Shown: positions 1 to 64,000 of the stretch, in pieces
Position numbering within the stretch: the first letter of the stretch is position 1
Layout: each line of letters opens with the position of its first letter
Origin: Gemmatirosa kalamazoonensis
GTDB taxonomy: Bacteria > Gemmatimonadota > Gemmatimonadetes > Gemmatimonadales > Gemmatimonadaceae
Assembly (NCBI RefSeq): GCF_000522985.1
Contig: NZ_CP007128.1
Location: 1 to 64,000, forward strand
DNA length: 64,000 nt
Direction of reading: 5' to 3'
The notes under the pieces: model-generated
What the model was told of the DNA's origin: nothing
Seen by the model: only the letters and a program-made list of their open reading frames with translations
Database searches by the model: none
Made by a program: the position numbers and the translations under genes

Positions 1-2957
1 ACCGTCACCGTGAGCTCTCCCGTCCACCCGCTCGTAAAGCCGTCGAAGAACTTCAGCGCATCCGTGTTGTCGGCGATGCGGAGCAGGTACGCGTTCGCGG
101 TGCGCGCGAGCCCGTTCGACTCGTTCGCCTGTGACACGCTGAACCCGGTGAACGCCGACGCGAGCGAATCCTTGATCACGTCGCTGTGCTGCACGCTGAG
201 CCCACCGGCCGCCTGGAAGCCGGCGAGTCCCGCGTTCCCGCCTAACGCCTTCGCGGCGCTCCGCAGATTGAGGAGCGTCGACGCCGTGTCACGAAGATCG
301 TTGAGCGTGTCCTGATCGGCCTGGCCGAGGCGTGCCGGGTCGAGCGCCTCCTTCAGCCATGCGTCGATCGCGCTCGTCAGGCTCGCCGGGTCGGCGATGT
401 TCGCGCCGTCGAGCGCGCGCGCGGCGTTGCCGTTGAGCATCGCCAGCGCGGCCTGCTGCTGCAGCCCGAGCGTGGGATCGATGCCCAGCGCGCCGTTGCG
501 CTGCGCGAGCAGGTCGAGGCGCGACGACGCGAGCGACGACTCGGCCGCGGCGGCCGCCCTCGCCGCGTCGGCGGCGCGCTTCGTCGCAGCCGCCTGCGCC
601 TCCATCGCCTCCGTGTAGATGATCTCCGCCTGGGTCGCGGCGTCCGCGCCGTGCAGGATTGCGTCGCCGAGCTCGCGCTCGTCGTGGATGCGGCGCTGAT
701 ACGCGTCCGCCTCCGCGGTGCGCCCCTGGGCGACGAGCTGGCGGTAGTGCAGGTCCTCGCGCGACGCGCGGTTGTAGTCCTCCAGGCTCTTCGCGCGATC
801 GCGCTCGGCGTCGGCGGCCTGCTTGTCGCGCGTCGCGTTCGCCGCGGCGTCGGCGCCGCGCTGGAACTCCCGCGCACGCTCATCCTCGAAGGCCTGCGCC
901 CGCGCCGCCTCGGCCGCCGCGGCCTCCTGCTTCCTGCGCTCTTCCTCGCGCGCCTGCTGCGTGGCGAGCACGGTATCGCGCACGTCGGCGCCGTACAGCT
1001 TGATCGCGTCCGCCAGCTCCTTCGTGTTCGCGACCTGCCGCTCGATGGCGTCGGCCTCCTCGGCGAGCCCGCGCAGCCGCAGCTGCTCGGCGCGCTGCTG
1101 CTCGAAGAAGTCGAACTTCGACTGGGCAAACTCCAACGCGTTGCGCTGGAGCCCCGCCGCTTCGGCCGCGGTGATCGCGTTCGTCTTCGAGGCGATGAGC
1201 GCCTGGTTATCGCGGAACGCCGAGCCCTTGAACACCTCCGCGGCGTCGGCGCGCAGCTTGTCGGCCTGCGCGCGGATCGCGGCCTGCGCGTCCTCGAGCG
1301 CGGTGCCGGTGCCGCGCATCGCGCGATCGAAACTCTCGAAGTTCGCGACGTACGCCTCCTGGGCGCGCGCCATCGCTTCCGCCGCTTCCTGGGCCTTCCT
1401 GTGCGCGCCCGTAAGCCCGGCGAGCGCGCCCACCAGGCCACCAACGACGGCACCGGGAACGCCGCCGACACTCGCGCCGGTGAGCGCGCCGCCGACGGCC
1501 CCGCCCACGAACCCCTCAGCCGCGTTGCCGGTGCCGTAGCCGATGCCGTAGCCAGCGAAGCCGCCGGCGAGCGCTGCACCGCCGTACTTCCCGACGTCGG
1601 CCTTCGACACCTTCGATAGCGCGCGCTGCAGCGCATCGCCCACGAGCTGCTCGCCCATGTGGCCGATCGACTGCCAGAACTCGCGACCGCCTAACGTGCC
1701 AGTCTCCAGCCCGCGCACCACGCCTTGCCCGACGGCGTCGGCGAGGCCGTTCGCGACGCTGCGGTAGAACGGTCCGCCCGCGAGCTGATCGAGCGTCTCG
1801 TCGAACGACTGCAGGAGCGTCGTCGACATGAGGCCGAGCGCGTGCTGTGCGTCCGCGTTGATCGACGCCTCGAACGCGCGCCGCTGCTCGCCGACGGTGC
1901 GCAGATCCTTGGCGATGGATGCGTCGAGCGCGTTGTCATTGAGCACGCCGGCAGCCTTGCGGCGGTCGGCCGCGCGCACGCGCTCCTCATCGGCCGCGAT
2001 CTTCTTCAGGCCCTCGTCGTACCGCTTGATCGTGTCGGCGATCTCCTTCAGCTCTTTCTTGTGCTCGCGGTACTCGGCCGTCAGGCTCTTGGCCGTGACG
2101 ACGATCGGAAGCCCCCGCTCGGCGGTCGTGAGGCCGTTGTTCGGATTGAAGATCGCCTGGTAGGCCTGCTCCGCCTGGGCGGACGCCGCGATGATCTTCT
2201 GGTCGATGGCATCGATCGCGCTCGTCAGGCTCTTGATGCGGCTGACGGTCGGATCGCCGAGGTTCTGGACGCCGGCGAGATCCTCACCCGCGGAGAACGC
2301 GCCCTGCCCCGCGGTCTTCTGGCGCAGGCGCGCCCGCTCGGCCTCCAGCTGCGCACGACTCGCCACGAGCGCGTTGAGGCCGTCCGCGCCGCCGTGGGCG
2401 CGCGTGCCTAACGTCGCATCGCGGTACTGCTGGGCGAGCTTCTCGAACGACCCCGAGTTCACGAGGTTGTCGATCGACTGCTGCATCTTCTCCGCGGCCT
2501 CTTTCGTCGCCTTCGCCGCCCGGTCGGCCGACTCGCTGTACGCGTCCCACGCGCGCGCCATCGCCGTGACGCCGAGCAGCACGCCGGCGGTCGCAGTCTG
2601 GCCGATGGCGAACGGGAGCAGGTTCCCGGCGAGCGTCCCGAGCGACTGGTTCAGGCCGAGCGACGACGCCGCCAGCCCGTTGAACGCGTGCGTCAGACTC
2701 AGCGCGGTGTTCGAGGCGCCCGCGCCGGCGGCGCTGAGCTTCCCGAGTCCGTCCGCGGCGCCGCGCGTGGCGGTGCTGGCGCGGCTCCCGCCGGCACCGA
2801 GGTTGTTCAGCGCGTTGTTCGCCTGGTCGACGCCGCTCGCGGCGGAGCGCGCGCCGCCCTGAATGTCGCTGAACGCGCGGACGACGCGGTCCCGCCCCTC
2901 CTCAGCGGGCCGAGAATCGATCGCGAACGCGATCCCAGGGCCGGCGACGACGCTCAT
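1..2957 (-). CDS. Phage tail tape-measure-like protein (C-terminus beyond window)
   Basis: The open frame starts at the ATG at 2957 and runs off the left edge, giving about 985 residues with no stop. The composition is typical of a tail tape measure: an Ala/Gln/Glu-rich, largely helical and coiled-coil protein, broken by a glycine-zipper hydrophobic stretch near residues 470-530 (repeated GGA, GGL and GGxVGA steps) like the membrane-active segment of tape measures. Tape measures set tail length and help DNA entry. Context supports this: it ends a run of small minus-strand genes in an element with an integrase and a phage-type helicase. Leu-Gly pairs written TTA-GGC occur three times, an unusual codon choice discussed as a finding. 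No enzymatic domain is visible. A large coiled-coil protein of a non-phage element is the alternative. Confidence 0.7.
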   Translation of the reverse strand, partial: MSVVAGPGIAFAIDSRPAEEGRDRVVRAFSDIQGGARSAASGVDQANNALNNLGAGGSRASTATRGAADGLGKLSAAGAGASNTALSLTHAFNGLAASSLGLNQSLGTLAGNLLPFAIGQTATAGVLLGVTAMARAWDAYSESADRAAKATKEAAEKMQQSIDNLVNSGSFEKLAQQYRDATLGTRAHGGADGLNALVASRAQLEAERARLRQKTAGQGAFSAGEDLAGVQNLGDPTVSRIKSLTSAIDAIDQKIIAASAQAEQAYQAIFNPNNGLTTAERGLPIVVTAKSLTAEYREHKKELKEIADTIKRYDEGLKKIAADEERVRAADRRKAAGVLNDNALDASIAKDLRTVGEQRRAFEASINADAQHALGLMSTTLLQSFDETLDQLAGGPFYRSVANGLADAVGQGVVRGLETGTLGGREFWQSIGHMGEQLVGDALQRALSKVSKADVGKYGGAALAGGFAGYGIGYGTGNAAEGFVGGAVGGALTGASVGGVPGAVVGGLVGALAGLTGAHRKAQEAAEAMARAQEAYVANFESFDRAMRGTGTALEDAQAAIRAQADKLRADAAEVFKGSAFRDNQALIASKTNAITAAEAAGLQRNALEFAQSKFDFFEQQRAEQLRLRGLAEEADAIERQVANTKELADAIKLYGADVRDTVLATQQAREEERRKQEAAAAEAARAQAFEDERAREFQRGADAAANATRDKQAADAERDRAKSLEDYNRASREDLHYRQLVAQGRTAEADAYQRRIHDERELGDAILHGADAATQAEIIYTEAMEAQAAATKRAADAARAAAAAESSLASSRLDLLAQRNGALGIDPTLGLQQQAALAMLNGNAARALDGANIADPASLTSAIDAWLKEALDPARLGQADQDTLNDLRDTASTLLNLRSAAKALGGNAGLAGFQAAGGLSVQHSDVIKDSLASAFTGFSVSQANESNGLARTANAYLLRIADNTDALKFFDGFTSGWTGELTVT

Positions 2958-2968
2958 GGGGGCAACCC

Positions 2969-3607
2969 TCAGTTGCTGTTAGGCACCGGCGCCGACGGCA
3001 CCGGTGGGAAGTGCGCCTGCGCCGCGATCGTGCCGCGCAGATGCGCCATTGCGTCGCGTGCGTACGCCACCACGCGAGCGGCCGGGGTGGTGCGCAGCTG
3101 CTTCGCCAGCTGGTGCGGCACCTGGGAATCGCCGGGGCGCGAGCCGATGATGCGCGCGAGCTCGGCGACGTGCGCGTCGACGGCGCCGAGCGCCGCGTCG
3201 AGTGCCGCCATCGCGTCGGCCACGTGCGCCGCGTCGGCGAGGATCGCCTCGCCCACCTGGGCGGCGCGCGCGTAGACGGCCGCCTGCTCGACGCGCGTCT
3301 GGTACGTGGCCGCGCGCTCGACGGCGACGCGCGCCTGCTCGACGGTGCGGGCGAGCGTGGTGTGCCGCGCCTGCGCGGCCGCGAGCTCCGAGACCGCGGC
3401 GTGATCGGTGCTCGGATCGAGCACCGCGACGTCGGCGCGCCGCTCGGCGGCGCCGACGGCGGCCGCGGCCTGCTTCAGCAACAGCTCGCGGCGTGCGAGC
3501 TCCGCGCGGGCAGCGGAGAGCGCGTCGGCGGCCGCGCTGCGGCGCTCGTCGACGTCGATCGGGGACGACTGGCCGGCGTCGGTGCCGGCGGGATGGGTGG
3601 TCGGCAT
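2969..3607 (-). CDS. Hypothetical helical protein, 212 aa
   Basis: Starts at ATG 3607 and ends 11 bp before the tape-measure-like gene, so the two are probably cotranscribed. The sequence is Ala/Arg/Glu-rich, with long heptad-like helices around residues 25-140 (for example ARAELARRELLLKQAAAAV), a mostly helical remainder and a proline-rich tail. I recognise no family. The position directly upstream of a tape measure is where tail-assembly or tail-completion proteins often lie, but the sequence itself does not show that role. The stop codon TAA is part of the GTTAGGC heptamer. Confidence 0.6.
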   Translation of the reverse strand: MPTTHPAGTDAGQSSPIDVDERRSAAADALSAARAELARRELLLKQAAAAVGAAERRADVAVLDPSTDHAAVSELAAAQARHTTLARTVEQARVAVERAATYQTRVEQAAVYARAAQVGEAILADAAHVADAMAALDAALGAVDAHVAELARIIGSRPGDSQVPHQLAKQLRTTPAARVVAYARDAMAHLRGTIAAQAHFPPVPSAPVPNSN

Positions 3608-3621
3608 GGACGGGGGTGCGG

Positions 3622-4011
3622 TCAGTCGGTGACGATGATCTCGCCGCGCGCGATCTCGTCGATGTACTGCCCCATGTCGCGGCGCGAACAGCTCCGGCGC
3701 GCGGCGGGGTCGGAGAGGAGCGGCGCGTCCTCACGAATCGCGATCTCGCCGCGGCCGATCTCGCCCATGTACTTCGACATGGCGACGACGTCGCGCGGGT
3801 TCACGGCCGCGGGACGGCCTCCGCTGCGGATCCGCTCGAGCTCCGCGGCGCGGGCGGCGGTCGCGTCCGCGGTGCGGGCCTGCTCCTCGAGGCGCTCGGT
3901 CACGCTGCGCGCGTACGCGTCCGCGCTCGTGACGCCGCCGGTGCGCAGGACGCGCGAGTACTCGGCGCGCTCTTCACCGCTCCAGCCTGCCCAGATATCG
4001 CTATCGCTCAT
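3622..4011 (-). CDS. Hypothetical protein with a duplicated C-terminal motif, 129 aa
   Basis: The ATG at 4011 (MSDSDIWAGW) is preferred over an ATG 99 bp upstream, because the extra 33 residues are Arg/Pro-rich translated leader. The middle part is a helical segment rich in Arg, Glu and Ala. Near the C-terminus two related motifs follow each other, MSKYMGEIGRGEIAIRE and MGQYIDEIARGEIIVTD, a direct internal repeat of about 17 residues. The gene ends 15 bp before the 212-residue gene. No family was recognised. The acidic, compact form and position would fit a small phage structural or chaperone protein, which is only inference. Confidence 0.55.
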   Translation of the reverse strand: MSDSDIWAGWSGEERAEYSRVLRTGGVTSADAYARSVTERLEEQARTADATAARAAELERIRSGGRPAAVNPRDVVAMSKYMGEIGRGEIAIREDAPLLSDPAARRSCSRRDMGQYIDEIARGEIIVTD

Positions 4012-4109
4012 CGGTTCCGCCTCGAGGGGGGGTGAGGTGTGGCGCGGCCGTCGCCGCGCCCACGACACCGCGCGCGGGCGTGTACCGCGGGCAGAGTCCT
4101 GAACGCACA

Positions 4110-4475
4110 CTAGGGCGGGCCTCGGCTGAGCGGCACTAGCCTGCTCGCCCTATAGAGATTCGACGATTCGGCCGGAGATTTCTTCACGTGTTGCCGTCGG
4201 CGCCCTCGACGAGCTGCGCGCGCGCGCGCGATCTGCTCGAGCGCCCAGACGCGCATCGCGTACAGCGTGGCCCGCTCTTTCGGTTGGCCGCTGGGCGCGA
4301 AGTCCTCGGGGAGCGTGGCGGCGATCGCGGCGATGTGCTCGCGCACCGTCCGCTTCGAGCAGCCGAGCGTGTCCGCGATGATCTTGTACCCGGGCGCCTC
4401 CACGAGCAGCTCGAGGACGCGTGTCTGCGCCGGCGTGAGCGGCCGTCGCAGCTCCACGACGGCGCGCGTCGGCAT
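4110..4475 (-). CDS. LuxR/GerE-type helix-turn-helix protein, 121 aa
   Basis: Residues 10-52 read as a GerE-like four-helix DNA-binding fold: LTPAQTRVLELLVEAPGYK, then IADTLGCSKRTVREHIAAI as scaffold and recognition helices. There is no receiver or ligand domain, and the C-terminus is a basic tail (RARAARRGRRRQ). Such stand-alone HTH proteins in phage-like elements are usually transcription or terminase-type DNA binders. The start at ATG 4475 lies 1 bp from the stop of the upstream gene (4477), suggesting translational coupling. The long basic, serine-rich tail after residue 95 may be poorly conserved. Confidence 0.6.
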   Translation of the reverse strand: MPTRAVVELRRPLTPAQTRVLELLVEAPGYKIIADTLGCSKRTVREHIAAIAATLPEDFAPSGQPKERATLYAMRVWALEQIARARAARRGRRRQHVKKSPAESSNLYRASRLVPLSRGPP

Positions 4476-4476
4476 C

Positions 4477-4704
4477 TCAGCCCTGCGCGCCTCGCAGCCC
4501 GTGTCCTCGGGGCCCGTGCAGCTGCCACAGGAACGCCCGCCACTCGTCGGCCTCCTGCCGAAGGACCCGCACGGCCGGCGCGTCGCCGAGCAGCGCCGAC
4601 AGCTCCGACAGCTCCGACAGCTCCGCGAGCAGACGCTCGACGTCCGCGACGGTGTCCGCCGCGCACAGGCGGTCTCGGTAGGCCGCCAGCTCGCGCTCGG
4701 TCAT
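4477..4704 (-). CDS. Small hypothetical protein, 75 aa
   Basis: The ATG at 4704 (MTERELAAYRDRL) overlaps the stop of the preceding gene in a TCAT/ATGA junction, which fixes this start over an upstream one. The protein is helical and contains ELSELSELS, encoded by three copies of a 9-bp repeat at about 4600-4625 that looks like recent slippage. No family was recognised. It belongs to the tightly packed run of phage-like genes 3622-5117, with gaps of -4 to about 100 bp. Confidence 0.5.
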   Translation of the reverse strand: MTERELAAYRDRLCAADTVADVERLLAELSELSELSALLGDAPAVRVLRQEADEWRAFLWQLHGPRGHGLRGAQG

Positions 4705-5117
4705 GCGCCCCGGCGACCACGCGCACGCGCATAGTCCTCCGCATCCCACCGGCGGATCTGCGGTGAGAGGAACGGCTTGGGCACGTGGAGAAGCTCGCTC
4801 AGCGCCTCGAGCACGTCGGCGCGCACGTACGCGTCCGTCTTCCAGCGCACGGCGGTGTTGAGTGGCGTGAACGCGTTGAGGCCCCGGCGCGCGGTCGCCT
4901 GCAGCACCTGCGCGAGCGAGAGACCGGCCGTGGCCATCGCGCGGGCGAGCGCCTCGGCCGAGAGGAGCCGGTGCTCGTGCAGCGCCGTCTTCCGCGGCGC
5001 GCCGCTCGCCTCGGGCGCCGTCTCGCCTGATTCGGCGGAATCGTGCGCGATATGAGGTTTTATCACGTTCTGGGACCCGATCTGAGGTTTTCTGAGGTTC
5101 TCGAATCGGCGCGGCAT
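4701..5117 (-). CDS. Hypothetical protein, possible DNA-binding, 138 aa
   Basis: Opens with a basic Asn/Lys-rich segment (MPRRFENLRKPQIG) whose DNA also carries TGAGGTT-type repeats, so part of the iteron-like region is translated here. Residues 55-105 have a helix-turn-helix-like pattern (ALARAMATAGLSLAQVLQAT followed by a second amphipathic helix), possibly a Cro/CI-like or plasmid-partition-type fold. The C-terminus is acidic then basic. The stop overlaps the next start by 4 bp. It sits just downstream of the iteron-like clusters and the helicase gene, so a role in replication control is plausible but not shown. Confidence 0.5.
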   Translation of the reverse strand: MPRRFENLRKPQIGSQNVIKPHIAHDSAESGETAPEASGAPRKTALHEHRLLSAEALARAMATAGLSLAQVLQATARRGLNAFTPLNTAVRWKTDAYVRADVLEALSELLHVPKPFLSPQIRRWDAEDYARARGRRGA

Positions 5118-5135
5118 CTCAAGTGTTATGAGGTT
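5051..5135 (+). repeat. TGAGGTT direct repeats (4 copies)
   Basis: Four direct copies of TVTGAGGTT lie at 5051, 5081, 5091 and 5127, two of them adjacent at 10-bp spacing. They straddle the start of the 138-residue gene and lie beside the second repeat cluster. The stretch has more A and T than its surroundings. Short directly repeated sites next to a replicative helicase look like iterons or an operator array. Confidence 0.6.
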
Positions 5136-5162
5136 CCGAGGCTCGGTGATGTCCCATCTGAG

Positions 5163-5380
5163 ATAGGACGCGCAGTCGCCAGATAGGGCGCGCTACGTCG
5201 TTGCGGCCCAACGGAGTGTCCTATCTGTCCTATCTGTCCTATCTGTTGAGGGGGGTAGAGAGGTGCACGACGGCGGCGCGCGTGCTGGCGAGTTGAAGTG
5301 GGTAGGACAGATAGGGCAGTTAGGACAACCGCCAGCGACGCACGCAGTTACGCGACGCCGGGATAGGACGGAGATAGGAC
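5163..5380 (+). repeat. ATAGGAC iteron-like cluster, candidate origin of the element
   Basis: Ten copies of ATAGGAC or a one-base variant occur in 220 bp. Two are in plus orientation (5163, 5183). Three are in minus orientation at exact 9-bp steps (5218, 5227, 5236). Three are in plus orientation at 9-bp steps (5303, 5312, 5321). Two lie 11 bp apart (5363, 5374). The region 5118-5392 has no convincing gene. It lies directly 3' of the primase-helicase, the arrangement seen for the cis replication region of phage P4 downstream of its alpha helicase. Origin or helicase-loading site is the main inference; a repressor operator array is the alternative. Confidence 0.55.
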
Positions 5381-5392
5381 GGCGCGTAGCCG

Positions 5393-6784
5393 TCAGCCAT
5401 CGGCCGGTTTCCAGTCCGCGGCAGGATCGTTCCACCCTCGGAACGTCGCCGGCGCGGTCTGACGGCACTCGGCGAGCGAGGGGAAGACGTACGCCCACGG
5501 GCGGGTGCCGTCCGGCGCGGTGCGGCGCACGCGCTCCACGCCCGGCACCTGCTTACTGAGAAAGCCACCCAGCACGACCTCCGACGCGCGCCGCGGCGTG
5601 CCGCGGCGCTGTGCGTGCTCGATGTAATCGTCTACCAGGCGCGATACCTCGCACGTACGTCCGTCCCGAAACCTGCTCGCCGGCAGCTCGCCGCGCTTCA
5701 ACACGTCGAGCCACCATGCGGCTTCCGGCGCGAGGCTTCGCACCTTCTGGTCGATCAGCGCGGGCGTCTCGGGGATCTGCCGCAGCTGCAGCGCGGACAG
5801 GTCGTACGCGAGCAGATACGCGAGCAGCGCGGACGCGCCGCCCGCGTCGAGCTCCCGGTCGATCGCGGCGAAGTACGGGAAGTCCCGCTCGTGCGCGTCG
5901 CCGACGTCGATCACGGCAAATCGCCTCTCCCGCTCGTTCGCCGGTACGACCCAGACGCTGTCGGCGGTGCCTAACAGCCGGACGTAGTTGCTCACCACGA
6001 CCGGTTCACGGCCCTTGCGCTCCACAACCTGCTCGTGGCCCGTGACCAGATCCTTGAGGCGCCCCACGGCCGTCGGATCGCCGGCGAAGAATGCCTCGTC
6101 CGCGTGCAGCAGCAGCAGACTCTCCAGGTGGGCGTTGAACCGCCCGACCACGTAGCGCGGGTCACTCACGAGCATGTAGTGCCGACCGAGCAACCGCCGC
6201 ATCGCCTCACCGACCTTGGTCTTGCCGGTGCCCTGCTTCCCGCGAAGAAACAGCGACGTGCCGAGCTTCGTGCGTGGTGACTGGACGATCTGCGCGAGCC
6301 AGCCGACGACCCACTCGAAGAGGCGCTCGTCGCTCTGGCAGATGTTCTCATACAGGTGTTCCAGGAACCGCGCACACCGTTCCTCCGGGTGCGGAGCGGG
6401 GTCGGGTTCGACCGCGAAGCCACGCCACAGGTTGAACGCACCCGCGATCTCGGCGTCCGGCTCGAAGACCACCCCGCGCGGATACTCGCGCCGGTCACGC
6501 GACGCGAGCCACCGATCGACGTCGGCCCTTCGAGGGCGCAACCACTCGCGGAAGGCTCGCACCGACAGCAGCCGCACCGTTGGGCGCCCGTCGCGGCCAG
6601 CCTCTTCGCACAGCACGGCAGGTTCCCCACCGACGAGCACCACGGCGTGCGTCGCATTGAACTCCGTGATCAGCGGATCAACCGGTCGAATCGTGCGCAC
6701 TCCCGCCCGACCATTCATCCGCCCGATGTCTCGTGCGGCGCGCTCGCCTTCGACGAGCAGGGGCGGCCGGTGCCGCGCAGTCAC
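5393..6784 (-). CDS. Phage/plasmid primase-helicase (DUF5906/D5-like), 463 aa
   Basis: A superfamily 3-like AAA+ helicase core is visible. Walker A is GKQGTGKTKVGE (near residue 183), Walker B is LLLLHADEAF (near 227), followed by VVERKGREPVVVSNYVRLLG and a sensor-type segment ending ERERRFAVIDVG. The N-terminal 150 residues contain FNLWRGFAVEP, which I associate with the DUF5906 primase-helicase family of phages and mobile elements. The C-terminal 100 residues are likely winged-helix and DNA-binding. It should unwind and load at the element's origin; iteron-like repeats lie directly downstream. The start ATG overlaps the preceding stop by 4 bp. No primase catalytic domain is evident here. 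Confidence 0.85.
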   Translation of the reverse strand: MTARHRPPLLVEGERAARDIGRMNGRAGVRTIRPVDPLITEFNATHAVVLVGGEPAVLCEEAGRDGRPTVRLLSVRAFREWLRPRRADVDRWLASRDRREYPRGVVFEPDAEIAGAFNLWRGFAVEPDPAPHPEERCARFLEHLYENICQSDERLFEWVVGWLAQIVQSPRTKLGTSLFLRGKQGTGKTKVGEAMRRLLGRHYMLVSDPRYVVGRFNAHLESLLLLHADEAFFAGDPTAVGRLKDLVTGHEQVVERKGREPVVVSNYVRLLGTADSVWVVPANERERRFAVIDVGDAHERDFPYFAAIDRELDAGGASALLAYLLAYDLSALQLRQIPETPALIDQKVRSLAPEAAWWLDVLKRGELPASRFRDGRTCEVSRLVDDYIEHAQRRGTPRRASEVVLGGFLSKQVPGVERVRRTAPDGTRPWAYVFPSLAECRQTAPATFRGWNDPAADWKPADG

Positions 6785-7053
6785 GCCGGCCTCCCGATGG
6801 CTTCACGCACGGCGGCGCGGTGCTGGATCAGCCGCGCGGCCGCGCGCTCGAGCATCCGCTGCGCCGTGGCCTGATCGCCGTCGGCGAAGCACTCGAGCGC
6901 CGTGGCCTCACAACGCGCCGCCTGCGCGAGCGCGTCCTCCGTGGCCATCGTGCGCGTTCCCGCGGCGAGCTCGCGACGCCAGAGCGCGAGCGCGCCGAGC
7001 AATCGGGGGCGTTGGCGCGGCGTCACGCGCGAGCCCTCCGTGCGGCGCGCCAT
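6781..7053 (-). CDS. Small hypothetical protein, 90 aa
   Basis: A helical, Arg/Ala-rich protein read from ATG 7053. Its stop overlaps the helicase start by 4 bp and it begins 1 bp after the excisionase-like gene, so the three are an operon. The pattern (residues 35-85, alternating Ala, Glu and Arg helices with ATALECFADGDQATAQRML) resembles small helical adaptor proteins, but no family is recognised. Confidence 0.55.
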   Translation of the reverse strand: MARRTEGSRVTPRQRPRLLGALALWRRELAAGTRTMATEDALAQAARCEATALECFADGDQATAQRMLERAAARLIQHRAAVREAIGRPA

Positions 7054-7054
7054 C

Positions 7055-7321
7055 TCAGGCGCTCCGACGTCGACGGGGCCCAGGGTCCGACGTCGAGCGG
7101 CGCGTCTGCTCGTCGAGCCATCGGTCGACGTCGGCCGGCCGATACCGCACGCGTCGGCCGAGCTGCACGAACACGGGCCCGCGGCCGTCGACGCGCCAGT
7201 CGCGAAGCGTGGCCGGCTTCACACCGAGCAGCTGCGCGAGATCGATCTCGGTGAGCAGCACCGCCGGGGTGTAGGGCGCCGCGGCTGCCGGCGGCTTGTT
7301 CGAATCGGAGCGTTCCGGCAT
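7055..7321 (-). CDS. Excisionase-like HTH_17/AlpA-type DNA-binding protein, 88 aa
   Basis: Contains the MerR-like winged helix of excisionases and AlpA regulators: LLTEIDLAQLLGVKPATLR, then DWRVDGRGPVFVQLGRRVRY and RPADVDRWLDEQ. These proteins bind att DNA or promoters to direct excision or switch on element genes. The ATG at 7321 (MPERSDS) is preferred; an in-frame ATG 66 bp upstream is possible. It leads the helicase operon, the usual place for such an activator in satellite-type elements. Confidence 0.75.
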   Translation of the reverse strand: MPERSDSNKPPAAAAPYTPAVLLTEIDLAQLLGVKPATLRDWRVDGRGPVFVQLGRRVRYRPADVDRWLDEQTRRSTSDPGPRRRRSA

Positions 7322-7405
7322 CTTAAGACTCCCCGCCACGTGTGGGGAAAGGGATGGGATTCGCATCGGAGGGGAAACGGCGTCCATGGGGGGCGCCGTT
7401 TTCCG

Positions 7406-7681
7406 TTAGGCGGCCGGGCGTCGCGGCCGTTCGCGGTCGTCGGCCCGGTCGTTAGGCCGCGGGCGCAGCGACGTGTTCCGTCCCTCGGCGAGCATGCGCT
7501 CGATCGACGCGCGCGTGACGAACCACCGACTCAGTTCTTTGCCGCCCTGGAGCTCGCCGATCGCGAGGCGGTGCATGACCTGGTCGCGGGAGAGGCGGAG
7601 CATCATACAGGCGCGCGGGAACGGGACGCGTTCGTCGCGGGGGCTCGTCGCGGGCGGCTTCGGGGTGGTGGCGCGGGGCAT
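7406..7681 (-). CDS. Second excisionase-like DNA-binding protein, 91 aa
   Basis: Residues 20-65 (FPRACMMLRLSRDQVMHRL, then GELQGGKELSRWFVTRASIERML) follow the same helix, recognition helix and wing layout as HTH_17 proteins, so this looks like a distant relative of the gene at 7055-7321. A good ribosome site (AGGAG, 5-6 bp before ATG 7681) supports the start. It is the first gene of the leftward transcript, divergent from the repressor-like gene at 7775, and its stop TAA lies in a GTTAGGC heptamer. Confidence 0.6.
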   Translation of the reverse strand: MPRATTPKPPATSPRDERVPFPRACMMLRLSRDQVMHRLAIGELQGGKELSRWFVTRASIERMLAEGRNTSLRPRPNDRADDRERPRRPAA

Positions 7682-7693
7682 GGTGGCTCCTGG

Positions 7694-7762
7694 TTGACTT
7701 TCGCTAGTCTATGGGTGTACCCGTTTAGACGGTAGGCGCAGAAATTCGCGTTTAACTAAACG
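7694..7762 (+). promoter_or_regulatory. Divergent control region with palindromic operator
   Basis: Between the two divergent HTH genes lies a perfect palindrome CGTTTAACTAAACG at 7749-7762, and a further CGTTTA half-site at 7722-7727. A TTGACT hexamer at 7694 may be a -35 element. The region is clearly more AT-rich than its surroundings. This is a typical phage immunity switch layout, with one operator pair controlling leftward early genes and the rightward regulator. Confidence 0.55.
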
Positions 7763-7774
7763 AGCACCCTGCCT

Positions 7775-8848
7775 ATGCCTCGACAATCGTCTCCCGCGTC
7801 GCGTACACCGCCGGCGCGCCGCACACGCGTCACTGAGTACGAGATCGCCGACCGTCGACGACTCGCGACCATCCTGCGCGAGTCCATCGTGGAGCGCGGG
7901 CTTCGCACGCTCGAGGAGGCGGCGCAGCTCGCCGGCACCACGAAGGCGACGCTGAGTTTTCTGCTCAACGAGAAGCCGGGCGCGCTGCGCGAGACGACGC
8001 TCCGCGGCCTGTTGGAGCTCGTGCCCGAGGCGCGGCACAGTGAGCTGCGCGACACACTCCTGTCCCCGTTCGAGCGCGGCCTGGAGGCCGTCCACGGTGC
8101 GTGGATGGCGCGCGAGCTGTTGCCCCGGGGCGTCGCCGCCTACGACGAGACCCCGCCGGTCCTGGCCGTGTGGCAGCCCGACGGCGTTCATCTCGTCGCC
8201 GGACGAGGGTTCGAGCTCCTCGAGGCGGCGGCCCGCCTGTGGCCTGTCCCGTTTGCTATCGCCGACGAAGACGGCACCGTTGCGCCGCGGTGGTTCAGCT
8301 GGTGGATGGCGGATTACGCGCACCTGATGCTCCGGCTCGGTCGTATCCCGCGCGTCGTGGACGCCACGCGGCGCTTCGAGCGTGCCCTGATCGCACGACA
8401 GCACATCCCAGCGAGCGCACGCGGTCAGTTCGTGCGCGCACTCGAGGGCGGCGAGGACGTCGACGCGAGCGGCGCCGACGAGACGAAGTTGGATCGGCTG
8501 CGCTCGGGACACTCGTCGAGCGGATGGCGGGCGCATCACGCGTGGATCCGCGTGCTCGAGCCGCTGCTCGACGGCCGCTGCAGCGGCGGGATCGAACGGC
8601 TGTGGGAGGAGCTAAGCGACGAAGAGCTGTACGTGTTCATCACGGCCGGCTTTCGACGCGAGTTGATCCTTTTGAACCGTGCGCCGGACATGCAGCGTGC
8701 GAGACAGGTCGGCGCGGCCACGCCCGCGGACCTGCGGACTCACGTCCCGTTGTGGGACGCGACCACCTTCCGGCTCGAGGAGGCCCAGCGAGCTGTGAGC
8801 GCAGCGTCACGGCAGCGAGGAGGCGCGCGCAACCGACGGTCCCGTTAG
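7775..8848 (+). CDS. HTH repressor-like regulator of the element, 357 aa
   Basis: Residues 25-80 look like a lambda-repressor-type HTH: RRRLATILRESIVERGLRT, then LEEAAQLAGTTKATLSFLLN as helices 2-3. The remaining 270 residues are a helical domain of unknown type with conserved-looking aromatic patches (WFSWWMADYAHLMLRLGR). It is transcribed alone on the plus strand, divergent from the excisionase and helicase genes across a palindromic operator. I infer the element's master regulator. No protease (LexA-like S24) motif is seen, so control by cleavage is unlikely. Confidence 0.6.
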   Translation: MPRQSSPASRTPPARRTRVTEYEIADRRRLATILRESIVERGLRTLEEAAQLAGTTKATLSFLLNEKPGALRETTLRGLLELVPEARHSELRDTLLSPFERGLEAVHGAWMARELLPRGVAAYDETPPVLAVWQPDGVHLVAGRGFELLEAAARLWPVPFAIADEDGTVAPRWFSWWMADYAHLMLRLGRIPRVVDATRRFERALIARQHIPASARGQFVRALEGGEDVDASGADETKLDRLRSGHSSSGWRAHHAWIRVLEPLLDGRCSGGIERLWEELSDEELYVFITAGFRRELILLNRAPDMQRARQVGAATPADLRTHVPLWDATTFRLEEAQRAVSAASRQRGGARNRRSR

Positions 8849-8854
8849 TCGCGA

Positions 8855-9154
8855 TCATCGGCCGACTAACGAGAGCGCGTGCGCCGCGGCCCTCCGTCGC
8901 GCGCGGCACGACGCATCCGCGCAGCCGCGCACGACGCCGAGCGCGGGGCGCCGCGGCGGGTCGAGCGTGTCGAGCACCGTCCGCAGCGCGTCGATCGCCG
9001 GCCACACGTCGGCGCACGGCGCGACGTAGCACTCGGCGACCAGCTCCCCATCATGGCCCATCGCGACGACGCGCACGCGGCCGCCCACGCGGAGGCGCGC
9101 GACGTACACCCCGCGCGCCTCGCACTCCATCGGGTCGGTCTCGTGTCTCAGCAT
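8855..9154 (-). CDS. Small hypothetical protein, 99 aa
   Basis: Read from ATG 9154. Residues 12-60 (GVYVARLRVGGRVRVVAMG and following) suggest a small beta-rich domain. They resemble the equivalent part of the upstream gene (GVYLAPYLRDGRPVLLAIDD), so these neighbours may be diverged duplicates. Last gene of the packed run 8855-10364; it converges on the repressor-like gene with a 6-bp gap. No function is assignable. Confidence 0.5.
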   Translation of the reverse strand: MLRHETDPMECEARGVYVARLRVGGRVRVVAMGHDGELVAECYVAPCADVWPAIDALRTVLDTLDPPRRPALGVVRGCADASCRARRRAAAHALSLVGR

Positions 9155-9429
9155 ACGACGAGCTCCACGCGCCGCGGCGCGCGCGACGGGGCGATGCGCT
9201 CGAGCTGCGCCTCGAGCGCGCCGATCGCACGCACGAGGGGCCAGTCGGCCGGCACGGTGCGCGCGGCGCGCAGCTCGCCGGCGTCGTCGATCGCGAGCAG
9301 CACCGGGCGGCCGTCGCGCAGGTAGGGCGCGAGGTACACGCCGCGCTCGAGCAGCTCCCCGCCGCGCTCGCGCCCCGCGGCCGCGGCGAGCGTCGGCGCA
9401 CCGCGGCTCACAGTGAGGGCGGGCGTCAT
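9148..9429 (-). CDS. Small hypothetical protein, 93 aa
   Basis: The ATG at 9429 overlaps the stop of the preceding gene (9426-9428), which selects it. Layout: a short N-terminal MTPALTVSRGAPT, then ERGVYLAPYLRDGRPVLLAI and a helical end with LVRAIGALEAQLERIAPS. The first lines parallel those of the next two upstream genes (MTRALTLSRDG and MRALLRLTTSAP), pointing to a small duplicated family. The stop overlaps the start of the next gene. Confidence 0.5.
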   Translation of the reverse strand: MTPALTVSRGAPTLAAAAGRERGGELLERGVYLAPYLRDGRPVLLAIDDAGELRAARTVPADWPLVRAIGALEAQLERIAPSRAPRRVELVVC

Positions 9430-9806
9430 CGGTCCGTCTCCTGGACGGACAGCGCGAGCACTCGGAGCACGCGCGCCGCCTCCGTCGGGGAAGTCTCCAG
9501 CGCGTTCAGCGCCCCGCCAGCGACGAGCGAGCGCAGGGCCGCGTAGTCTTCGGGGAGCTCGCGCTGCAGCACCACGGGCCGTCCGGCACCGGGCCGCACC
9601 AAGATCAGATCGCCGGGCGCTGCCGCGAACGGCCCGCAGATGGCGCACTCCGCGCGCAGAACGATCGGGCCTAACGACGCGAACGGCGCGAACGACGTGG
9701 GCGGCACCGACGGCGCCGTCGGTGCCGTCGGTGCGCGGCGCGCGCGCGGCGCATGACCGAACCGAGCCGACGCGCCGTCGCGGCTGAGGGTGAGGGCGCG
9801 CGTCAT
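9426..9806 (-). CDS. Small hypothetical protein, 126 aa
   Basis: Residues 62-100 contain GDLILVRPGAGRPVVLQREL, a short beta segment shared in outline with the upstream 68-residue gene (GDRILVSPRGRVSLL), and both end in VQETDR. A Cys pair (CAIC) lies near residue 55. It overlaps both neighbours by 4 bp. The middle has a low-complexity APTAPTAPS stretch. It is probably a diverged tandem copy of the adjacent genes; function unknown. Confidence 0.5.
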   Translation of the reverse strand: MTRALTLSRDGASARFGHAPRARRAPTAPTAPSVPPTSFAPFASLGPIVLRAECAICGPFAAAPGDLILVRPGAGRPVVLQRELPEDYAALRSLVAGGALNALETSPTEAARVLRVLALSVQETDR

Positions 9807-10009
9807 CGGTCAGTCTCCTGGACGGCGAGCGCCAGCTGCTCGACGGTGATGGTGCGCAGGAGGGAGACGCGGCCGCGCGGCGAGACCAGGATCCGGTCGC
9901 CCCGTTGGAGGCCGGCCGCGGGCAGGTCCTTCGCGACGACGTAGGTGCCCTGGCTGAGGCGCGCCGGCGATGCCGGCGCGCTCGTGGTGAGTCGGAGGAG
10001 GGCGCGCAT
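9803..10009 (-). CDS. Small hypothetical protein, 68 aa
   Basis: The ATG at 10009 (MRALLRLTTSAP) lies 1 bp after the stop of the upstream gene and has a purine-rich leader. It carries a compact beta motif (GTYVVAKDLPAAGLQRGDRI and following) resembling a small OB- or AbrB-like strand pattern, but too short to assign. The C-terminal VQETDR and the DNA around the stop are nearly identical to those of the 126-residue gene. Confidence 0.45.
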   Translation of the reverse strand: MRALLRLTTSAPASPARLSQGTYVVAKDLPAAGLQRGDRILVSPRGRVSLLRTITVEQLALAVQETDR

Positions 10010-10010
10010 G

Positions 10011-10364
10011 TTACGCGGCCTCCAGCTCGAGGGCGTCGACGCCATGCTCGTCGCCGTCGTTGCCGTACGCGAGCGCGTGGAACTGGTCCTGACAGCGGCC
10101 GACGTGCATCGGCTCGAGTCCGACCATCGTGAACGGCGCGGCCCCGATCGGCGCCCCGCACCAGACGCAGTCGCGCGGGTGGGACGCCAGGTACGCCGCG
10201 ACGCGGGCGGCGTGCGCCACGCGGCGCTCGGCCTCGAGGCGGCGCGCCCGGGCGGCGTCGTCGGCCGACGCGTAGTAGATCGGGCCGATGTGGTAGGGGC
10301 CGAACTCGGCGAGCAGCTCGCGCTCGACGTCGGCGATGGTGGGGACGGCTGGCGGCGTGTGCAT
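10011..10364 (-). CDS. Hypothetical protein with possible zinc-binding Cys/His cluster, 117 aa
   Basis: The ATG at 10364 (MHTPPAVPTIADVEREL) has a strong GGAGG site a few bases upstream, preferred over an upstream ATG without one. The sequence CVWCGAPIG, then HVGRCQDQFH, could hold one zinc ion (CxxC...HxxxC). The first half is helical with LLAEFGPYHIGPIYYAS. It heads the leftward run of small genes and faces the XRE gene across the large dyad at 10504-10551, from which its transcript probably starts. Confidence 0.5.
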   Translation of the reverse strand: MHTPPAVPTIADVERELLAEFGPYHIGPIYYASADDAARARRLEAERRVAHAARVAAYLASHPRDCVWCGAPIGAAPFTMVGLEPMHVGRCQDQFHALAYGNDGDEHGVDALELEAA

Positions 10365-10503
10365 GCGGGCGCACCTCCGGTTGACCGGGGCAGCCCCGCG
10401 TTGCAATCTTTGCATCGCGAGCCCTCCCCGGAGGGTGAGCAGGCGCGGCGTGTCGGGTCACTTTCCTAGGGCGATCCCGGCCGCCGCGTTACTTGTGAGC
10501 CTC

Positions 10504-10551
10504 AATATACGGTAATTCGGATTGCGCGCAAGATACGAATTGGCGTATATT
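10504..10551 (+). promoter_or_regulatory. 48-bp dyad operator with divergent promoters
   Basis: The arm AATATACGGTAATTCG (10504-10519) and the arm CGAATTGGCGTATATT (10536-10551) are inverted copies with 14 of 16 positions matching. TTGCGCGCAA lies at the centre. Each arm carries a TATATT-like -10 sequence, one per direction. The rightward TATATT (10546-10551) lies 7 bp before the GTG start of the XRE gene, so that transcript would be leaderless or nearly so. The XRE protein probably binds here and represses itself and the leftward genes. Confidence 0.6.
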
Positions 10552-10558
10552 CTCGCCC

Positions 10559-10789
10559 GTGCTTACGGTGATTCGATTCCGCCTCAGGGAAGTTCGTGAG
10601 CAGCGCGAGCTTACGCAGCTCGAGCTCGCGGAGCGCGTCGGTGTCCGTCAGGCAACGATTAGCGACCTGGAGACCGGCCGCGCGAAGACGCTGCGGCTGA
10701 CCCTCCTGGATGCGCTGTGCAACGCGCTGCAGGCAGAGCCGGCGGAGCTGATCGAGTACGACCCTCCGAAGCGCCGGAAGAGCGCGTGA
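10559..10789 (+). CDS. XRE-family HTH regulator, 76 aa
   Basis: A single Cro/CI-type HTH: REVREQRELTQLELAERVGV, then RQATISDLETGRAKTLRL. It ends in a basic tail (PPKRRKSA). Length and form are those of small antitoxin-like or phage repressors. GTG 10559 is chosen because the promoter-like TATATT is only 7 bp upstream. First gene of a four-gene plus-strand unit (10559-12521) and probably autoregulated through the adjacent dyad. Confidence 0.8.
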   Translation: MLTVIRFRLREVREQRELTQLELAERVGVRQATISDLETGRAKTLRLTLLDALCNALQAEPAELIEYDPPKRRKSA

Positions 10790-10807
10790 CCCTCAACCGC
10801 TGAGGCC

Positions 10808-11077
10808 ATGAAGCGCTACGCGCTCGAGATCTACGAGCCTGGCACGACACAGGACGTGCTCGTGTACTTCGAGTCCGACACGCCTTTCCAGGCGATTTCC
10901 CGCGGAGATCTGCTCGGCGCCGGTGCCTGGGGTGGCTCAGGGTACAACCTCGGCGACATGCTCCGCGTGGTGGGGATCGAGCACATCGTGATCGAGAGCT
11001 CGCCAGCGCCCATGCACAAGGTCTGCGTGTTCACCGAGAACGTCGACGACGGCCGCGCCGCGCGACGCGGACAGTGA
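10808..11077 (+). CDS. Small hypothetical protein, 89 aa
   Basis: Begins at ATG 10808, 18 bp after the XRE gene. The sequence has mixed alpha/beta character (RYALEIYEPGTTQDVLVYFE, then DTPFQAISRGDLLGAG and LRVVGIEHIVIES). The pattern of two strands around a helix suggests a small single-domain binding protein. No family recognised. Its stop overlaps the GTG of the next gene (GTGA), implying coupled translation. Confidence 0.55.
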   Translation: MKRYALEIYEPGTTQDVLVYFESDTPFQAISRGDLLGAGAWGGSGYNLGDMLRVVGIEHIVIESSPAPMHKVCVFTENVDDGRAARRGQ

Positions 11078-11382
11078 GCGAGTACGCAGGGAGCGAAGCT
11101 CGCGTGAGCGACGCCGCGGACGGGCGGCGCGATCGTTGGAGCGCGCGCGTCATGGCGGTCGCCGCGGCACGGCTCGAGCTGCTCGGCGCCGATCGCGACG
11201 CGCTGCGCGCCACGCCATGTGACGCGCTCGCGGCGGAGGCTGAGCGACTCGCCGCACTCGTGATCCTCGAGCATGGGCGCGACGCCGCACACGCGCTGCA
11301 GCTGCTCGACGTGTTGCGCGAGCTCGTGCACCGCCTCGCGACAGAACCGGCGCAGGCGGCACCCCTGCGCAGGAGCGCATGA
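11074..11382 (+). CDS. Small helical hypothetical protein, 102 aa
   Basis: GTG 11074 overlaps the preceding stop by 4 bp, and its own stop overlaps the next ATG by 4 bp (ATGA), so this gene is clamped between two coupled partners. It is almost fully helical, Ala/Arg/Leu-rich, with ARLELLGADRDALRATPCDA and a long C-terminal helix. No motif. Probably a partner or immunity-like subunit of the large downstream protein, judged by coupling alone. Confidence 0.5.
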   Translation: MSEYAGSEARVSDAADGRRDRWSARVMAVAAARLELLGADRDALRATPCDALAAEAERLAALVILEHGRDAAHALQLLDVLRELVHRLATEPAQAAPLRRSA

Positions 11383-12521
11383 CGGCACCGCGCGCCGTCC
11401 CGTCTATCGGCTCCGCTGACGACGTGCTCCGCTACATGGCGCGCGCGCTCGAGGCGCGCGGTGAGCCGCTCGGTCTGAACGCGCGCGTGGACTTCGAGCC
11501 GCTATTCGCCGCGTTCCGTGCTGGCGATCTCCCGCACTTCATGGTGCATTTCGACAACGCGGAGCGAGCCCACGGGTGGATTCAGCACATCCCTGGCTCG
11601 GGTTTGCAGGTCCAGTTCACGCCGCGCGGATTCGAGCGCGTCGGCCATCTCGTCATGCCGGCGCGCGACGTTGAGATCGCGGCCCGCGTCGCCGCTGATC
11701 GGTTCGCTGAGGCGCTGGCGGCGCTGCCGGCTGAGCTAAAGGCGCTGCAGGCGAGCGAGACGCGTGTAGGCATGTTGCATAGCGGCCGACACACGCTTGG
11801 TGCCACGAGACTGGTCGAGGAGGCTGCCGAGCGTGGGTTTCGGGCCGCCCTGGAGGCGTGGCTGCAGGTGCTGCGGCGGCGATCGATCGAGCCATCCGCC
11901 GAACTCGTGGCGACGATCGTCGCGTCGATCGGCGACGCGTTCGATGCGTCGGAACCGACACTCCGCCATCCCTTCGTCTCACTGGAACGTCTCGGACGGT
12001 TGCTGCGCGCCCCCGACGCGATCCTCGCCGACGCGAAGGCGAAAGGCCTCGCGTTCATTCAGTCGGAACTCTCGCTCGAGGCGATCGCGCCCGGTGCGCC
12101 GGCTGAGAGTCACCGGGCGCCAAACGCGTCGCTGAGCGCCGGAGACCACAACATCAGCCTCGTGATTCACGGTGACGTCGGCGTCGTGCAAGCCGGCGCC
12201 GGCGCACAGGCGTCCGTGACTATGCAGCCGGACGCGCTCGATGCGCTGCGCGACTCGCTCGAGCAACTGCGCGGCCTACTCGAGGCGCAGGAGTCGGACG
12301 CGGGATCCGAAGGCTCTACGTCGATGGTGGGCCCGATCAAGGAGACCGTCGACGCCGCGATCGTGGAGTCACGCAAGCCGACACCCAATCCGATCACGAT
12401 GCGCGGCCTCCTTGTCGGCATCGCGACGGCCGTGCAGACCATCGGGGCGGCGCCGCAAGCGTACGAGCTCGCTCGCCTGGCCGCTCGGCACTTCGGCGTT
12501 GAACTGCCGCAGCTGCACTGA
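11379..12521 (+). CDS. Unknown 380-aa cargo protein with a central strand motif
   Basis: An N-terminal mixed domain (residues 1-105) is followed by a helical region (105-250), then a short beta segment (255-285, NISLVIHGDVGVVQAGAG) and C-terminal helices. The HGDVGVVQAGAGA type of segment, followed by a helical tail with KPTPNPITMRGLL, reminds me of connector and tail segments in bacterial abortive-infection or conflict proteins such as AbiTii-containing ones. That is memory-based and weak. It is the last and largest gene of a coupled four-gene unit with its own regulator and terminator inside a phage element, so accessory cargo is the best reading. Confidence 0.5.
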   Translation: MTAPRAVPSIGSADDVLRYMARALEARGEPLGLNARVDFEPLFAAFRAGDLPHFMVHFDNAERAHGWIQHIPGSGLQVQFTPRGFERVGHLVMPARDVEIAARVAADRFAEALAALPAELKALQASETRVGMLHSGRHTLGATRLVEEAAERGFRAALEAWLQVLRRRSIEPSAELVATIVASIGDAFDASEPTLRHPFVSLERLGRLLRAPDAILADAKAKGLAFIQSELSLEAIAPGAPAESHRAPNASLSAGDHNISLVIHGDVGVVQAGAGAQASVTMQPDALDALRDSLEQLRGLLEAQESDAGSEGSTSMVGPIKETVDAAIVESRKPTPNPITMRGLLVGIATAVQTIGAAPQAYELARLAARHFGVELPQLH

Positions 12522-12556
12522 GCGCGTGACTCCGGCCGAGTCGGTCGCCTAACGCA

Positions 12557-12587
12557 GCACGGCCCCGGGGCTGCACCGGGGCCGTGC
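12557..12587. terminator. Perfect hairpin terminator, bidirectional
   Basis: GCACGGCCCCGG (12557-12568) pairs perfectly with CCGGGGCCGTGC (12576-12587) around a 7-base loop. It sits between the convergent ends of the 380-residue gene (12521) and the integrase-associated gene (12607). There is no strong T-run on either side, so it is an intrinsic terminator of the GC-rich type or a transcript stabiliser. Confidence 0.75.
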
Positions 12588-12606
12588 TCGTCTCCGACAG
12601 CGGCCG

Positions 12607-12912
12607 TTAGGCGCGGCTATCCGCGGCCCCGTCGTCGCTCATGCCGAGGTAGCGGCGCGCGGCACGACGATACAGCTCGCCATAGCTCGAGCCGCGGATC
12701 ACCTGCTTCGTGCCGCGGTGGTCGGTGAACTCGGCCGCGAACGCTCGCCCGTCCCGGCGCGTCTTGAAGTCGCGATACACGTTCCACAGCGCCGCGCCAG
12801 CGGCGTTCAGCTCCGGGGCGTGCACCTCGGGAGGGTCCGTCGCGATGCGCTGCAGCTCGTGGCGCACGTGGTCCGGTAGATCGGCTACGTCGGGTACGTT
12901 GGGCGTCGGCAT
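12607..12912 (-). CDS. Hypothetical protein cotranscribed with integrase, 101 aa
   Basis: Starts at ATG 12912, 30 bp after the integrase stop. It carries an alpha/beta pattern: helical N-terminus (LPDHVRHELQRIATDP), then NVYRDFKTRRDGRAFAAEFT, DHRGTKQVIRG and SYGELYRRAARRYLG. No family recognised. Position after an integrase suggests a directionality or accessory factor, unproven. The stop codon lies in a GTTAGGC heptamer. Confidence 0.55.
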   Translation of the reverse strand: MPTPNVPDVADLPDHVRHELQRIATDPPEVHAPELNAAGAALWNVYRDFKTRRDGRAFAAEFTDHRGTKQVIRGSSYGELYRRAARRYLGMSDDGAADSRA

Positions 12913-12942
12913 TCCTCGATTGGGAGCGGGTGTGGTCTCGCG

Positions 12943-14352
12943 TTAGGCCTCGCGCCGCGTGATCGGCAGCACCTTCGCCGGCGTCAGGTCCGCGTCGAGC
13001 AGCGCTGCGATCTCGCGCGCGACGTCGTCGGCCGCCTTCCGCACCAGCACGTCTGGGACCGCGCCGTAGCGGCTGGTCATCGTGCTGCCGACGGTGTGGC
13101 CGATCAGCACCGCGATCACGTGGTCGCCGTACCCGAGGCCTCGCGCGACGGTCGTGAAGCCGTGGCGCAGGCCGTGGAGCGTCAGCGCGCCGTCCTTCGC
13201 CATGCCGAGGCCCGCCGCGTGGCGCACGATCGCCCACTCGGTCCCGGGGCGGCTGCGCGGCCTGGCGGGCCTGGCGGGCGTGACGGGCCGCGCGCCGGGG
13301 AACACGTACGGCGAGCCCGCGTCGGCCTCGAGGCCGCGCAGCACCGCGATCGCCGCCGCGCCTAACGGGCGCACGCTCTTTCCCGACTTCGTCTCCTGGA
13401 GCGTGGCCACGCCGCGCGCGAGGTCGACGTCGGCCCAGCGCAGCGCGCGCGCCTCGCTCTCGCGCCAGCCTGAGAGCGCGAGGAAGCGGAACAGCGCGAC
13501 GAGCCGCGGATCCCACGGCGTCGGGCGGACCGGGCGCACCTTCAGCCCCGCGGCCTCGCGCGCCGCGCGCTTCGCCACCGCCGGCCGCTGGCTCGGCGCG
13601 CGCAGCTCCGGCGGCAGGCGCAGCCCGTCCGCGGCCGCGCGCCGCAGCGCGGTGCCGATCGCGGCGTACTGCGCGTCGGGCACGCCGCGCGCGCGCGAGC
13701 GCTCCGGGTACCGCTCGATGTGCGCCGCGGGGTTCGTGTGCGCCGGCCGGAGCTCCTCGCGCTCGGCGTACGCGAACATCGCATGCAGCACCGTCAGCAC
13801 GCGGTTCGCCATGTACGGCCGGTCGCCGAGCTCGTGGTGCAGCTGCGCGACGTCGCGGCGCGTGACGTCCTGCAGCTTCCGCGCGCCGAGCTTGGGCGCG
13901 ATGAGCCGCTCGACGATGTCGGTGAACTGCGCGATCGTGCGCGCACGCTTCCCCTTCCGCGCGCGGTCCTCGAGGTAGCGTGTCGCGAGGTCGCGCACCG
14001 TCGGCGCGAGCCGCTCGGCGCGCGCCTCCACCTTCGCCGCCTTCGCGCGCGTGGCGGGATCGCGCACGGCCGGATCGCGCCGCGCCGCCACCGCGGCGGC
14101 GTACGCGTCGCGCGCGGCCGCGCGCGCCTGGTCAACCGTCATCGGCCCGAACTCGCCGAGCGTGAGGCGCCGCGTGCGGCCGCCGACGTCGTCGTACTGG
14201 AAGACGAACGTCTTCCGCCCGCTCGGCCGCACGCGGAGGCCGAAGCCCTTCACGGCGCCGTCGCCGCCGTCCCACAGGAACACGTCGCGCGACGGCTGCG
14301 GGGCCGTCGCGTCGATGGTGCGCTTCGTCAGCGGGCGCGCGAGCGTCGGCAT
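12943..14352 (-). CDS. Tyrosine recombinase/integrase of the element, 469 aa
   Basis: P4-type layout. An N-terminal arm-binding DUF4102 domain (residues 1-95, LTKRTIDATAPQPSR, GLRVRPSGRKTFVFQY, LTLGEFGPMTVDQARAAA) is followed by a SAM-like core-binding domain (about 110-230) and the catalytic domain. Catalytic residues seen: Arg in SGWRESEARALRW, His and Arg in LHGLRHGFTT, His in GHTVGST, and the nucleophile Tyr in TSRYGAV. The roughly 60 residues between the core and catalytic domains (RPAVAKRAAREAAGLKVRPV) are Pro/Arg-rich and longer than usual. It lies at the right end of the element facing inward, next to greA, with candidate arm sites in its leader. Confidence 0.92.
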   Translation of the reverse strand: MPTLARPLTKRTIDATAPQPSRDVFLWDGGDGAVKGFGLRVRPSGRKTFVFQYDDVGGRTRRLTLGEFGPMTVDQARAAARDAYAAAVAARRDPAVRDPATRAKAAKVEARAERLAPTVRDLATRYLEDRARKGKRARTIAQFTDIVERLIAPKLGARKLQDVTRRDVAQLHHELGDRPYMANRVLTVLHAMFAYAEREELRPAHTNPAAHIERYPERSRARGVPDAQYAAIGTALRRAAADGLRLPPELRAPSQRPAVAKRAAREAAGLKVRPVRPTPWDPRLVALFRFLALSGWRESEARALRWADVDLARGVATLQETKSGKSVRPLGAAAIAVLRGLEADAGSPYVFPGARPVTPARPARPRSRPGTEWAIVRHAAGLGMAKDGALTLHGLRHGFTTVARGLGYGDHVIAVLIGHTVGSTMTSRYGAVPDVLVRKAADDVAREIAALLDADLTPAKVLPITRREA

Positions 14353-14354
14353 GG

Positions 14355-14390
14355 TGGGCAGGTCGAGCGTGGGAAGGTCATGGGAAGGTC
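14355..14390 (+). repeat. Three TGGGMAGGTC repeats, candidate integrase arm sites
   Basis: TGGGCAGGTC (14355), TGGGAAGGTC (14370) and TGGGAAGGTC (14381) lie in direct order just upstream of the integrase start. Short direct repeats beside an integrase gene at an element end are typical arm-type binding sites flanking att. The rest of 14391-14494, up to the greA stop, holds no gene. It is the likeliest place for the right attachment core, which cannot be defined without the left end. Confidence 0.45.
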
Positions 14391-14494
14391 CAGAACCCGA
14401 CTACGCCCAATCTCGGCCGACGCCAACCGCGCTGCAAGTCGTTGCGCCCCAACGATCCCCGACACCGACCCCAACAGGCCCGGCGTGCCTAACG

Positions 14495-14962
14495 CTATTG
14501 CTGATGGATCGTCTTCAGCTCCACGACCTTCAGCCGCCGCGTGACCGTGGGCAGCTTCAGCACCACCAGGTCCCCCACGCCCTTGCCGACGAGCGCGCGC
14601 CCGATCGGGGAGCCCATGCTGACGTGTCCCTCCTGGAACTCGACGGCATCGCCGAACACGAGGCTGTAGGTCTCGCGCGCGCTCGTCCGCTCGTCCTCGA
14701 CGACGACGACCGAGCCGAGGCCCACCTTGTCTTCCGGGATCTGCGACGGGTCGATCGACGAGAGCTTGCTGAGCCGCTGCGTCAGGTGACCGAGTCGCGC
14801 CTGCACGAACTGCTGGCGCTCGAGCGCGGCCTTGTACTCGCTGTTCTCGCGCAGGTCGCCGTGCTCGACGGCTTTCCGGATCTCCTGCGGGAGCGTGACG
14901 TTCAGCTCGTGCCGGAGCCGGTCGACTTCCTCGCTCAGCGTTCGCTTCAGTTCCTCGATCAT
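14495..14962 (-). CDS. greA: Transcription elongation factor GreA, 155 aa
   Basis: GreA rescues backtracked RNA polymerase by stimulating RNA cleavage. The N-terminal coiled coil (MIEELKRTLSEEVDRLRHEL, then EIRKAVEHGDLRENSEYKAA) carries the conserved acidic tip GDLRENSEY. The C-terminal FKBP-like domain has SPIGRALVGKGVGD. The length matches the family (about 158). ATG 14962 is chosen over an upstream in-frame start because the family begins there. It is the first chromosomal gene beyond the integrase; its 3' end faces the element and may be near the integration point. Confidence 0.93.
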   Translation of the reverse strand: MIEELKRTLSEEVDRLRHELNVTLPQEIRKAVEHGDLRENSEYKAALERQQFVQARLGHLTQRLSKLSSIDPSQIPEDKVGLGSVVVVEDERTSARETYSLVFGDAVEFQEGHVSMGSPIGRALVGKGVGDLVVLKLPTVTRRLKVVELKTIHQQ

Positions 14963-15036
14963 CGTCCTGAGGCCTGGGACAACAAAAGGGAGCGCCCGAC
15001 CCATCCGAGGCCGGGCGCCTTCCCGACTTCAATCTA

Positions 15037-15134
15037 AGGGCAAGAGGGCAAGAGGGCAGGAGGGCAGGAGCTATCGTCTCTCTTGCCCTCCTGCCCTCTT
15101 GCCCTCCTGCCCTCTTGCCCTCCTGCCCTCGCCC
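15037..15134. repeat. Hairpin of tandem 8-mers (AGGGCARG)
   Basis: The left arm (15037-15070) is four 8-bp units AGGGCAAG/AGGGCAGG. After an 11-bp spacer (CTATCGTCTCT), the right arm (15082-15134) is six or more inverted units CTTGCCCT/CCTGCCCT. The whole can fold into a stem of over 30 bp. It lies between the stop of the LOG gene and the greA promoter region. It shares its loop start GAGCTATC with the element at 29783. Confidence 0.85.
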
Positions 15135-15135
15135 G

Positions 15136-16113
15136 TCAGGCGCGCGACTGCGCCGTGATGATCTGCGCGTGATACGCCTGCACCACCGCGTCCACCGCCT
15201 CGCGCGGGTCGTCGGTGAGGACCATGAGATCGATGTCGCCGGGGGAGATCTTCCCCTCGCTCAGCACCCGCGTCTGCAGCCAGCGGATGAGCCCCGCCCA
15301 GTAGTGGCGGCCGAACAGCACGACCGGGAACTGGTAGATCTTCCCCGTCTGGATCAGCGTCACCGCCTCGAACAGCTCGTCGAGCGTGCCGAAGCCGCCG
15401 GGGAAGATGATGAACGCCACGGAGTACTTGATGAACATCGTCTTCCGCACGAAGAAGTAGCGGAAGTTGACGAGCGTATCGACGTACGGGTTGGCGCCCT
15501 GCTCGAACGGCAGCTCGATGTTGCACCCCACGGAGCGGCCGCCGGCGAGCTTCGCGCCCTTGTTCGCCGCCTCCATGATCCCCGGCCCGGCGCCCGTGAC
15601 GACGGTGAACCCCGCGTCGGCGAGCAGGCGGCCCACCTCCACGGCGGCCTCGTACTGCGGGTCGTCGGGACCGGTGCGGGCCGAGCCGAACACGGTGACG
15701 CCGCGCTCCACCGACGAGAGCGTGTCGAAGCCCTCGATGAACTCGCCCATGATGCGCATCACCCGCCACGGGTCAGTGCGCGTGAAGTCGGCGGGGCCGG
15801 CGATGCCCTGGACGCTCGGCGTGGCGAGGAGCTTCTCGTCTTCGGTGACGTAGCTCGGGTAGTCGCGGATCGACTCGTCGACGACGCGCGAAGCGCCCTT
15901 CTGCCGTCCGGCGGTCTCCTCCGTCGGCGGCGTGCGGCCGGCGGCGCGGTGCCCCTGCTCGGTGCGCTCCTTCACCCCCTCCAGCGCCTGCGACTCGACG
16001 GCGGCGCGGCGGTCGGGATCCATCTTCTTGCCGGAGGCGGAGCGGGGCGCGCGCTGGGCGCCCTGGGCGCGCGGCTTCCGGCCGTTCGTGCTGCTGGTCT
16101 TCGCTTTCTTCAT
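15136..16113 (-). CDS. LOG family (TIGR00730-type) Rossmann protein, 325 aa
   Basis: Carries the family signature PGGFGTLDELFE and the nucleotide-binding loop VTGAGPGIMEAANKGAKL in a Rossmann fold (residues 140-320). This family hydrolyses cytokinin-type nucleoside 5'-monophosphates or related nucleotides to base plus ribose phosphate; many bacterial members have no known substrate. A long charged, low-complexity N-terminus (residues 1-110, Lys/Arg/Ser-rich) is an extension beyond the usual 190-250 residues. The ATG at 16113 (MKKAKTSS) is a natural start. It diverges from the DUF421 gene with about 60 bp between starts. Confidence 0.85.
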   Translation of the reverse strand: MKKAKTSSTNGRKPRAQGAQRAPRSASGKKMDPDRRAAVESQALEGVKERTEQGHRAAGRTPPTEETAGRQKGASRVVDESIRDYPSYVTEDEKLLATPSVQGIAGPADFTRTDPWRVMRIMGEFIEGFDTLSSVERGVTVFGSARTGPDDPQYEAAVEVGRLLADAGFTVVTGAGPGIMEAANKGAKLAGGRSVGCNIELPFEQGANPYVDTLVNFRYFFVRKTMFIKYSVAFIIFPGGFGTLDELFEAVTLIQTGKIYQFPVVLFGRHYWAGLIRWLQTRVLSEGKISPGDIDLMVLTDDPREAVDAVVQAYHAQIITAQSRA

Positions 16114-16176
16114 CGGTTCGGATGGGAGTTCGGATACGTGCGGCGCCGCACTTCTCGGGCCCGGGCGTTGCGTACG

Positions 16177-16767
16177 GTGTCGTACGTGTTCTTCCACTCC
16201 TGGGCCGACGTCGCTCGCACCGTCGTGGCCACCGCGGTGACGTTCGCGCTCGTCGTCGTGATCCTGCGTGTGGTCGGCGCGCAGGCCATCGCGCAGATGT
16301 CGGGCTACGACATGGTCGCCACGGTCACGTTCGGGTCCATTGTGGCCACCGTGGCGGTGACGCGCGGCGTCTCCGTCGCCGCCGGGATCGCGGCGCTCGT
16401 GACGCTCATCGCGCTCCAGGAGCTCATGCGCTACGCGCAGTCGCGGTGGCTGCCGGCGCACCACGCGGTGCGCGAGCCGCCGCTCGTCGTGCTCTGGGAG
16501 GGGCAGCTGCTCGAGGACCGGCTGCGCGCGCGCCGGATCAGCGGCGACGAGGTGCGTGCGGCGGTACGGAAGATGGGCCTCGCGTCGCTCGCCGACGTGC
16601 GGGCGGTGGTGCTCGAGAACGACGGCGAGTGGTCGGTGGTTCCCCGCTCCGCGCCGCCCGGCGACGACTCGGCGTTCTTCGGGCTGCCGATCCCCGGGTG
16701 GCCGGGCAACAGTCGCTCCGACGAGGGGGACCAGGCGATTCCTACCGACCCGCGGCGGTTGCCTTAG
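16177..16767 (+). CDS. DUF421/YetF-like membrane protein, 196 aa
   Basis: Three hydrophobic N-terminal helices (within residues 5-85: VARTVVATAVTFALVVVILR, then VATVTFGSIVATVAVTRGV and AGIAALVTLIALQEL) contain the conserved MSGYDMVATVTFGS region of DUF421 proteins. A soluble alpha/beta domain follows with LVVLWEGQLLEDRLRARRIS and MGLASLADVRAVVLENDG. Family function is unclear (sporulation-related in Bacillus YetF). GTG 16177 is chosen; GTG 16186 is also possible. It ends 9 bp before the phosphodiesterase gene. Confidence 0.85.
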   Translation: MSYVFFHSWADVARTVVATAVTFALVVVILRVVGAQAIAQMSGYDMVATVTFGSIVATVAVTRGVSVAAGIAALVTLIALQELMRYAQSRWLPAHHAVREPPLVVLWEGQLLEDRLRARRISGDEVRAAVRKMGLASLADVRAVVLENDGEWSVVPRSAPPGDDSAFFGLPIPGWPGNSRSDEGDQAIPTDPRRLP

Positions 16768-16776
16768 GATTCCGGG

Positions 16777-18240
16777 GTGTCCACCGCCGAAGCCGCCGCA
16801 CCGCTCGTCATCATCCTCGTCGCCGACGGCGCGCGACCGGACTCGCTCGCCGCCGCGCTCGACGCGGGCGCCGCACCGGCCCTCGCCCGGCTGCGCGACG
16901 AGGGCGCGCTGCACACGGTGTCGAGCGTGTTCCCGTCGGTCACGGGGCCGGCGTACGCGCCGTTCCTGCTCGGCCGCTTTCCCGGCCCCGTCGGGCTGCC
17001 GGCGCTCCGCTGGTACGACCGCGAGCGCACGCGCCGCACCGCGCCGGACCACGCGCGCAGCTACGTCGGCGCCGAGATGCGCCACGTCGACACGGATCTC
17101 GACCCCGCCGCGCCGACGCTGTTCGAGCTCGCGCCGACGTCGCTCGGCGCGCTGAACGTCATCGGGCGCGGGCTCCCGCGCGCGAACCGGCTCGGTCGCG
17201 GCGGACGGTTCGCGCTCCGCGCCGCGCGCACGCACTTCCGCGGCGACGTCGCCGGGTGGCTGTCGATCGACCGCGACGTCGGCGCGCAGGTGGCGGAGCG
17301 GGTGCGCCGCGCGGCGGCGAGCGAGCGGCCGCGGGTCGTGTTCTGCGCGCTCACCGGCATCGACAAGACGTCGCACGCCCGCGGCCACGACGCGCCGCTC
17401 GTGCGCCAGGCGCTCGGCATCGTCGACGAGACGGCGGCGGAGCTGCGCGCGGACGCGGAGCGCGGCGGATGGTGGGGCGGCACGCACCTGTGGATCGTGA
17501 GCGACCACGGGCACTCGCCGGTGCGCGCACACGACGATCTCGCGGGTGCGTTCCGCGCGCTGGGCCACCGCACGATGGCGCACCCGTTCACGTGGGTGCC
17601 GGGCGCCGACGTCGCCGTGATGGTGAGCGGCAACGCGATGGCCCACGTGTACGTGGAGCTGGAGCGCCGCACGCGGCCGTGGTGGCCCGGGCTCGCCGCG
17701 CGGTGGGACGAGACCGCGGACGCGCTGCTGCGCCGCCCGTCGGTGGATCTGCTGCTGCTGCCGCACGCGGCCGACCGGTGCGAGGTCCGCGCGGCGGGCC
17801 GCGGCTCCGCGATGGTGGAGCGCACGGCGGGACCCGACGGTGCGTGGCGCTACGCCTACTGCCCCATCGACGGCGACCCGCTCGGCCTCGGCGGCGCGCG
17901 CCGGTGCCTAACGGACGCCGCGGCGCTGGAGGCGTGCGGCGACACCGACTACCCGGACGCGCTCGTGCAGATCACCCACCTCGCCGGCGCGGCCCGGTCG
18001 GGAGACGTCATCGTCTCCGCGGCGCGCGACTGGGATCTGCGCGCGCGATGGGAGCCGATCCCGCACGTGTCGTCGCACGGCGCGCTGCACCGCGAGCACA
18101 TGCTCGTGCCGCTCCTGCTGAACCGCCCGCCGGCGACGACGCCGCGCCGCACGGCGGACGTGATGCCGAGCGCGCTCGCGGCGCTGGGGCTTCCGGTGCC
18201 GGCGGGACTCGACGGCACCAGCTACGTCGCGCCGCGTTAG
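16777..18240 (+). CDS. Alkaline-phosphatase-superfamily phosphodiesterase, 487 aa
   Basis: A type I phosphodiesterase/nucleotide pyrophosphatase fold. The metal-site Asp is in ILVADGARPD (residue 17), the likely nucleophile Thr in FPSVTGPAYAPFL (near 55), further metal ligands in GIDKTSHARGHD (near 195-200) and SDHGHSP (near 245), and a last His in SSHGALHREHM (near 430). These enzymes cleave phosphodiester or phosphonate bonds; the substrate cannot be told from sequence. No signal peptide is visible, so it is probably cytoplasmic unless the start is upstream. GTG start; the TAG stop lies in a GTTAGGC heptamer that begins a 15-bp repeat array. Confidence 0.85.
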   Translation: MSTAEAAAPLVIILVADGARPDSLAAALDAGAAPALARLRDEGALHTVSSVFPSVTGPAYAPFLLGRFPGPVGLPALRWYDRERTRRTAPDHARSYVGAEMRHVDTDLDPAAPTLFELAPTSLGALNVIGRGLPRANRLGRGGRFALRAARTHFRGDVAGWLSIDRDVGAQVAERVRRAAASERPRVVFCALTGIDKTSHARGHDAPLVRQALGIVDETAAELRADAERGGWWGGTHLWIVSDHGHSPVRAHDDLAGAFRALGHRTMAHPFTWVPGADVAVMVSGNAMAHVYVELERRTRPWWPGLAARWDETADALLRRPSVDLLLLPHAADRCEVRAAGRGSAMVERTAGPDGAWRYAYCPIDGDPLGLGGARRCLTDAAALEACGDTDYPDALVQITHLAGAARSGDVIVSAARDWDLRARWEPIPHVSSHGALHREHMLVPLLLNRPPATTPRRTADVMPSALAALGLPVPAGLDGTSYVAPR

Positions 18241-18290
18241 GCGCCGGCCGCGTTAGGCGCCGGCCGCGTTAGGCGCCGGCCGCGTCAGGC
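18234..18290. repeat. 15-bp tandem repeat between convergent genes
   Basis: About three and a half units of GCGCCGGCCGCGTTAG(G) follow directly from the phosphodiesterase stop and run into the ANTAR regulator stop. Each unit contains the heptamer GTTAGGC (the last copy is changed to GTCAGGC) and a GGCGCC/GGCCGG palindromic core. This replaces a conventional bidirectional terminator. Confidence 0.85.
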
Positions 18291-18887
18291 GCCGAAGCCC
18301 GGCTCGCTCTTCAGCACCTCGCGTGCGACGTGCACCATCGGCACCGAGCGGTCCTGGCTGGAGCGCTGCATGATGCGATAGGCCTCGGCCTCGGTGCACT
18401 TGGTGCGCCGCTGCAGCACGCCCTTCGCGCGCTCGATGACCTTGCGCTCCTCGAGCTCCTGCCGCGCGCGATCGGCGTCGCGCCGCGCGGCGTTCAGCGC
18501 CTGCGCCTTCGCGACCGCGAGCCGCAGCGCCGAGTCGAGCGTCTTCTTCGGCGTCGGCTTGGCGAGGATGGAGATCGCCGCGGTCTCGACCACGTCCTGG
18601 TCGCTGAGCCGCAGCGTGTGGTCCCCGGTGAACAGCAGCACCGCCGTGGCGGGGAGCATGGCCGCGATCTCCTTCGCCGCGTCGATGCCCGAGCCGTCGG
18701 GCATGTGCACGTCGAGGAGCACGACGTCGGGGGACGCCGCCTGTGCGAGCACGACGGCGTCGCGCCCCGTCCCGACTTCGGCCACGATCTCGTGGCCGAG
18801 CGAGGAGAGCATGGTGACGAGGAGCGCGCGTCCCTCTCCGTCATCGTCAGCCACCAGTACGCGAACCCGGGCTGCCGCTGCAGTCAT
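18285..18887 (-). CDS. Response regulator with ANTAR RNA-binding output, 200 aa
   Basis: Receiver domain (residues 8-120): acidic pocket VLVADDDGEG, phospho-acceptor Asp in VLLDVHMPDGSG, Thr in LLFTGDHT and Lys in ILAKPTPKK. A short coiled coil joins it to an ANTAR domain (about 140-195, ERKVIERAKGVLQRRTKC, EAEAYRIMQRSSQDR). ANTAR proteins bind paired hexaloop hairpins in RNA and prevent transcription termination. The partner kinase is not adjacent. ATG 18887 is chosen because it begins the receiver; the 5' region 18888-19097 holds no gene. Confidence 0.9.
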   Translation of the reverse strand: MTAAAARVRVLVADDDGEGRALLVTMLSSLGHEIVAEVGTGRDAVVLAQAASPDVVLLDVHMPDGSGIDAAKEIAAMLPATAVLLFTGDHTLRLSDQDVVETAAISILAKPTPKKTLDSALRLAVAKAQALNAARRDADRARQELEERKVIERAKGVLQRRTKCTEAEAYRIMQRSSQDRSVPMVHVAREVLKSEPGFGA

Positions 18888-19097
18888 GAAGATCGTGATT
18901 CGAACCGGTGGGGGCGCCCTCGCACGCGGCATCGTCGCCGCGCTGCCGACGCTGGGATTCCATCGACTGGACCGAGCCGCCCGACACCGTGTTATGACGC
19001 GCAGTCGTTTAATACGGGGCGGACTCGGCGGCGTCAACTGTGCGACCAACTGTGACAGACACTGTGGCAATCTAGACGGCCCGGCCGGGCGCGTTTC

Positions 19098-20543
19098 TCA
19101 CTTCCACCCCGGCACCGGCGGCGATGCGGCCGGTCGGTCCGCTGGCGCACCGAAGCGCCGCTGACGCGTCATCTCGCCGCTGATCAACCGCACGCCGCGC
19201 TGGTACGTGAAGTACGCGTACCCCCACTGCAGCAGCACGCTCACGCGATTGCGGAAGCCGACGAGATACAGCAGGTGCACGAACAGCCAGAACCACCACG
19301 CGAGCCACCCCTTCAGCTCGAGCTTGCCGAAGCGCGCGACGGCTCGATGCCGACCGATCGTCGCGAGGTCGCCCTTGTTGAAGTAGCGGAACGGCGCGCG
19401 CGGCTCGCCGCGAAGCGTGGCGACGATCTGCTTCGCGGCGTGCGCGCCCATCTGGTTCGCGGCGGGCGCGACGCCGGGCACCGGCGCGCCGCGGTCGACG
19501 TACGCGGCGAGATCGCCGACGGCGAACACCTCGGGGTGTCCCGGGATGGAGAGATCGGGATCGACGTGCACGCGCCCCGCGCGATCGACCGGCGCGCCGA
19601 GCATGCGACCGAGCGGCGACGCGGCGTTCCCCGCCGCCCAGAACACCGTGCGCGTCGCGATGTGCTCGTCGCCGATGTACACGCCGTCCGGCTCGACGCG
19701 CGTGACGACGGAGCCGAGCCGCACCTCGACGCCGAGTCCCTCGAGATCGCGCTTCGCGCGCGCGGAGAGCGATTCGGGAAACGCCGCGAGCAGCCGCGGG
19801 CCGCCCTCGATCAGGATGACGCGCGTGCGCGACGCGTCGATGCGACGGAAGTCCTTGCAGAAGCCACGCGCCGTGTCGGGGATCATGCCGACGAGCTCCA
19901 CGCCCGTCGGCCCGCCGCCGACGATGACGAACGTCTGGTACTGCAGACGCACGGCCGGATCGTCGGCCTTCTCCGCCAGCTCGAACGACATGAGAAAGCG
20001 CCGACGCATCTCGTACGCGTCGGCGATGCTCTTCAGCCCCGGCGCCGTATCCTCCCAGTCGTCGTGGCCGAAGTACGAGTGGCGCGCGCCCGCGGCGACG
20101 ATGAGATAGTCGTATGGCAGCTCGCGCCGCTCGTCGTCGAGATACACGATGCGCCGCTCGACGTCGATCTCGCGCGCCTCCGCCATGAGCACGAGCGCGT
20201 TGCGCTGCCTGCGCAGCACCCATCGGATCGGCACGGTGATGTCGCTCGGCGCGAGCACCGCGGTGGCCACCTGATAGAGCAGCGGCTGGAACAGGTGGTG
20301 GTTCACGCGGTCGACGATCGTGACGTCGACGTCGGCGTGCTTCAGCGCGCGCGCCGCGGTGAGCCCGCCGAAGCCGCCGCCGACGATCACGACGTGCGGG
20401 CGTCCGGTCCGTCCCGCGATCGGTCGCGACACCACGCCGGAGGTGCTCGTCGTCTGCGCGACGCTGGCGTTGGGCACGCCGGTGCTCTGCGTGTCGGCGG
20501 GCGTCGCGGACGGCGCACGTTCGGTCGTTCGAGGATCGGTCAC
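19098..20543 (-). CDS. ndh: Type II NADH:quinone oxidoreductase (NDH-2), 481 aa
   Basis: Two dinucleotide folds are visible: HVVIVGGGFGGLTAARAL for FAD (about residue 50) and FVIVGGGPTGVELVG for NADH (about 215). The C-terminal FAD contact is EVFAVGDLAAYV. Near residue 390-440 an amphipathic/hydrophobic segment (WLAWWFWLFVHLLYLVGF) anchors the enzyme to the membrane, as in NDH-2. It passes electrons from NADH to quinone without proton pumping. A disordered Ser/Thr-rich N-terminus of about 45 residues precedes the fold. GTG 20543 is preferred to the TTG at 20561. It stands alone, 32 bp downstream of the ABC ATPase gene. Confidence 0.9.
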   Translation of the reverse strand: MTDPRTTERAPSATPADTQSTGVPNASVAQTTSTSGVVSRPIAGRTGRPHVVIVGGGFGGLTAARALKHADVDVTIVDRVNHHLFQPLLYQVATAVLAPSDITVPIRWVLRRQRNALVLMAEAREIDVERRIVYLDDERRELPYDYLIVAAGARHSYFGHDDWEDTAPGLKSIADAYEMRRRFLMSFELAEKADDPAVRLQYQTFVIVGGGPTGVELVGMIPDTARGFCKDFRRIDASRTRVILIEGGPRLLAAFPESLSARAKRDLEGLGVEVRLGSVVTRVEPDGVYIGDEHIATRTVFWAAGNAASPLGRMLGAPVDRAGRVHVDPDLSIPGHPEVFAVGDLAAYVDRGAPVPGVAPAANQMGAHAAKQIVATLRGEPRAPFRYFNKGDLATIGRHRAVARFGKLELKGWLAWWFWLFVHLLYLVGFRNRVSVLLQWGYAYFTYQRGVRLISGEMTRQRRFGAPADRPAASPPVPGWK

Positions 20544-20574
20544 ACGTGCACCGTCGCGCAAGAAGCGTGACCGG

Positions 20575-21660
20575 TCACGCGTCCGGCGGCTCCGATGTGT
20601 CGGGCACGAGCGGCACGCACGCGGCGACGAGCCGCACGCCGACGCGCGCGCCCTCGGGAACCGCGCGCTCGGCCGTCTCCAGCTCGGCCACGTGCACGTC
20701 GTCGAGGCGCACGCGACAGACCGTCACGCCCGCGGCGAAGCGGCGCGCGACGACCTCGCCGGGCCACGCGCTCGCGTCGTCGACCGGAGCGAGCGCGAGC
20801 GCCTCGGGACGCAGCACGGCGAGCCAACCGCGGCCCGCGCCGTCGCCGTCGGCCGGCGCGATGCCGACGGCGCGCTGCGTCACGCCGCGCACGGTGAGGT
20901 GCACGCCGTCGCCGTCGCGTCGCGCGGGCAGCAGCGCGGCGCGCCCGATGAACTCCGCCACGCCGCGCGACGCGGGGTGGTCGTACAGCGCCTCCGGCGT
21001 GCCGATCTGCAGCAGCCGGCCGCGGCGGAGCAGCGCCACGCGATCGGCGATCGCGAACGCGTCGTCCTGGTCGTGCGTGACGCAGAGCGCGGTGACGTGC
21101 GAGCGCTGCAGCATCGCGCGCAGCTCGTCGCGCATCGCGATGCGCAGCGCGGGATCGAGGCTCGACAGCGGCTCGTCGAGCAGCAGCACGCGCGGCTCGA
21201 TGACGAGCGCGCGCGCGAGCGCGACGCGCTGCTGCTCGCCGCCGGAGAGCGCGTGCACGGGACGCGCGCCGGTGCCGCCGAGGCCCACGCCGTCGAGCGC
21301 ACGCGCGGCGCGCGCGCTCCGCTCCGCCGCCGGCACGCCGCGCGGCGCGAGCCCGAACGCGACGTTCTCCTCCACGGAGAGATGCGGGAACAGCGCGTGA
21401 TGCTGGAACACCATCCCGGCGCCGCGCCGCTCCGGCGGCAGCGCGGTGACGTCGGCGCCGTCGAGCAGCACCGCGCCGGCGTCGGGCCGCTCGTATCCGG
21501 CGACGATGCGCAGCGCGGTCGTCTTCCCCGCGCCCGACTCGCCGAGCAGCGCCACGAGCTCGCCTGGTCGCACGTCGAGCGACAGCCCGTCGAGCGCGGG
21601 GCGGACGGCGGCGGGATAACGGCGGGTGAGCGCCTGAAGAACGAGGCTCGCGGCGGGCAA
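20575..21660 (-). CDS. ABC transporter ATP-binding protein, orphan, 361 aa
   Basis: Complete ATPase: Walker A GESGAGKTT, Q-loop MVFQHHALFPHLS, signature LSGGEQQRVALARAL, Walker B VLLLDEPLSSLDP and H-loop VTHDQDDA. A TOBE-type C-terminal regulatory region (about 245-355) follows, with LAVLRPEALAL and GEVVARRFAAGVTVCRV. This is the architecture of the iron/sulfate/polyamine/molybdate importer class. No permease or binding protein is adjacent on either side, so the substrate is unknown and the partners must lie elsewhere. The start is uncertain: TTG 21660 is the first plausible codon in frame. Confidence 0.85.
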   Translation of the reverse strand: MPAASLVLQALTRRYPAAVRPALDGLSLDVRPGELVALLGESGAGKTTALRIVAGYERPDAGAVLLDGADVTALPPERRGAGMVFQHHALFPHLSVEENVAFGLAPRGVPAAERSARAARALDGVGLGGTGARPVHALSGGEQQRVALARALVIEPRVLLLDEPLSSLDPALRIAMRDELRAMLQRSHVTALCVTHDQDDAFAIADRVALLRRGRLLQIGTPEALYDHPASRGVAEFIGRAALLPARRDGDGVHLTVRGVTQRAVGIAPADGDGAGRGWLAVLRPEALALAPVDDASAWPGEVVARRFAAGVTVCRVRLDDVHVAELETAERAVPEGARVGVRLVAACVPLVPDTSEPPDA

Positions 21661-21712
21661 TCCGGGCGGGGTGTCGGGCTGGCGGTCACCGGAGTATCGC
21701 CGGCACGACGAC

Positions 21713-24328
21713 CTACTGCCTAGGCCCCACCACGCTTCGAGCCCCGAGAAGATTCACGAGCAGCCGCGCCGCGCCCGGCACGCCCGCGGCGAGCTGCCGC
21801 TGCAGCGACAGCGTGGTGTACACGTACGTCCCCCGCCCGTACGGCGCGACGAGCAGCGCGCCGCGCGTCGGCGACTCGCCCGGATCGCCCACCTCGAGCG
21901 GCGCGCGCCAGCGCGGGTCGAACGAGGCGGGGACGAACGCGGCACGGTCCTGCACCCAGTCCTCGAAGTCGCGGTCGACGATCCTGTTCGGTGCCGCGAG
22001 CACGCGTGCGGCGGCGTCGAGCACGCGCACCGGCGACGCTTCGTCGGTGACGAGCCGCGGCGGTCGGCCGAGCGCGATCGGGAACGGCAGCACACCCGGC
22101 TGCTCCATCGCGGCCTGTCCCTGCTGCACGACGACCGTGCCGCCGCGCCGCGCGTAGTCGAGCAGCCGCGTGTTCGCCGACAGCAGCACGGGTGCCGTGT
22201 CGTACGCGCGCGGCGCGATGACGATGGCCGAGAACAGCGACAGGTCGCCGGTCGGCATCGCGAGCTGGCTCGGGTCGAGCTGGGTGACGGGAATGCCGAG
22301 CTGCGAGAGGAGCAGCGGCACGCCGTCGTTCACCGACGAGACGTAGCCGACGTACGGGCGCGCGGGGAGCGCGACGTCCATCGCGACGACGTTCGACCAC
22401 GCGGGGAAGTAGAGCCGCTGCGGCGGCATGACGTCGGCCGTCACGATGCCGGCGCCCCACCCGAACTTGTCGAGCCCCGACGCGGCGCTGGCCTTCAGCA
22501 CGAATCGACCGGCGCGCGGCGTGCCGCTGATCACGAACGGCACCACCGCCGTTGCCCCCGGCGACAGCGCGACGCGGCGCGTGACCGAGTCGACGCGCAG
22601 GCCGGGCGGCGCCTCGAGCGTGACGTCGACGTCGCGCGGCGTGGCGTACCCCGACGTGACCGTTAGGCGCACGGGACGCGCGAGCGGCACGCCGGCGCGC
22701 GCGAGCTCCACCGCGTGGTCGAAGCGCACGACGAGCCCCGGTACCGCGGCCACCGGACGCTCGGCCACGCGCGACGGCTCGGGCGAGCGATAGACGATGG
22801 GCGTGTACAGCGAGAAGTCGGTGCCGGCGACGTTGAGCCGCATCATCACGCGCAGCGCGCCGGCCTCGGTCGACTCCTGCATCTCGCGCTCGCTGCGGCC
22901 GTCGACGTTGAAGCTGTAGAGATCTCCTTCCCGCCCCGCGAAACGCCACCACGGCTGCGTCACGCTGCGCACGACGTCGGCGACCGAGTCGCGCCAGACA
23001 CTGTCCGGCTGCAGCATCACCTCGGGGACGACGCGCCCCTTCGCGCCGCCGGCCATGATCGCGAGGTCGACGCGCACGGGCCACCGCCCGCGGTCGTACG
23101 CGGCGACGCGCACGCGCAGCGTGTCGCTCGAGTCGGCGACGGTCGCGTGGGCGACGGTCTCGCGCTCCGCCGTCGCCTCGATGGCCACTCCACTGGCGAG
23201 GACGAGCGCGTCGTGCGCGCGCCGCCACACGTCCTCCAGCGAGCGCGCGACGTCGGGATCGTACACCGCGCCCCCCGACGTCACGCCGGCGAGCGCCGCG
23301 GCGCGCGCGGCGAGCTTCGTGAGCAGCGCGAGCGGCACGACGGCGCGCGACGGGTCCTCGGGGCGGTACGCGGCGCGGACCGCGGCGATCGCCGGCGCGA
23401 GCGAGTCCATCGCCGCGGTCATCGCCGCGCTCCCCGCGGGACGGCGGAGCCGCGCGAGCGTGGTGTCGACGCCGGCGAAGAAGGTGCGTGCGCCCTTCGC
23501 CGCGGCGACGGTGTCGACCTCGCCCGTGTCGCCGGAGTCGCGCGACGCGACGAGGCGCAGCGCGATCCACGACGCGCCTAACGGTCCGCGCGCGGCGCCC
23601 CCCTGCGTGCGATGCCGCGCCCGCGCCTCCGCGGCGACCTCCGCGTACGTGCGGCCGAGGAGCGGCGAGAACTCGCCCGCGTCGAGCCGCACGGTGCCGG
23701 CGGAGTCGGGCTCGCCGGGGCGCACGACGCGATACAGCGCGTGCGCGGCCCACGTGCGCCCGCCCGACTGCTTGCCCTCCGCGGCGCGCGCGAACGCCTC
23801 GCGCGCGAGCCGTCCCGCCTCCTGGTGCTGCCCGTTGCCGTCGAGCGGCGAGCCGTCGTAGAGCGTGACGATGACGTGCGGTCGGAACGCGCGCACGATC
23901 TTCACGACGTCGTCGAGCAGCGCGTCGGTGCCCTCCAGCGCGCCCCAGTGCGCGCGCGCGTCGTCGCCGCTCTTGGACGGCCCGAAGTCGTAGGCGCGCG
24001 TGAAGTACTGCTCGGCGCCGTCGACGTCGCGCGCGGCGAGCGTCTCGGCCGTGCGCACGACGCCGAGCGCCTCACCGGTCTCGCCGCCGACGAGGTTGAG
24101 CCCTCCCTCGCCGCGAGTCAGCGACAGGTACGCGACGCGCACGTGGCGGCCGCGCGCGAGGAACGCGAGCAGCGGCGTGTCGTCGTCGTCCGGGTGCGCG
24201 CCGATGACGAGGACGCGGGCGCTCGTGCCGAGCCCCTCGACGAGGGAGCCTAACGCGGCGGCGCCGCGGTCCTGGGCGAGCGCCGGTGCGGCGACGAGGA
24301 CCGCCGCGAGCAGGAAGCGGTAGCGCAT
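21713..24328 (-). CDS. Secreted PIG-L family deacetylase, 871 aa (copy B)
   Basis: The signal peptide MRYRFLLAAVLVAAPALAQ is followed by a PIG-L/LmbE domain (residues 30-290) with the zinc motif IGAHPDDDDTPLL and the second ligand NGQHQEAGRLA. PIG-L enzymes remove N-acetyl groups from sugars. The long C-terminal half (about 300-870) contains NEW3-like beta domains (PVRLTVTSGYATPRDVDVTL) and a ThuA/glutamine-amidotransferase-like end (GTVVVQQGQAAMEQPGVLPF). It is homologous over its full length to the upstream neighbour at 24406-26916, so the pair is a tandem duplication. Probably periplasmic glycan processing. Confidence 0.85.
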   Translation of the reverse strand: MRYRFLLAAVLVAAPALAQDRGAAALGSLVEGLGTSARVLVIGAHPDDDDTPLLAFLARGRHVRVAYLSLTRGEGGLNLVGGETGEALGVVRTAETLAARDVDGAEQYFTRAYDFGPSKSGDDARAHWGALEGTDALLDDVVKIVRAFRPHVIVTLYDGSPLDGNGQHQEAGRLAREAFARAAEGKQSGGRTWAAHALYRVVRPGEPDSAGTVRLDAGEFSPLLGRTYAEVAAEARARHRTQGGAARGPLGASWIALRLVASRDSGDTGEVDTVAAAKGARTFFAGVDTTLARLRRPAGSAAMTAAMDSLAPAIAAVRAAYRPEDPSRAVVPLALLTKLAARAAALAGVTSGGAVYDPDVARSLEDVWRRAHDALVLASGVAIEATAERETVAHATVADSSDTLRVRVAAYDRGRWPVRVDLAIMAGGAKGRVVPEVMLQPDSVWRDSVADVVRSVTQPWWRFAGREGDLYSFNVDGRSEREMQESTEAGALRVMMRLNVAGTDFSLYTPIVYRSPEPSRVAERPVAAVPGLVVRFDHAVELARAGVPLARPVRLTVTSGYATPRDVDVTLEAPPGLRVDSVTRRVALSPGATAVVPFVISGTPRAGRFVLKASAASGLDKFGWGAGIVTADVMPPQRLYFPAWSNVVAMDVALPARPYVGYVSSVNDGVPLLLSQLGIPVTQLDPSQLAMPTGDLSLFSAIVIAPRAYDTAPVLLSANTRLLDYARRGGTVVVQQGQAAMEQPGVLPFPIALGRPPRLVTDEASPVRVLDAAARVLAAPNRIVDRDFEDWVQDRAAFVPASFDPRWRAPLEVGDPGESPTRGALLVAPYGRGTYVYTTLSLQRQLAAGVPGAARLLVNLLGARSVVGPRQ

Positions 24329-24383
24329 GCGCGAAGATGACGCGCGGGGCTCACGCTGTCAACTATCACGATAGTAGGACAGC

Positions 24384-24448
24384 GCCGGCGGTTCAGCGCC
24401 GCCGTTCAGCGCCGCCGCTTCAGCGCCGTCGTTCCAGCGCCGCCGTTG
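24384..24448. repeat. Tandem GCCGCCGTTCA-like repeats between the PIG-L genes
   Basis: Four to five degenerate units of CAGCGCCGCCGTT run from the intergenic gap into the last codons of the upstream PIG-L gene. They lie across its stop codon and extend the C-terminus with basic residues (TTALKRRR). The rest of the gap (24329-24383) contains no gene. Confidence 0.7.
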
Positions 24449-26916
24449 GAGGCCTTCGCTCCGAGCAGATTCACGAACAGCCGCGCCGCCCCCGGGTTCC
24501 CGTTCGGCAGCTGCCGGAAGAGCGACAGCGTCGTGTAGACGTACGTCCCCCGTCCGTACGGCGCGACGAGCAGCGCGCCGCGGCTCGGCGGCTCGCCGGG
24601 GTCGGCCATCGACAGCGGCGCCTTGTAGGTCGAGTCGTAGCTGCGCGGCAGGTAGCGCGCGCGCTCCTGCACCCAGCCCTGCCAGTCGGTCGCGTCGATG
24701 CGGTTCGGCGACGCGAGCACGCTCGTCGTGGAGTCCACCACCGTCACCGGCGCGTCGGGGTGCGTCACGCGCTGCGTCGGCTGCGCGACGACGATCGGGA
24801 ACGGCATCACGCCGGGACGCTGCATCTCCGCCTGTCCACCCTGCACGACGAGCGTCCCGCCGTTGCGCACCCACGTGAACAGCCACGGGTTCTGCGCGAG
24901 CAGCGCATCGCTCGCCTCATACGCGCGCTGGCCGATGACGATCGCCGTGAACTTCGAGAGGTCCGTCGACGCGATCGCCGCCGGGTCGAGCATCGTCACC
25001 GGCAGCCCGAGCTCGGCGAGCATCGGCGCGACGTTGTCGCCGACGCCCTGCACGTACGCGATGCTCGCCTTCGGCGGCAGCGTCACGCCAACGGACGACA
25101 GCCGCGTCTCCGCGACGCGGTACAGGCGCTGCGGGCGGATGTGGTCGTAGTCGACGAGCTGATAGCCGTTCGTGAACCGCTCGCCGTTCGACTCGGCCAC
25201 GGCGCGGATGGCGTGCGTGCCGGCGGCGATCGTGCCGCGGATGTGGAACGCGACGTCGGCCTGCGCGTCGTAGCGCGGCAGCGTGACGCGGCGCGCCGCC
25301 GAGTCGGCGGCCAGACCGTTAGGCAGCTCCAGGCGCACCGTGACGTCGCGCGGCGCCGTGCTGGCCGAGCGCAGCCGCACGTGCACGTCGCGCGCGAACG
25401 GCACGCCGGCGCGCGCGTACTCCACCGCGTTGTCGAGCGTGACCGACACCGCCGGCGCGCCGACGAGCGGGCGCCGCACGTCGCCGCGCACGGCGTCCGC
25501 GTAGCGGTACACGATCGGCGCGAGCAGCGTCGCCTGGGCGCCGCCCACGGTCACGTCCACGCGCTCGGTCGGCGGGCGCGAGGCGACCTCCTCGCCGCGC
25601 ACGTCGACCGGCACGGTGAACATGTCGCCGTCGCGCGGGCGGGCGAGCCACCACGCGCCACCCGTGGTCGGCGCCGCCACGCGCCGCCGGAACACCGCCG
25701 CGCTGTCGGGCGCGATCGTCGCCGAGGAGTCGCCGACGCGCACCTGCACGGGCAGCGTGCCGCGGTCGTACACGGTCACGGTGACCGGCATCGTGTCGCC
25801 GAACGCGACGACCTCGCGCGGCGCCTCGGCGTCCACGGCCACGCCGGCGGCGAGCAGGAGCGCGTCGTTCACCCGACGTCCGACGAGCCGCGCGCGCGGA
25901 TCGTTCGTGCCCGCGCACACCGCGACGAGCCGCTGCGCGCGCACGAGCGGCGCGACGAGCGTCTCGGGATGGAACGCATCGAACGCCCGGCGCGCGTCGC
26001 GGATCGCGGCGGTCAGGGAGTCGCCGATCGAGGCCGTGCCGGTGCACGCGGCCACCGCGCCGGCCGCCGTCGTGTCGACGCCGTCGAACAGGTCGCGCTC
26101 GCGCTCCGCGGGCGTGCCCGCGTTCACGCGCGACGCCTCGCGCCGCAGCGACACGATCGACGGGCCCTTTCGCTCGAGCCCTCCCTGCCCCTGCGACTTG
26201 TGCTGGCTGCGGCTCTCGGCCGCGATCTCGGCGTACGACCTGCCTAACAGCGGGTCGTAGCGCCCCGCGTCGTAGCGCAGCGTGGCGCCCTGGTTGCCGC
26301 GGTAGCTCGTCGAGCGGTAGAACTTCGGCACGGCCCATGGCGCGCCGTAGGTCGCCGTCGGAAAGCGCACGGTGTCGGCCGAGAGGTCGTACGCCTCGCG
26401 CGCGATGATGCCGCTCGCCTGATGGTGGCCGTGCCCGTCGGCCGGCGTGCCGCTCCAGATCGCGATGACGACCTGCGGCCGGTAAGCGCGCACGATCTTC
26501 ACCACGTCGCCGAGCACGCTGTCGTGCGGCCAGTGCTGGAACGTCTCCTCGGCCGACTTCGAGAAGCCGAAGTCGAACGCGCGCGCGAAGAACTGCCGCC
26601 CGCCGTCGAGCCGCCGCGCGGCGAGCAGCTCCTCCGTGCGGATGGCGCCCAACGCCTCACCGAGCTCGTTGCCGATCAGGTTCTGGCCGCCGTCGCCGCG
26701 CGTGAGCGACAGGTAGCCGGTCTCCGCGTGGCGCCCCTTCGCGAGCAGCGTGATGAGGCGCGTGTCCTCGTCGTCCGGGTGCGCCGCGATGACGAGCACA
26801 CGCGCCGTCATGCCCAAGCCGTCGACGAGCCGACCCAACGCCGCCGCGCCGCGGTCCTGCGCATGGATCTTCGTCGCGGCCAGCGTCAATGCGGCCGCGC
26901 AGAGGAGTCGCTTCAT
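24406..26916 (-). CDS. Secreted PIG-L family deacetylase, 836 aa (copy A)
   Basis: Same architecture as the downstream copy: signal peptide MKRLLCAAALTLAATKIHAQ, zinc motif IAAHPDDEDTRLI, second ligand site GHGHHQASGII, then several beta domains and a ThuA-like C-terminal part with TLVVQGGQAEMQRPGVMPF. Both copies keep the AQDRGAAALG junction after the signal peptide, showing recent common origin, although internal domains have diverged. ATG 26916 is chosen because it begins the signal peptide; an upstream in-frame ATG would translate the repeat hairpin. Probably exported deacetylase acting on cell-wall or exogenous glycans. Confidence 0.85.
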   Translation of the reverse strand: MKRLLCAAALTLAATKIHAQDRGAAALGRLVDGLGMTARVLVIAAHPDDEDTRLITLLAKGRHAETGYLSLTRGDGGQNLIGNELGEALGAIRTEELLAARRLDGGRQFFARAFDFGFSKSAEETFQHWPHDSVLGDVVKIVRAYRPQVVIAIWSGTPADGHGHHQASGIIAREAYDLSADTVRFPTATYGAPWAVPKFYRSTSYRGNQGATLRYDAGRYDPLLGRSYAEIAAESRSQHKSQGQGGLERKGPSIVSLRREASRVNAGTPAERERDLFDGVDTTAAGAVAACTGTASIGDSLTAAIRDARRAFDAFHPETLVAPLVRAQRLVAVCAGTNDPRARLVGRRVNDALLLAAGVAVDAEAPREVVAFGDTMPVTVTVYDRGTLPVQVRVGDSSATIAPDSAAVFRRRVAAPTTGGAWWLARPRDGDMFTVPVDVRGEEVASRPPTERVDVTVGGAQATLLAPIVYRYADAVRGDVRRPLVGAPAVSVTLDNAVEYARAGVPFARDVHVRLRSASTAPRDVTVRLELPNGLAADSAARRVTLPRYDAQADVAFHIRGTIAAGTHAIRAVAESNGERFTNGYQLVDYDHIRPQRLYRVAETRLSSVGVTLPPKASIAYVQGVGDNVAPMLAELGLPVTMLDPAAIASTDLSKFTAIVIGQRAYEASDALLAQNPWLFTWVRNGGTLVVQGGQAEMQRPGVMPFPIVVAQPTQRVTHPDAPVTVVDSTTSVLASPNRIDATDWQGWVQERARYLPRSYDSTYKAPLSMADPGEPPSRGALLVAPYGRGTYVYTTLSLFRQLPNGNPGAARLFVNLLGAKASNGGAGTTALKRRR

Positions 26917-26920
26917 TCGA

Positions 26921-26997
26921 GTGAGCGTGGAGCGAGGAGCGGGAAGCGTGGACGGGCCTGTTCGCTCCACGCTCCACGCTCCACGCTCGACGCTCGG
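26921..26997. repeat. Hairpin of GCTCCAC-type 7-mers
   Basis: The left arm (26921-26952) holds degenerate GAGCGTG units; after CGGGCCTGTTCG, the right arm (26965-26996) has CTCCACG in tandem. It sits between the 2-oxoglutarate dehydrogenase stop (27004) and the start of the PIG-L gene. Same unit family as the elements at 34792 and 50423. Confidence 0.8.
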
Positions 26998-27003
26998 TTT
27001 GGA

Positions 27004-29769
27004 TTACACCGTGGCCGTCTGGCGCGCGGGCTCCGACACGGCGAGGGCCTCCGCGACGATGCGCGCCTGCTCCGCCTTGTGCGCCGACTCGTACCCTTCC
27101 GCGGGGCTCGCGCGCTCCGGCCGCCCGACGTAGGTCACGGCGCGGTCGCCGGCGAGGGCGCGCAGGCGCGGCGCGGCGAACGGCCACGCGCCCATGTTCT
27201 GCGGCTCCTCCTGCGCCCACACCACCTCGCGCGCGTTCGGATAGCCGCCGAGGAGCGTGGTCAGCTCCTCGGCCGGCCACGGGTACAGCTCCTCCACGCG
27301 CACGACGGCGACGTCGTTAGGCACCGAGCCCGCCGTGAGGTCGTAGTACATCTTCGCCGTGCACAGCACCACGCGCCGCACCGCGTCCGCCGCGAGCCCG
27401 CGCGGGTCGGGGATCACCGGCTGGAAGCCGCCCTCGGCGAGCTCCGCGAGCCGGCTCGCCGCCGCCGGCAGGCGGAGGAGCGACTTGGGCTGCATGAGCA
27501 CGAGCGGGCGACGCGTCGAGCGCTTCGCCTGGCGGCGCAGGATGTGGAAGTACTGCGCGGGCGTCGACGGGTACGCGACCTCGATGTTGCCCTCGGCGCA
27601 GCTCTGCAGGAACCGCTCGAGGCGCGCCGACGAGTGCTCCGGGCCACCCCCCTCGTAGCCGTGCGGCAGCAGCAGCACGAGCCCCGAGTCGGTGCTCCAT
27701 TTCGCGCGGTCGGCGACGAGGTACTGGTCGATGATGACCTGCGCGACGTTCACGAAGTCGCCGTACTGCGCCTCCCACAGCGCGAGCGTGTCCGGCGCCG
27801 CGACGCTGTAGCCGTAGTCGAAGCCCATCACCGCGGTCTCGGTGAGGGGACTGTTCCACACCTCGAACGCGCCCTTCGCGCCGGGCAGGCTCGCCAGCGG
27901 CGTGTGCGTCGCGCCCGTCTTCACGTCGTGGATCACCGCGTTGCGGTGCCCGAACGTGCCGCGCTCCGCGTCCTGTCCGTCGAGCCGCACCGACGTGCCC
28001 TCGACGAGCAGCGACGCGAACGCGAGCGCCTCCGCCTGCCCCCACTCGATGCCGCCCTTGTCGCCGAGCGTCTCGGCGCGGCGCGCGAGGATCTTCGCGA
28101 GACGCGGGTGCGGCGTGAAGCCGTCGGGCCAGCGCAGCATCGCGTCGTTCAGCGCCGTCAGGCGCTCGGCGGGCACCGCGGTCTCCACGACGTCGGGCGG
28201 CGGGGCGGGCGGCCCCTCCGGCGAGTCGTGCCCCTCGGCGGCGGCCATCGACTCCGGCGTCTGCCTGACGCGCTCGTACGCGGCGTCGAAGCGGGCGCGC
28301 GCCTCCTTGTCGATCCCCTCGACGTCGGCGGCCGAGAGCACGCCTTCCTTCACGAGCCGCTCGCCCCACACCTGGCGCGGCGTCGGGTGCGCCTTGATGC
28401 GGTCGTAGAGCACCGGCTGCGTGAACGCCGGCTCGTCGGTCTCGTTGTGCCCCCACCGACGGTAGCCCACGAGGTCGATGAGGAAGTCCTTGCGGAAGCG
28501 CGCGCGGTATCCGACGGCGATGCGCACGGCGGCGATGCACGCCTCGGCGTCGTCGCCGTTCACGTGGATCACCGGGATGTCGAACCCCTTCGCGAGGTCG
28601 CTTGCGTAGTACGTCGAGCGCGAATCGGTGGGGTCGGTGGTGAAGCCGACCTGGTTGTTCGTGATGATGTGCAGCGTGCCGCCCACCTGGTAGCCGCGGA
28701 GCTTCGACATGTTCAGCGTCTCGGCCACCACGCCCTCGCCCATGAACGCGGCGTCGCCGTGGATCACGATCGGCAGCACGAGCGCCTCGTCGCGCGTCCC
28801 CGGCGCGTTAGGCACCCGCTGCTTCGCGCGCGCCACGCCGTCGGCCACGCAGCCCGTGAACTCGAGGTGGCTCGGATTCGGCACGAGCTCCACGTCGACC
28901 GCGACGCCGTTCACGTCGCGACGGTTCCGGTAGCCCATGTGGTACTTCACGTCGCCCGTCTCGCTGTCGCTGTCGGCGTTCGGGTGACGCCCCTCGAACT
29001 CGCCGAACAGCACCTCGTACGGCTTGCCCATGACGTGCGTGAGCACGTTGAGCCGTCCGCGGTGCGCCATGCCGATCACCACCGAGCGCGCGCCGTCGGC
29101 CGCCGTCTCAGCGATCGCGGCGTCGAGCATCGGCACGAGCGCGTCGGTGCCCTCGATCGAGAACCGCTTCTTCCCCTGATAGCGGAAGCCGAGGTACCGC
29201 TCGAGCCCGTCCACTTCGGTGAGGCGCACGAGCGCCGCGCGCTTTTCCTCCGGCGTGAGCGGCCGCGTGAGCTGCTCCTCGCGGAGCACCTGCCGGAACC
29301 AGTCGCGCTCCTCGTCGCTCGCCACGTGCGAGTACTCGAGGCCGAGCGTGGCCGAGTAGCGCTTGCGGAGCAGGCGCACGACGTCGCCCGCGGTGCGGAA
29401 GCGCTCGTCGAATCCGAGCGCCGCGGCCGGGACGTCGTCGAGCTCCGCCTCGGTGATGCCGTAGAACTCCGGCGTCAGCTCGCTCGCGCCGATCGGCGGG
29501 CTGCCGAGGGGGTCGAGCTGCACGGCGAGGTGGCCGTACTCGCGGAGCCCCTCGACGAGCCCCGCCGCGCCGGCGGCCTTGCGGGCGATCTCCGGGTCCC
29601 CGGCGCCCGGGCCGGCCGGCGCGCCCGACACGAGCCCGGCGAGCGACTCGGCGGCGCGGAAGTACTGCCGCCAGGACTCGTCCACCGAGCCCGGGTCGCG
29701 GCGGTACGACTCGTACATCTCCGCGATGTACGCGTCGTTGAACACGCTGGTGATGGCTGGCGAAGTCAT
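27004..29769 (-). CDS. sucA: 2-oxoglutarate dehydrogenase E1 component, 921 aa
   Basis: The thiamine-diphosphate-dependent first subunit of the TCA-cycle 2-oxoglutarate dehydrogenase complex, full length for the family (about 930). Visible landmarks: N-terminal YIAEMYESYRRDPGSVDESW, active-site GMAHRGRLNVLTHVMGKP, the ThDP/Mg region IHGDAAFMGEGVV with IITNNQVGFTTDP, GHNETDEPAFTQP, and the transketolase-like C-terminus (WAQEEPQNMGAW). The E2 and E3 genes are not in the window, so it is not in a classical sucAB operon here. Pro-Asn pairs in it are written CCT-AAC within the genome's repeated heptamer. Repeat hairpins flank both ends. Confidence 0.95.
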   Translation of the reverse strand: MTSPAITSVFNDAYIAEMYESYRRDPGSVDESWRQYFRAAESLAGLVSGAPAGPGAGDPEIARKAAGAAGLVEGLREYGHLAVQLDPLGSPPIGASELTPEFYGITEAELDDVPAAALGFDERFRTAGDVVRLLRKRYSATLGLEYSHVASDEERDWFRQVLREEQLTRPLTPEEKRAALVRLTEVDGLERYLGFRYQGKKRFSIEGTDALVPMLDAAIAETAADGARSVVIGMAHRGRLNVLTHVMGKPYEVLFGEFEGRHPNADSDSETGDVKYHMGYRNRRDVNGVAVDVELVPNPSHLEFTGCVADGVARAKQRVPNAPGTRDEALVLPIVIHGDAAFMGEGVVAETLNMSKLRGYQVGGTLHIITNNQVGFTTDPTDSRSTYYASDLAKGFDIPVIHVNGDDAEACIAAVRIAVGYRARFRKDFLIDLVGYRRWGHNETDEPAFTQPVLYDRIKAHPTPRQVWGERLVKEGVLSAADVEGIDKEARARFDAAYERVRQTPESMAAAEGHDSPEGPPAPPPDVVETAVPAERLTALNDAMLRWPDGFTPHPRLAKILARRAETLGDKGGIEWGQAEALAFASLLVEGTSVRLDGQDAERGTFGHRNAVIHDVKTGATHTPLASLPGAKGAFEVWNSPLTETAVMGFDYGYSVAAPDTLALWEAQYGDFVNVAQVIIDQYLVADRAKWSTDSGLVLLLPHGYEGGGPEHSSARLERFLQSCAEGNIEVAYPSTPAQYFHILRRQAKRSTRRPLVLMQPKSLLRLPAAASRLAELAEGGFQPVIPDPRGLAADAVRRVVLCTAKMYYDLTAGSVPNDVAVVRVEELYPWPAEELTTLLGGYPNAREVVWAQEEPQNMGAWPFAAPRLRALAGDRAVTYVGRPERASPAEGYESAHKAEQARIVAEALAVSEPARQTATV

Positions 29770-29782
29770 GCCTGAATGTAAA

Positions 29783-29858
29783 AGGGCAGGAGGGCAAGAG
29801 GGCGGGAGGGCAGGAGCTATCCCTCTCTCGCCCTCCCGCCCTCCTGCCCTCCTGCCCT
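29783..29858. repeat. Hairpin of tandem 8-mers (AGGGCAGG/AGGGCGGG)
   Basis: The left arm (29783-29816) is four units; a 12-bp spacer beginning CTATCC follows; the right arm (29829-29858) has inverted CCCTCCTG-type units. It overlaps the TAG stop of the kinase at 29857 and sits just before sucA. The same unit and the same loop start GAGCTATC occur 15 kb away at 15037. Confidence 0.85.
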
Positions 29859-31527
29859 AGCGTTCCGGCGTCGTCTCCGGCAGGACCAGCGTGAACGTCG
29901 AGCCGCGTCCGGGCTCGGAGGCGACGTCGATGCGGCCGCCTAACAGCTCGGCCAGGCCGCGCGAGATGTAGAGGCCGAGGCCCGTGCCGCCGTAGCGGCG
30001 CGTGAGACCCGTGTCGAGCTGCATGAACGGCTGGAACAGTCGCTTCAGGTCGGGCGCCGCGATGCCGACGCCGGTGTCGCGCACCGAGAAGCGGATCCCG
30101 CCGCCCCGGTCGGGGGCGACGTGGAGGTGCACCTCGCCGCGCTCCGTGAACTTCACGGCGTTGCCGGCGAGGTTCACGAGGATCTGCCGCACCTTGTCGG
30201 GGTCCGTCACGATCGGCGGCAGCGCGGCCGCGGCGCGGTACGAGAACGTGAGCCCCTTCGCCACGGCGAGCGGCTCGATCACCGACGCCACCGCGTGCAG
30301 CACTTCCCCCGTCTCGATGCGCCGCGGGCGGACCAGCTCGCGCCCCGCCTCGAGCGCGGAGAACGTGAGGATCTCCTCGATCATCGCCGTGAGCTGGTGC
30401 GTCACCGCGCGCACACGCTCCACGATCTCGTGCTGCCCGCCGGTGAGCGGCCCCATGATCTCGTCGGCGAGCAGCTCCCCGTAGCCGGTGAGCGCGGTGA
30501 GCGGCGTGCGCAGCTCGTGGCTCACCATCGCGAGGAAGTTGCTCTTCGTCTCGTTCGCCTCGAGCGCTTCCTCGATGAGGCGCGCCTTCCACAGCGCGAG
30601 CGACGCGTGGTCGGCGAGCACGCGGAGCCGCTGCTCGTCGGCGTCGGAGAACGCGGGCTCGCCGATGGCGCGCGACACGGCGAGCACGCCTAACAGCTCG
30701 CCGTGCGCACCGAGCGGCGCGAGCAGCAGCGGGCCGACGAGCCGGCCGTCGTCGAGGAACGGGTAGAACGCCTCGTCGTCGGCCTCGCCGGCGTCGGCAC
30801 GCGCCGCGGTGAGCCGCCCGGTGCTCCGGTACTCGGCGAGCGCGCGCGCGGTGAGCGTGTCCTCGAGCGTGAACCGCTTGCCGCGCAGCTCGTCGGGGTG
30901 CCCGACGGTGCAGATGAACGTGCCGTAGTCGCCGTCGACCTCGGCCACCGTGCCGCCGCGCGCGTTGCACAGCTCCACCGCGGCGTGGCAGACCGTGTCG
31001 AGCAGCTTCGTGGCGTCCGCCTCGGCGGCCATCACCCGCGTGAGCGCGCGCAGCCGCTCCTGCTCGTTCGGCACCTGCGCCGCGTGCGGCATCTGCCGCT
31101 CGGCGACGGCCGGCCGCAGCGTGACGACCAGCGTCCCGCGCCGCGAGCGGCACGCCGCGGCCTCGATCGAGCCGCGCTCGCCGCGCAGCGGCACGAGCCG
31201 GCACGTGCGCGGCACGCCGTCGGCGAGCGCGGCCCGCAGCAGCGCCTCGTGCGACGTGCGCGCCTCGGCGCCCACGAGGTCCAGCAGCGCCCGGCCGATG
31301 AGCGCGTCGGGCCGAGCGTCGGCGCGTCCGACGAGGCACTCGGTGGCGGCCGCGTTCGCGAAGACGATCCGCAGCTCCCCGCTCGCGCAGAGCACACCGC
31401 AGTCCAGCGCGGCCAGGGTGTCGAACGCGTCGAACGCGTCGCAGTCGTCGTCGCCCTGTGGCTCGTCGGGCATGGCGTCGTCAGTCACCGTCTGCGCGAA
31501 CGGCTCCGGAAGATCGGACGGGAGCAC
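29857..31527 (-). CDS. PAS-GAF sensor histidine kinase, 556 aa
   Basis: Soluble hybrid layout without a membrane segment: PAS-like sensor (residues 40-150), GAF (about 170-320, FICTVGHPDELRGKRFTLED), HisKA with the phospho-accepting His in [14 protein letters not shown] (near 340), and a HATPase_c with N-box LAGNAVKFTERG, G1 box RDTGVGIAAPD and G2 box GGTGLGLYISRGLAELLGG. GTG 31527 is the first start; ATG at MPDEPQG is an alternative. No receiver is attached and no response regulator is adjacent in the same orientation. Its stop lies in the hairpin before sucA. Confidence 0.9.
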   Translation of the reverse strand: MLPSDLPEPFAQTVTDDAMPDEPQGDDDCDAFDAFDTLAALDCGVLCASGELRIVFANAAATECLVGRADARPDALIGRALLDLVGAEARTSHEALLRAALADGVPRTCRLVPLRGERGSIEAAACRSRRGTLVVTLRPAVAERQMPHAAQVPNEQERLRALTRVMAAEADATKLLDTVCHAAVELCNARGGTVAEVDGDYGTFICTVGHPDELRGKRFTLEDTLTARALAEYRSTGRLTAARADAGEADDEAFYPFLDDGRLVGPLLLAPLGAHGELLGVLAVSRAIGEPAFSDADEQRLRVLADHASLALWKARLIEEALEANETKSNFLAMVSHELRTPLTALTGYGELLADEIMGPLTGGQHEIVERVRAVTHQLTAMIEEILTFSALEAGRELVRPRRIETGEVLHAVASVIEPLAVAKGLTFSYRAAAALPPIVTDPDKVRQILVNLAGNAVKFTERGEVHLHVAPDRGGGIRFSVRDTGVGIAAPDLKRLFQPFMQLDTGLTRRYGGTGLGLYISRGLAELLGGRIDVASEPGRGSTFTLVLPETTPER

Positions 31528-31773
31528 GACGTGCGAACCCAGCGTCGGCGCGCGGCTCAGCCTAACGACGCCACGCGCGTCGCGCGCACCACGCGCGGCG
31601 CGTGGGCCTCGCAGCTGATCGGTCGCGGACGGGCGTATGACGGTGAGATCATGCGGGACGTGCGTGCGGCGGTGGACATCGACGACGGCGGACTGAAGGC
31701 GCGAAAGCTACTGCGCGCACGCGGCGACGGCGAGGCGTCCCCCGGAATCAGTTGCCGCGCGCGGTGGCGCGCA

Positions 31774-33279
31774 TCACAGCGCGTCCGCGTGGGCGGTCTC
31801 CGAGCCGTCGGTCTCTTCGGCGCCCTCCTCCGAGCCGGCGATCGACGGCGACGGCGGGGCGTCGGCGCGACCGGCCGCGTGGGGCACCTCGGCCGGGCGG
31901 TCGCCGGTCGCACCGACCGTGACGCGACGGTCACGCGCGCGCTCGAGCGGGATCGTGAGCCGGAACGTGCTCCCCTGCCCCGGCGTCGACTCCGCGACGA
32001 GCGAGCCGCCGAGCAGGTCGGCGAGCCGCTTGGAGATCGGCAGGCCGAGCCCCGTGCCGGACTGGCGCGTGTCGCCGTGCGACCGCGCCGCGTGCTCGAG
32101 CTGCACGAACTCGTCGAAGATGCGCGGCAGGTCGTCGGGGGAGATGCCGGGGCCGTGGTCGGTGACCGCGATCTCGAGCCATCCCTCGTGCCGGGTGCTG
32201 CCCACGTCGATCGGGCGGCCGCCGCCGAACTTGATCGCGTTCGACAGCAGGTTGAGCAGGATCTGCCGCACGCGCCGCGGATCGGTCTCGAGCACGACGC
32301 CGCCGGTCTCGTCGTGGAGCTGCAGCGGGCACGCGTGCTCGTCGGCGAGTGGCCGCACGGTCACGAACAGATCCTCGATGAGCGCCGGGAACGCGGTGGG
32401 CTGCACCGAGAGCTCGAACTTCCCCGCCTCGATCTTCGACAGGTCGAGGATGTCGTTCACGAGCTCCAGGAGGTGGCGCGCCGCCTTGTGCGTGCGCTCG
32501 ATGCCCTTCTGCTGCTGCTCGTCGAGCGGCCCGTAGATCCCGTCGAGGAGCAGCGTGTTGTAGCCGAGGATCGCGTTGATGGGCGTCCGCAGCTCGTGGC
32601 TCATGGACGCGTAGAAGCGGCTGCGCGCCTGCATGGCCTTCTCGAGATCCTCTTGCCGCTGCTGCAGCTCGCGGTTCAGTCCCGCGAGCTGCTCGGCGCT
32701 CTTCGCCTCCTGCTCGAGGAGGTTCGTGCGCATCGACAGCTCCATCTGCCGCCGCTCGGCGGCGCGCAGCGCCTGCTCCTGTCGACGCAGCCGCTCGCGC
32801 GCGTGGTGCAGGTCGACGAACACGGCGACCTTGGAGCGCAGCACGTCGGGGTTGAAGGGCTTGAACAGGTAGTCGACCGCGCCCACCTCGTAGCCCTGGA
32901 AGACGTACTGGTCCTCCTTGTTGATCGCCGTGAGGAAGATGATGGGGATGTGGCGCGAGCGCTCGCGCGACTTGATGAGCCGCGCCGTCTCGAAGCCGTT
33001 CAGCCCCGGCATCTGCACGTCGAGCAGGATGAGCGCGAAGTCGCGCACGAGGAGCTGGCGCAGCGCCTCGTCGCCGGAGTGCACCGAGACGAGGCGCTGG
33101 CCTAACGGCTCCAGCAGCGCCTCCAGCGCCAGCAGGTTCTCCGGCCGGTCATCGACGAGCAGGATGTCGACCGGCTCCAGCCCCTCCTCGATGCGCCACG
33201 GCGACGCGCCGTCGGCGGCCGCGTCGTTAGGCGCGACGGGGATCTCGTCGGTGCGCGCGGCGGCGGACGGCTCGCTCAC
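31774..33279 (-). CDS. Response regulator-histidine kinase (REC-HisKA-HATPase), 501 aa
   Basis: N-terminal receiver (residues 35-155: [15 protein letters not shown], phospho-Asp in [13 protein letters not shown], Lys in LFKPFNPD), a coiled coil of about 80 residues, HisKA with [15 protein letters not shown] and a HATPase_c with [24 protein letters not shown] and [13 protein letters not shown]. The C-terminal 50 residues are disordered. GTG 33279 overlaps the cheB stop by 4 bp, so the two are coupled. It probably receives phosphate from the poly-HAMP kinase or relays it, as in four-gene cheR/cheB signalling loci. Confidence 0.92.
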
Positions 33280-33929
33280 GTCGCGGCCCTCCCGACGGCG
33301 CCGTCGACCGGCATGCCGGTGTTCACGAGCGACACGAGCTGCCCGGCGATCTCGTCGAGCGGTGCGACGACCCAGCGGGGCGAGCCGGAGCCGCGCACCG
33401 CCTTCAGCGCCGCCTCGGGCATCGTGCGCACCTCGGCCGTCGCCGGCGTCTGCACGATCCCCCAGCCGCCGCGCTCGACCACGCGCAGCAGCCCGCGGGC
33501 GCCGTCCTCGTTCGCGCCCGTGAGCACCACGCCGATCGTCCGCGCGCCGTACGTGTCGGCGGCCGAGGCGAGCGCGACGTCGATCGACGGGCGGCTGAAG
33601 CGCACCGCAGCCTCCGTGGAGAGCGCGAAGTGCCGGTCGTCGAACAGGACGTGGTAGTCCGGGGGCGCCACGTACACGTGCGCGTCGCGCAGCGGCTCCT
33701 TGTCCTCGACCTCGCACACCCGCAGCGGTGTGACGTCCTGCAGCAGCTCGGCGAGGAGGCCGGCAGCGTCGCGCGAGCGGTGCTGCACGATGAGCATCGG
33801 CGCGGCGAACGCGGGCGGGAGGGCGCGCACGATGGTCGTCAGCGCGTGGAGGCCGCCCCACGACGCGCCGACGACCACGACGCGCTTCGGCCCGTCCGGC
33901 CCGTCCGTCTCCGCCGCCTGTCCCGACAC
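33276..33929 (-). CDS. cheB: CheB-type protein-glutamate methylesterase without receiver, 217 aa
   Basis: A stand-alone CheB methylesterase domain: VVVVGASWGGLHALTTIVRA (catalytic Ser), APMLIVQHRSRDAAG (catalytic His) and TGANEDGARGLL with the active-site Asp. The regulatory receiver domain found in classical CheB is absent, so activity is not gated by its own phosphorylation. Methylesterases demethylate receptor glutamates. It is transcribed between cheR (8 bp gap) and the REC kinase (4-bp overlap). GTG start at 33929. Confidence 0.92.
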   Translation of the reverse strand: MSGQAAETDGPDGPKRVVVVGASWGGLHALTTIVRALPPAFAAPMLIVQHRSRDAAGLLAELLQDVTPLRVCEVEDKEPLRDAHVYVAPPDYHVLFDDRHFALSTEAAVRFSRPSIDVALASAADTYGARTIGVVLTGANEDGARGLLRVVERGGWGIVQTPATAEVRTMPEAALKAVRGSGSPRWVVAPLDEIAGQLVSLVNTGMPVDGAVGRAAT

Positions 33930-33936
33930 GCCGCCG

Positions 33937-34785
33937 TCACTGGATCTTTCGGTAGATCTTCTCGGAGGCCACGAGCGGCTCGTAGCAGCCGTCGTACTTC
34001 GAGAAGCGCAGCGACTCCTTGCTCCCCAGCGCGAGGATCCCGAACATCGTGAGGCTGTCGTAGAACAACCCGTGCACCCGCGTCTGCAGCGCCTTGTCGA
34101 AGTAGATGAGCACGTTCCGGCAGAGGACCACGTTGAACTCCGTGAACGAGCCGTCCGTCACGAGGTTGTGCTGCGCGAACACCACGTTGCGCTTCAGCGA
34201 GGCGTCGAACAGCGCGCCGTTGTACCCCGACGTGTAGTACTCCGAGAACGAGCGCCGTCCTCCGGCCCGGATGTAGTTCTCCGTGTACTCCTGCATCCGC
34301 TCCAGGGGAAAGATGCCGTCGCGCGCGCGCCGCAGCACCGTCTCGTTCATGTCGGTCGCGTACACCCGCGCCCGGTCGTAGAGATCCTCCTCGTGGAGGA
34401 GGATGGCCATCGAGTAGACCTCCTCCCCCGTCGAGCACCCGGCGTGCCAGATCCGGATGAACGGGTAGGTGCGCAGGATGGGCACCACCGTCTCCCGGAA
34501 CGTCTGGTAGAACCCCGGGTCGCGGAACATGGCCGTCACCGTGACCGACAGGTCGTCGAGCAGCCGCTCCATGACCTCGGTGTCGTGCAGCACCCGGTCC
34601 TGCAGCGCGCTCACCGTGCTCAGCCCCTCGGCCTGGATGCGCTTCCACACCCGGCGCCGGAGCGACGAGTACGCGTAGCCGCGGAAATCGAAGCCGTAGT
34701 GCCGATGCACGGCCTCGAGCAGCAGCTCGATCTCGATGCGCTCGAGCGCCGGGTCGTAATGGGTGGGAGCCGCCGGTAACGTCAT
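33937..34785 (-). CDS. cheR: CheR-type protein-glutamate methyltransferase, 282 aa
   Basis: The N-terminal helical domain (HYGFDFRGYAYSSLRRRVWKR) is typical of CheR. A SAM fold follows with IWHAGCSTGEEVYSMAILL, the nucleotide site YATDMNETVLRRARDG and the active-site region NVVLCRNVLIYFD. It methylates glutamates on receptors. It is coupled to cheB, but no methyl-accepting chemotaxis protein or CheA lies in the window. ATG 34785 is selected because translation from upstream would include the tandem-repeat hairpin. Confidence 0.93.
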   Translation of the reverse strand: MTLPAAPTHYDPALERIEIELLLEAVHRHYGFDFRGYAYSSLRRRVWKRIQAEGLSTVSALQDRVLHDTEVMERLLDDLSVTVTAMFRDPGFYQTFRETVVPILRTYPFIRIWHAGCSTGEEVYSMAILLHEEDLYDRARVYATDMNETVLRRARDGIFPLERMQEYTENYIRAGGRRSFSEYYTSGYNGALFDASLKRNVVFAQHNLVTDGSFTEFNVVLCRNVLIYFDKALQTRVHGLFYDSLTMFGILALGSKESLRFSKYDGCYEPLVASEKIYRKIQ

Positions 34786-34791
34786 GCGGTT

Positions 34792-34873
34792 CCTCCACGC
34801 TCCACGCTCCACGCTCCACGCTCACTCCGCGCCGGCGACTGGCCGAGCGTGGAGCGTGGAGCGTGGAGCGTCG
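34792..34873. repeat. Hairpin of tandem CTCCACG 7-mers
   Basis: The left arm (34792-34824) has four units CTCCACG; a 20-bp spacer follows; the right arm (34845-34873) has four inverted GAGCGTG units, nearly perfect. It separates the poly-HAMP kinase stop (34889) from the cheR start (34785) within one transcription direction, so it may punctuate that operon. Confidence 0.88.
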
Positions 34874-34888
34874 CGGGACTCACGAGGT

Positions 34889-41848
<6,960 letters not shown>

Positions 41849-41919
41849 ATGTTTGCCCTCCCGTCGTGCAAGAACGCTGCCAACAGCGTTCTCGACTGTA
41901 GCGAAGCGCGGACGGCTGC

Positions 41920-43092
41920 TTAGCGCTGGTCGGGCACGGTGGCCGCGACGACGTGGATCGGGATGCCGCCGTTCGTCGTGCGCAGCACCTCGTGCCACCG
42001 CAGCCCCACGCGCCGCTCGAGTTGCGCGTCGGCCGAGACGAGCGCCGCCGTCCACCCCTCGCAGCGCTCACGGAGCACCTCGCCGAGTCGCGCGTAGAGC
42101 GCGCCGAGCGTGTCGGTCTCGCCGACGCGCTTGCCGTAGGGCGGGTTCGTCACGACCCAGCCGGGCCTCTCGGGCGGCGCGAGCGCGGAGAGCGGACGTC
42201 GATCGACGTGCACGTCGGCCGCGACGCCCGCGCGCGCCGCATTCTCGGCGGTGGCGCGCACCGCGCCGGCGTCGCGGTCGGACGCGTGAATCGGAGCCGG
42301 CGCCGCCGGCAGCGACTCGGCGTCGGCGCGCGCGAGCAGCGAGCGCCACCGCGCGGGCTCGAAGTCGGGCCATGCCTCGAACGCGAACCGCCGCTGGCGG
42401 CCGGGAGCGATGCGGCGCGCGAGCAGCGCCGCCTCGATCGGGATCGTGCCGGAGCCGCACATCGGGTCGACGAGCGGCGTCGTCGGATCCCAGCGCGCGG
42501 CGAGGAGCGCGGCCGCGGCGAGCGTCTCGCGCAGCGGCGCCTTCGCGAGCGCCTCGCGGTAGCCGCGCCGATGGAGCAGCGCGCCGGAGCTGTCGGCGCT
42601 CACCGTGCAGCGGTCGTGGAACAGCCGCACGACGAACAGCTGCCCGTCGTCGTCCGACTCGTGCTCGTCGTCGTGCGCCGCCTGCCATCCGCCGGCACCG
42701 CCGACGCGGCGCGCGATCGCGTCGGCCACTCGCTCACCGACGGCGTCGGAGTGATAGAGGCGCGACTTGCGGCACGTGACGCGCAGCCGCACCGCGCGCG
42801 CCGGCGCGGTGACGCGCTCCCACGCGACCTTGCGCGCGTGACGCTCGAGCTCGTGGAACGACGTCGCGTGGAACTCGGCCAGCCGCACGACGACGCGGCT
42901 CACGGTGCGGCACCACAGGTTCGCCGCCCACAGCTGCTCCGCGGTCGCGTCGAACGACACGCCGCTCGCGTCGACGTCGCGTGGAACGACGCCGAGCGCG
43001 CGCAGCTCGTCGGCGGCGAGCGGGGCGAGCCCGGGGGCGGTGATCGCGAACGCGTCGTACGTGACATTCCCGGCAGTCGACTGGCTCGGCAT
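41920..43092 (-). CDS. THUMP-domain RNA methyltransferase (RlmL-N/TrmN-like), 390 aa
   Basis: An N-terminal ferredoxin-like and THUMP region (residues 10-165, [35 protein letters not shown]) binds RNA. The SAM domain has [20 protein letters not shown] (motif I) and the catalytic [15 protein letters not shown] (motif IV NPPY). It methylates guanines N2 in rRNA or tRNA (the YcbY/TrmN class); the exact target is not set by sequence. It lies 71 bp upstream of the poly-HAMP kinase and is probably in its transcript, but the pairing may be incidental. Confidence 0.88.
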
Positions 43093-43200
43093 GCGGCGAA
43101 TCTAACCGCGCCCTCGATGCCTCCCGGTCGACCTGCCGTCGAGCGCGGCATGCGCCGTGCGCTCTCGCGGCGCACTCTGTTCCACGATTCTTCACCGACG

Positions 43201-43770
43201 ATGACCGACCCACTCTCCGCGCGCGGCCCCGCGCTCACCGATCCCGAGTCGTGCAACCGCTTCATCGAACGCGTGTTCGGCGGCGACCGCGGGAAGTTCG
43301 ACACGTTCGTGGAGACCGTACGCTCGGCGATCACGCCAGAGGTCGCGGTGATCGTGCGCGGCAGCTCGGTGACCGGGCATCGCGCGAAAGGGGGTCAGCC
43401 GTTCGACGCGGACGGGCCGGGTACGAGCGACGTCGACCTGACGTTCGTCGGCGGCGATATGGTGAAGCTGTACGACTCGTTCCACATCCCCGCCATCCAC
43501 TCGGTGCCGATGGGCGAGGACCACCCCGACGCGGCGCCCGCGCTGAAGCCGCTGCGCGAGAAGCTGTGCGAGCTCGCGGGGCGGCCGGTGAACATCCAGG
43601 CCACGACGGACTTCGTGCAGTACGTGCGCGACGTGACGATGAACCAGCCGTATCTCGTGCTCATCGAGCGGCAGGACGGACAGTCGTTCGAGGGCGGCGC
43701 GCCTGCCGCCGATACCCCGCGCGCGTCTCTGCCGGAGCTCGACTCACTGCCGTTGTTGGGCCCGCCCTGA
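43201..43770 (+). CDS. Minimal nucleotidyltransferase-fold protein, 189 aa
   Basis: The DNA-polymerase-beta-like signature is visible: VIVRGSSVTGHRAKGGQPF, then GTSDVDLTFVGGD, where GSS and DVD form the metal site. A C-terminal helical part follows with LKPLREKLCELAGRPVNIQA and a Pro-rich end. No partner HEPN gene is adjacent, so a classical MNT toxin-antitoxin pair is not evident. It diverges from the methyltransferase (start 43092) with about 108 bp between, and precedes the EEP gene by 3 bp. Confidence 0.7.
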   Translation: MTDPLSARGPALTDPESCNRFIERVFGGDRGKFDTFVETVRSAITPEVAVIVRGSSVTGHRAKGGQPFDADGPGTSDVDLTFVGGDMVKLYDSFHIPAIHSVPMGEDHPDAAPALKPLREKLCELAGRPVNIQATTDFVQYVRDVTMNQPYLVLIERQDGQSFEGGAPAADTPRASLPELDSLPLLGPP

Positions 43771-43773
43771 GCC

Positions 43774-44526
43774 GTGACGCTCCGCCTGCTGAGCTACAAC
43801 ATCCGGTACGGCGGCACCGGCCGCGAGGACGCGCTCGCCGCGGTCATCCGCGACGCGGCGGCGGACGTCGTCGTGCTGCAGGAGGCGACGGATCCGCGCG
43901 TCGTCGCACGCCTGGCCGAGGTGACCCACATGCCGTACTCGGCGTCGCGGCCCGGCTACTCCACCGGCTTCCTGAGCCGCACGCCGCTCGCCGGACACGC
44001 GTGGTACCACCCGCGCGGCGCGCGGCACGCGTTCATCGAGCTCGTGCTGCCGGGCGACGTCGGACGCGTGTACGGGCTGCACCTCAACGCGTGGTTCTCG
44101 AAGTGGAGCGAGCGCCGCCGCGTGCACGAGATCCGCGCGCTGCTGCACTCCATCCGCGAGCATCAGCACGGCTTCCACGTCATCGCCGGCGACTTCAACG
44201 CGCTCGCGCCGGGCGCACCACTGAACGCCGCGAAGCTGCCGCGCTGGATCCAGGCGATGGTGTGGATGAGCGGCCGCGACATCGCGCGCGACACGATCGG
44301 GGTAATGCTCCAGGCGAGCTACGTCGACGCGTACCGCGTGCTGCACCCGCACGACGACGGGTACACGTTCCCCACCTGGGATCCGCACACGCGGTTCGAC
44401 TACCTGTTCACCCCCGAGCGCTACGCGCCACGTCTGCGGCGCTGCGACGTGCTGCTCGACGTCGCGCACGGGAAGGCGGCGTCCGACCACTTCCCGCTGG
44501 TCACCGACCTCGATCTCGACGTCTGA
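43774..44526 (+). CDS. Endonuclease/exonuclease/phosphatase family protein, 250 aa
   Basis: The EEP fold is complete: LRLLSYNIRYGG (Asn), VVVLQEATD (Glu, metal), VIAGDFNALAP (Asp/Asn), FDYLFTP and SDHFPLVTDL (catalytic His). The family includes DNases, sphingomyelinases and inositol phosphatases; lacking a signal peptide it is probably cytoplasmic, and its substrate is unknown. GTG 43774, 3 bp after the nucleotidyltransferase stop, suggests an operon. Its last 26 bp overlap the convergent msrQ 3' end. Confidence 0.85.
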   Translation: MTLRLLSYNIRYGGTGREDALAAVIRDAAADVVVLQEATDPRVVARLAEVTHMPYSASRPGYSTGFLSRTPLAGHAWYHPRGARHAFIELVLPGDVGRVYGLHLNAWFSKWSERRRVHEIRALLHSIREHQHGFHVIAGDFNALAPGAPLNAAKLPRWIQAMVWMSGRDIARDTIGVMLQASYVDAYRVLHPHDDGYTFPTWDPHTRFDYLFTPERYAPRLRRCDVLLDVAHGKAASDHFPLVTDLDLDV

Positions 44527-45241
44527 CGACGGCGCGCCACGCCCGCCACGCGAACAGCACCGCGAACACGAGCGCCCACGCGAGCGGGTCCGACTTGTCC
44601 TTCTTCTGACTCCACCAGAAGTGGACGAGGCCTAACGCGACGACGGCGTACACCGCCGCGTGCAGCCGGTCCCACCGCTTGCCGCCGAGTCGGCGGATCC
44701 ATCCGGTGGTGCTCGTGACGGCGAGCGGCAGGAGCAGCAGCCACGCCGTGAAGCCGACGACGAGATAGGGGCGCTTCACGATCTCGTGCGCCACCTCGCC
44801 GAGGTCGAGCTCGAGGTCGAGCACCGCGTACGTGGTCAGGTGCGTGCACGCGTAGCCGAACGCGAGCAGCCCGAGGATGCGCCGGTAGCGCGCGAGCCAG
44901 TTCCATCCCGTGAGCTGCCGCAGCGGCGTGACGGCGAGCGTCGCGGCGAGGAAGCGGATGGTCCAGTCGCCGGTCGCGTGCTCGAGGCCCTTCACCGGCT
45001 CACGTCCGAGCGTGTGCGGCTCGCCGTTCCACGCCCGCCAGAGCTGCCACGCGAGCCACAGCGCGGGGAGCGCGCCGAGGAGCCACACGACGAGTCGCGC
45101 TCGACGCGTGCCGAGGAAGCTGCCTAACGATCCGGAGCGCACGCGGAGCCGCGGAGGACGCGGAGGACCGCCGCTCCTGCCGTTCTCCGCGCCCTCCGCG
45201 GCTCCGCGTGCGACGTCGACGCTCGGAGAGCGAGCGGTCAC
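44501..45241 (-). CDS. msrQ: MsrQ, heme membrane subunit of methionine sulfoxide reductase, 246 aa
   Basis: Five or six hydrophobic helices (for example RLVVWLLGALPALWLAWQLW, then WTIRFLAATLAVTPLRQL and YLVVGFTAWLLLLPLAVTS) form the ferric-reductase-like bundle of MsrQ, which passes electrons from quinone to MsrP. His residues at TGWNWL-, THLTTY- and RLHAAVYAV-type positions are consistent with heme ligation. GTG 45241 follows the msrP stop directly. The first 33 residues then read through the hairpin at 45138-45212, so GTG 45142 is a second plausible start. It overlaps the convergent EEP gene. Confidence 0.85.
   Translation of the reverse strand: MTARSPSVDVARGAAEGAENGRSGGPPRPPRLRVRSGSLGSFLGTRRARLVVWLLGALPALWLAWQLWRAWNGEPHTLGREPVKGLEHATGDWTIRFLAATLAVTPLRQLTGWNWLARYRRILGLLAFGYACTHLTTYAVLDLELDLGEVAHEIVKRPYLVVGFTAWLLLLPLAVTSTTGWIRRLGGKRWDRLHAAVYAVVALGLVHFWWSQKKDKSDPLAWALVFAVLFAWRAWRAVVRRRDRGR
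45138..45212. repeat. CGCGGAGG-type hairpin within the msrQ 5' end
   Basis: The left arm (45138-45168) and right arm (45184-45212) are inverted, each built from GCGGAGGAC/GCGGAGC-like units, with a spacer of about 15 bp. It lies between msrP and the start of the transmembrane part of msrQ. In frame it is read as an Arg/Gly/Ala/Glu-rich stretch. The same unit family occurs at 52552. Confidence 0.8.
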
Positions 45242-46174
45242 TCAGAAGTTCCGCCGCAGATCCATGCCGGCGTACAGCGACGCGACCTGCGCCGCGTAGC
45301 CGTTGAACGGCAGCGTGGCGCGCCGCCCGAACTCGCCGACGCGGCGCTCCTTCGCCTGCGACCAGCGCGGGTGGTCGACCTCGGGGTTCACGTTCGCGTA
45401 GAACCCGTACTCGTCGGGCGCCGCGACGTTCCAGGTGGTGCTCGGCTGCTTGTCCGTCAGGCGGATCTTCACGATCGACTTCGCGCCCTTGAACCCGTAC
45501 TTCCACGGGATGACGAGGCGGAGCGGCGCGCCGTTCTGGTTCGGCAGCGTCTTGCCGTACATGCCGGTGACGAGGAGCGTGAGCGGGTGCATCGCCTCGT
45601 CCATCCGTAGCGCCTCGACGTAGGGCCACGGGAGCACGCCGCTGCGCTGCCCGGGCATCTGCTTCGGGTCGAACAGCGTGGTGAACTCCACGTACTTCGC
45701 CGACGGCAGCGGCTCGAGCTTGCGCAGCACGTCGGCGAGCGGCACGCCGAGCCACGGGATCACCATCGACCACGCCTCGACGCACCGGTGGCGATAGACA
45801 CGCTCCTGCGGCGCGAGCCCCTTCAGCAGGTCGTCGAACGCCCACGTCGCGGGGCGCTTCACCATCCCCTCGACGGCGACGGACCACGGCCGCGTGCGGA
45901 GCGAGCCCGCGTTCGCCTTCGGGTCCTCCTTGTCGGTGCCGAACTCGTAGTAGTTGTTGTAGCCCGTCGCGTCGTCGTACTTCGTGACCTCGTCGCGCGA
46001 CGCCGGCTGATCCTCGAGCTGCGCGGCGTCGGCCTCGCGCGTGCCGCGATCGCAGCCCAGCAGCGCGCCGGCGCCGATGAACCCCGCGGCGGCGATGAAC
46101 CGCCGGCGGTCGACGTAGAGAGACTCCGGGGTGATCTCGGACGACGGGATGTCGTCGGGGCGCCTGATCAGCAT
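45242..46174 (-). CDS. msrP: MsrP, periplasmic molybdopterin methionine sulfoxide reductase, 310 aa
   Basis: An N-terminal Tat signal ([17 protein letters not shown], twin Arg then hydrophobic core) exports the folded molybdoenzyme. The oxidoreductase domain has the Mo ligand Cys in [15 protein letters not shown] and [15 protein letters not shown], both typical of MsrP. It repairs oxidised methionine in envelope proteins. Length matches the family. Its start (46174) follows the large hairpin at 46216-46355, and its stop directly precedes msrQ, so the pair is a coupled operon. Confidence 0.95.
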
Positions 46175-46215
46175 GACCGAATTCTAACGGGTGGGCGCGG
46201 CGGTGCGCCGTTCAC

Positions 46216-46355
46216 GACTCCACGTACGAATCTCGTGGGGGACTGAAGAAGGACTGAAGAGAGACTGAAGAAGGAGAACTCCAACGGTGTTGTTGGTCCT
46301 TCTTCAGTCCTCCTTCAGTCCTTCTTCAGTCCTCCAGAAACGCGTACGTGGAGTC
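46216..46355. repeat. Large composite hairpin with 11-bp repeats and outer arms
   Basis: Outer inverted arms GACTCCACGTACG (46216-46228) and CGTACGTGGAGTC (46343-46355) enclose an inner pair of tandem-repeat arms. The left is three GACTGAAGAAG-like units from 46241; the right is inverted TCCTTCTTCAG-like units up to 46337. At the centre CCAAC and GTTGG pair around GGTGTT. This 140-bp hairpin fills the gap between the PRC gene stop and msrP. Confidence 0.85.
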
Positions 46356-46365
46356 TAGCCCGGCA

Positions 46366-47499
46366 TCACGGCCGAGCGTCGTCCGCGCGCCGGTAGTGCA
46401 CGTTCCGCTCGATCTCGTCGGCACGGCGCTCCGCCGGCGTCTCGCGGGCGTCGTCCACCCACGGGCGGCGCGAGACGATGCGCTCGTCGCGATCGATGCG
46501 ATCGGCGCGCTCCTCTTCCTCGAGCGTCCCGTAGCTGTGCCGCGGGTAGTTCGGCGAGTCGTAGCGGACGCCGCCGACCGGCGCCTTCTCGTCAACCGTG
46601 GCGCCCTCGTCGATGCGCACGCGGGCATCGAGCTCGCGCGGATCGATCTCGCGCTCGGCGAGCATCGGATCCTCCACCGGCTCGTCGCCGAGCCGCGCGC
46701 CGCGCCGTTCGGCGTCGCGCAGCTCGCGCTCGCGGCGCGCCGCGTCCGCCTCGACGGCGTTCGCGAGCTGCGCATCGCGGTTCACGTCGCGCCGGCCATC
46801 GCGCGGCAGGTCGGCGAGCTCGCGGTTGATCGTCTTCCCCTCGTCGGACACCGCGTGCGCGCCGCCGACGGCGGCCGCGCCCATCGCCGCGCCGCCCGTC
46901 GCGCCGAGCGACGTGGACTCGTCGAGCAGGCGACGCGGCGTGCCGCGCGTGTCGCGCACATCGCGCTCGTCGCGCGGCTCCACGACGTCGCTGTGCAGGT
47001 CACCGCCGCGCGAGCCGAAGCGCAGCTCGTCGTCGCCGCGGCGCAGGCGGTACTCGCGGTCGCGCTCGTAGCCGCGATCGCCGTAGGCGCGCACGTACTC
47101 GTCGTTGAACCGCGACATGTCGGCGTCGCTCAGCGCGCCCTCGCGCGGGAGCGCGGGGAGCGTGTCGGCCGCGCCGAGCTCGCGCGCGTCGACGACGACG
47201 CGCTTCGTGCCGCGGTCGATCCACGCCGCGCGCAGCGGGGCGAGCGTGTGCCGATCGTCGCGCTTCAGGTCGACGTCGAGCATCACGACCTCGCCCGCCT
47301 CGGTGTCGACGAGCAGGTCGTGCACCACCCCGAGCTCGCGCCCCGTCGACGCGAACACCGACCAGCCGCGAATGTCGGGCTCTCCGTCGGCCACCTTCCA
47401 CTTCAGATCCCGCAGCGGGCGCAGCTCGCGCGCGCGGCGCGGGTCGGGCCCGACGTTGGCCTCGTCGCGCAGGCCGCGCGACTCCTCGGCTCGTGCCAT
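46366..47499 (-). CDS. PRC-barrel domain protein with long charged tail, 377 aa
   Basis: The PRC-barrel (residues 25-115: RDLKWKVADGEPDIRGWSVF, then GVVHDLLVDTEAGEVVMLDV) is a small beta-barrel for binding RNA or photosynthetic and ribosome-assembly partners. It is followed by a long Arg/Asp/Glu-rich disordered tail with one glycine-rich hydrophobic spot (GATGGAAMGAAAVGG). The tail is highly charged with repeated ER/DR pairs. It is probably a general stress or surface-associated protein. The 39-residue membrane peptide gene lies 15 bp upstream. Confidence 0.8.
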   Translation of the reverse strand: MARAEESRGLRDEANVGPDPRRARELRPLRDLKWKVADGEPDIRGWSVFASTGRELGVVHDLLVDTEAGEVVMLDVDLKRDDRHTLAPLRAAWIDRGTKRVVVDARELGAADTLPALPREGALSDADMSRFNDEYVRAYGDRGYERDREYRLRRGDDELRFGSRGGDLHSDVVEPRDERDVRDTRGTPRRLLDESTSLGATGGAAMGAAAVGGAHAVSDEGKTINRELADLPRDGRRDVNRDAQLANAVEADAARRERELRDAERRGARLGDEPVEDPMLAEREIDPRELDARVRIDEGATVDEKAPVGGVRYDSPNYPRHSYGTLEEEERADRIDRDERIVSRRPWVDDARETPAERRADEIERNVHYRRADDARP

Positions 47500-47514
47500 G
47501 GCGTCTCCTCCGAT

Positions 47515-47634
47515 TCAGGACGTGCGGTTGTAATACATGAAGTACCAGGCCACGGCCGCGGCCACGATGAGCAGCAGGAGCACCCAGAGCCACGCCAGGC
47601 TCCGCCGCTTCGGTTCGACGCGGATCTCCGCCAT
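47515..47634 (-). CDS. Small single-pass membrane protein, 39 aa
   Basis: ATG 47634 is preceded by GAGAGGGG at good distance. The peptide is a basic head (MAEIRVEPKRRSLAW) then a single hydrophobic helix of about 20 residues (LWVLLLLIVAAAVAWYF) and a short polar end. Arg/Lys before the helix predicts N-in, C-out. It lies 15 bp from the PRC-barrel gene and is probably cotranscribed with it, so it may anchor or modulate that protein. No family name is known to me. Confidence 0.7.
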   Translation of the reverse strand: MAEIRVEPKRRSLAWLWVLLLLIVAAAVAWYFMYYNRTS

Positions 47635-47785
47635 CGGTCCCCTCTCGTTCCGGTGATTGCAACGCTCGGCTCGCCGACGTGCGCCGGCCGCCCTGCCACC
47701 CGAATTGCAAGCCCGCTGCCAGGCGGCCCCACGACGACGCGTCGCGGCGCGGCAGGGCGGCCCGGATCCTGCCCCGGCTGAACCC

Positions 47786-49315
47786 ATGACCTCGACGGAC
47801 GCCCAGACGCCGGGCGGTGGGCTCTCGCGAGAGCTCACCCGCGCGCGCGCCCGAAAGATCCTGGCCGAGCGCTTCGGCTTCGACGACTTCCAGTACCGCC
47901 AGTTCGAGCCGATCCAGGCCGCGCTCCGCGGGCACGACGCGCTCGTCGTGATGCCCACCGGGAGCGGCAAGTCGCTCATCTACCAGTTCCCGGCGCTGAT
48001 CCTCCCTGGCCTAACGGTCGTCGTGAGCCCGCTCATCGCGCTCATGAAGGACCAGCAGGACAAGCTCGTCGCGCAGGGCGTCGACGCGCTCGCCGTGCAC
48101 TCGCACCTGACGACGAAGCAGACGCGCGACACCGAGCGCGCGCTCGCCGAGGGCGGCGGCGACATCCTCTACGTCACGCCGGAGCGGTTCAAGGACCGCG
48201 ACTTCTTCGAGACGCTGCTCTCGCGCACGGTGAGCCTGTTCGTCGTCGACGAGGCGCACTGCGTGAGCCAGTGGGGACACGACTTCCGCCCCGACTACCT
48301 CACGCTCGGCTCCATCGTGCAGCGCCTGGGCCGCCCGCCGGTGCTCGCGCTCACCGCGACCGCCACCGCCGAGGTCCGCGCCGACATCATCCGGCAGCTC
48401 GGCATGCGCGACCCGCACGTGACGATCACCGGCTTCGCGCGCCCGAACCTGCGCTTCGAGGTGAAGCGCACGGTGAACAACGCGGTGAAGGACCAAGCGC
48501 TGTACGACATCATCGAGAGCACGCCCGGCACCGGCGTCATCTACGTGGCGACGATCAAGGAAGCCGAGCGGCTGCACGAGCAGCTCCGCGAGAAGTACTG
48601 GCGACAGCACACGTTCGCGCTCTACCACGGCAAGCTCGCGCCGGCGGAGCGGAAGGCGGCGCAGGACGCCTTCATGAACGACGAGCTGAAGGCGATGGTG
48701 GCGACGAACGCGTTCGGGCTCGGCATCGACAAGCAGGAGATCCGCTTCGTCGCGCACTACCACTTCCCCGGCTCGGTCGAGGCGTACTACCAGGAGGCGG
48801 GCCGCGCGGGACGGGACGGACTGCCGGCGACGTGCACGCTGCTCTACCGCGTGGAGGACCGTCGCATCCAGAGCTACTTCCTCGGCGGCAAGTACCCCGA
48901 GGTCGAGGAGGCGGCGAAGGTCGCGATCGTCCTCGAGTCGTATCCGATGCGCGAGCCGGTGTCCCTCGACGAGCTCGCGGAGCGGAGCGGCGTGCCGCGG
49001 CGCAAGGCGCGCATCGCGCTCATGCTGCTGAAGCGCCACGGCAAGGTGCGCGAGCACCGCGGCATGAAGTGGGAGCGCCTCGGCGATCGCCTCACGCAGG
49101 TGGACCTCAGCGCGGACCTCACCGACTACGAGGAGCGGCGCGCGCGCGACCAGGCGAAGCTGCAGGCGGTGATCGACTTCGCGCAGACGGCGCGGTGCCG
49201 CACGCGGTTCATCCTGGAGTACTTCGGCGAGGACGTGGAGGGCGACTGGCGCTGCGGCAACTGCGATGCGTGCGACGCGCTCACGCAGTGGGAGGTCAAA
49301 CGCCGCACCGCCTGA
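47786..49315 (+). CDS. recQ: RecQ-family ATP-dependent DNA helicase, 509 aa
   Basis: All helicase motifs are visible: [18 protein letters not shown] (motif 0), [13 protein letters not shown] (I), [17 protein letters not shown] (II plus aromatic loop), LALTATAT (III), [12 protein letters not shown] (V) and [12 protein letters not shown] (VI). The zinc-binding Cys set follows ([13 protein letters not shown], then [10 protein letters not shown]). No HRDC domain is present, so this is a short RecQ acting in recombination and repair. ATG 47786 gives the expected N-terminus; the gene diverges from the PRC pair. Confidence 0.93.
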
Positions 49316-49351
49316 CCCGAGAGGGTATCGGGCCTCGCTATCATTAGCGCC

Positions 49352-50446
49352 ATGGTCCAGCTCCCTCGGTTTCTCGAACGACGGTACTACGGCAATCCCG
49401 TCGCCGACTGGCTGATCGCGCTCGCGGTCATGGCAGGCGTGTGGGTGGTGCTCGTCCTCGTGCGGCGGCTCGCCATCCGACGCCTCGAGCGGTTCGCCGA
49501 GCGCACCGCGTCGCCGATCGACGACATCGTGCTCGGCGCGCTGCGGCGCACGAGCGTCGCATTCCTGCTCGCCGTCGCGCTGTCGGCGGGACTGCACGCG
49601 GGGCTCGCGCTCTCGCCGAACGTCGAGGCGGTGCTCGACACCGGGATCCGGCTCGCGTTCCTGCTGCAGCTCGCGAGCTGGGGATCCGGTGGCATCACGC
49701 TGTGGGTGCACCGCACCACGAACCGCCGCGCGAAGCAGGACAAGGCGAGCCTGGCGACGCTCAACGTCCTCGGGCTGCTCGCGCGCGGGGCGCTATGGAC
49801 GGTGATCCTGCTGCTCGCGCTGAACGCGTTCGGCATCGACATCACCGCGCTCGTCACGGGACTCGGCATTGCCGGCGTCGCCGTCGCGCTCGCGGTGCAG
49901 AGCATCCTCGGCGACCTGTTCGCGTCGCTGTCGATCGCGCTCGACAAGCCGTTCGTCATCGGCGACGCGATCGCGGTCGACAACTTCAACGGCACGGTCG
50001 AGGACATCGGGCTGAAGACGACGCGGCTGCGCGCGCTCACCGGCGAGACGCTCGTCTTCTCCAACGCGGATCTGCTGAAGTCGCGCATCCGCAACTACCG
50101 CGGCCAGATGGAGCGCCGCGTGACGTTCACGCTCACGCTCGCCGCGGACACGCCCCCCGACCGGCTCGAGCGCGTGCCGGCGCTGGTGCGCGAGATCGTG
50201 ACCGCGGAGGAGAAGGCGCGCTTCGACCGCTCGCACGTGGCGTCCATCGGCAGCGACGCGACGCTCGGCGTGGAGACCGTATACTTCGTGACGACGGGCG
50301 ACTACGGCGTCTACATGGACATGCAGCAGCGCATCTACCTCGCGCTGCTGCGCCGGCTCGCGGTGGAAGGCGTGGCGCTCAACAAGCCGCTGCCGCCGGT
50401 GGTGCTGAGCACAGCGCGTGCAGGGAGCGTGGAGCGGGGAGCGTAG
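49352..50446 (+). CDS. MscS-family small-conductance mechanosensitive channel, 364 aa
   Basis: Four hydrophobic helices (residues 18-190) precede the MscS core. The pore helix GLGIAGVAVALAVQSILGDL is followed by the conserved FASLSIALDKPFVIGDAIAV and GTVEDIGLKTTRLRALTGE. The cytoplasmic vestibule domain has YRGQMERRVTFTLTLA and a C-terminal beta part. It opens under membrane tension to release solutes. The last residues (TARAGSVERGA) and the stop codon come from a tandem-repeat hairpin, so the native C-terminus has been replaced or extended. Confidence 0.92.
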   Translation: MVQLPRFLERRYYGNPVADWLIALAVMAGVWVVLVLVRRLAIRRLERFAERTASPIDDIVLGALRRTSVAFLLAVALSAGLHAGLALSPNVEAVLDTGIRLAFLLQLASWGSGGITLWVHRTTNRRAKQDKASLATLNVLGLLARGALWTVILLLALNAFGIDITALVTGLGIAGVAVALAVQSILGDLFASLSIALDKPFVIGDAIAVDNFNGTVEDIGLKTTRLRALTGETLVFSNADLLKSRIRNYRGQMERRVTFTLTLAADTPPDRLERVPALVREIVTAEEKARFDRSHVASIGSDATLGVETVYFVTTGDYGVYMDMQQRIYLALLRRLAVEGVALNKPLPPVVLSTARAGSVERGA

Positions 50447-50486
50447 AGCGTGGAGTGCCCGTTCGCTCCACGCTCCCCGCTCACTC
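50423..50486. repeat. GAGCGTG hairpin supplying the mscS-type gene end
   Basis: The left arm (50423-50455) has units GAGCGTG/GAGCGGG; the right arm (50466-50486) inverts them. It overlaps the last codons of the MscS gene and the last codons of the convergent OsmC gene. Its spacer (TGCCCGTTCG) resembles that of the element at 26921 (CGGGCCTGTTCG). Confidence 0.8.
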
Positions 50487-50912
50487 TTCCAGTCGCGCGT
50501 CCACCTCGATCTCCAGGTTCCCCAGCAGCGCTTTCGACACCGGGCACTCGCTCGCCGTCGCTTCCGCGCAGTCCTTGAACTGGTCGCGGTCGCCGCCGGG
50601 GACGCGCGCGTGGACGGTGAGGCGCATGCGCGTGATGCGCCACCCCGCGTCGTGCTGATCGATCGTGCAGGCGGCGCGCGTCTCGACGCGCTCGGGCAGC
50701 ATGCCGGCCTTTTCGAGCGCGGCGCTGAGCGCCATGCTGTAGCAGGCCGCCGACGCGGCCGCGAGCAGCTCCTCGGGATTGCTTCCTCCTCCATGACCAA
50801 AGCGTGAGCCGAACGAGTAGTCCCCGGCGATGGCGCCGCTCTCCACGTTGAACACTCCTCTCCCGTCGCGCAGCCGTCCTTCCCAGACGGCGGTGGCGGT
50901 ACGTGTCGGCAT
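50481..50912 (-). CDS. OsmC/Ohr-family peroxiredoxin, 143 aa
   Basis: Contains both conserved cysteines of the family, in AAASAACYSMALSAAL (near residue 60) and ASECPVSKALLG (near 125), with the GSNPEELLAAA segment. OsmC enzymes reduce organic hydroperoxides. Full length for the family. ATG 50912 overlaps the divergent ATG of the DUF4403 gene (50911). The last codons lie in the hairpin at 50423-50486. Confidence 0.92.
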   Translation of the reverse strand: MPTRTATAVWEGRLRDGRGVFNVESGAIAGDYSFGSRFGHGGGSNPEELLAAASAACYSMALSAALEKAGMLPERVETRAACTIDQHDAGWRITRMRLTVHARVPGGDRDQFKDCAEATASECPVSKALLGNLEIEVDARLEE

Positions 50913-52548
50913 GGGCGATCTCCTCGGCGTGCTCGTGGTCCCGGCAGGTGACGGCGGCGCCCCCTCGCGGGGCGGCGCCGTCTGCCGCAGGACGTGGGCC
51001 GTCGCGCTCGCATGCGCCGCGGCGTCGTGCCTCGCGGCCGGCTGCGGGCGCGACCGTGGCAAGGCGACGCCCGCCCAGGGGACGCCGGGTGCCGCCGACA
51101 CGTTCGTGGACACGATCCCCGAGCTCGACCCGTCGCTCGTCGAAGTCCCGATCCGGTACGAGCTCGGGCCCGCCATCGGGGCGCTCGAGCGCGCGGTGCC
51201 GCGCACCGTCGGCAACCTCGACGACCGTCGCAAAGTCCCCGGCCACGACCGCCTCTCCTACGCGTTCGTCGCCGAGCGCACGCCGTTCGACGTCTCGGTG
51301 CGCGGCAGCACGGTCACCGTGTCGTCGGTCGTCACGTATCACGCGCGCGGCTGGCTCAAGCCGCCGATCGGCCCGTCGCTCGGCGGCTCGTGCGGCATCG
51401 GCGGCGACGCGCCGCGGCTGCGCGTCACGCTCACCTCCACGGTGAAGCTCGCCCCCGACTGGACGCTGCGGGCGCACACGCAGGTGCCGACCGTCGCGCC
51501 GGCGAGCGACGAGCCGCGCGACAAGTGCAAGATGACGGTGCTGAACGTCGACCTCACCGACCGGGTCGTGGACGCGGTGCAGAAGCTGCTCGACGGCAAG
51601 GCGGCGCTGCTCGACGAGCGCATCGCGAAGCTCGATCTGAAGTCGCGTGTCGAGAAGTGGTGGGCGCAGCTCGCCCGCCCGATCAAGGTCGGCGGCAACA
51701 TGTGGCTGCAGCTCCGTCCCGAGGCGGTGAGCGTCGGATCGCTGCGCGCCGGCGACGGCGCGGTGATCGCGCCCGTGGCGCTCGCCGCGCGCCCGCGCCT
51801 GCTGAGCGGCCCGCGTCCCGAGTCGTCGACGGTCGCGCTCCCGAACTTCACGCCGAGCGGGCCGAAGGCCGCCGAACGCGGAAGCTCGCTCCACCTGCTG
51901 CTCGAGGCGGTGCTCGACTACGACCAGGCCACGCGCATGCTCGGCCGCCAGCTCGTCGGGCGCACGTTCACGCGCTCGGGGCACACGGTCACGGTGCGCG
52001 AGGCACGCGTGTTCGGCGCGCGCGGCGGGCGCGTCGGGCTCGCGCTCCGCCTCGCCGGCGACGTCGACGCGCGCCTCGTGCTCGCCGGACGCCCGGTGTA
52101 CGACCATGCCTCCGGCACGTTGCACGTCCCCGATCTCGACTACGCGGTGGCCGACGCGTCGCTGCTCGTGCGCGGCGCGGATCAGGTGGGCCACGACGCG
52201 TTCCGCGACGCGCTGCGCGAGCGCGCGGTCTTTCCCGTCACGGCGCTCGTCGACTCCGCGCGCGCCCGCGCCGAGCGGGCGATGAACCGCGAGCTCACGA
52301 AGGGCGTTAGGCTCGGCGCGAAGGTCGAGACGGGACGCGCGCTCGGCGTGTTCGCGGCGAGCGACGGGCTCCGCGTGCGCGCGGCCGCGGGCGGCGTCCT
52401 CTCGCTCGACATCGACCGGGCGCCACCGGTGAAGGTCCGCCGCGCATCGTCCCCCGCGCCGCCGTCGCGCCGCCCCGCCGCGTCCGATCCGCCGAAGACG
52501 CCCGCGAACGCCGTCCGACCCGCGGTCCGTCCGCCAGACACGCGCTGA
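50911..52548 (+). CDS. DUF4403 family lipoprotein, about 545 aa
   Basis: A lipobox (AAASCLAAGC) after a hydrophobic stretch marks a lipid-anchored protein. Residues 60-500 show the repeated beta/alpha pattern of DUF4403: PIRYELGPAIGALERAVP, VVTYHARGWLKPPIG, LRPEAVSVGS, DYAVADASLLVRG and RAMNRELTKGVRLG. DUF4403 is related in fold to SMP/BPI-like lipid-binding tubes, so envelope lipid handling is possible. The C-terminus is Pro-rich and disordered. ATG 50911 gives a long N-terminus before the signal; an internal GTG may be the true start. Confidence 0.8.
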   Translation: MGDLLGVLVVPAGDGGAPSRGGAVCRRTWAVALACAAASCLAAGCGRDRGKATPAQGTPGAADTFVDTIPELDPSLVEVPIRYELGPAIGALERAVPRTVGNLDDRRKVPGHDRLSYAFVAERTPFDVSVRGSTVTVSSVVTYHARGWLKPPIGPSLGGSCGIGGDAPRLRVTLTSTVKLAPDWTLRAHTQVPTVAPASDEPRDKCKMTVLNVDLTDRVVDAVQKLLDGKAALLDERIAKLDLKSRVEKWWAQLARPIKVGGNMWLQLRPEAVSVGSLRAGDGAVIAPVALAARPRLLSGPRPESSTVALPNFTPSGPKAAERGSSLHLLLEAVLDYDQATRMLGRQLVGRTFTRSGHTVTVREARVFGARGGRVGLALRLAGDVDARLVLAGRPVYDHASGTLHVPDLDYAVADASLLVRGADQVGHDAFRDALRERAVFPVTALVDSARARAERAMNRELTKGVRLGAKVETGRALGVFAASDGLRVRAAAGGVLSLDIDRAPPVKVRRASSPAPPSRRPAASDPPKTPANAVRPAVRPPDTR

Positions 52549-52551
52549 GTT

Positions 52552-52632
52552 GCCTCACGCGGAGACGCGGAGGCCGCGGAGAACACCGACAGCAGTCGAA
52601 GTTCTCCGCGTGCTCCGCGCCTCCGCGTGAGG
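52552..52632. repeat. 33-bp-arm hairpin of CGCGGAGG-type units
   Basis: GCCTCACGCGGAG... (52552-52584) and its inverted partner (52600-52632) match at about 30 of 33 positions, each arm made of GACGCGGAG/GCCGCGGAG units around a 15-bp spacer. It lies between the DUF4403 gene and sufE, both on the plus strand. Confidence 0.88.
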
Positions 52633-52688
52633 CGGATCCGGCCCGCGACCCGGAGCCGCGGCCCGTCGAATGCCGCTAGCTTTCGGCG

Positions 52689-53126
52689 ATGACGGAAACC
52701 GCCCTGCCCCCCAGCATCACGCGCACGCTCGACCGCTTCGCCGCTCTCGGGCGCGAGGAGAAGATGCAGGCGCTCGTGTCGTACGCGAAGAAGCTCGAGC
52801 CGCTGCCGGAGCGATTCGCGGCGCTCGACCGCGCGGCGTTCAACGTGCCCGAGTGCCAGACGCGCGTCGACATCTTTCCCGAGAAGCGCGCCGACGGCAC
52901 GCTGCACTTCTACGCCGACGTGAACGTGCGCCAGTCGCCGACGATCGCCGCCGTCCTCGCGGTCACGTTCCAGGCGATCAACGACCAGCCGCCCGAGGTC
53001 ACGCTCGCCATCCCGGCCGATTACGTGCGCCGCCTCATGACCGGCATGGGACTCAACGCGCGCGAGGTGGGGCTGAACGCCATGGTGGAGCGCCTGAAGC
53101 GGTATGCTAGACAGGCCGCTGCGTAG
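52689..53126 (+). CDS. sufE: SufE-family sulfur acceptor, 145 aa
   Basis: SufE accepts persulfide from the SufS cysteine desulfurase for Fe-S cluster assembly. The active-site Cys is in FNVPECQTRVDIF (residue about 57), with the typical helices YAKKLEPLPERFAAL and LNAREVGLNAMVERLKR. Length matches (about 140). No SufS/B/C/D genes are adjacent, so this is a stand-alone copy. Good start at 52689. Confidence 0.88.
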   Translation: MTETALPPSITRTLDRFAALGREEKMQALVSYAKKLEPLPERFAALDRAAFNVPECQTRVDIFPEKRADGTLHFYADVNVRQSPTIAAVLAVTFQAINDQPPEVTLAIPADYVRRLMTGMGLNAREVGLNAMVERLKRYARQAAA

Positions 53127-53151
53127 CCACGCAGGTGTTAAGTTTTCGGCC

Positions 53152-53955
53152 ATGCAACGGCTCGTCTCCGCCTGGGTGTGGACCGCCTGGGTTCTCATCG
53201 TCCTGCTCGGCTTTCCCGTCGCGTGCGTGATCTTCGCCGCCACGGCGCCGTTCGACCCCGGGCGCTACGCGGTCGGGCGCTGGTTCCGGCTGCTCGGCAA
53301 GGCCGCCGCGGCGGCGAATCCGTGGTGGCGCATCCGCGTCTCCGGCGTGCGCATCGACGATCCGCGCCGCCCGTACGTCGCGGTCGCGAACCACGAGTCG
53401 TACGCCGACATCATGCTGCTCTGCTATCTCCCGTGGGAGATGAAGTGGCTGTCGAAGAAGACCATCTTCAACATCCCGGTGATGGGGTGGATGATGCGCA
53501 TGGCCGGCGACATCCCGGTCGTGCGCGGCGACCGCGACAGCGGCCTCGACGCGCTCGCCCAGTGCAAGGATCGGCTCGGGAAGCGCGTCTCGGTGATGAT
53601 CTTCCCCGAGGGCACGCGGTCGCCTAACGACGAGCTGCTGCAGTTCAAGGGCGGCGCGTTCTCGCTCGCCGTCGACGCGCAGGTGCCCATCCTGCCGATC
53701 GCGATCGCCGGCACGCGCGACGCCATGGCGAAGCACTCGTTCCGCGTGAACCGCGCCGTCGCCGGGTGCCGCGTGCTGCCGCCGATCGAGACGGCGGGGA
53801 TGGGCCCGCGCGACGTGCCCGCGCTGCGCAACCGCGTGCGCGCGCTCATCGACGAGACGCGACGCCAGCTGCGCGACGAGCTGGCGGGGGCGCCGACGCC
53901 GCCTAACGCGCACGCCGCGGAGCCCACCGACACGGCGCCGAGCGGCGTGGCGTGA
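53152..53955 (+). CDS. 1-acyl-glycerol-3-phosphate acyltransferase (PlsC-like), 267 aa
   Basis: An N-terminal membrane helix (LVSAWVWTAWVLIVLLGFPVA) is followed by the acyltransferase motifs VAVANHESYADI (HxxxxD) and MIFPEGTRSPND (EGTR), with GGAFSLAVDAQVPILPIAIAG. It acylates lysophosphatidic acid for phospholipid synthesis. The disordered Ala/Pro-rich C-terminus (residues 245-267) is outside the family core. ATG 53152 lies just after sufE with no overlap; the following epimerase starts 7 bp after its stop. Confidence 0.93.
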   Translation: MQRLVSAWVWTAWVLIVLLGFPVACVIFAATAPFDPGRYAVGRWFRLLGKAAAAANPWWRIRVSGVRIDDPRRPYVAVANHESYADIMLLCYLPWEMKWLSKKTIFNIPVMGWMMRMAGDIPVVRGDRDSGLDALAQCKDRLGKRVSVMIFPEGTRSPNDELLQFKGGAFSLAVDAQVPILPIAIAGTRDAMAKHSFRVNRAVAGCRVLPPIETAGMGPRDVPALRNRVRALIDETRRQLRDELAGAPTPPNAHAAEPTDTAPSGVA

Positions 53956-53962
53956 ACGGCGC

Positions 53963-55021
53963 ATGACGGCCCCCGCCGCCGACGACTCGGCGCCGCCGCT
54001 CACCGTCGAGGATCTCGAGGAGCGGCTGTCGCGCCCGACCGCCGGCGTGCGCGCGGTGCTCGGTCGCTACGGCGGCGACGTCCTCGTGCTCGGCGCGGGG
54101 GGCAAGATGGGGCCCTCGCTCGCGCGCATGACGCGCCGCGCGCTCGACGAGCTGGGGGGCGTGCACGCGGCGCGGCGCGTGGTCGCCGTGTCGCGTTTCG
54201 GTGACGGCGCGACGCGCGCCGCGCTCGAGGCGGCCGGCGTCGTCACGGTGGCGGCGGACCTCGCGGACCCGCGCGCGCTCGCCGCGCTCCCGGATGCGCC
54301 GTCGGTGATCTACATGGCGGGGCAGAAGTTCGGCACGAGCGACGCGCCGTCGCGCACGTGGGGGATCAACACGTTCCTTCCCGGCCTCGTCGCCGAGCGG
54401 TATGCGGGGTCGCGCCTCGTCGCGTTCAGCACCGGCAACGTGTACCCGAACACGCCGGCGCCGGGGCGCGGCGCGGCGGAGGACCACGCGCTCACGCCGT
54501 TGGGCGAGTACGCCAACTCGTGCGTCGGGCGCGAGCGCGTGCTGGAGTACGTGTGCGACCGCCACCGGACGCCGCTCGCCATCGTGCGTCTGAGCTACGC
54601 CGTCGACCTGCGCTACGGCGTCGTCGTGGACGTCGCGCGGCGCGTGCAGCGCGGCGAGCCGGTGGACGTGCGCAACGGGTGGGTGAACTTCATCTGGCAG
54701 GGCGACGCGACGGCGCAGGCGCTGCAGTGCCTCGCGCGCGCGGACGTGCCGGCGTTCGTGATCAACGTGACCGGCCCGGAGGCGGTGCCGGTGACGGAGA
54801 TCGCGCGTCGCGTGGCGCGCCAGTGGCGCCGCCAGCCGCGGTTCGTCGGCATGACCGCGCCCGACGCGCTGCTCAGCGACACGACGCTCGCGCAGCGCCT
54901 GTTCGGTCCCCCGACGGTGCCGAGCGGGCGGCTCATGGACTGGGTGGCGGCATGGCTCGGCGCGGGAAACCCGACGCTCGAGAAGCCCACGAAGTTCGAG
55001 GTCCGCGATGGGAAGTTCTGA
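53963..55021 (+). CDS. NAD-dependent epimerase/dehydratase family protein, 352 aa
   Basis: Rossmann fold with DVLVLGAGGKMGPSLARM (glycine-rich NAD loop), VIYMAGQKFGTS and the short-chain dehydrogenase active-site pattern around FSTGNVYPNTP and EYANSCVGRERV (a Tyr-xxx-Lys-like position is Tyr-Ala-Asn-Ser-Cys, so the usual Lys is not obvious). It acts on a nucleotide- or acid-sugar substrate unknown from sequence. It directly precedes a DHDPS-family gene (6 bp gap), a pairing common in sugar-acid catabolic loci. Confidence 0.82.
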   Translation: MTAPAADDSAPPLTVEDLEERLSRPTAGVRAVLGRYGGDVLVLGAGGKMGPSLARMTRRALDELGGVHAARRVVAVSRFGDGATRAALEAAGVVTVAADLADPRALAALPDAPSVIYMAGQKFGTSDAPSRTWGINTFLPGLVAERYAGSRLVAFSTGNVYPNTPAPGRGAAEDHALTPLGEYANSCVGRERVLEYVCDRHRTPLAIVRLSYAVDLRYGVVVDVARRVQRGEPVDVRNGWVNFIWQGDATAQALQCLARADVPAFVINVTGPEAVPVTEIARRVARQWRRQPRFVGMTAPDALLSDTTLAQRLFGPPTVPSGRLMDWVAAWLGAGNPTLEKPTKFEVRDGKF

Positions 55022-55027
55022 CGCGGC

Positions 55028-56083
55028 GTGATGCAGCTGCGCCAGCACCTCCTGGCGGGTCAGGTCATCCCCGCGCATCCGCTTGCGCTCACGCCGACGC
55101 GCACGCTCGACGAGCGCCACCAGCGCGCGCTCACGCGCTACTACGTCGCCGCCGGCGCGGGCGGCATCGCGGTCGGCGTGCACACGACGCAGTTCGAGAT
55201 CCACGACCCGGCGGTGGGGCTCTATCGCGCCGTGCTGGAGCTCGCGGCGGAGACCGCGGCCGCGGCGTTAGGCACCGCGGCGCGGCCGTTCGTGCGCGTC
55301 GCGGGGATCGTCGGCGACACGCGGCAGGCGGTGCACGAGGCGAGCGTCGCCGCGTCGCTCGGCTACCATGCGGGCCTCCTCAGCCTCGCCGCACTCGGCG
55401 ACGCGACCGACGACGCGCTCGTGCGCCACTGCCGCGCCGTGGCGGAGGTGCTGCCGCTGTTCGGCTTCTACCTGCAGCCCGCGGTCGGTGGGCGCGAGCT
55501 GGGCTACCGCTTCTGGCGCGAGTTCGTCGAGATCCCCGGCGTGGTCGCGATCAAGATCGCGCCGTTCGATCGCTACCGCACGATCGACGTCGTGCGCGCG
55601 GTCGCCGAGTCGGGACGCGACGACGTCGCGCTGTACACCGGCAACGACGACAGCATCGTGACCGACCTGCTGACGCCCTTCCCCGCCGTGGTCGGCGGGC
55701 GTCGCGTCGCGCGGCGCATCGTCGGCGGGCTGCTCGGCCAGTGGGCGGTGTGGACGCGCCGCGCGGTCGAGCTGCTCGAGCGCGCGCGCGCCGCGGCGAC
55801 GTCGGGCGAGCCGTTAGGCGCGGAGTGGCTCACGCTCGGCGCCGCGCTCACCGACGCGAACGGCGCGCTGTTCGACCCGCGCAACGGGTTCGCCGGCTGC
55901 CTGCCCGGCATTCACGAGGTGCTGCGCCGCCAGGGGCTGCTGCGCGGCACCTGGACGCTGAACCCGCGCGAGCGGCTGTCGCCCGGCCAGAGCGCGGAGA
56001 TCGACCGCGTGCTGCGCACGTACCCCGAGCTGACGGACGACGCGTTCGTCGCTGAGCATAGGGACGAGTGGCTCGCTCCTTGA
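55028..56083 (+). CDS. Dihydrodipicolinate synthase/N-acetylneuraminate lyase family protein, 351 aa
   Basis: A TIM-barrel aldolase of the DapA/NanA type. AGAGGIAVGVHTTQFEIHD holds the substrate loop and the Schiff-base Lys is in VVAIKIAPFDRYR. GNDDSIVTDLL follows late in the barrel. Families of this type split or condense 2-keto acids with pyruvate. The C-terminal 70 residues are longer than in DapA. It starts GTG-ATG at 55028 and probably works with the epimerase on one sugar-acid substrate. Confidence 0.8.
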   Translation: MMQLRQHLLAGQVIPAHPLALTPTRTLDERHQRALTRYYVAAGAGGIAVGVHTTQFEIHDPAVGLYRAVLELAAETAAAALGTAARPFVRVAGIVGDTRQAVHEASVAASLGYHAGLLSLAALGDATDDALVRHCRAVAEVLPLFGFYLQPAVGGRELGYRFWREFVEIPGVVAIKIAPFDRYRTIDVVRAVAESGRDDVALYTGNDDSIVTDLLTPFPAVVGGRRVARRIVGGLLGQWAVWTRRAVELLERARAAATSGEPLGAEWLTLGAALTDANGALFDPRNGFAGCLPGIHEVLRRQGLLRGTWTLNPRERLSPGQSAEIDRVLRTYPELTDDAFVAEHRDEWLAP

Positions 56084-56308
56084 TCACGGGCGCCCACCGC
56101 GCCGCGCACTTCGCCGGCGATGCTGCGCGGGCGATTCCGCGCGGTGCTGCGCGCGCGGCGTCTCACACCGTCGAACCACGCGGTACGGCGCAGTGCCGCG
56201 GTGTGAGCGTCGCTTGCGTTTCATCGCGCCGCATCGCCCGCGCAGTACCGCCCGCGCCGCGCACGGCGCCGTTCACCTCGCATCTTCCACCTTGCACCGC
56301 CGTCACCG

Positions 56309-57385
56309 ATGAAGATCCAGTTCTCCCGCGCTGAGATCGGCACCCTCGGCGGCGCCGCCGCGGCCACCGGGCTCGCGGCGTTCACCGCGCACGCCGACGT
56401 CGGCGAGGTGCCGGCGTTCGTCGCGGCGGCGGCGGCCTTGTCGCTGCTCGCCGCGACCGTCGGCGCGGCCACCGAGCAGCTCGGGCATCGCCTCGGTCCG
56501 GGCGCGACCGGGATGCTGCAGGCGGCGTTCGGCAACCTCCCCGAGCTGCTCATCTGCCTGTTCAGCCTCCGCGCGGGGCTCGTCGACGTCGTGCGCGGGG
56601 CGCTCGTCGGTGCGGTGCTCGCGAACACGCTGCTCGTGCTCGGCCTCGCGATCCTCGTCGGCGGGCTGCGGCACGGCACGCAGCGGTTCCCGACGGAGAC
56701 GCCGCGCATGGTGGCGACGATGCTCGTCCTCGCCGTCGCCGCGCTCGCGGTGCCCACGCTCGCGCACGTGCTGCACACGCCGGCGCAGGCGCACGAGGCC
56801 ACGCTGAGCGCGGCGTGCGCCGTCGTGCTGCTCGTGCTGTTCGCGTGCAGCCTCCCGTTCTCGCTGAAGGCGAATCCGGCGATGGTCGCTGCGAACCCCG
56901 ACGCGAAGACCGAGCTGGAGCACGCGTGGCCGATCGGGCAGTCGCTCGTCGTGCTCGGCGCCGCCGGCCTCGCCGCGGCGCTCGCGTCGGAGTGGTTCGT
57001 CGACGCGCTGCTTCCGGCCACGAAGGCCATCGGGCTCACCGAAGGGTTCACGGGGCTCGTCGTCGTCGCCATCGCCGGCAACGCGGTGGAGAACGTCGTC
57101 GGGATCAAGCTCGCGGCGCAGAACAAGCCCGATTACGCGCTCAGCGTGATCCTCAACTCCGCGCTGCAGGTCGCGCTCGCGCTCACGCCGGTGCTCGTGC
57201 TCGCGTCGTTCGTCATCGCGCCGGCGCCGCTCACGCTCGTGCTGCCGCCGCTCCTCGTCGCCGCGCTGGGCCTCACGGTCGGCGTGACGGCGCTCATCGT
57301 GTCCGACGGCGAGTCGATCTGGCTCGAGGGCGTCGCGCTGCTCTGCCTGTACGCGATGATCGCGGCGGCATTCTTCTGGGGGTGA
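56309..57385 (+). CDS. Ca2+/H+ antiporter, CAX family, 358 aa
   Basis: Eleven hydrophobic segments with the two family repeats: GMLQAAFGNLPELLICLFSL and VVVAIAGNAVENVVGIKLAA (GNxxE acidic cation sites). It exports calcium in exchange for protons across the inner membrane. Length is about right for bacterial CaX. ATG 56309. The preceding 225 bp (56084-56308) hold no gene. A strong hairpin ends it at 57392-57424. Confidence 0.92.
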   Translation: MKIQFSRAEIGTLGGAAAATGLAAFTAHADVGEVPAFVAAAAALSLLAATVGAATEQLGHRLGPGATGMLQAAFGNLPELLICLFSLRAGLVDVVRGALVGAVLANTLLVLGLAILVGGLRHGTQRFPTETPRMVATMLVLAVAALAVPTLAHVLHTPAQAHEATLSAACAVVLLVLFACSLPFSLKANPAMVAANPDAKTELEHAWPIGQSLVVLGAAGLAAALASEWFVDALLPATKAIGLTEGFTGLVVVAIAGNAVENVVGIKLAAQNKPDYALSVILNSALQVALALTPVLVLASFVIAPAPLTLVLPPLLVAALGLTVGVTALIVSDGESIWLEGVALLCLYAMIAAAFFWG

Positions 57386-57391
57386 ACGCAC

Positions 57392-57424
57392 GACGGGGCG
57401 GCGCCGGTTCGGCGCCGCCCCGTC
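57392..57424. terminator. 14-bp-stem terminator between convergent genes
   Basis: GACGGGGCGGCGCC (57392-57405) pairs with GGCGCCGCCCCGTC (57411-57424) around GGTTC. It lies between the CaX stop and the FG-GAP gene stop, so it can serve both. A second small hairpin (CGCGTC/GACGCG) follows. Confidence 0.85.
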
Positions 57425-57463
57425 GCGTCTCGTGACGCGAGCGCGTGTCGCAGCGACTGCGTG

Positions 57464-59833
57464 CTACCGCTGCTGGCGCGCGCCCCCCGTGAGCGGCCGC
57501 GCGATGGCGGCCGTCGGCGCCACGATGCTCGGCGCGGAGTTGTCGACGCCGAACGTCAGCGTCGCCGACGAGGTCACCGCCGTGCCGTTCGAGCCGAGGA
57601 CGATGTCGCCGGCGATGAGCTGGCTGCGCGAGTTCCCGAGCACGTCGGTCAGCTTCACCGCGGCGTTGTACGCCGTGGGGCTCGAGTTCAGCGGGAGCTG
57701 GGCGCCCGTCGTGAGCACGGTGCCGCTGGTCGTCAGCGCCGTCGCCGTCTGCGGCGCGTTGCCGCCGTAGAACGCGATGCTGATGCGGTCGACGCCGTTG
57801 TAGTCGGGGTTCGTCGCCGTCAGCGCGGAGGCGTTGTTCGACGCCGTGCTGCGGAACATCGGCGTGAGCCGCGACGCGAACGTGAACGCGGGATTGATGA
57901 GCCCCTGATACGCGGTGCCGGTGCTCGAGAAGTTCGCCGCCGGGAGGCCTGTGGTGCCGAACTGCGCGACGGGCTGCGGCGACTGGTTGTCGATGTAGAG
58001 CGGCGCGTTGAGGGTGTTCACGAACGTCACGCCGCCGTTGCCGACGAGGCTCGCCACGGTGCCGTCGGAGTTCAGGACCGGGGTGCCCGAGGTGCTCGCG
58101 CCGGTGCCGAGCACGACGAACGTGCCGCTCTGGATCTCGTTCAGGTTGCTGAGCGTCGCCTGCCCGGCGCCCGGCGTGGTGTAGCCGTCCAGCGTGCGCG
58201 ACGTCACGCCGCTGTTCAGGTCGAACGCGTCGCCCGTGGTGCCGGAGAACGTCGTCGTGAAGGCCGACCCCGACGCGGTCGTCGTGTGCTGCGCGATGAC
58301 GCCGGTCGCGTCCTGCAGCGAGATGGTGTAGGGACCGGCCGGCACCGCGGCGCCGAAGCTCACCGGCAGCGCGCTCACCGTCACCGAGCCGGCACGCCAC
58401 AGGAGGCCCGTGTTGCTCGTCGCCGCGCCGAACGCGTTCACCGCGGCCTGCGCCGCCGACGGCGCCGTCGTCACGGCGAGGTACACGCCGGACGTGTTGT
58501 TCAGCGTGAGCGGCTGCGTGAGCGTCGCCGTCTGCGACGCGCCGCCGCCCTGCGGCCGGTAGAACGTCTCGATGACGAGCGACCGCGCGCCGTTCAGCGC
58601 GAGCGCGGCGCCGGTCGTCGCGTTGAACGACGACGTGCTGAGCGTGCACGCCACCGGCACCGCGGAGCCGGAGATCGCGTTCGCGCAGCGGAGACGCACG
58701 CCGCTGACCGTCGCCCGCACCGAGTCCACCTGGTAGCCGCCGGTGTTCACCGTGACGTTCGCGGTGATGTTGCCGTGGATGTCGGACGTGTTCGCGGCGA
58801 CCGGCAGGCCGATCGCGTTCGGCGTCGTGATGCTCTGCAGCGTGACCTGCACCGGCGCCGGCGTGTTGCCGCCCGAGCGGCGCACGACCTTCAGGAGCCA
58901 CGGCGCCGGCGGGCTGCCCGGCGTGACGGTGCCGAGCCACGTCGTGCCGTTCATGCGCCAGATCACGAGCACGCCCGTCGTCGGATCCTGCCAGAAGATG
59001 TCGTTGTGCCCGTCGTCGTCGTAGTCGCCGATCGCCGCGATCGTCCAGTTCGTCGGGACGACGCCGAGGTCGATGGTGCTCGTGTGGTTCGTGCCCGTCA
59101 TCTTCCACACGACGCGCGCGCCGTTCGCCGTGTTCTGCCAGAACAGATCGACGTTGCCGTCGCCGTCGAGATCACCCGCCGCCGCGAGCTGCCACGCGGT
59201 GGGCACGTTCGAGAGCAGCGCCGACGTGCCGAGGTTCGTGCCGCCGGTCATGAGCCACACGACGAGATCGCCCGTCGTCGTGTTGCGCCACAGCAGGTCG
59301 CCCGAGCCGTCCTTGTTCAGATCCGCGACCGTGGAGACCTTCCACGGCGACGGCGCGGTGACCGCCATCGCGAGCGTCGCGCTGATCGCATCGCTTCCGT
59401 CGAGGCGCCACGCGACGATCCCGTTCGACGGCGTGTTCTGCCAGTAGATGTCGTCGATCGCGTCGTTCGAGATGTCCGCCCCGCCGACGATGGTCCACGA
59501 CGTCGGCACGACACCGTACGATCCGGTGCTGTTGATCGCGCCGTTGCGGATGCGCCAGTACGCGTGGTCGCCGTTCGACGGATTCTCGAACACGAGCTGC
59601 GCGTCGCGTCCCAACCCACCGGTGAGGAAGCGCGGGCGGCCGGGCACCGCGATCATGCGCGCGGAGACGTCGCCGACGAGATGATCGGGCGTCATCGACG
59701 CCGGCGCCTGCAGCGTCGAGGTGGTCGGCATCGTCGGCGCCGCAGGGGGCGCGACGGGGGTGTCGTGACACGCCGCGGCGATGAGCAGCGTGGCCGCGCC
59801 GAGCGCGCGGGGTCGTACGACGGATCGATTCAC
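57464..59833 (-). CDS. FG-GAP/VCBS repeat lipoprotein, short copy, 789 aa
   Basis: GTG 59833 gives a lipobox (ATLLIAAAC) for membrane attachment. Residues 55-260 hold about five FG-GAP units with Ca-binding loops (DISNDAIDD, DLNKDGSGD, DLDGDGNVD, DYDDDGHND) and WQNT/LLWRNTTTG strands typical of beta-propeller surface proteins. A long Thr/Ser/Ala-rich region with Ig-like strands follows. It ends after VDNSAPSIVAP, whereas its neighbour has about 375 further residues from this point. No propeller function is predictable; adhesion or surface binding is likely. Confidence 0.8.
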   Translation of the reverse strand: MNRSVVRPRALGAATLLIAAACHDTPVAPPAAPTMPTTSTLQAPASMTPDHLVGDVSARMIAVPGRPRFLTGGLGRDAQLVFENPSNGDHAYWRIRNGAINSTGSYGVVPTSWTIVGGADISNDAIDDIYWQNTPSNGIVAWRLDGSDAISATLAMAVTAPSPWKVSTVADLNKDGSGDLLWRNTTTGDLVVWLMTGGTNLGTSALLSNVPTAWQLAAAGDLDGDGNVDLFWQNTANGARVVWKMTGTNHTSTIDLGVVPTNWTIAAIGDYDDDGHNDIFWQDPTTGVLVIWRMNGTTWLGTVTPGSPPAPWLLKVVRRSGGNTPAPVQVTLQSITTPNAIGLPVAANTSDIHGNITANVTVNTGGYQVDSVRATVSGVRLRCANAISGSAVPVACTLSTSSFNATTGAALALNGARSLVIETFYRPQGGGASQTATLTQPLTLNNTSGVYLAVTTAPSAAQAAVNAFGAATSNTGLLWRAGSVTVSALPVSFGAAVPAGPYTISLQDATGVIAQHTTTASGSAFTTTFSGTTGDAFDLNSGVTSRTLDGYTTPGAGQATLSNLNEIQSGTFVVLGTGASTSGTPVLNSDGTVASLVGNGGVTFVNTLNAPLYIDNQSPQPVAQFGTTGLPAANFSSTGTAYQGLINPAFTFASRLTPMFRSTASNNASALTATNPDYNGVDRISIAFYGGNAPQTATALTTSGTVLTTGAQLPLNSSPTAYNAAVKLTDVLGNSRSQLIAGDIVLGSNGTAVTSSATLTFGVDNSAPSIVAPTAAIARPLTGGARQQR

Positions 59834-60065
59834 AGTAGGCACCTGGGTACAACGTCGGCACGCCTCCGCGAGACCGAGACGATGCTCCCAGTTGCCCACT
59901 GGAGGTGGCGCATGGAAGTACGGCGGCTACGGCGGCGTAAGTGCAGCGGTCGCGAACGGACCACTATGTCTATGAGTACCGAGGTCTGCAAGGACCACGC
60001 CCGAGCCTGGTTCGGCGAATTTCCAGGGGATCCCCGCAAAGTGAGATCCCCCGCCTAACGCCGCC

Positions 60066-63000
60066 TCACGGCACCACGGTCACGGTGACGTAGCCGCTCA
60101 CGATCGCGTCTCCGGCCGCGGACACGCCGACGGCGAGGAAGTCGTAAGCGCGGCTGCCACCGCTCGGTGCGGTGACGTACGGAGACCCGACGGCGACCCG
60201 CAGCGTCGACGTGTAGGAGCGGTCGCTGGCACCGTCCGTCACGACCGCGCCCGGAAGCACGCCGACGAGTCGGTGGAGGCTCTGGCCGTTAGGCGCGGTG
60301 CCCGTGCGCACCCAGATCTCCACCCGCTGGAACGGCGACAGGTAGACCCCCTTCGCCCCCGTCCACGTCACCTTCAGGTCGACGAACGTCGGCGTGGCCG
60401 GCGCGGCGCCGCCGGAGATCGTGGGCGCCGCGGCGCCCACCGGCGCGAGCGCGAACGTCTCGAGATTCGTCGCCGGATCGAGCGACACGAACGTCGCCGG
60501 CGTGCCCGGGATGTTCGCGCTCGGCAGCGGGACCGACAGGCTCGTGACGCCGCCCGCCACGTCGCTCACGAACCCCGTGAACACGCTCGCCACCACTGGC
60601 GAGGACTGCAGCGCCGGCGCGAGGTACACCGCGAGGGAGCGGATGAACGACGGCACCGTGATCTGGAACGGGTTGCTGGAGGCGACGAACGCGCCGTCGA
60701 ACGGCGTGCCGAGCACCAGATCGGGGTACTGGAGCGCGTACGGCGTCGCGCCGTAGCCGATCGCGCCCGACGCCGACCCGAGCTCCAGGTTGTCGCTCGC
60801 GGCGGCGAAGAACGGCACCGGCGCGCCGCCCATCATCACCTGCGGGATCGCGAGGCCGCCGAACACGGGAGACTTCGTGTCCACGACCAGCGTGCGGGCC
60901 AGCGGCGCCGAGAGGTTGCCCGACTGATCGCGCGCCTGCGCGACGATCTGGTACTGGCCGTTGAGCCCCGCCGGGATGACGACGGTGCCGATGGTGGGAA
61001 TCGCTTGGCAGACGCCGCCCGGCGTGTTGGCGAACGTCGGGACGCCGGAGAAGTCGACGCTCACCGCGCAGTAGGTGCCGGTCGGCCCGGCCGTGGCGGG
61101 ATCGCTGCTCGACACGTCGGCCTGGCCGCCGACGGGCGACGTCGCGGACGTGATGCGCGCCGTGCGCGAGAGGGTCACGAGGATCGGGTTGATGCCGAAG
61201 CCCGTCTCGTCGGTCCCCGCGTACTGGTACACGGACGGGCCGGCCCCGCTGGTCGCGGTGTTCGTCGTGAATCCGGCGGTCTGCAGCACCGTTGGCGCCA
61301 AGAAGTCGGTGCCGAAGCTCACCGGCAGCGTCACCGTCGCCGCGGTGCCGCTCGCGCCGAGCGTCACCGCGCCGCCCACGCGCTGCACGCGCACGTTGCC
61401 TAACGCGTCGAAGAGCGCGACGGCGAGGTTGTAGCCGGTGTTCGACCCGTTCGGCGCCAGCTGCACGCCGGTGGTGACGGGCGTGCCGCTCGTCAACACA
61501 CCCGCGTTGGTCGAGCTCCCGGCGTAGAACAGCGTGCTGGTGCGGTCCACGCCGCCGAAGTCGCCGTTCACCGGCGTGAGTCCGAGGCCCGCGTTCGACG
61601 GCACCACCGCGAACATCGGCGTGAGCTGCGTCGCGAACGCGAACGTGGCGTTCACGAAGCCGACGTACGCGCTGCCCGTGAACGCGAAGTTCGAGGCCGG
61701 GATGCCCGCCGTCCCGAACTGCGCCGCCGGCTGCGGCGCCTGGTCGTCGACGTAGATCGGCGCGCCGAGCACATTCGCCGTCGTGACGCCGTTCGCGACG
61801 AGGCTCGCCACTCGGCCGACCGCGTCGAGCACCGTCGTTCCGGCGGGGCCAGCCGGCGACGTCACCACGACGAACGTCCCCGCCTGGAGCTGGCCGGTGG
61901 GGCTCGTCGGCGGGGCGCCCGCGTTGGGCGACGTGTACCCGTCGAGCGTCGCCGCGGCCGGTCCCGGCGTCCCGTCGTACGCGCCCGCCGTCGCGCCGGG
62001 GAACGTCGCCGAGTACGTCGGCGCGCCCGCGTCCTGCGCCGCCGGCCGCTGCGCGACCGCACCGTTCGCGTCCTGCAGCGTGACGACGAACGGCGCCGTC
62101 GGCGCGGGCGTGCCGTACGACACGGGGAGCAGCGTGACGCGCACCGAGCCCGCGCGCCACAGCACCCCCTGCGGCCCCGTCGTCTGCCCCGCGGCGTTCA
62201 CCGACGCCTGCGCGGCGGACGGCGTGTTCGTCACCTTCGCGTACACCCCCGACACGTTCGCCAGCGTCACCGCCTGCTGCGACGCCGTGACCACCTGGCC
62301 GACGAAGCTGCCTAACGGATGGTAGTACGCGCGGAACTGCAGCACCCCCGGGCCGTTCAGCGCGAGCGGCACGCCGGTCGTCGCGTCGAACTCCGACGTC
62401 TGGAGCGTGCACGTCGTCTGCACCGCCGCACCGACGACGTTCAGCGCGGCGCACTTCGTGTGCGTGCCGCCGATCTCCATGCGCACGCTGTCGACCTGTG
62501 TCCCGGCCGGGTTCACCGTCACGGTCGCGACGAGCGGCCCGCGCACCGCCGAGAGATCGGCGGGCACCGGGGTGCCTGAGGGCCCCGTCGCGACGAGGCT
62601 CTGCACCGTGACCTGCACCGTGCCCGGCCCGTTGCCGCCCGCGCGGCGCACTGCCTTCAGCAGCCACGGCGCCGGCGGGCTCCCCGGCGCGATCGTGCCG
62701 AGGTACGTCGCGCCGTTCATCCGCCACACCACGAGCACGCCCGTCGCCGGCTGCTGCCAGAAGATGTCCGCGTGCCCGTCGTCGTCGTAGTCACCGACCG
62801 CGGCGATCGACCAGCTCGTCGGCACCACGCCGAGGTCGATCGTGCTCGCGATCGCGATCCCGCCCGCGGCCATGCGCCACGCCACGCGCGCGCCGGTCGT
62901 CGTGTTCTGCCAGAACACGTCGGGCGTGCCGTCGCCGTCGAGGTCACCGATTGCGGCCACCTGCCACGCCGTCGGCACGCTCCCCACGGCCGCCGACGAC

Positions 63001-63569
63001 GAGAGCGCGGCGCCGTTCATCCGCCAGAGCACGAGATCCCCGCTCGTCGCGTTGCGCCACAGCAGGTCCGCGCTCCCGTTTCGGTCGAAGTCCGCCACGG
63101 CGACCACCTTCCACGGCGCCGGCGCGTACGACGCGAGCGGCACGCTCGCCGAGAGCGCGTCGTTCGCGTCGAGCCGCCACGCGACGAGCGAGTTCGTCGG
63201 CGCGTTCTGCCAGTAGATGTCGTCGATCCCGTCGCCCGATACGTCCCCCGCCCCGACGATGCTCCACGTCGTCGGTACGACACCGTACGATCCGGTGCTC
63301 GTCACGCCCCCCGCGCCGACGCGCCAGAACGCGTGGTCGCCCGATCCCGGGTGCTCGAACACGAGCTGCAGGTCGCGTCCGGTGACGCCGGACGCCGTCG
63401 CGTACACGGTCTCGCCCCGCGCCGCGACCATGCGCGCCGAGACGTCGCCTAACGACCCGACGGGCATCGCGCGCACGGCGGACGTCGCCCGCGGCGCCGC
63501 GGGGGTGTCACCGCAGGCCACCGCGGCGAGCAGCGCGGCCGCGGCCAGGGTACGAACGACGTTGGTCAT
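60066..63569 (-). CDS. FG-GAP/VCBS repeat lipoprotein, long copy, 1167 aa
   Basis: Lipobox ([12 protein letters not shown]) after MTNVVRT, then the same FG-GAP propeller as its neighbour (DVSGDGIDD, DFDRNGSAD, DLDGDGTPD, DYDDDGHAD) and an extended Ig-like region. Its C-terminal 375 residues (after FGTDFLAPTVLQ) add Ig-like domains, a PVFGGLAIPQVMMGG segment and a final AYDFLAVGVSAAGDAIVSGYV domain that also ends the third copy. ATG 63569 fits the signal. Surface adhesion or environmental binding is inferred. The gap 59834-60065 holds no gene. Confidence 0.82.
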   Translation of the reverse strand: MTNVVRTLAAAALLAAVACGDTPAAPRATSAVRAMPVGSLGDVSARMVAARGETVYATASGVTGRDLQLVFEHPGSGDHAFWRVGAGGVTSTGSYGVVPTTWSIVGAGDVSGDGIDDIYWQNAPTNSLVAWRLDANDALSASVPLASYAPAPWKVVAVADFDRNGSADLLWRNATSGDLVLWRMNGAALSSSAAVGSVPTAWQVAAIGDLDGDGTPDVFWQNTTTGARVAWRMAAGGIAIASTIDLGVVPTSWSIAAVGDYDDDGHADIFWQQPATGVLVVWRMNGATYLGTIAPGSPPAPWLLKAVRRAGGNGPGTVQVTVQSLVATGPSGTPVPADLSAVRGPLVATVTVNPAGTQVDSVRMEIGGTHTKCAALNVVGAAVQTTCTLQTSEFDATTGVPLALNGPGVLQFRAYYHPLGSFVGQVVTASQQAVTLANVSGVYAKVTNTPSAAQASVNAAGQTTGPQGVLWRAGSVRVTLLPVSYGTPAPTAPFVVTLQDANGAVAQRPAAQDAGAPTYSATFPGATAGAYDGTPGPAAATLDGYTSPNAGAPPTSPTGQLQAGTFVVVTSPAGPAGTTVLDAVGRVASLVANGVTTANVLGAPIYVDDQAPQPAAQFGTAGIPASNFAFTGSAYVGFVNATFAFATQLTPMFAVVPSNAGLGLTPVNGDFGGVDRTSTLFYAGSSTNAGVLTSGTPVTTGVQLAPNGSNTGYNLAVALFDALGNVRVQRVGGAVTLGASGTAATVTLPVSFGTDFLAPTVLQTAGFTTNTATSGAGPSVYQYAGTDETGFGINPILVTLSRTARITSATSPVGGQADVSSSDPATAGPTGTYCAVSVDFSGVPTFANTPGGVCQAIPTIGTVVIPAGLNGQYQIVAQARDQSGNLSAPLARTLVVDTKSPVFGGLAIPQVMMGGAPVPFFAAASDNLELGSASGAIGYGATPYALQYPDLVLGTPFDGAFVASSNPFQITVPSFIRSLAVYLAPALQSSPVVASVFTGFVSDVAGGVTSLSVPLPSANIPGTPATFVSLDPATNLETFALAPVGAAAPTISGGAAPATPTFVDLKVTWTGAKGVYLSPFQRVEIWVRTGTAPNGQSLHRLVGVLPGAVVTDGASDRSYTSTLRVAVGSPYVTAPSGGSRAYDFLAVGVSAAGDAIVSGYVTVTVVP

Positions 63570-63660
63570 GAATGTGGTGAGCCGGGGGTGGACGGTGACG
63601 CGGCGAGCAACCATGCACCGCCCCCGACCGACCGGCAAGGCCTAACGCTTCGGCTGCTCG

Positions 63661-64000
63661 TCAGGGCACCACCGTCACCGTCGTGTAGCCGGCCACGATC
63701 GCGTCCCCCGCCACCGTCACGCCGATGGCGAGCAGGTCGTACGTGCGCGAGCCGCCGCCGGTCGGCGCCGCGATGTCGGGCGACCCCACAGCGATCGGCA
63801 GCTCCGTCGCGACGAGCCGGTCGCCGTTCACCGCGCGGTCCGTCACCGCACCCGGCAGCACGGTTCCCACCAGCCGGTGCAGCGCCTGCCCGTTAGGCGC
63901 CGTCCCCGTGCGCACCCAGATCTCGATCCGCTCGAACGGCGACACGAACTGGCCGTAGGGGCCCGTCTGCTCCACGCGCGCCGAGATCGTCGTCGGCACG
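63661..64000 (-). CDS. Third FG-GAP/VCBS paralogue, C-terminal fragment
   Basis: Only the last 113 residues lie in the window; the gene continues past the right edge. The end (IEIWVRTGTAPNGQALHRLV, then TYDLLAIGVTVAGDAIVAGY) is nearly the same as the C-terminus of the 1167-residue neighbour, so it is a third tandem copy of that family. It lies about 90 bp upstream of the neighbour's start, in the same direction. Confidence 0.8.
   Translation of the reverse strand, partial: VPTTISARVEQTGPYGQFVSPFERIEIWVRTGTAPNGQALHRLVGTVLPGAVTDRAVNGDRLVATELPIAVGSPDIAAPTGGGSRTYDLLAIGVTVAGDAIVAGYTTVTVVP

Follow-up and report, generated by a model that had tools for sequence, protein, structure and literature searches.

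Gene content of the locus

The window, meaning the whole stretch of 64,000 bases that was analysed, forms the beginning of a 5,311,527-bp contig (C2) of a 7.48-Mb genome in four contigs, and it carries a compact cassette of four genes situated within an integrative element. The cassette opens with the gene of a small XRE-type regulator, followed by the ORFs of two small proteins (p2 and p3) and one larger protein (p4), and is framed by a dyad on one side and a hairpin on the other:

10504-10551, no strand assigned: imperfect 48-bp dyad between divergent units, holding the sites O1 and O2 (repeat search)
10559-10789, forward strand: XRE-type regulator, 76 aa, GTG start, possibly leaderless (HTH_26, E=3.4e-15)
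10808-11077, forward strand: p2, 89 aa, predicted small beta protein (relatives; model pLDDT 82; BFVD match)
11074-11382, forward strand: p3, 102 aa (no convincing relative)
11379-12521, forward strand: p4, 380 aa (no family; C-terminal relatives; model pLDDT 56)
12556-12588, no strand assigned: GC hairpin between convergent genes (16-nt arms, 94% complementary, z = -3.2)

The regulator gene and the three ORFs behind it agree with the original prediction: GTGA and ATGA overlaps join p2, p3 and p4, and the third-position GC of the four cassette ORFs is coding-like at 0.81-0.86, the values for the integrase, primase and orf357 of the element being 0.97, 0.85 and 0.84. The same prediction had seen no known family here, which stands for p2-p4 in the libraries searched (Pfam, NCBIfam, PHROG and PADLOC-DB) but not for the XRE regulator, the only cassette gene with a match. 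PADLOC-DB 2.0 returned 0 matches for p2, p3 and p4 and a generic HTH match for the regulator, while p2-p4 matched no toxin family in Pfam and NCBIfam and no replication, partition or packaging family. The regulator resembles phage regulators, some of them annotated cI, at less than 50% identity. At the end of the cassette a strong terminator had been proposed; the hairpin is present, but it lacks a run of T, and it is probably a terminator without a T tract.

Limits and gene content of the element

Comparison of the window with contig C1 and with the end of C2 places the cassette in an integrative element of 14,997 bp, inserted at the 3' end of greA and present in two forms, as a chromosomal insertion and as a circle (C1). 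The other features of the element and its border are as follows:

5393-7681, reverse strand: orf91, orf110 (excisionase-like), orf90 and DUF5906 primase/helicase (Pfam and PHROG searches)
7775-8848, forward strand: orf357, HTH-like, facing the excisionase-primase operon (layout; HTH by eye; weak LacI match, 0.09)
8855-10415, reverse strand: divergent leftward unit of small ORFs with 134, 80, 126, 93 and 99 aa (ORFs; no families)
12607-12912, reverse strand: orf101, convergent with the cassette and downstream of the integrase (ORF list, Pfam search)
12943-14352, reverse strand: tyrosine integrase of the element (phrog_1, 5e-51; Pfam)
14495-15004, reverse strand: greA (Pfam GreA_GreB)
14499-14513, no strand assigned: attR core TGCTGATGGATCGTC at the greA 3' end (junction comparison)

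The core TGCTGATGGATCGTC is common to both chromosome junctions (attR, and attL at about C2 5,307,518) and to the junction of the circle (attP), and the last codons of greA together with its TAG stop are restored by the inserted element. The sequence of C1 (20,952 bp; L004 and L005) recurs every 14,997 bp and matches window positions 1-14513 plus the 484 preceding bases near the end of C2. Given this period, the deposited 20,952-bp circle holds a repeat of 5,955 bp, which is 99.9% identical, the differences being a few indels close to the end of C1. Since the chromosome record likewise ends in 3,511 bp that repeat its own beginning (window 1-3511; C2, L014 7515-11528), the excess in C1 is read as assembly redundancy and not as a true 21-kb circle, although a real tandem copy could also be its source. 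The shared core and the circular record, taken with this redundancy, point to site-specific integration and to excision as a circle, as in satellites.

A 21-kb high-copy element that overlaps the chromosome has been published, with a coverage of 376x compared to 118x for the chromosome, and a phage was suggested as one possibility (PMC3974934). By the comparison above, that element is the same 14,997-bp element, assembled as a circle with the 5,955 bp repeat, and the published 21-kb 'phage' record could be corrected to 15.0 kb.

From right to left, the gene order is integrase, orf101, cassette, divergent small-gene unit, orf357 and a long operon read leftward. This operon contains two HTH_17 genes, of which one matches excisionases (phrog_66, 8e-14), as well as the gene of the DUF5906 primase, small genes and one for a protein of 1024 aa. 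Integrase, excisionase-like or AlpA-like, and primase genes, as sought in a satellite, are all present; orf110 also shows a generic HTH match to a terminase-small-subunit profile, and the PHROG search gave no capsid, portal or large-terminase match in the element. The locus had been described as a phage element, of which the mobile, integrative character is retained but the phage label is not, no structural genes being recognised; with integrase, excisionase-like and primase genes but without a recognised capsid or terminase gene, the element instead looks satellite-like. A full-text literature search for phage satellites in the phylum Gemmatimonadota yielded no report. The 1024-aa protein (L004:6323-9397, reverse strand; about window 1-2957 plus the C2 end), at one end of the element, is tape-measure-like by eye; it has no family match, and there are no other recognised tail genes in the element.

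In the divergent leftward unit, the first ORF (134 aa) has a weak match to a DksA-like zinc finger, beyond which no family matches were found for the small ORFs. Those at 9148-10045 (reverse strand) have similar starts (M.RALTLSR) and similar ends (VQETDR), giving them the look of tandem duplicates. A second divergent control region lies at 7682-7774, between orf91 (reverse strand) and orf357 (forward strand), with the palindrome CGTTTAACTAAACG at 7749-7762, and orf357 is a candidate for the master repressor of the element, as is this region for its master switch. Because orf357 faces the excisionase-primase operon, the XRE cassette is probably cargo, placed between the integrase and the master repressor.

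A separate observation concerns the octamer GCCTAACG, which occurs 40 times in the window (e.g. at 12547-12554 and 12605-12612) compared to 0.9 expected under an order-2 Markov model, and 4,469 times genome-wide, where the reversed control gives 133. Its copies are balanced between the strands and fall within and between genes; among the Gemmatimonadaceae genera sampled, roughly one in three shows strong enrichment and the others show depletion. This distribution resembles a DNA-uptake-sequence-like genome-wide signal; neither the octamer nor DNA uptake sequences in Gemmatimonadota were mentioned in the literature covered by the full-text search, and the octamer may merit separate study.

Putative operator sites and promoters

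A 48-bp dyad with divergent promoters had been proposed upstream of the regulator gene. The dyad is found, with 19-nt arms (10504-10522 and 10533-10551) that are 84% complementary, and by itself it barely exceeds shuffled sequence (18 of 24 arm positions, with a shuffle maximum of 17). The promoters were not confirmed, as a scan for the sigma-70-type consensus, which need not apply in this phylum, gave no match at the divergent region; by reading of the sequence, TATATT hexamers lie at 10546-10551 (forward strand) and 10509-10504 (reverse strand), with TTGCGC 16-18 bp upstream. Unlike the dyad alone, the 12-mer repeated in it is far beyond chance, AATATACGNNAATTCG occurring twice in the window, both times inside the dyad, on opposite strands and with zero mismatches. 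A related site follows within the start of the regulator gene, giving three sites in all:

10508-10519, forward strand: O1 TACGGTAATTCG, overlapping the leftward TATATT hexamer
10536-10547, reverse strand: O2 TACGCCAATTCG, overlapping the rightward TATATT hexamer
10564-10575, forward strand: O3 TACGGTGATTCG, inside the XRE gene, in its first codons

The three 12-bp sites share the pattern TACGNNRATTCG, alternate in strand at an exact spacing of 28 bp and lie within 68 bp over the divergent promoter region. Elsewhere in the genome the pattern occurs at only 7 places, none near another, and the chance of three such sites within 68 bp is of the order of 1e-9. As a regulatory finding the array is new, and we regard it as the putative operator of the XRE regulator, whose position suggests that it is the protein binding O1-O3; the leftward small-gene unit is probably under the same operator. 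In the mechanism that we propose, an XRE dimer would bind the three sites spaced 28 bp apart, repressing its own operon through O2 and O3 and the divergent small-gene unit through O1, and both units would thereby be kept low and would rise together once repression is lifted. The earlier reading of the cassette as a unit under separate control within a mobile element agrees with this layout, in which the cassette has its own three-site putative operator, is bounded by the hairpin and stands apart from both the integrase unit and the probable master switch at about 7682-7774.

Relatives of the cassette proteins

Judged by its relatives, p2 belongs to an unnamed and undescribed mobile-element family. 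Its relatives include a protein near an integrase in a Kiloniellaceae genome (55%), one beside Ner-like and S24 repressor genes in a Mu-like viral contig (47%), one in a second viral contig that carries a terminase-like gene (45%), and one in a Gemmatimonadota genome (G065), flanked by a type IIG restriction gene and the candidate defence gene PDC-S68 (43%). Further relatives reside at Pantoea and Salmonella plasmid loci, where by eye they directly follow resolvase-like sequence (L027 5402-6237; L025 6788-7162). Relatives of p2 are seen with no co-directional XRE gene next to them. The p2 model is a small all-beta protein. In BFVD it matches the predicted viral protein A0A3G8FGB6, of 78 aa (E=9e-7, TM 0.76/0.86), with weaker matches to several small, uncharacterised phage proteins; against the PDB no fold match was found, the best Z of 4.5 being uninformative. 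For p3, matches at E of about 1e-3 were rejected as Ala/Arg-rich, low-complexity pieces of long frames.

The p4 protein comprises a poorly modelled part (residues 1-95), a helical part (95-236), a Gly-rich linker with GDVGVVQAG and a C-terminal helical bundle (283-374); the model is poor and shows no catalytic site. In the genome search, residues 247-380 matched 270-aa proteins in two genomes of one Gemmatimonadota genus at 32-35% identity (E=4.5e-8), and a profile search gave E values of 1e-58 and better for these relatives, with a profile that contained those sequences or a near relative. In one of the genomes (G299) a relaxase gene is followed by the p4 relative and, 26 bases on, by a PLD nuclease gene, with a type II methylase nearby; in the other (G151) the neighbours of the relative include a DUF1156-type methylase and a PLD-SNF2 helicase. 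Peptide-pattern searches of the phage, plasmid, viral-contig and genome-contig collections found no p4 relatives. Among p4 fragments with E above 1e-4 from other Gemmatimonadota, those inspected (G028 and G170) lie in other frames of an acyl-CoA-dehydrogenase/ABC-ATPase region and were set aside as chance matches. Profiles of p4 and p2 gave nothing convincing against PDB sequences, Foldseek with the p4 model gave no match at E<=0.001, and what VIA-align returned for p4 (Z as high as 11.6) was dismissed as helical bundles and designed proteins within bundle noise.

The whole of p4 was found only as three copies within the same genome. The four-gene order was found nowhere else in the collections searched, and no locus holding a relative of one cassette gene held a relative of another. 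The idea of a recurrent system, for which the same order was sought elsewhere, thus fails, leaving a single well-defined unit.

Interpretation

The four genes are best explained as cargo, an accessory operon carried by an integrative, satellite-like element of 15.0 kb that circularises, with XRE as the presumed repressor of the operon and p2-p4 most likely engaged in inter-element conflict, and we put the probability of this reading at roughly 0.4. The cassette products, chiefly p4, would act against competing phages or mobile elements, by interference or exclusion. In satellites of the PICI kind, accessory genes have been reported between the integrase and the regulator that faces the excisionase-primase genes (PMC6092414). 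Interference with phages or other elements is our best guess for the cassette, favoured because of the neighbourhoods of the p4 and p2 relatives and the usual cargo at that satellite position, and given only moderate weight because the loci are few (for p4, two genomes belonging to one genus; for p2, a single genome); the other p2 relatives, sitting in ordinary phage or integrase contexts, run counter to it. The original prediction had also noted a likeness to anti-phage cassettes, which finds no PADLOC match and draws solely on the Gemmatimonadota relatives of p4 and p2 that adjoin defence genes. It is conceivable, if rather unlikely, that p2-p3-p4 under the XRE switch constitute an undescribed interference system of Gemmatimonadota satellites, in which p4 would share its GxVQxG linker and C-terminal helical module with chromosomal defence-island proteins.

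The main rival, which we find doubtful, sees in the cassette an immunity and maintenance module, with XRE as the CI-like immunity repressor of the element, rex-like companions behind it, and the leftward unit as an early operon that XRE silences. A divergent regulator with several candidate operator sites, three in number, resembles a lysogeny switch, and both the likeness of XRE to phage regulators, cI among them, and the p2 relative beside the repressor genes of a Mu-like prophage would fit. The leftward unit, however, consists of small genes with no clear replication gene, and the early replication and excision genes that a lysogeny switch would control were not found in it; the excisionase-like and primase genes (reverse-strand operon from 7681) instead lie behind orf357 with a palindrome of their own.

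Since the element circularises and has high coverage, it needs copy control, and the cassette could serve such self-control (copy number, partition, excision or packaging); p4 would then be one of the element's own DNA-bound or assembly proteins. The p4 C-terminal relatives adjoining a relaxase and the p2 relatives near integrases or in phages accord with this, whereas the missing replication, partition and packaging families in p2-p4 and a gene order not kept in other elements speak against it, and we consider it unlikely. Least likely is a toxin-antitoxin or addiction cassette, a resemblance also noted originally, with XRE as antitoxin-regulator and p2, p3 or p4 as toxin. The small XRE gene in first position, the overlapping genes and the putative autoregulatory operator would suit such a cassette, but p2-p4 match no toxin family, p2 is modelled as all-beta with no PDB fold match, and its relatives occur without an operon XRE partner; with generic HTH matches as the sole family evidence, we rejected this reading as unlikely.

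If the cassette does interfere with phages, it would offer a system whose regulator is easily tested, given three short and regular operators. Even with ordinary cargo, the element represents a defined integrative unit that circularises, in a cultured type strain of Gemmatimonadota.

Comparison with known systems

Relatives of the p4 C-terminus and of p2 lie in defence islands (DISARM-like, DUF1156-type) that contain PLD nuclease, methylase and helicase genes, but none of these effector genes is found in the cassette. In the cI-rexAB operon of lambda, a small HTH regulator gene stands first with accessory genes behind it, there are three operator sites, and the mRNA may be leaderless. With this and other lysogeny-conversion operons the cassette shares the regulator-first unit, three sites at divergent promoters (putative here) and a possible leaderless mRNA. 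It differs in that XRE has no C-terminal domain, no clear replication gene is found in the divergent unit, and the cassette proteins are, as far as family searches go, unrelated to RexA and RexB.

Compared to PICI/SaPI and P4-like satellites, the integrase here is co-directional with the primase operon, neither terS nor interference genes are recognised, one end carries a 1024-aa tape-measure-like gene, and the host phylum is Gemmatimonadota. As the integrase direction differs and helper dependence would be an assumption, we call it satellite-like and have not filed it as a PICI. It has in common with these satellites the size of about 15 kb, a specific att site, integrase, excisionase-like and primase genes, the lack of a recognised capsid or terminase, a divergent regulator that faces the excisionase-primase genes, and accessory genes located between the integrase and that regulator.
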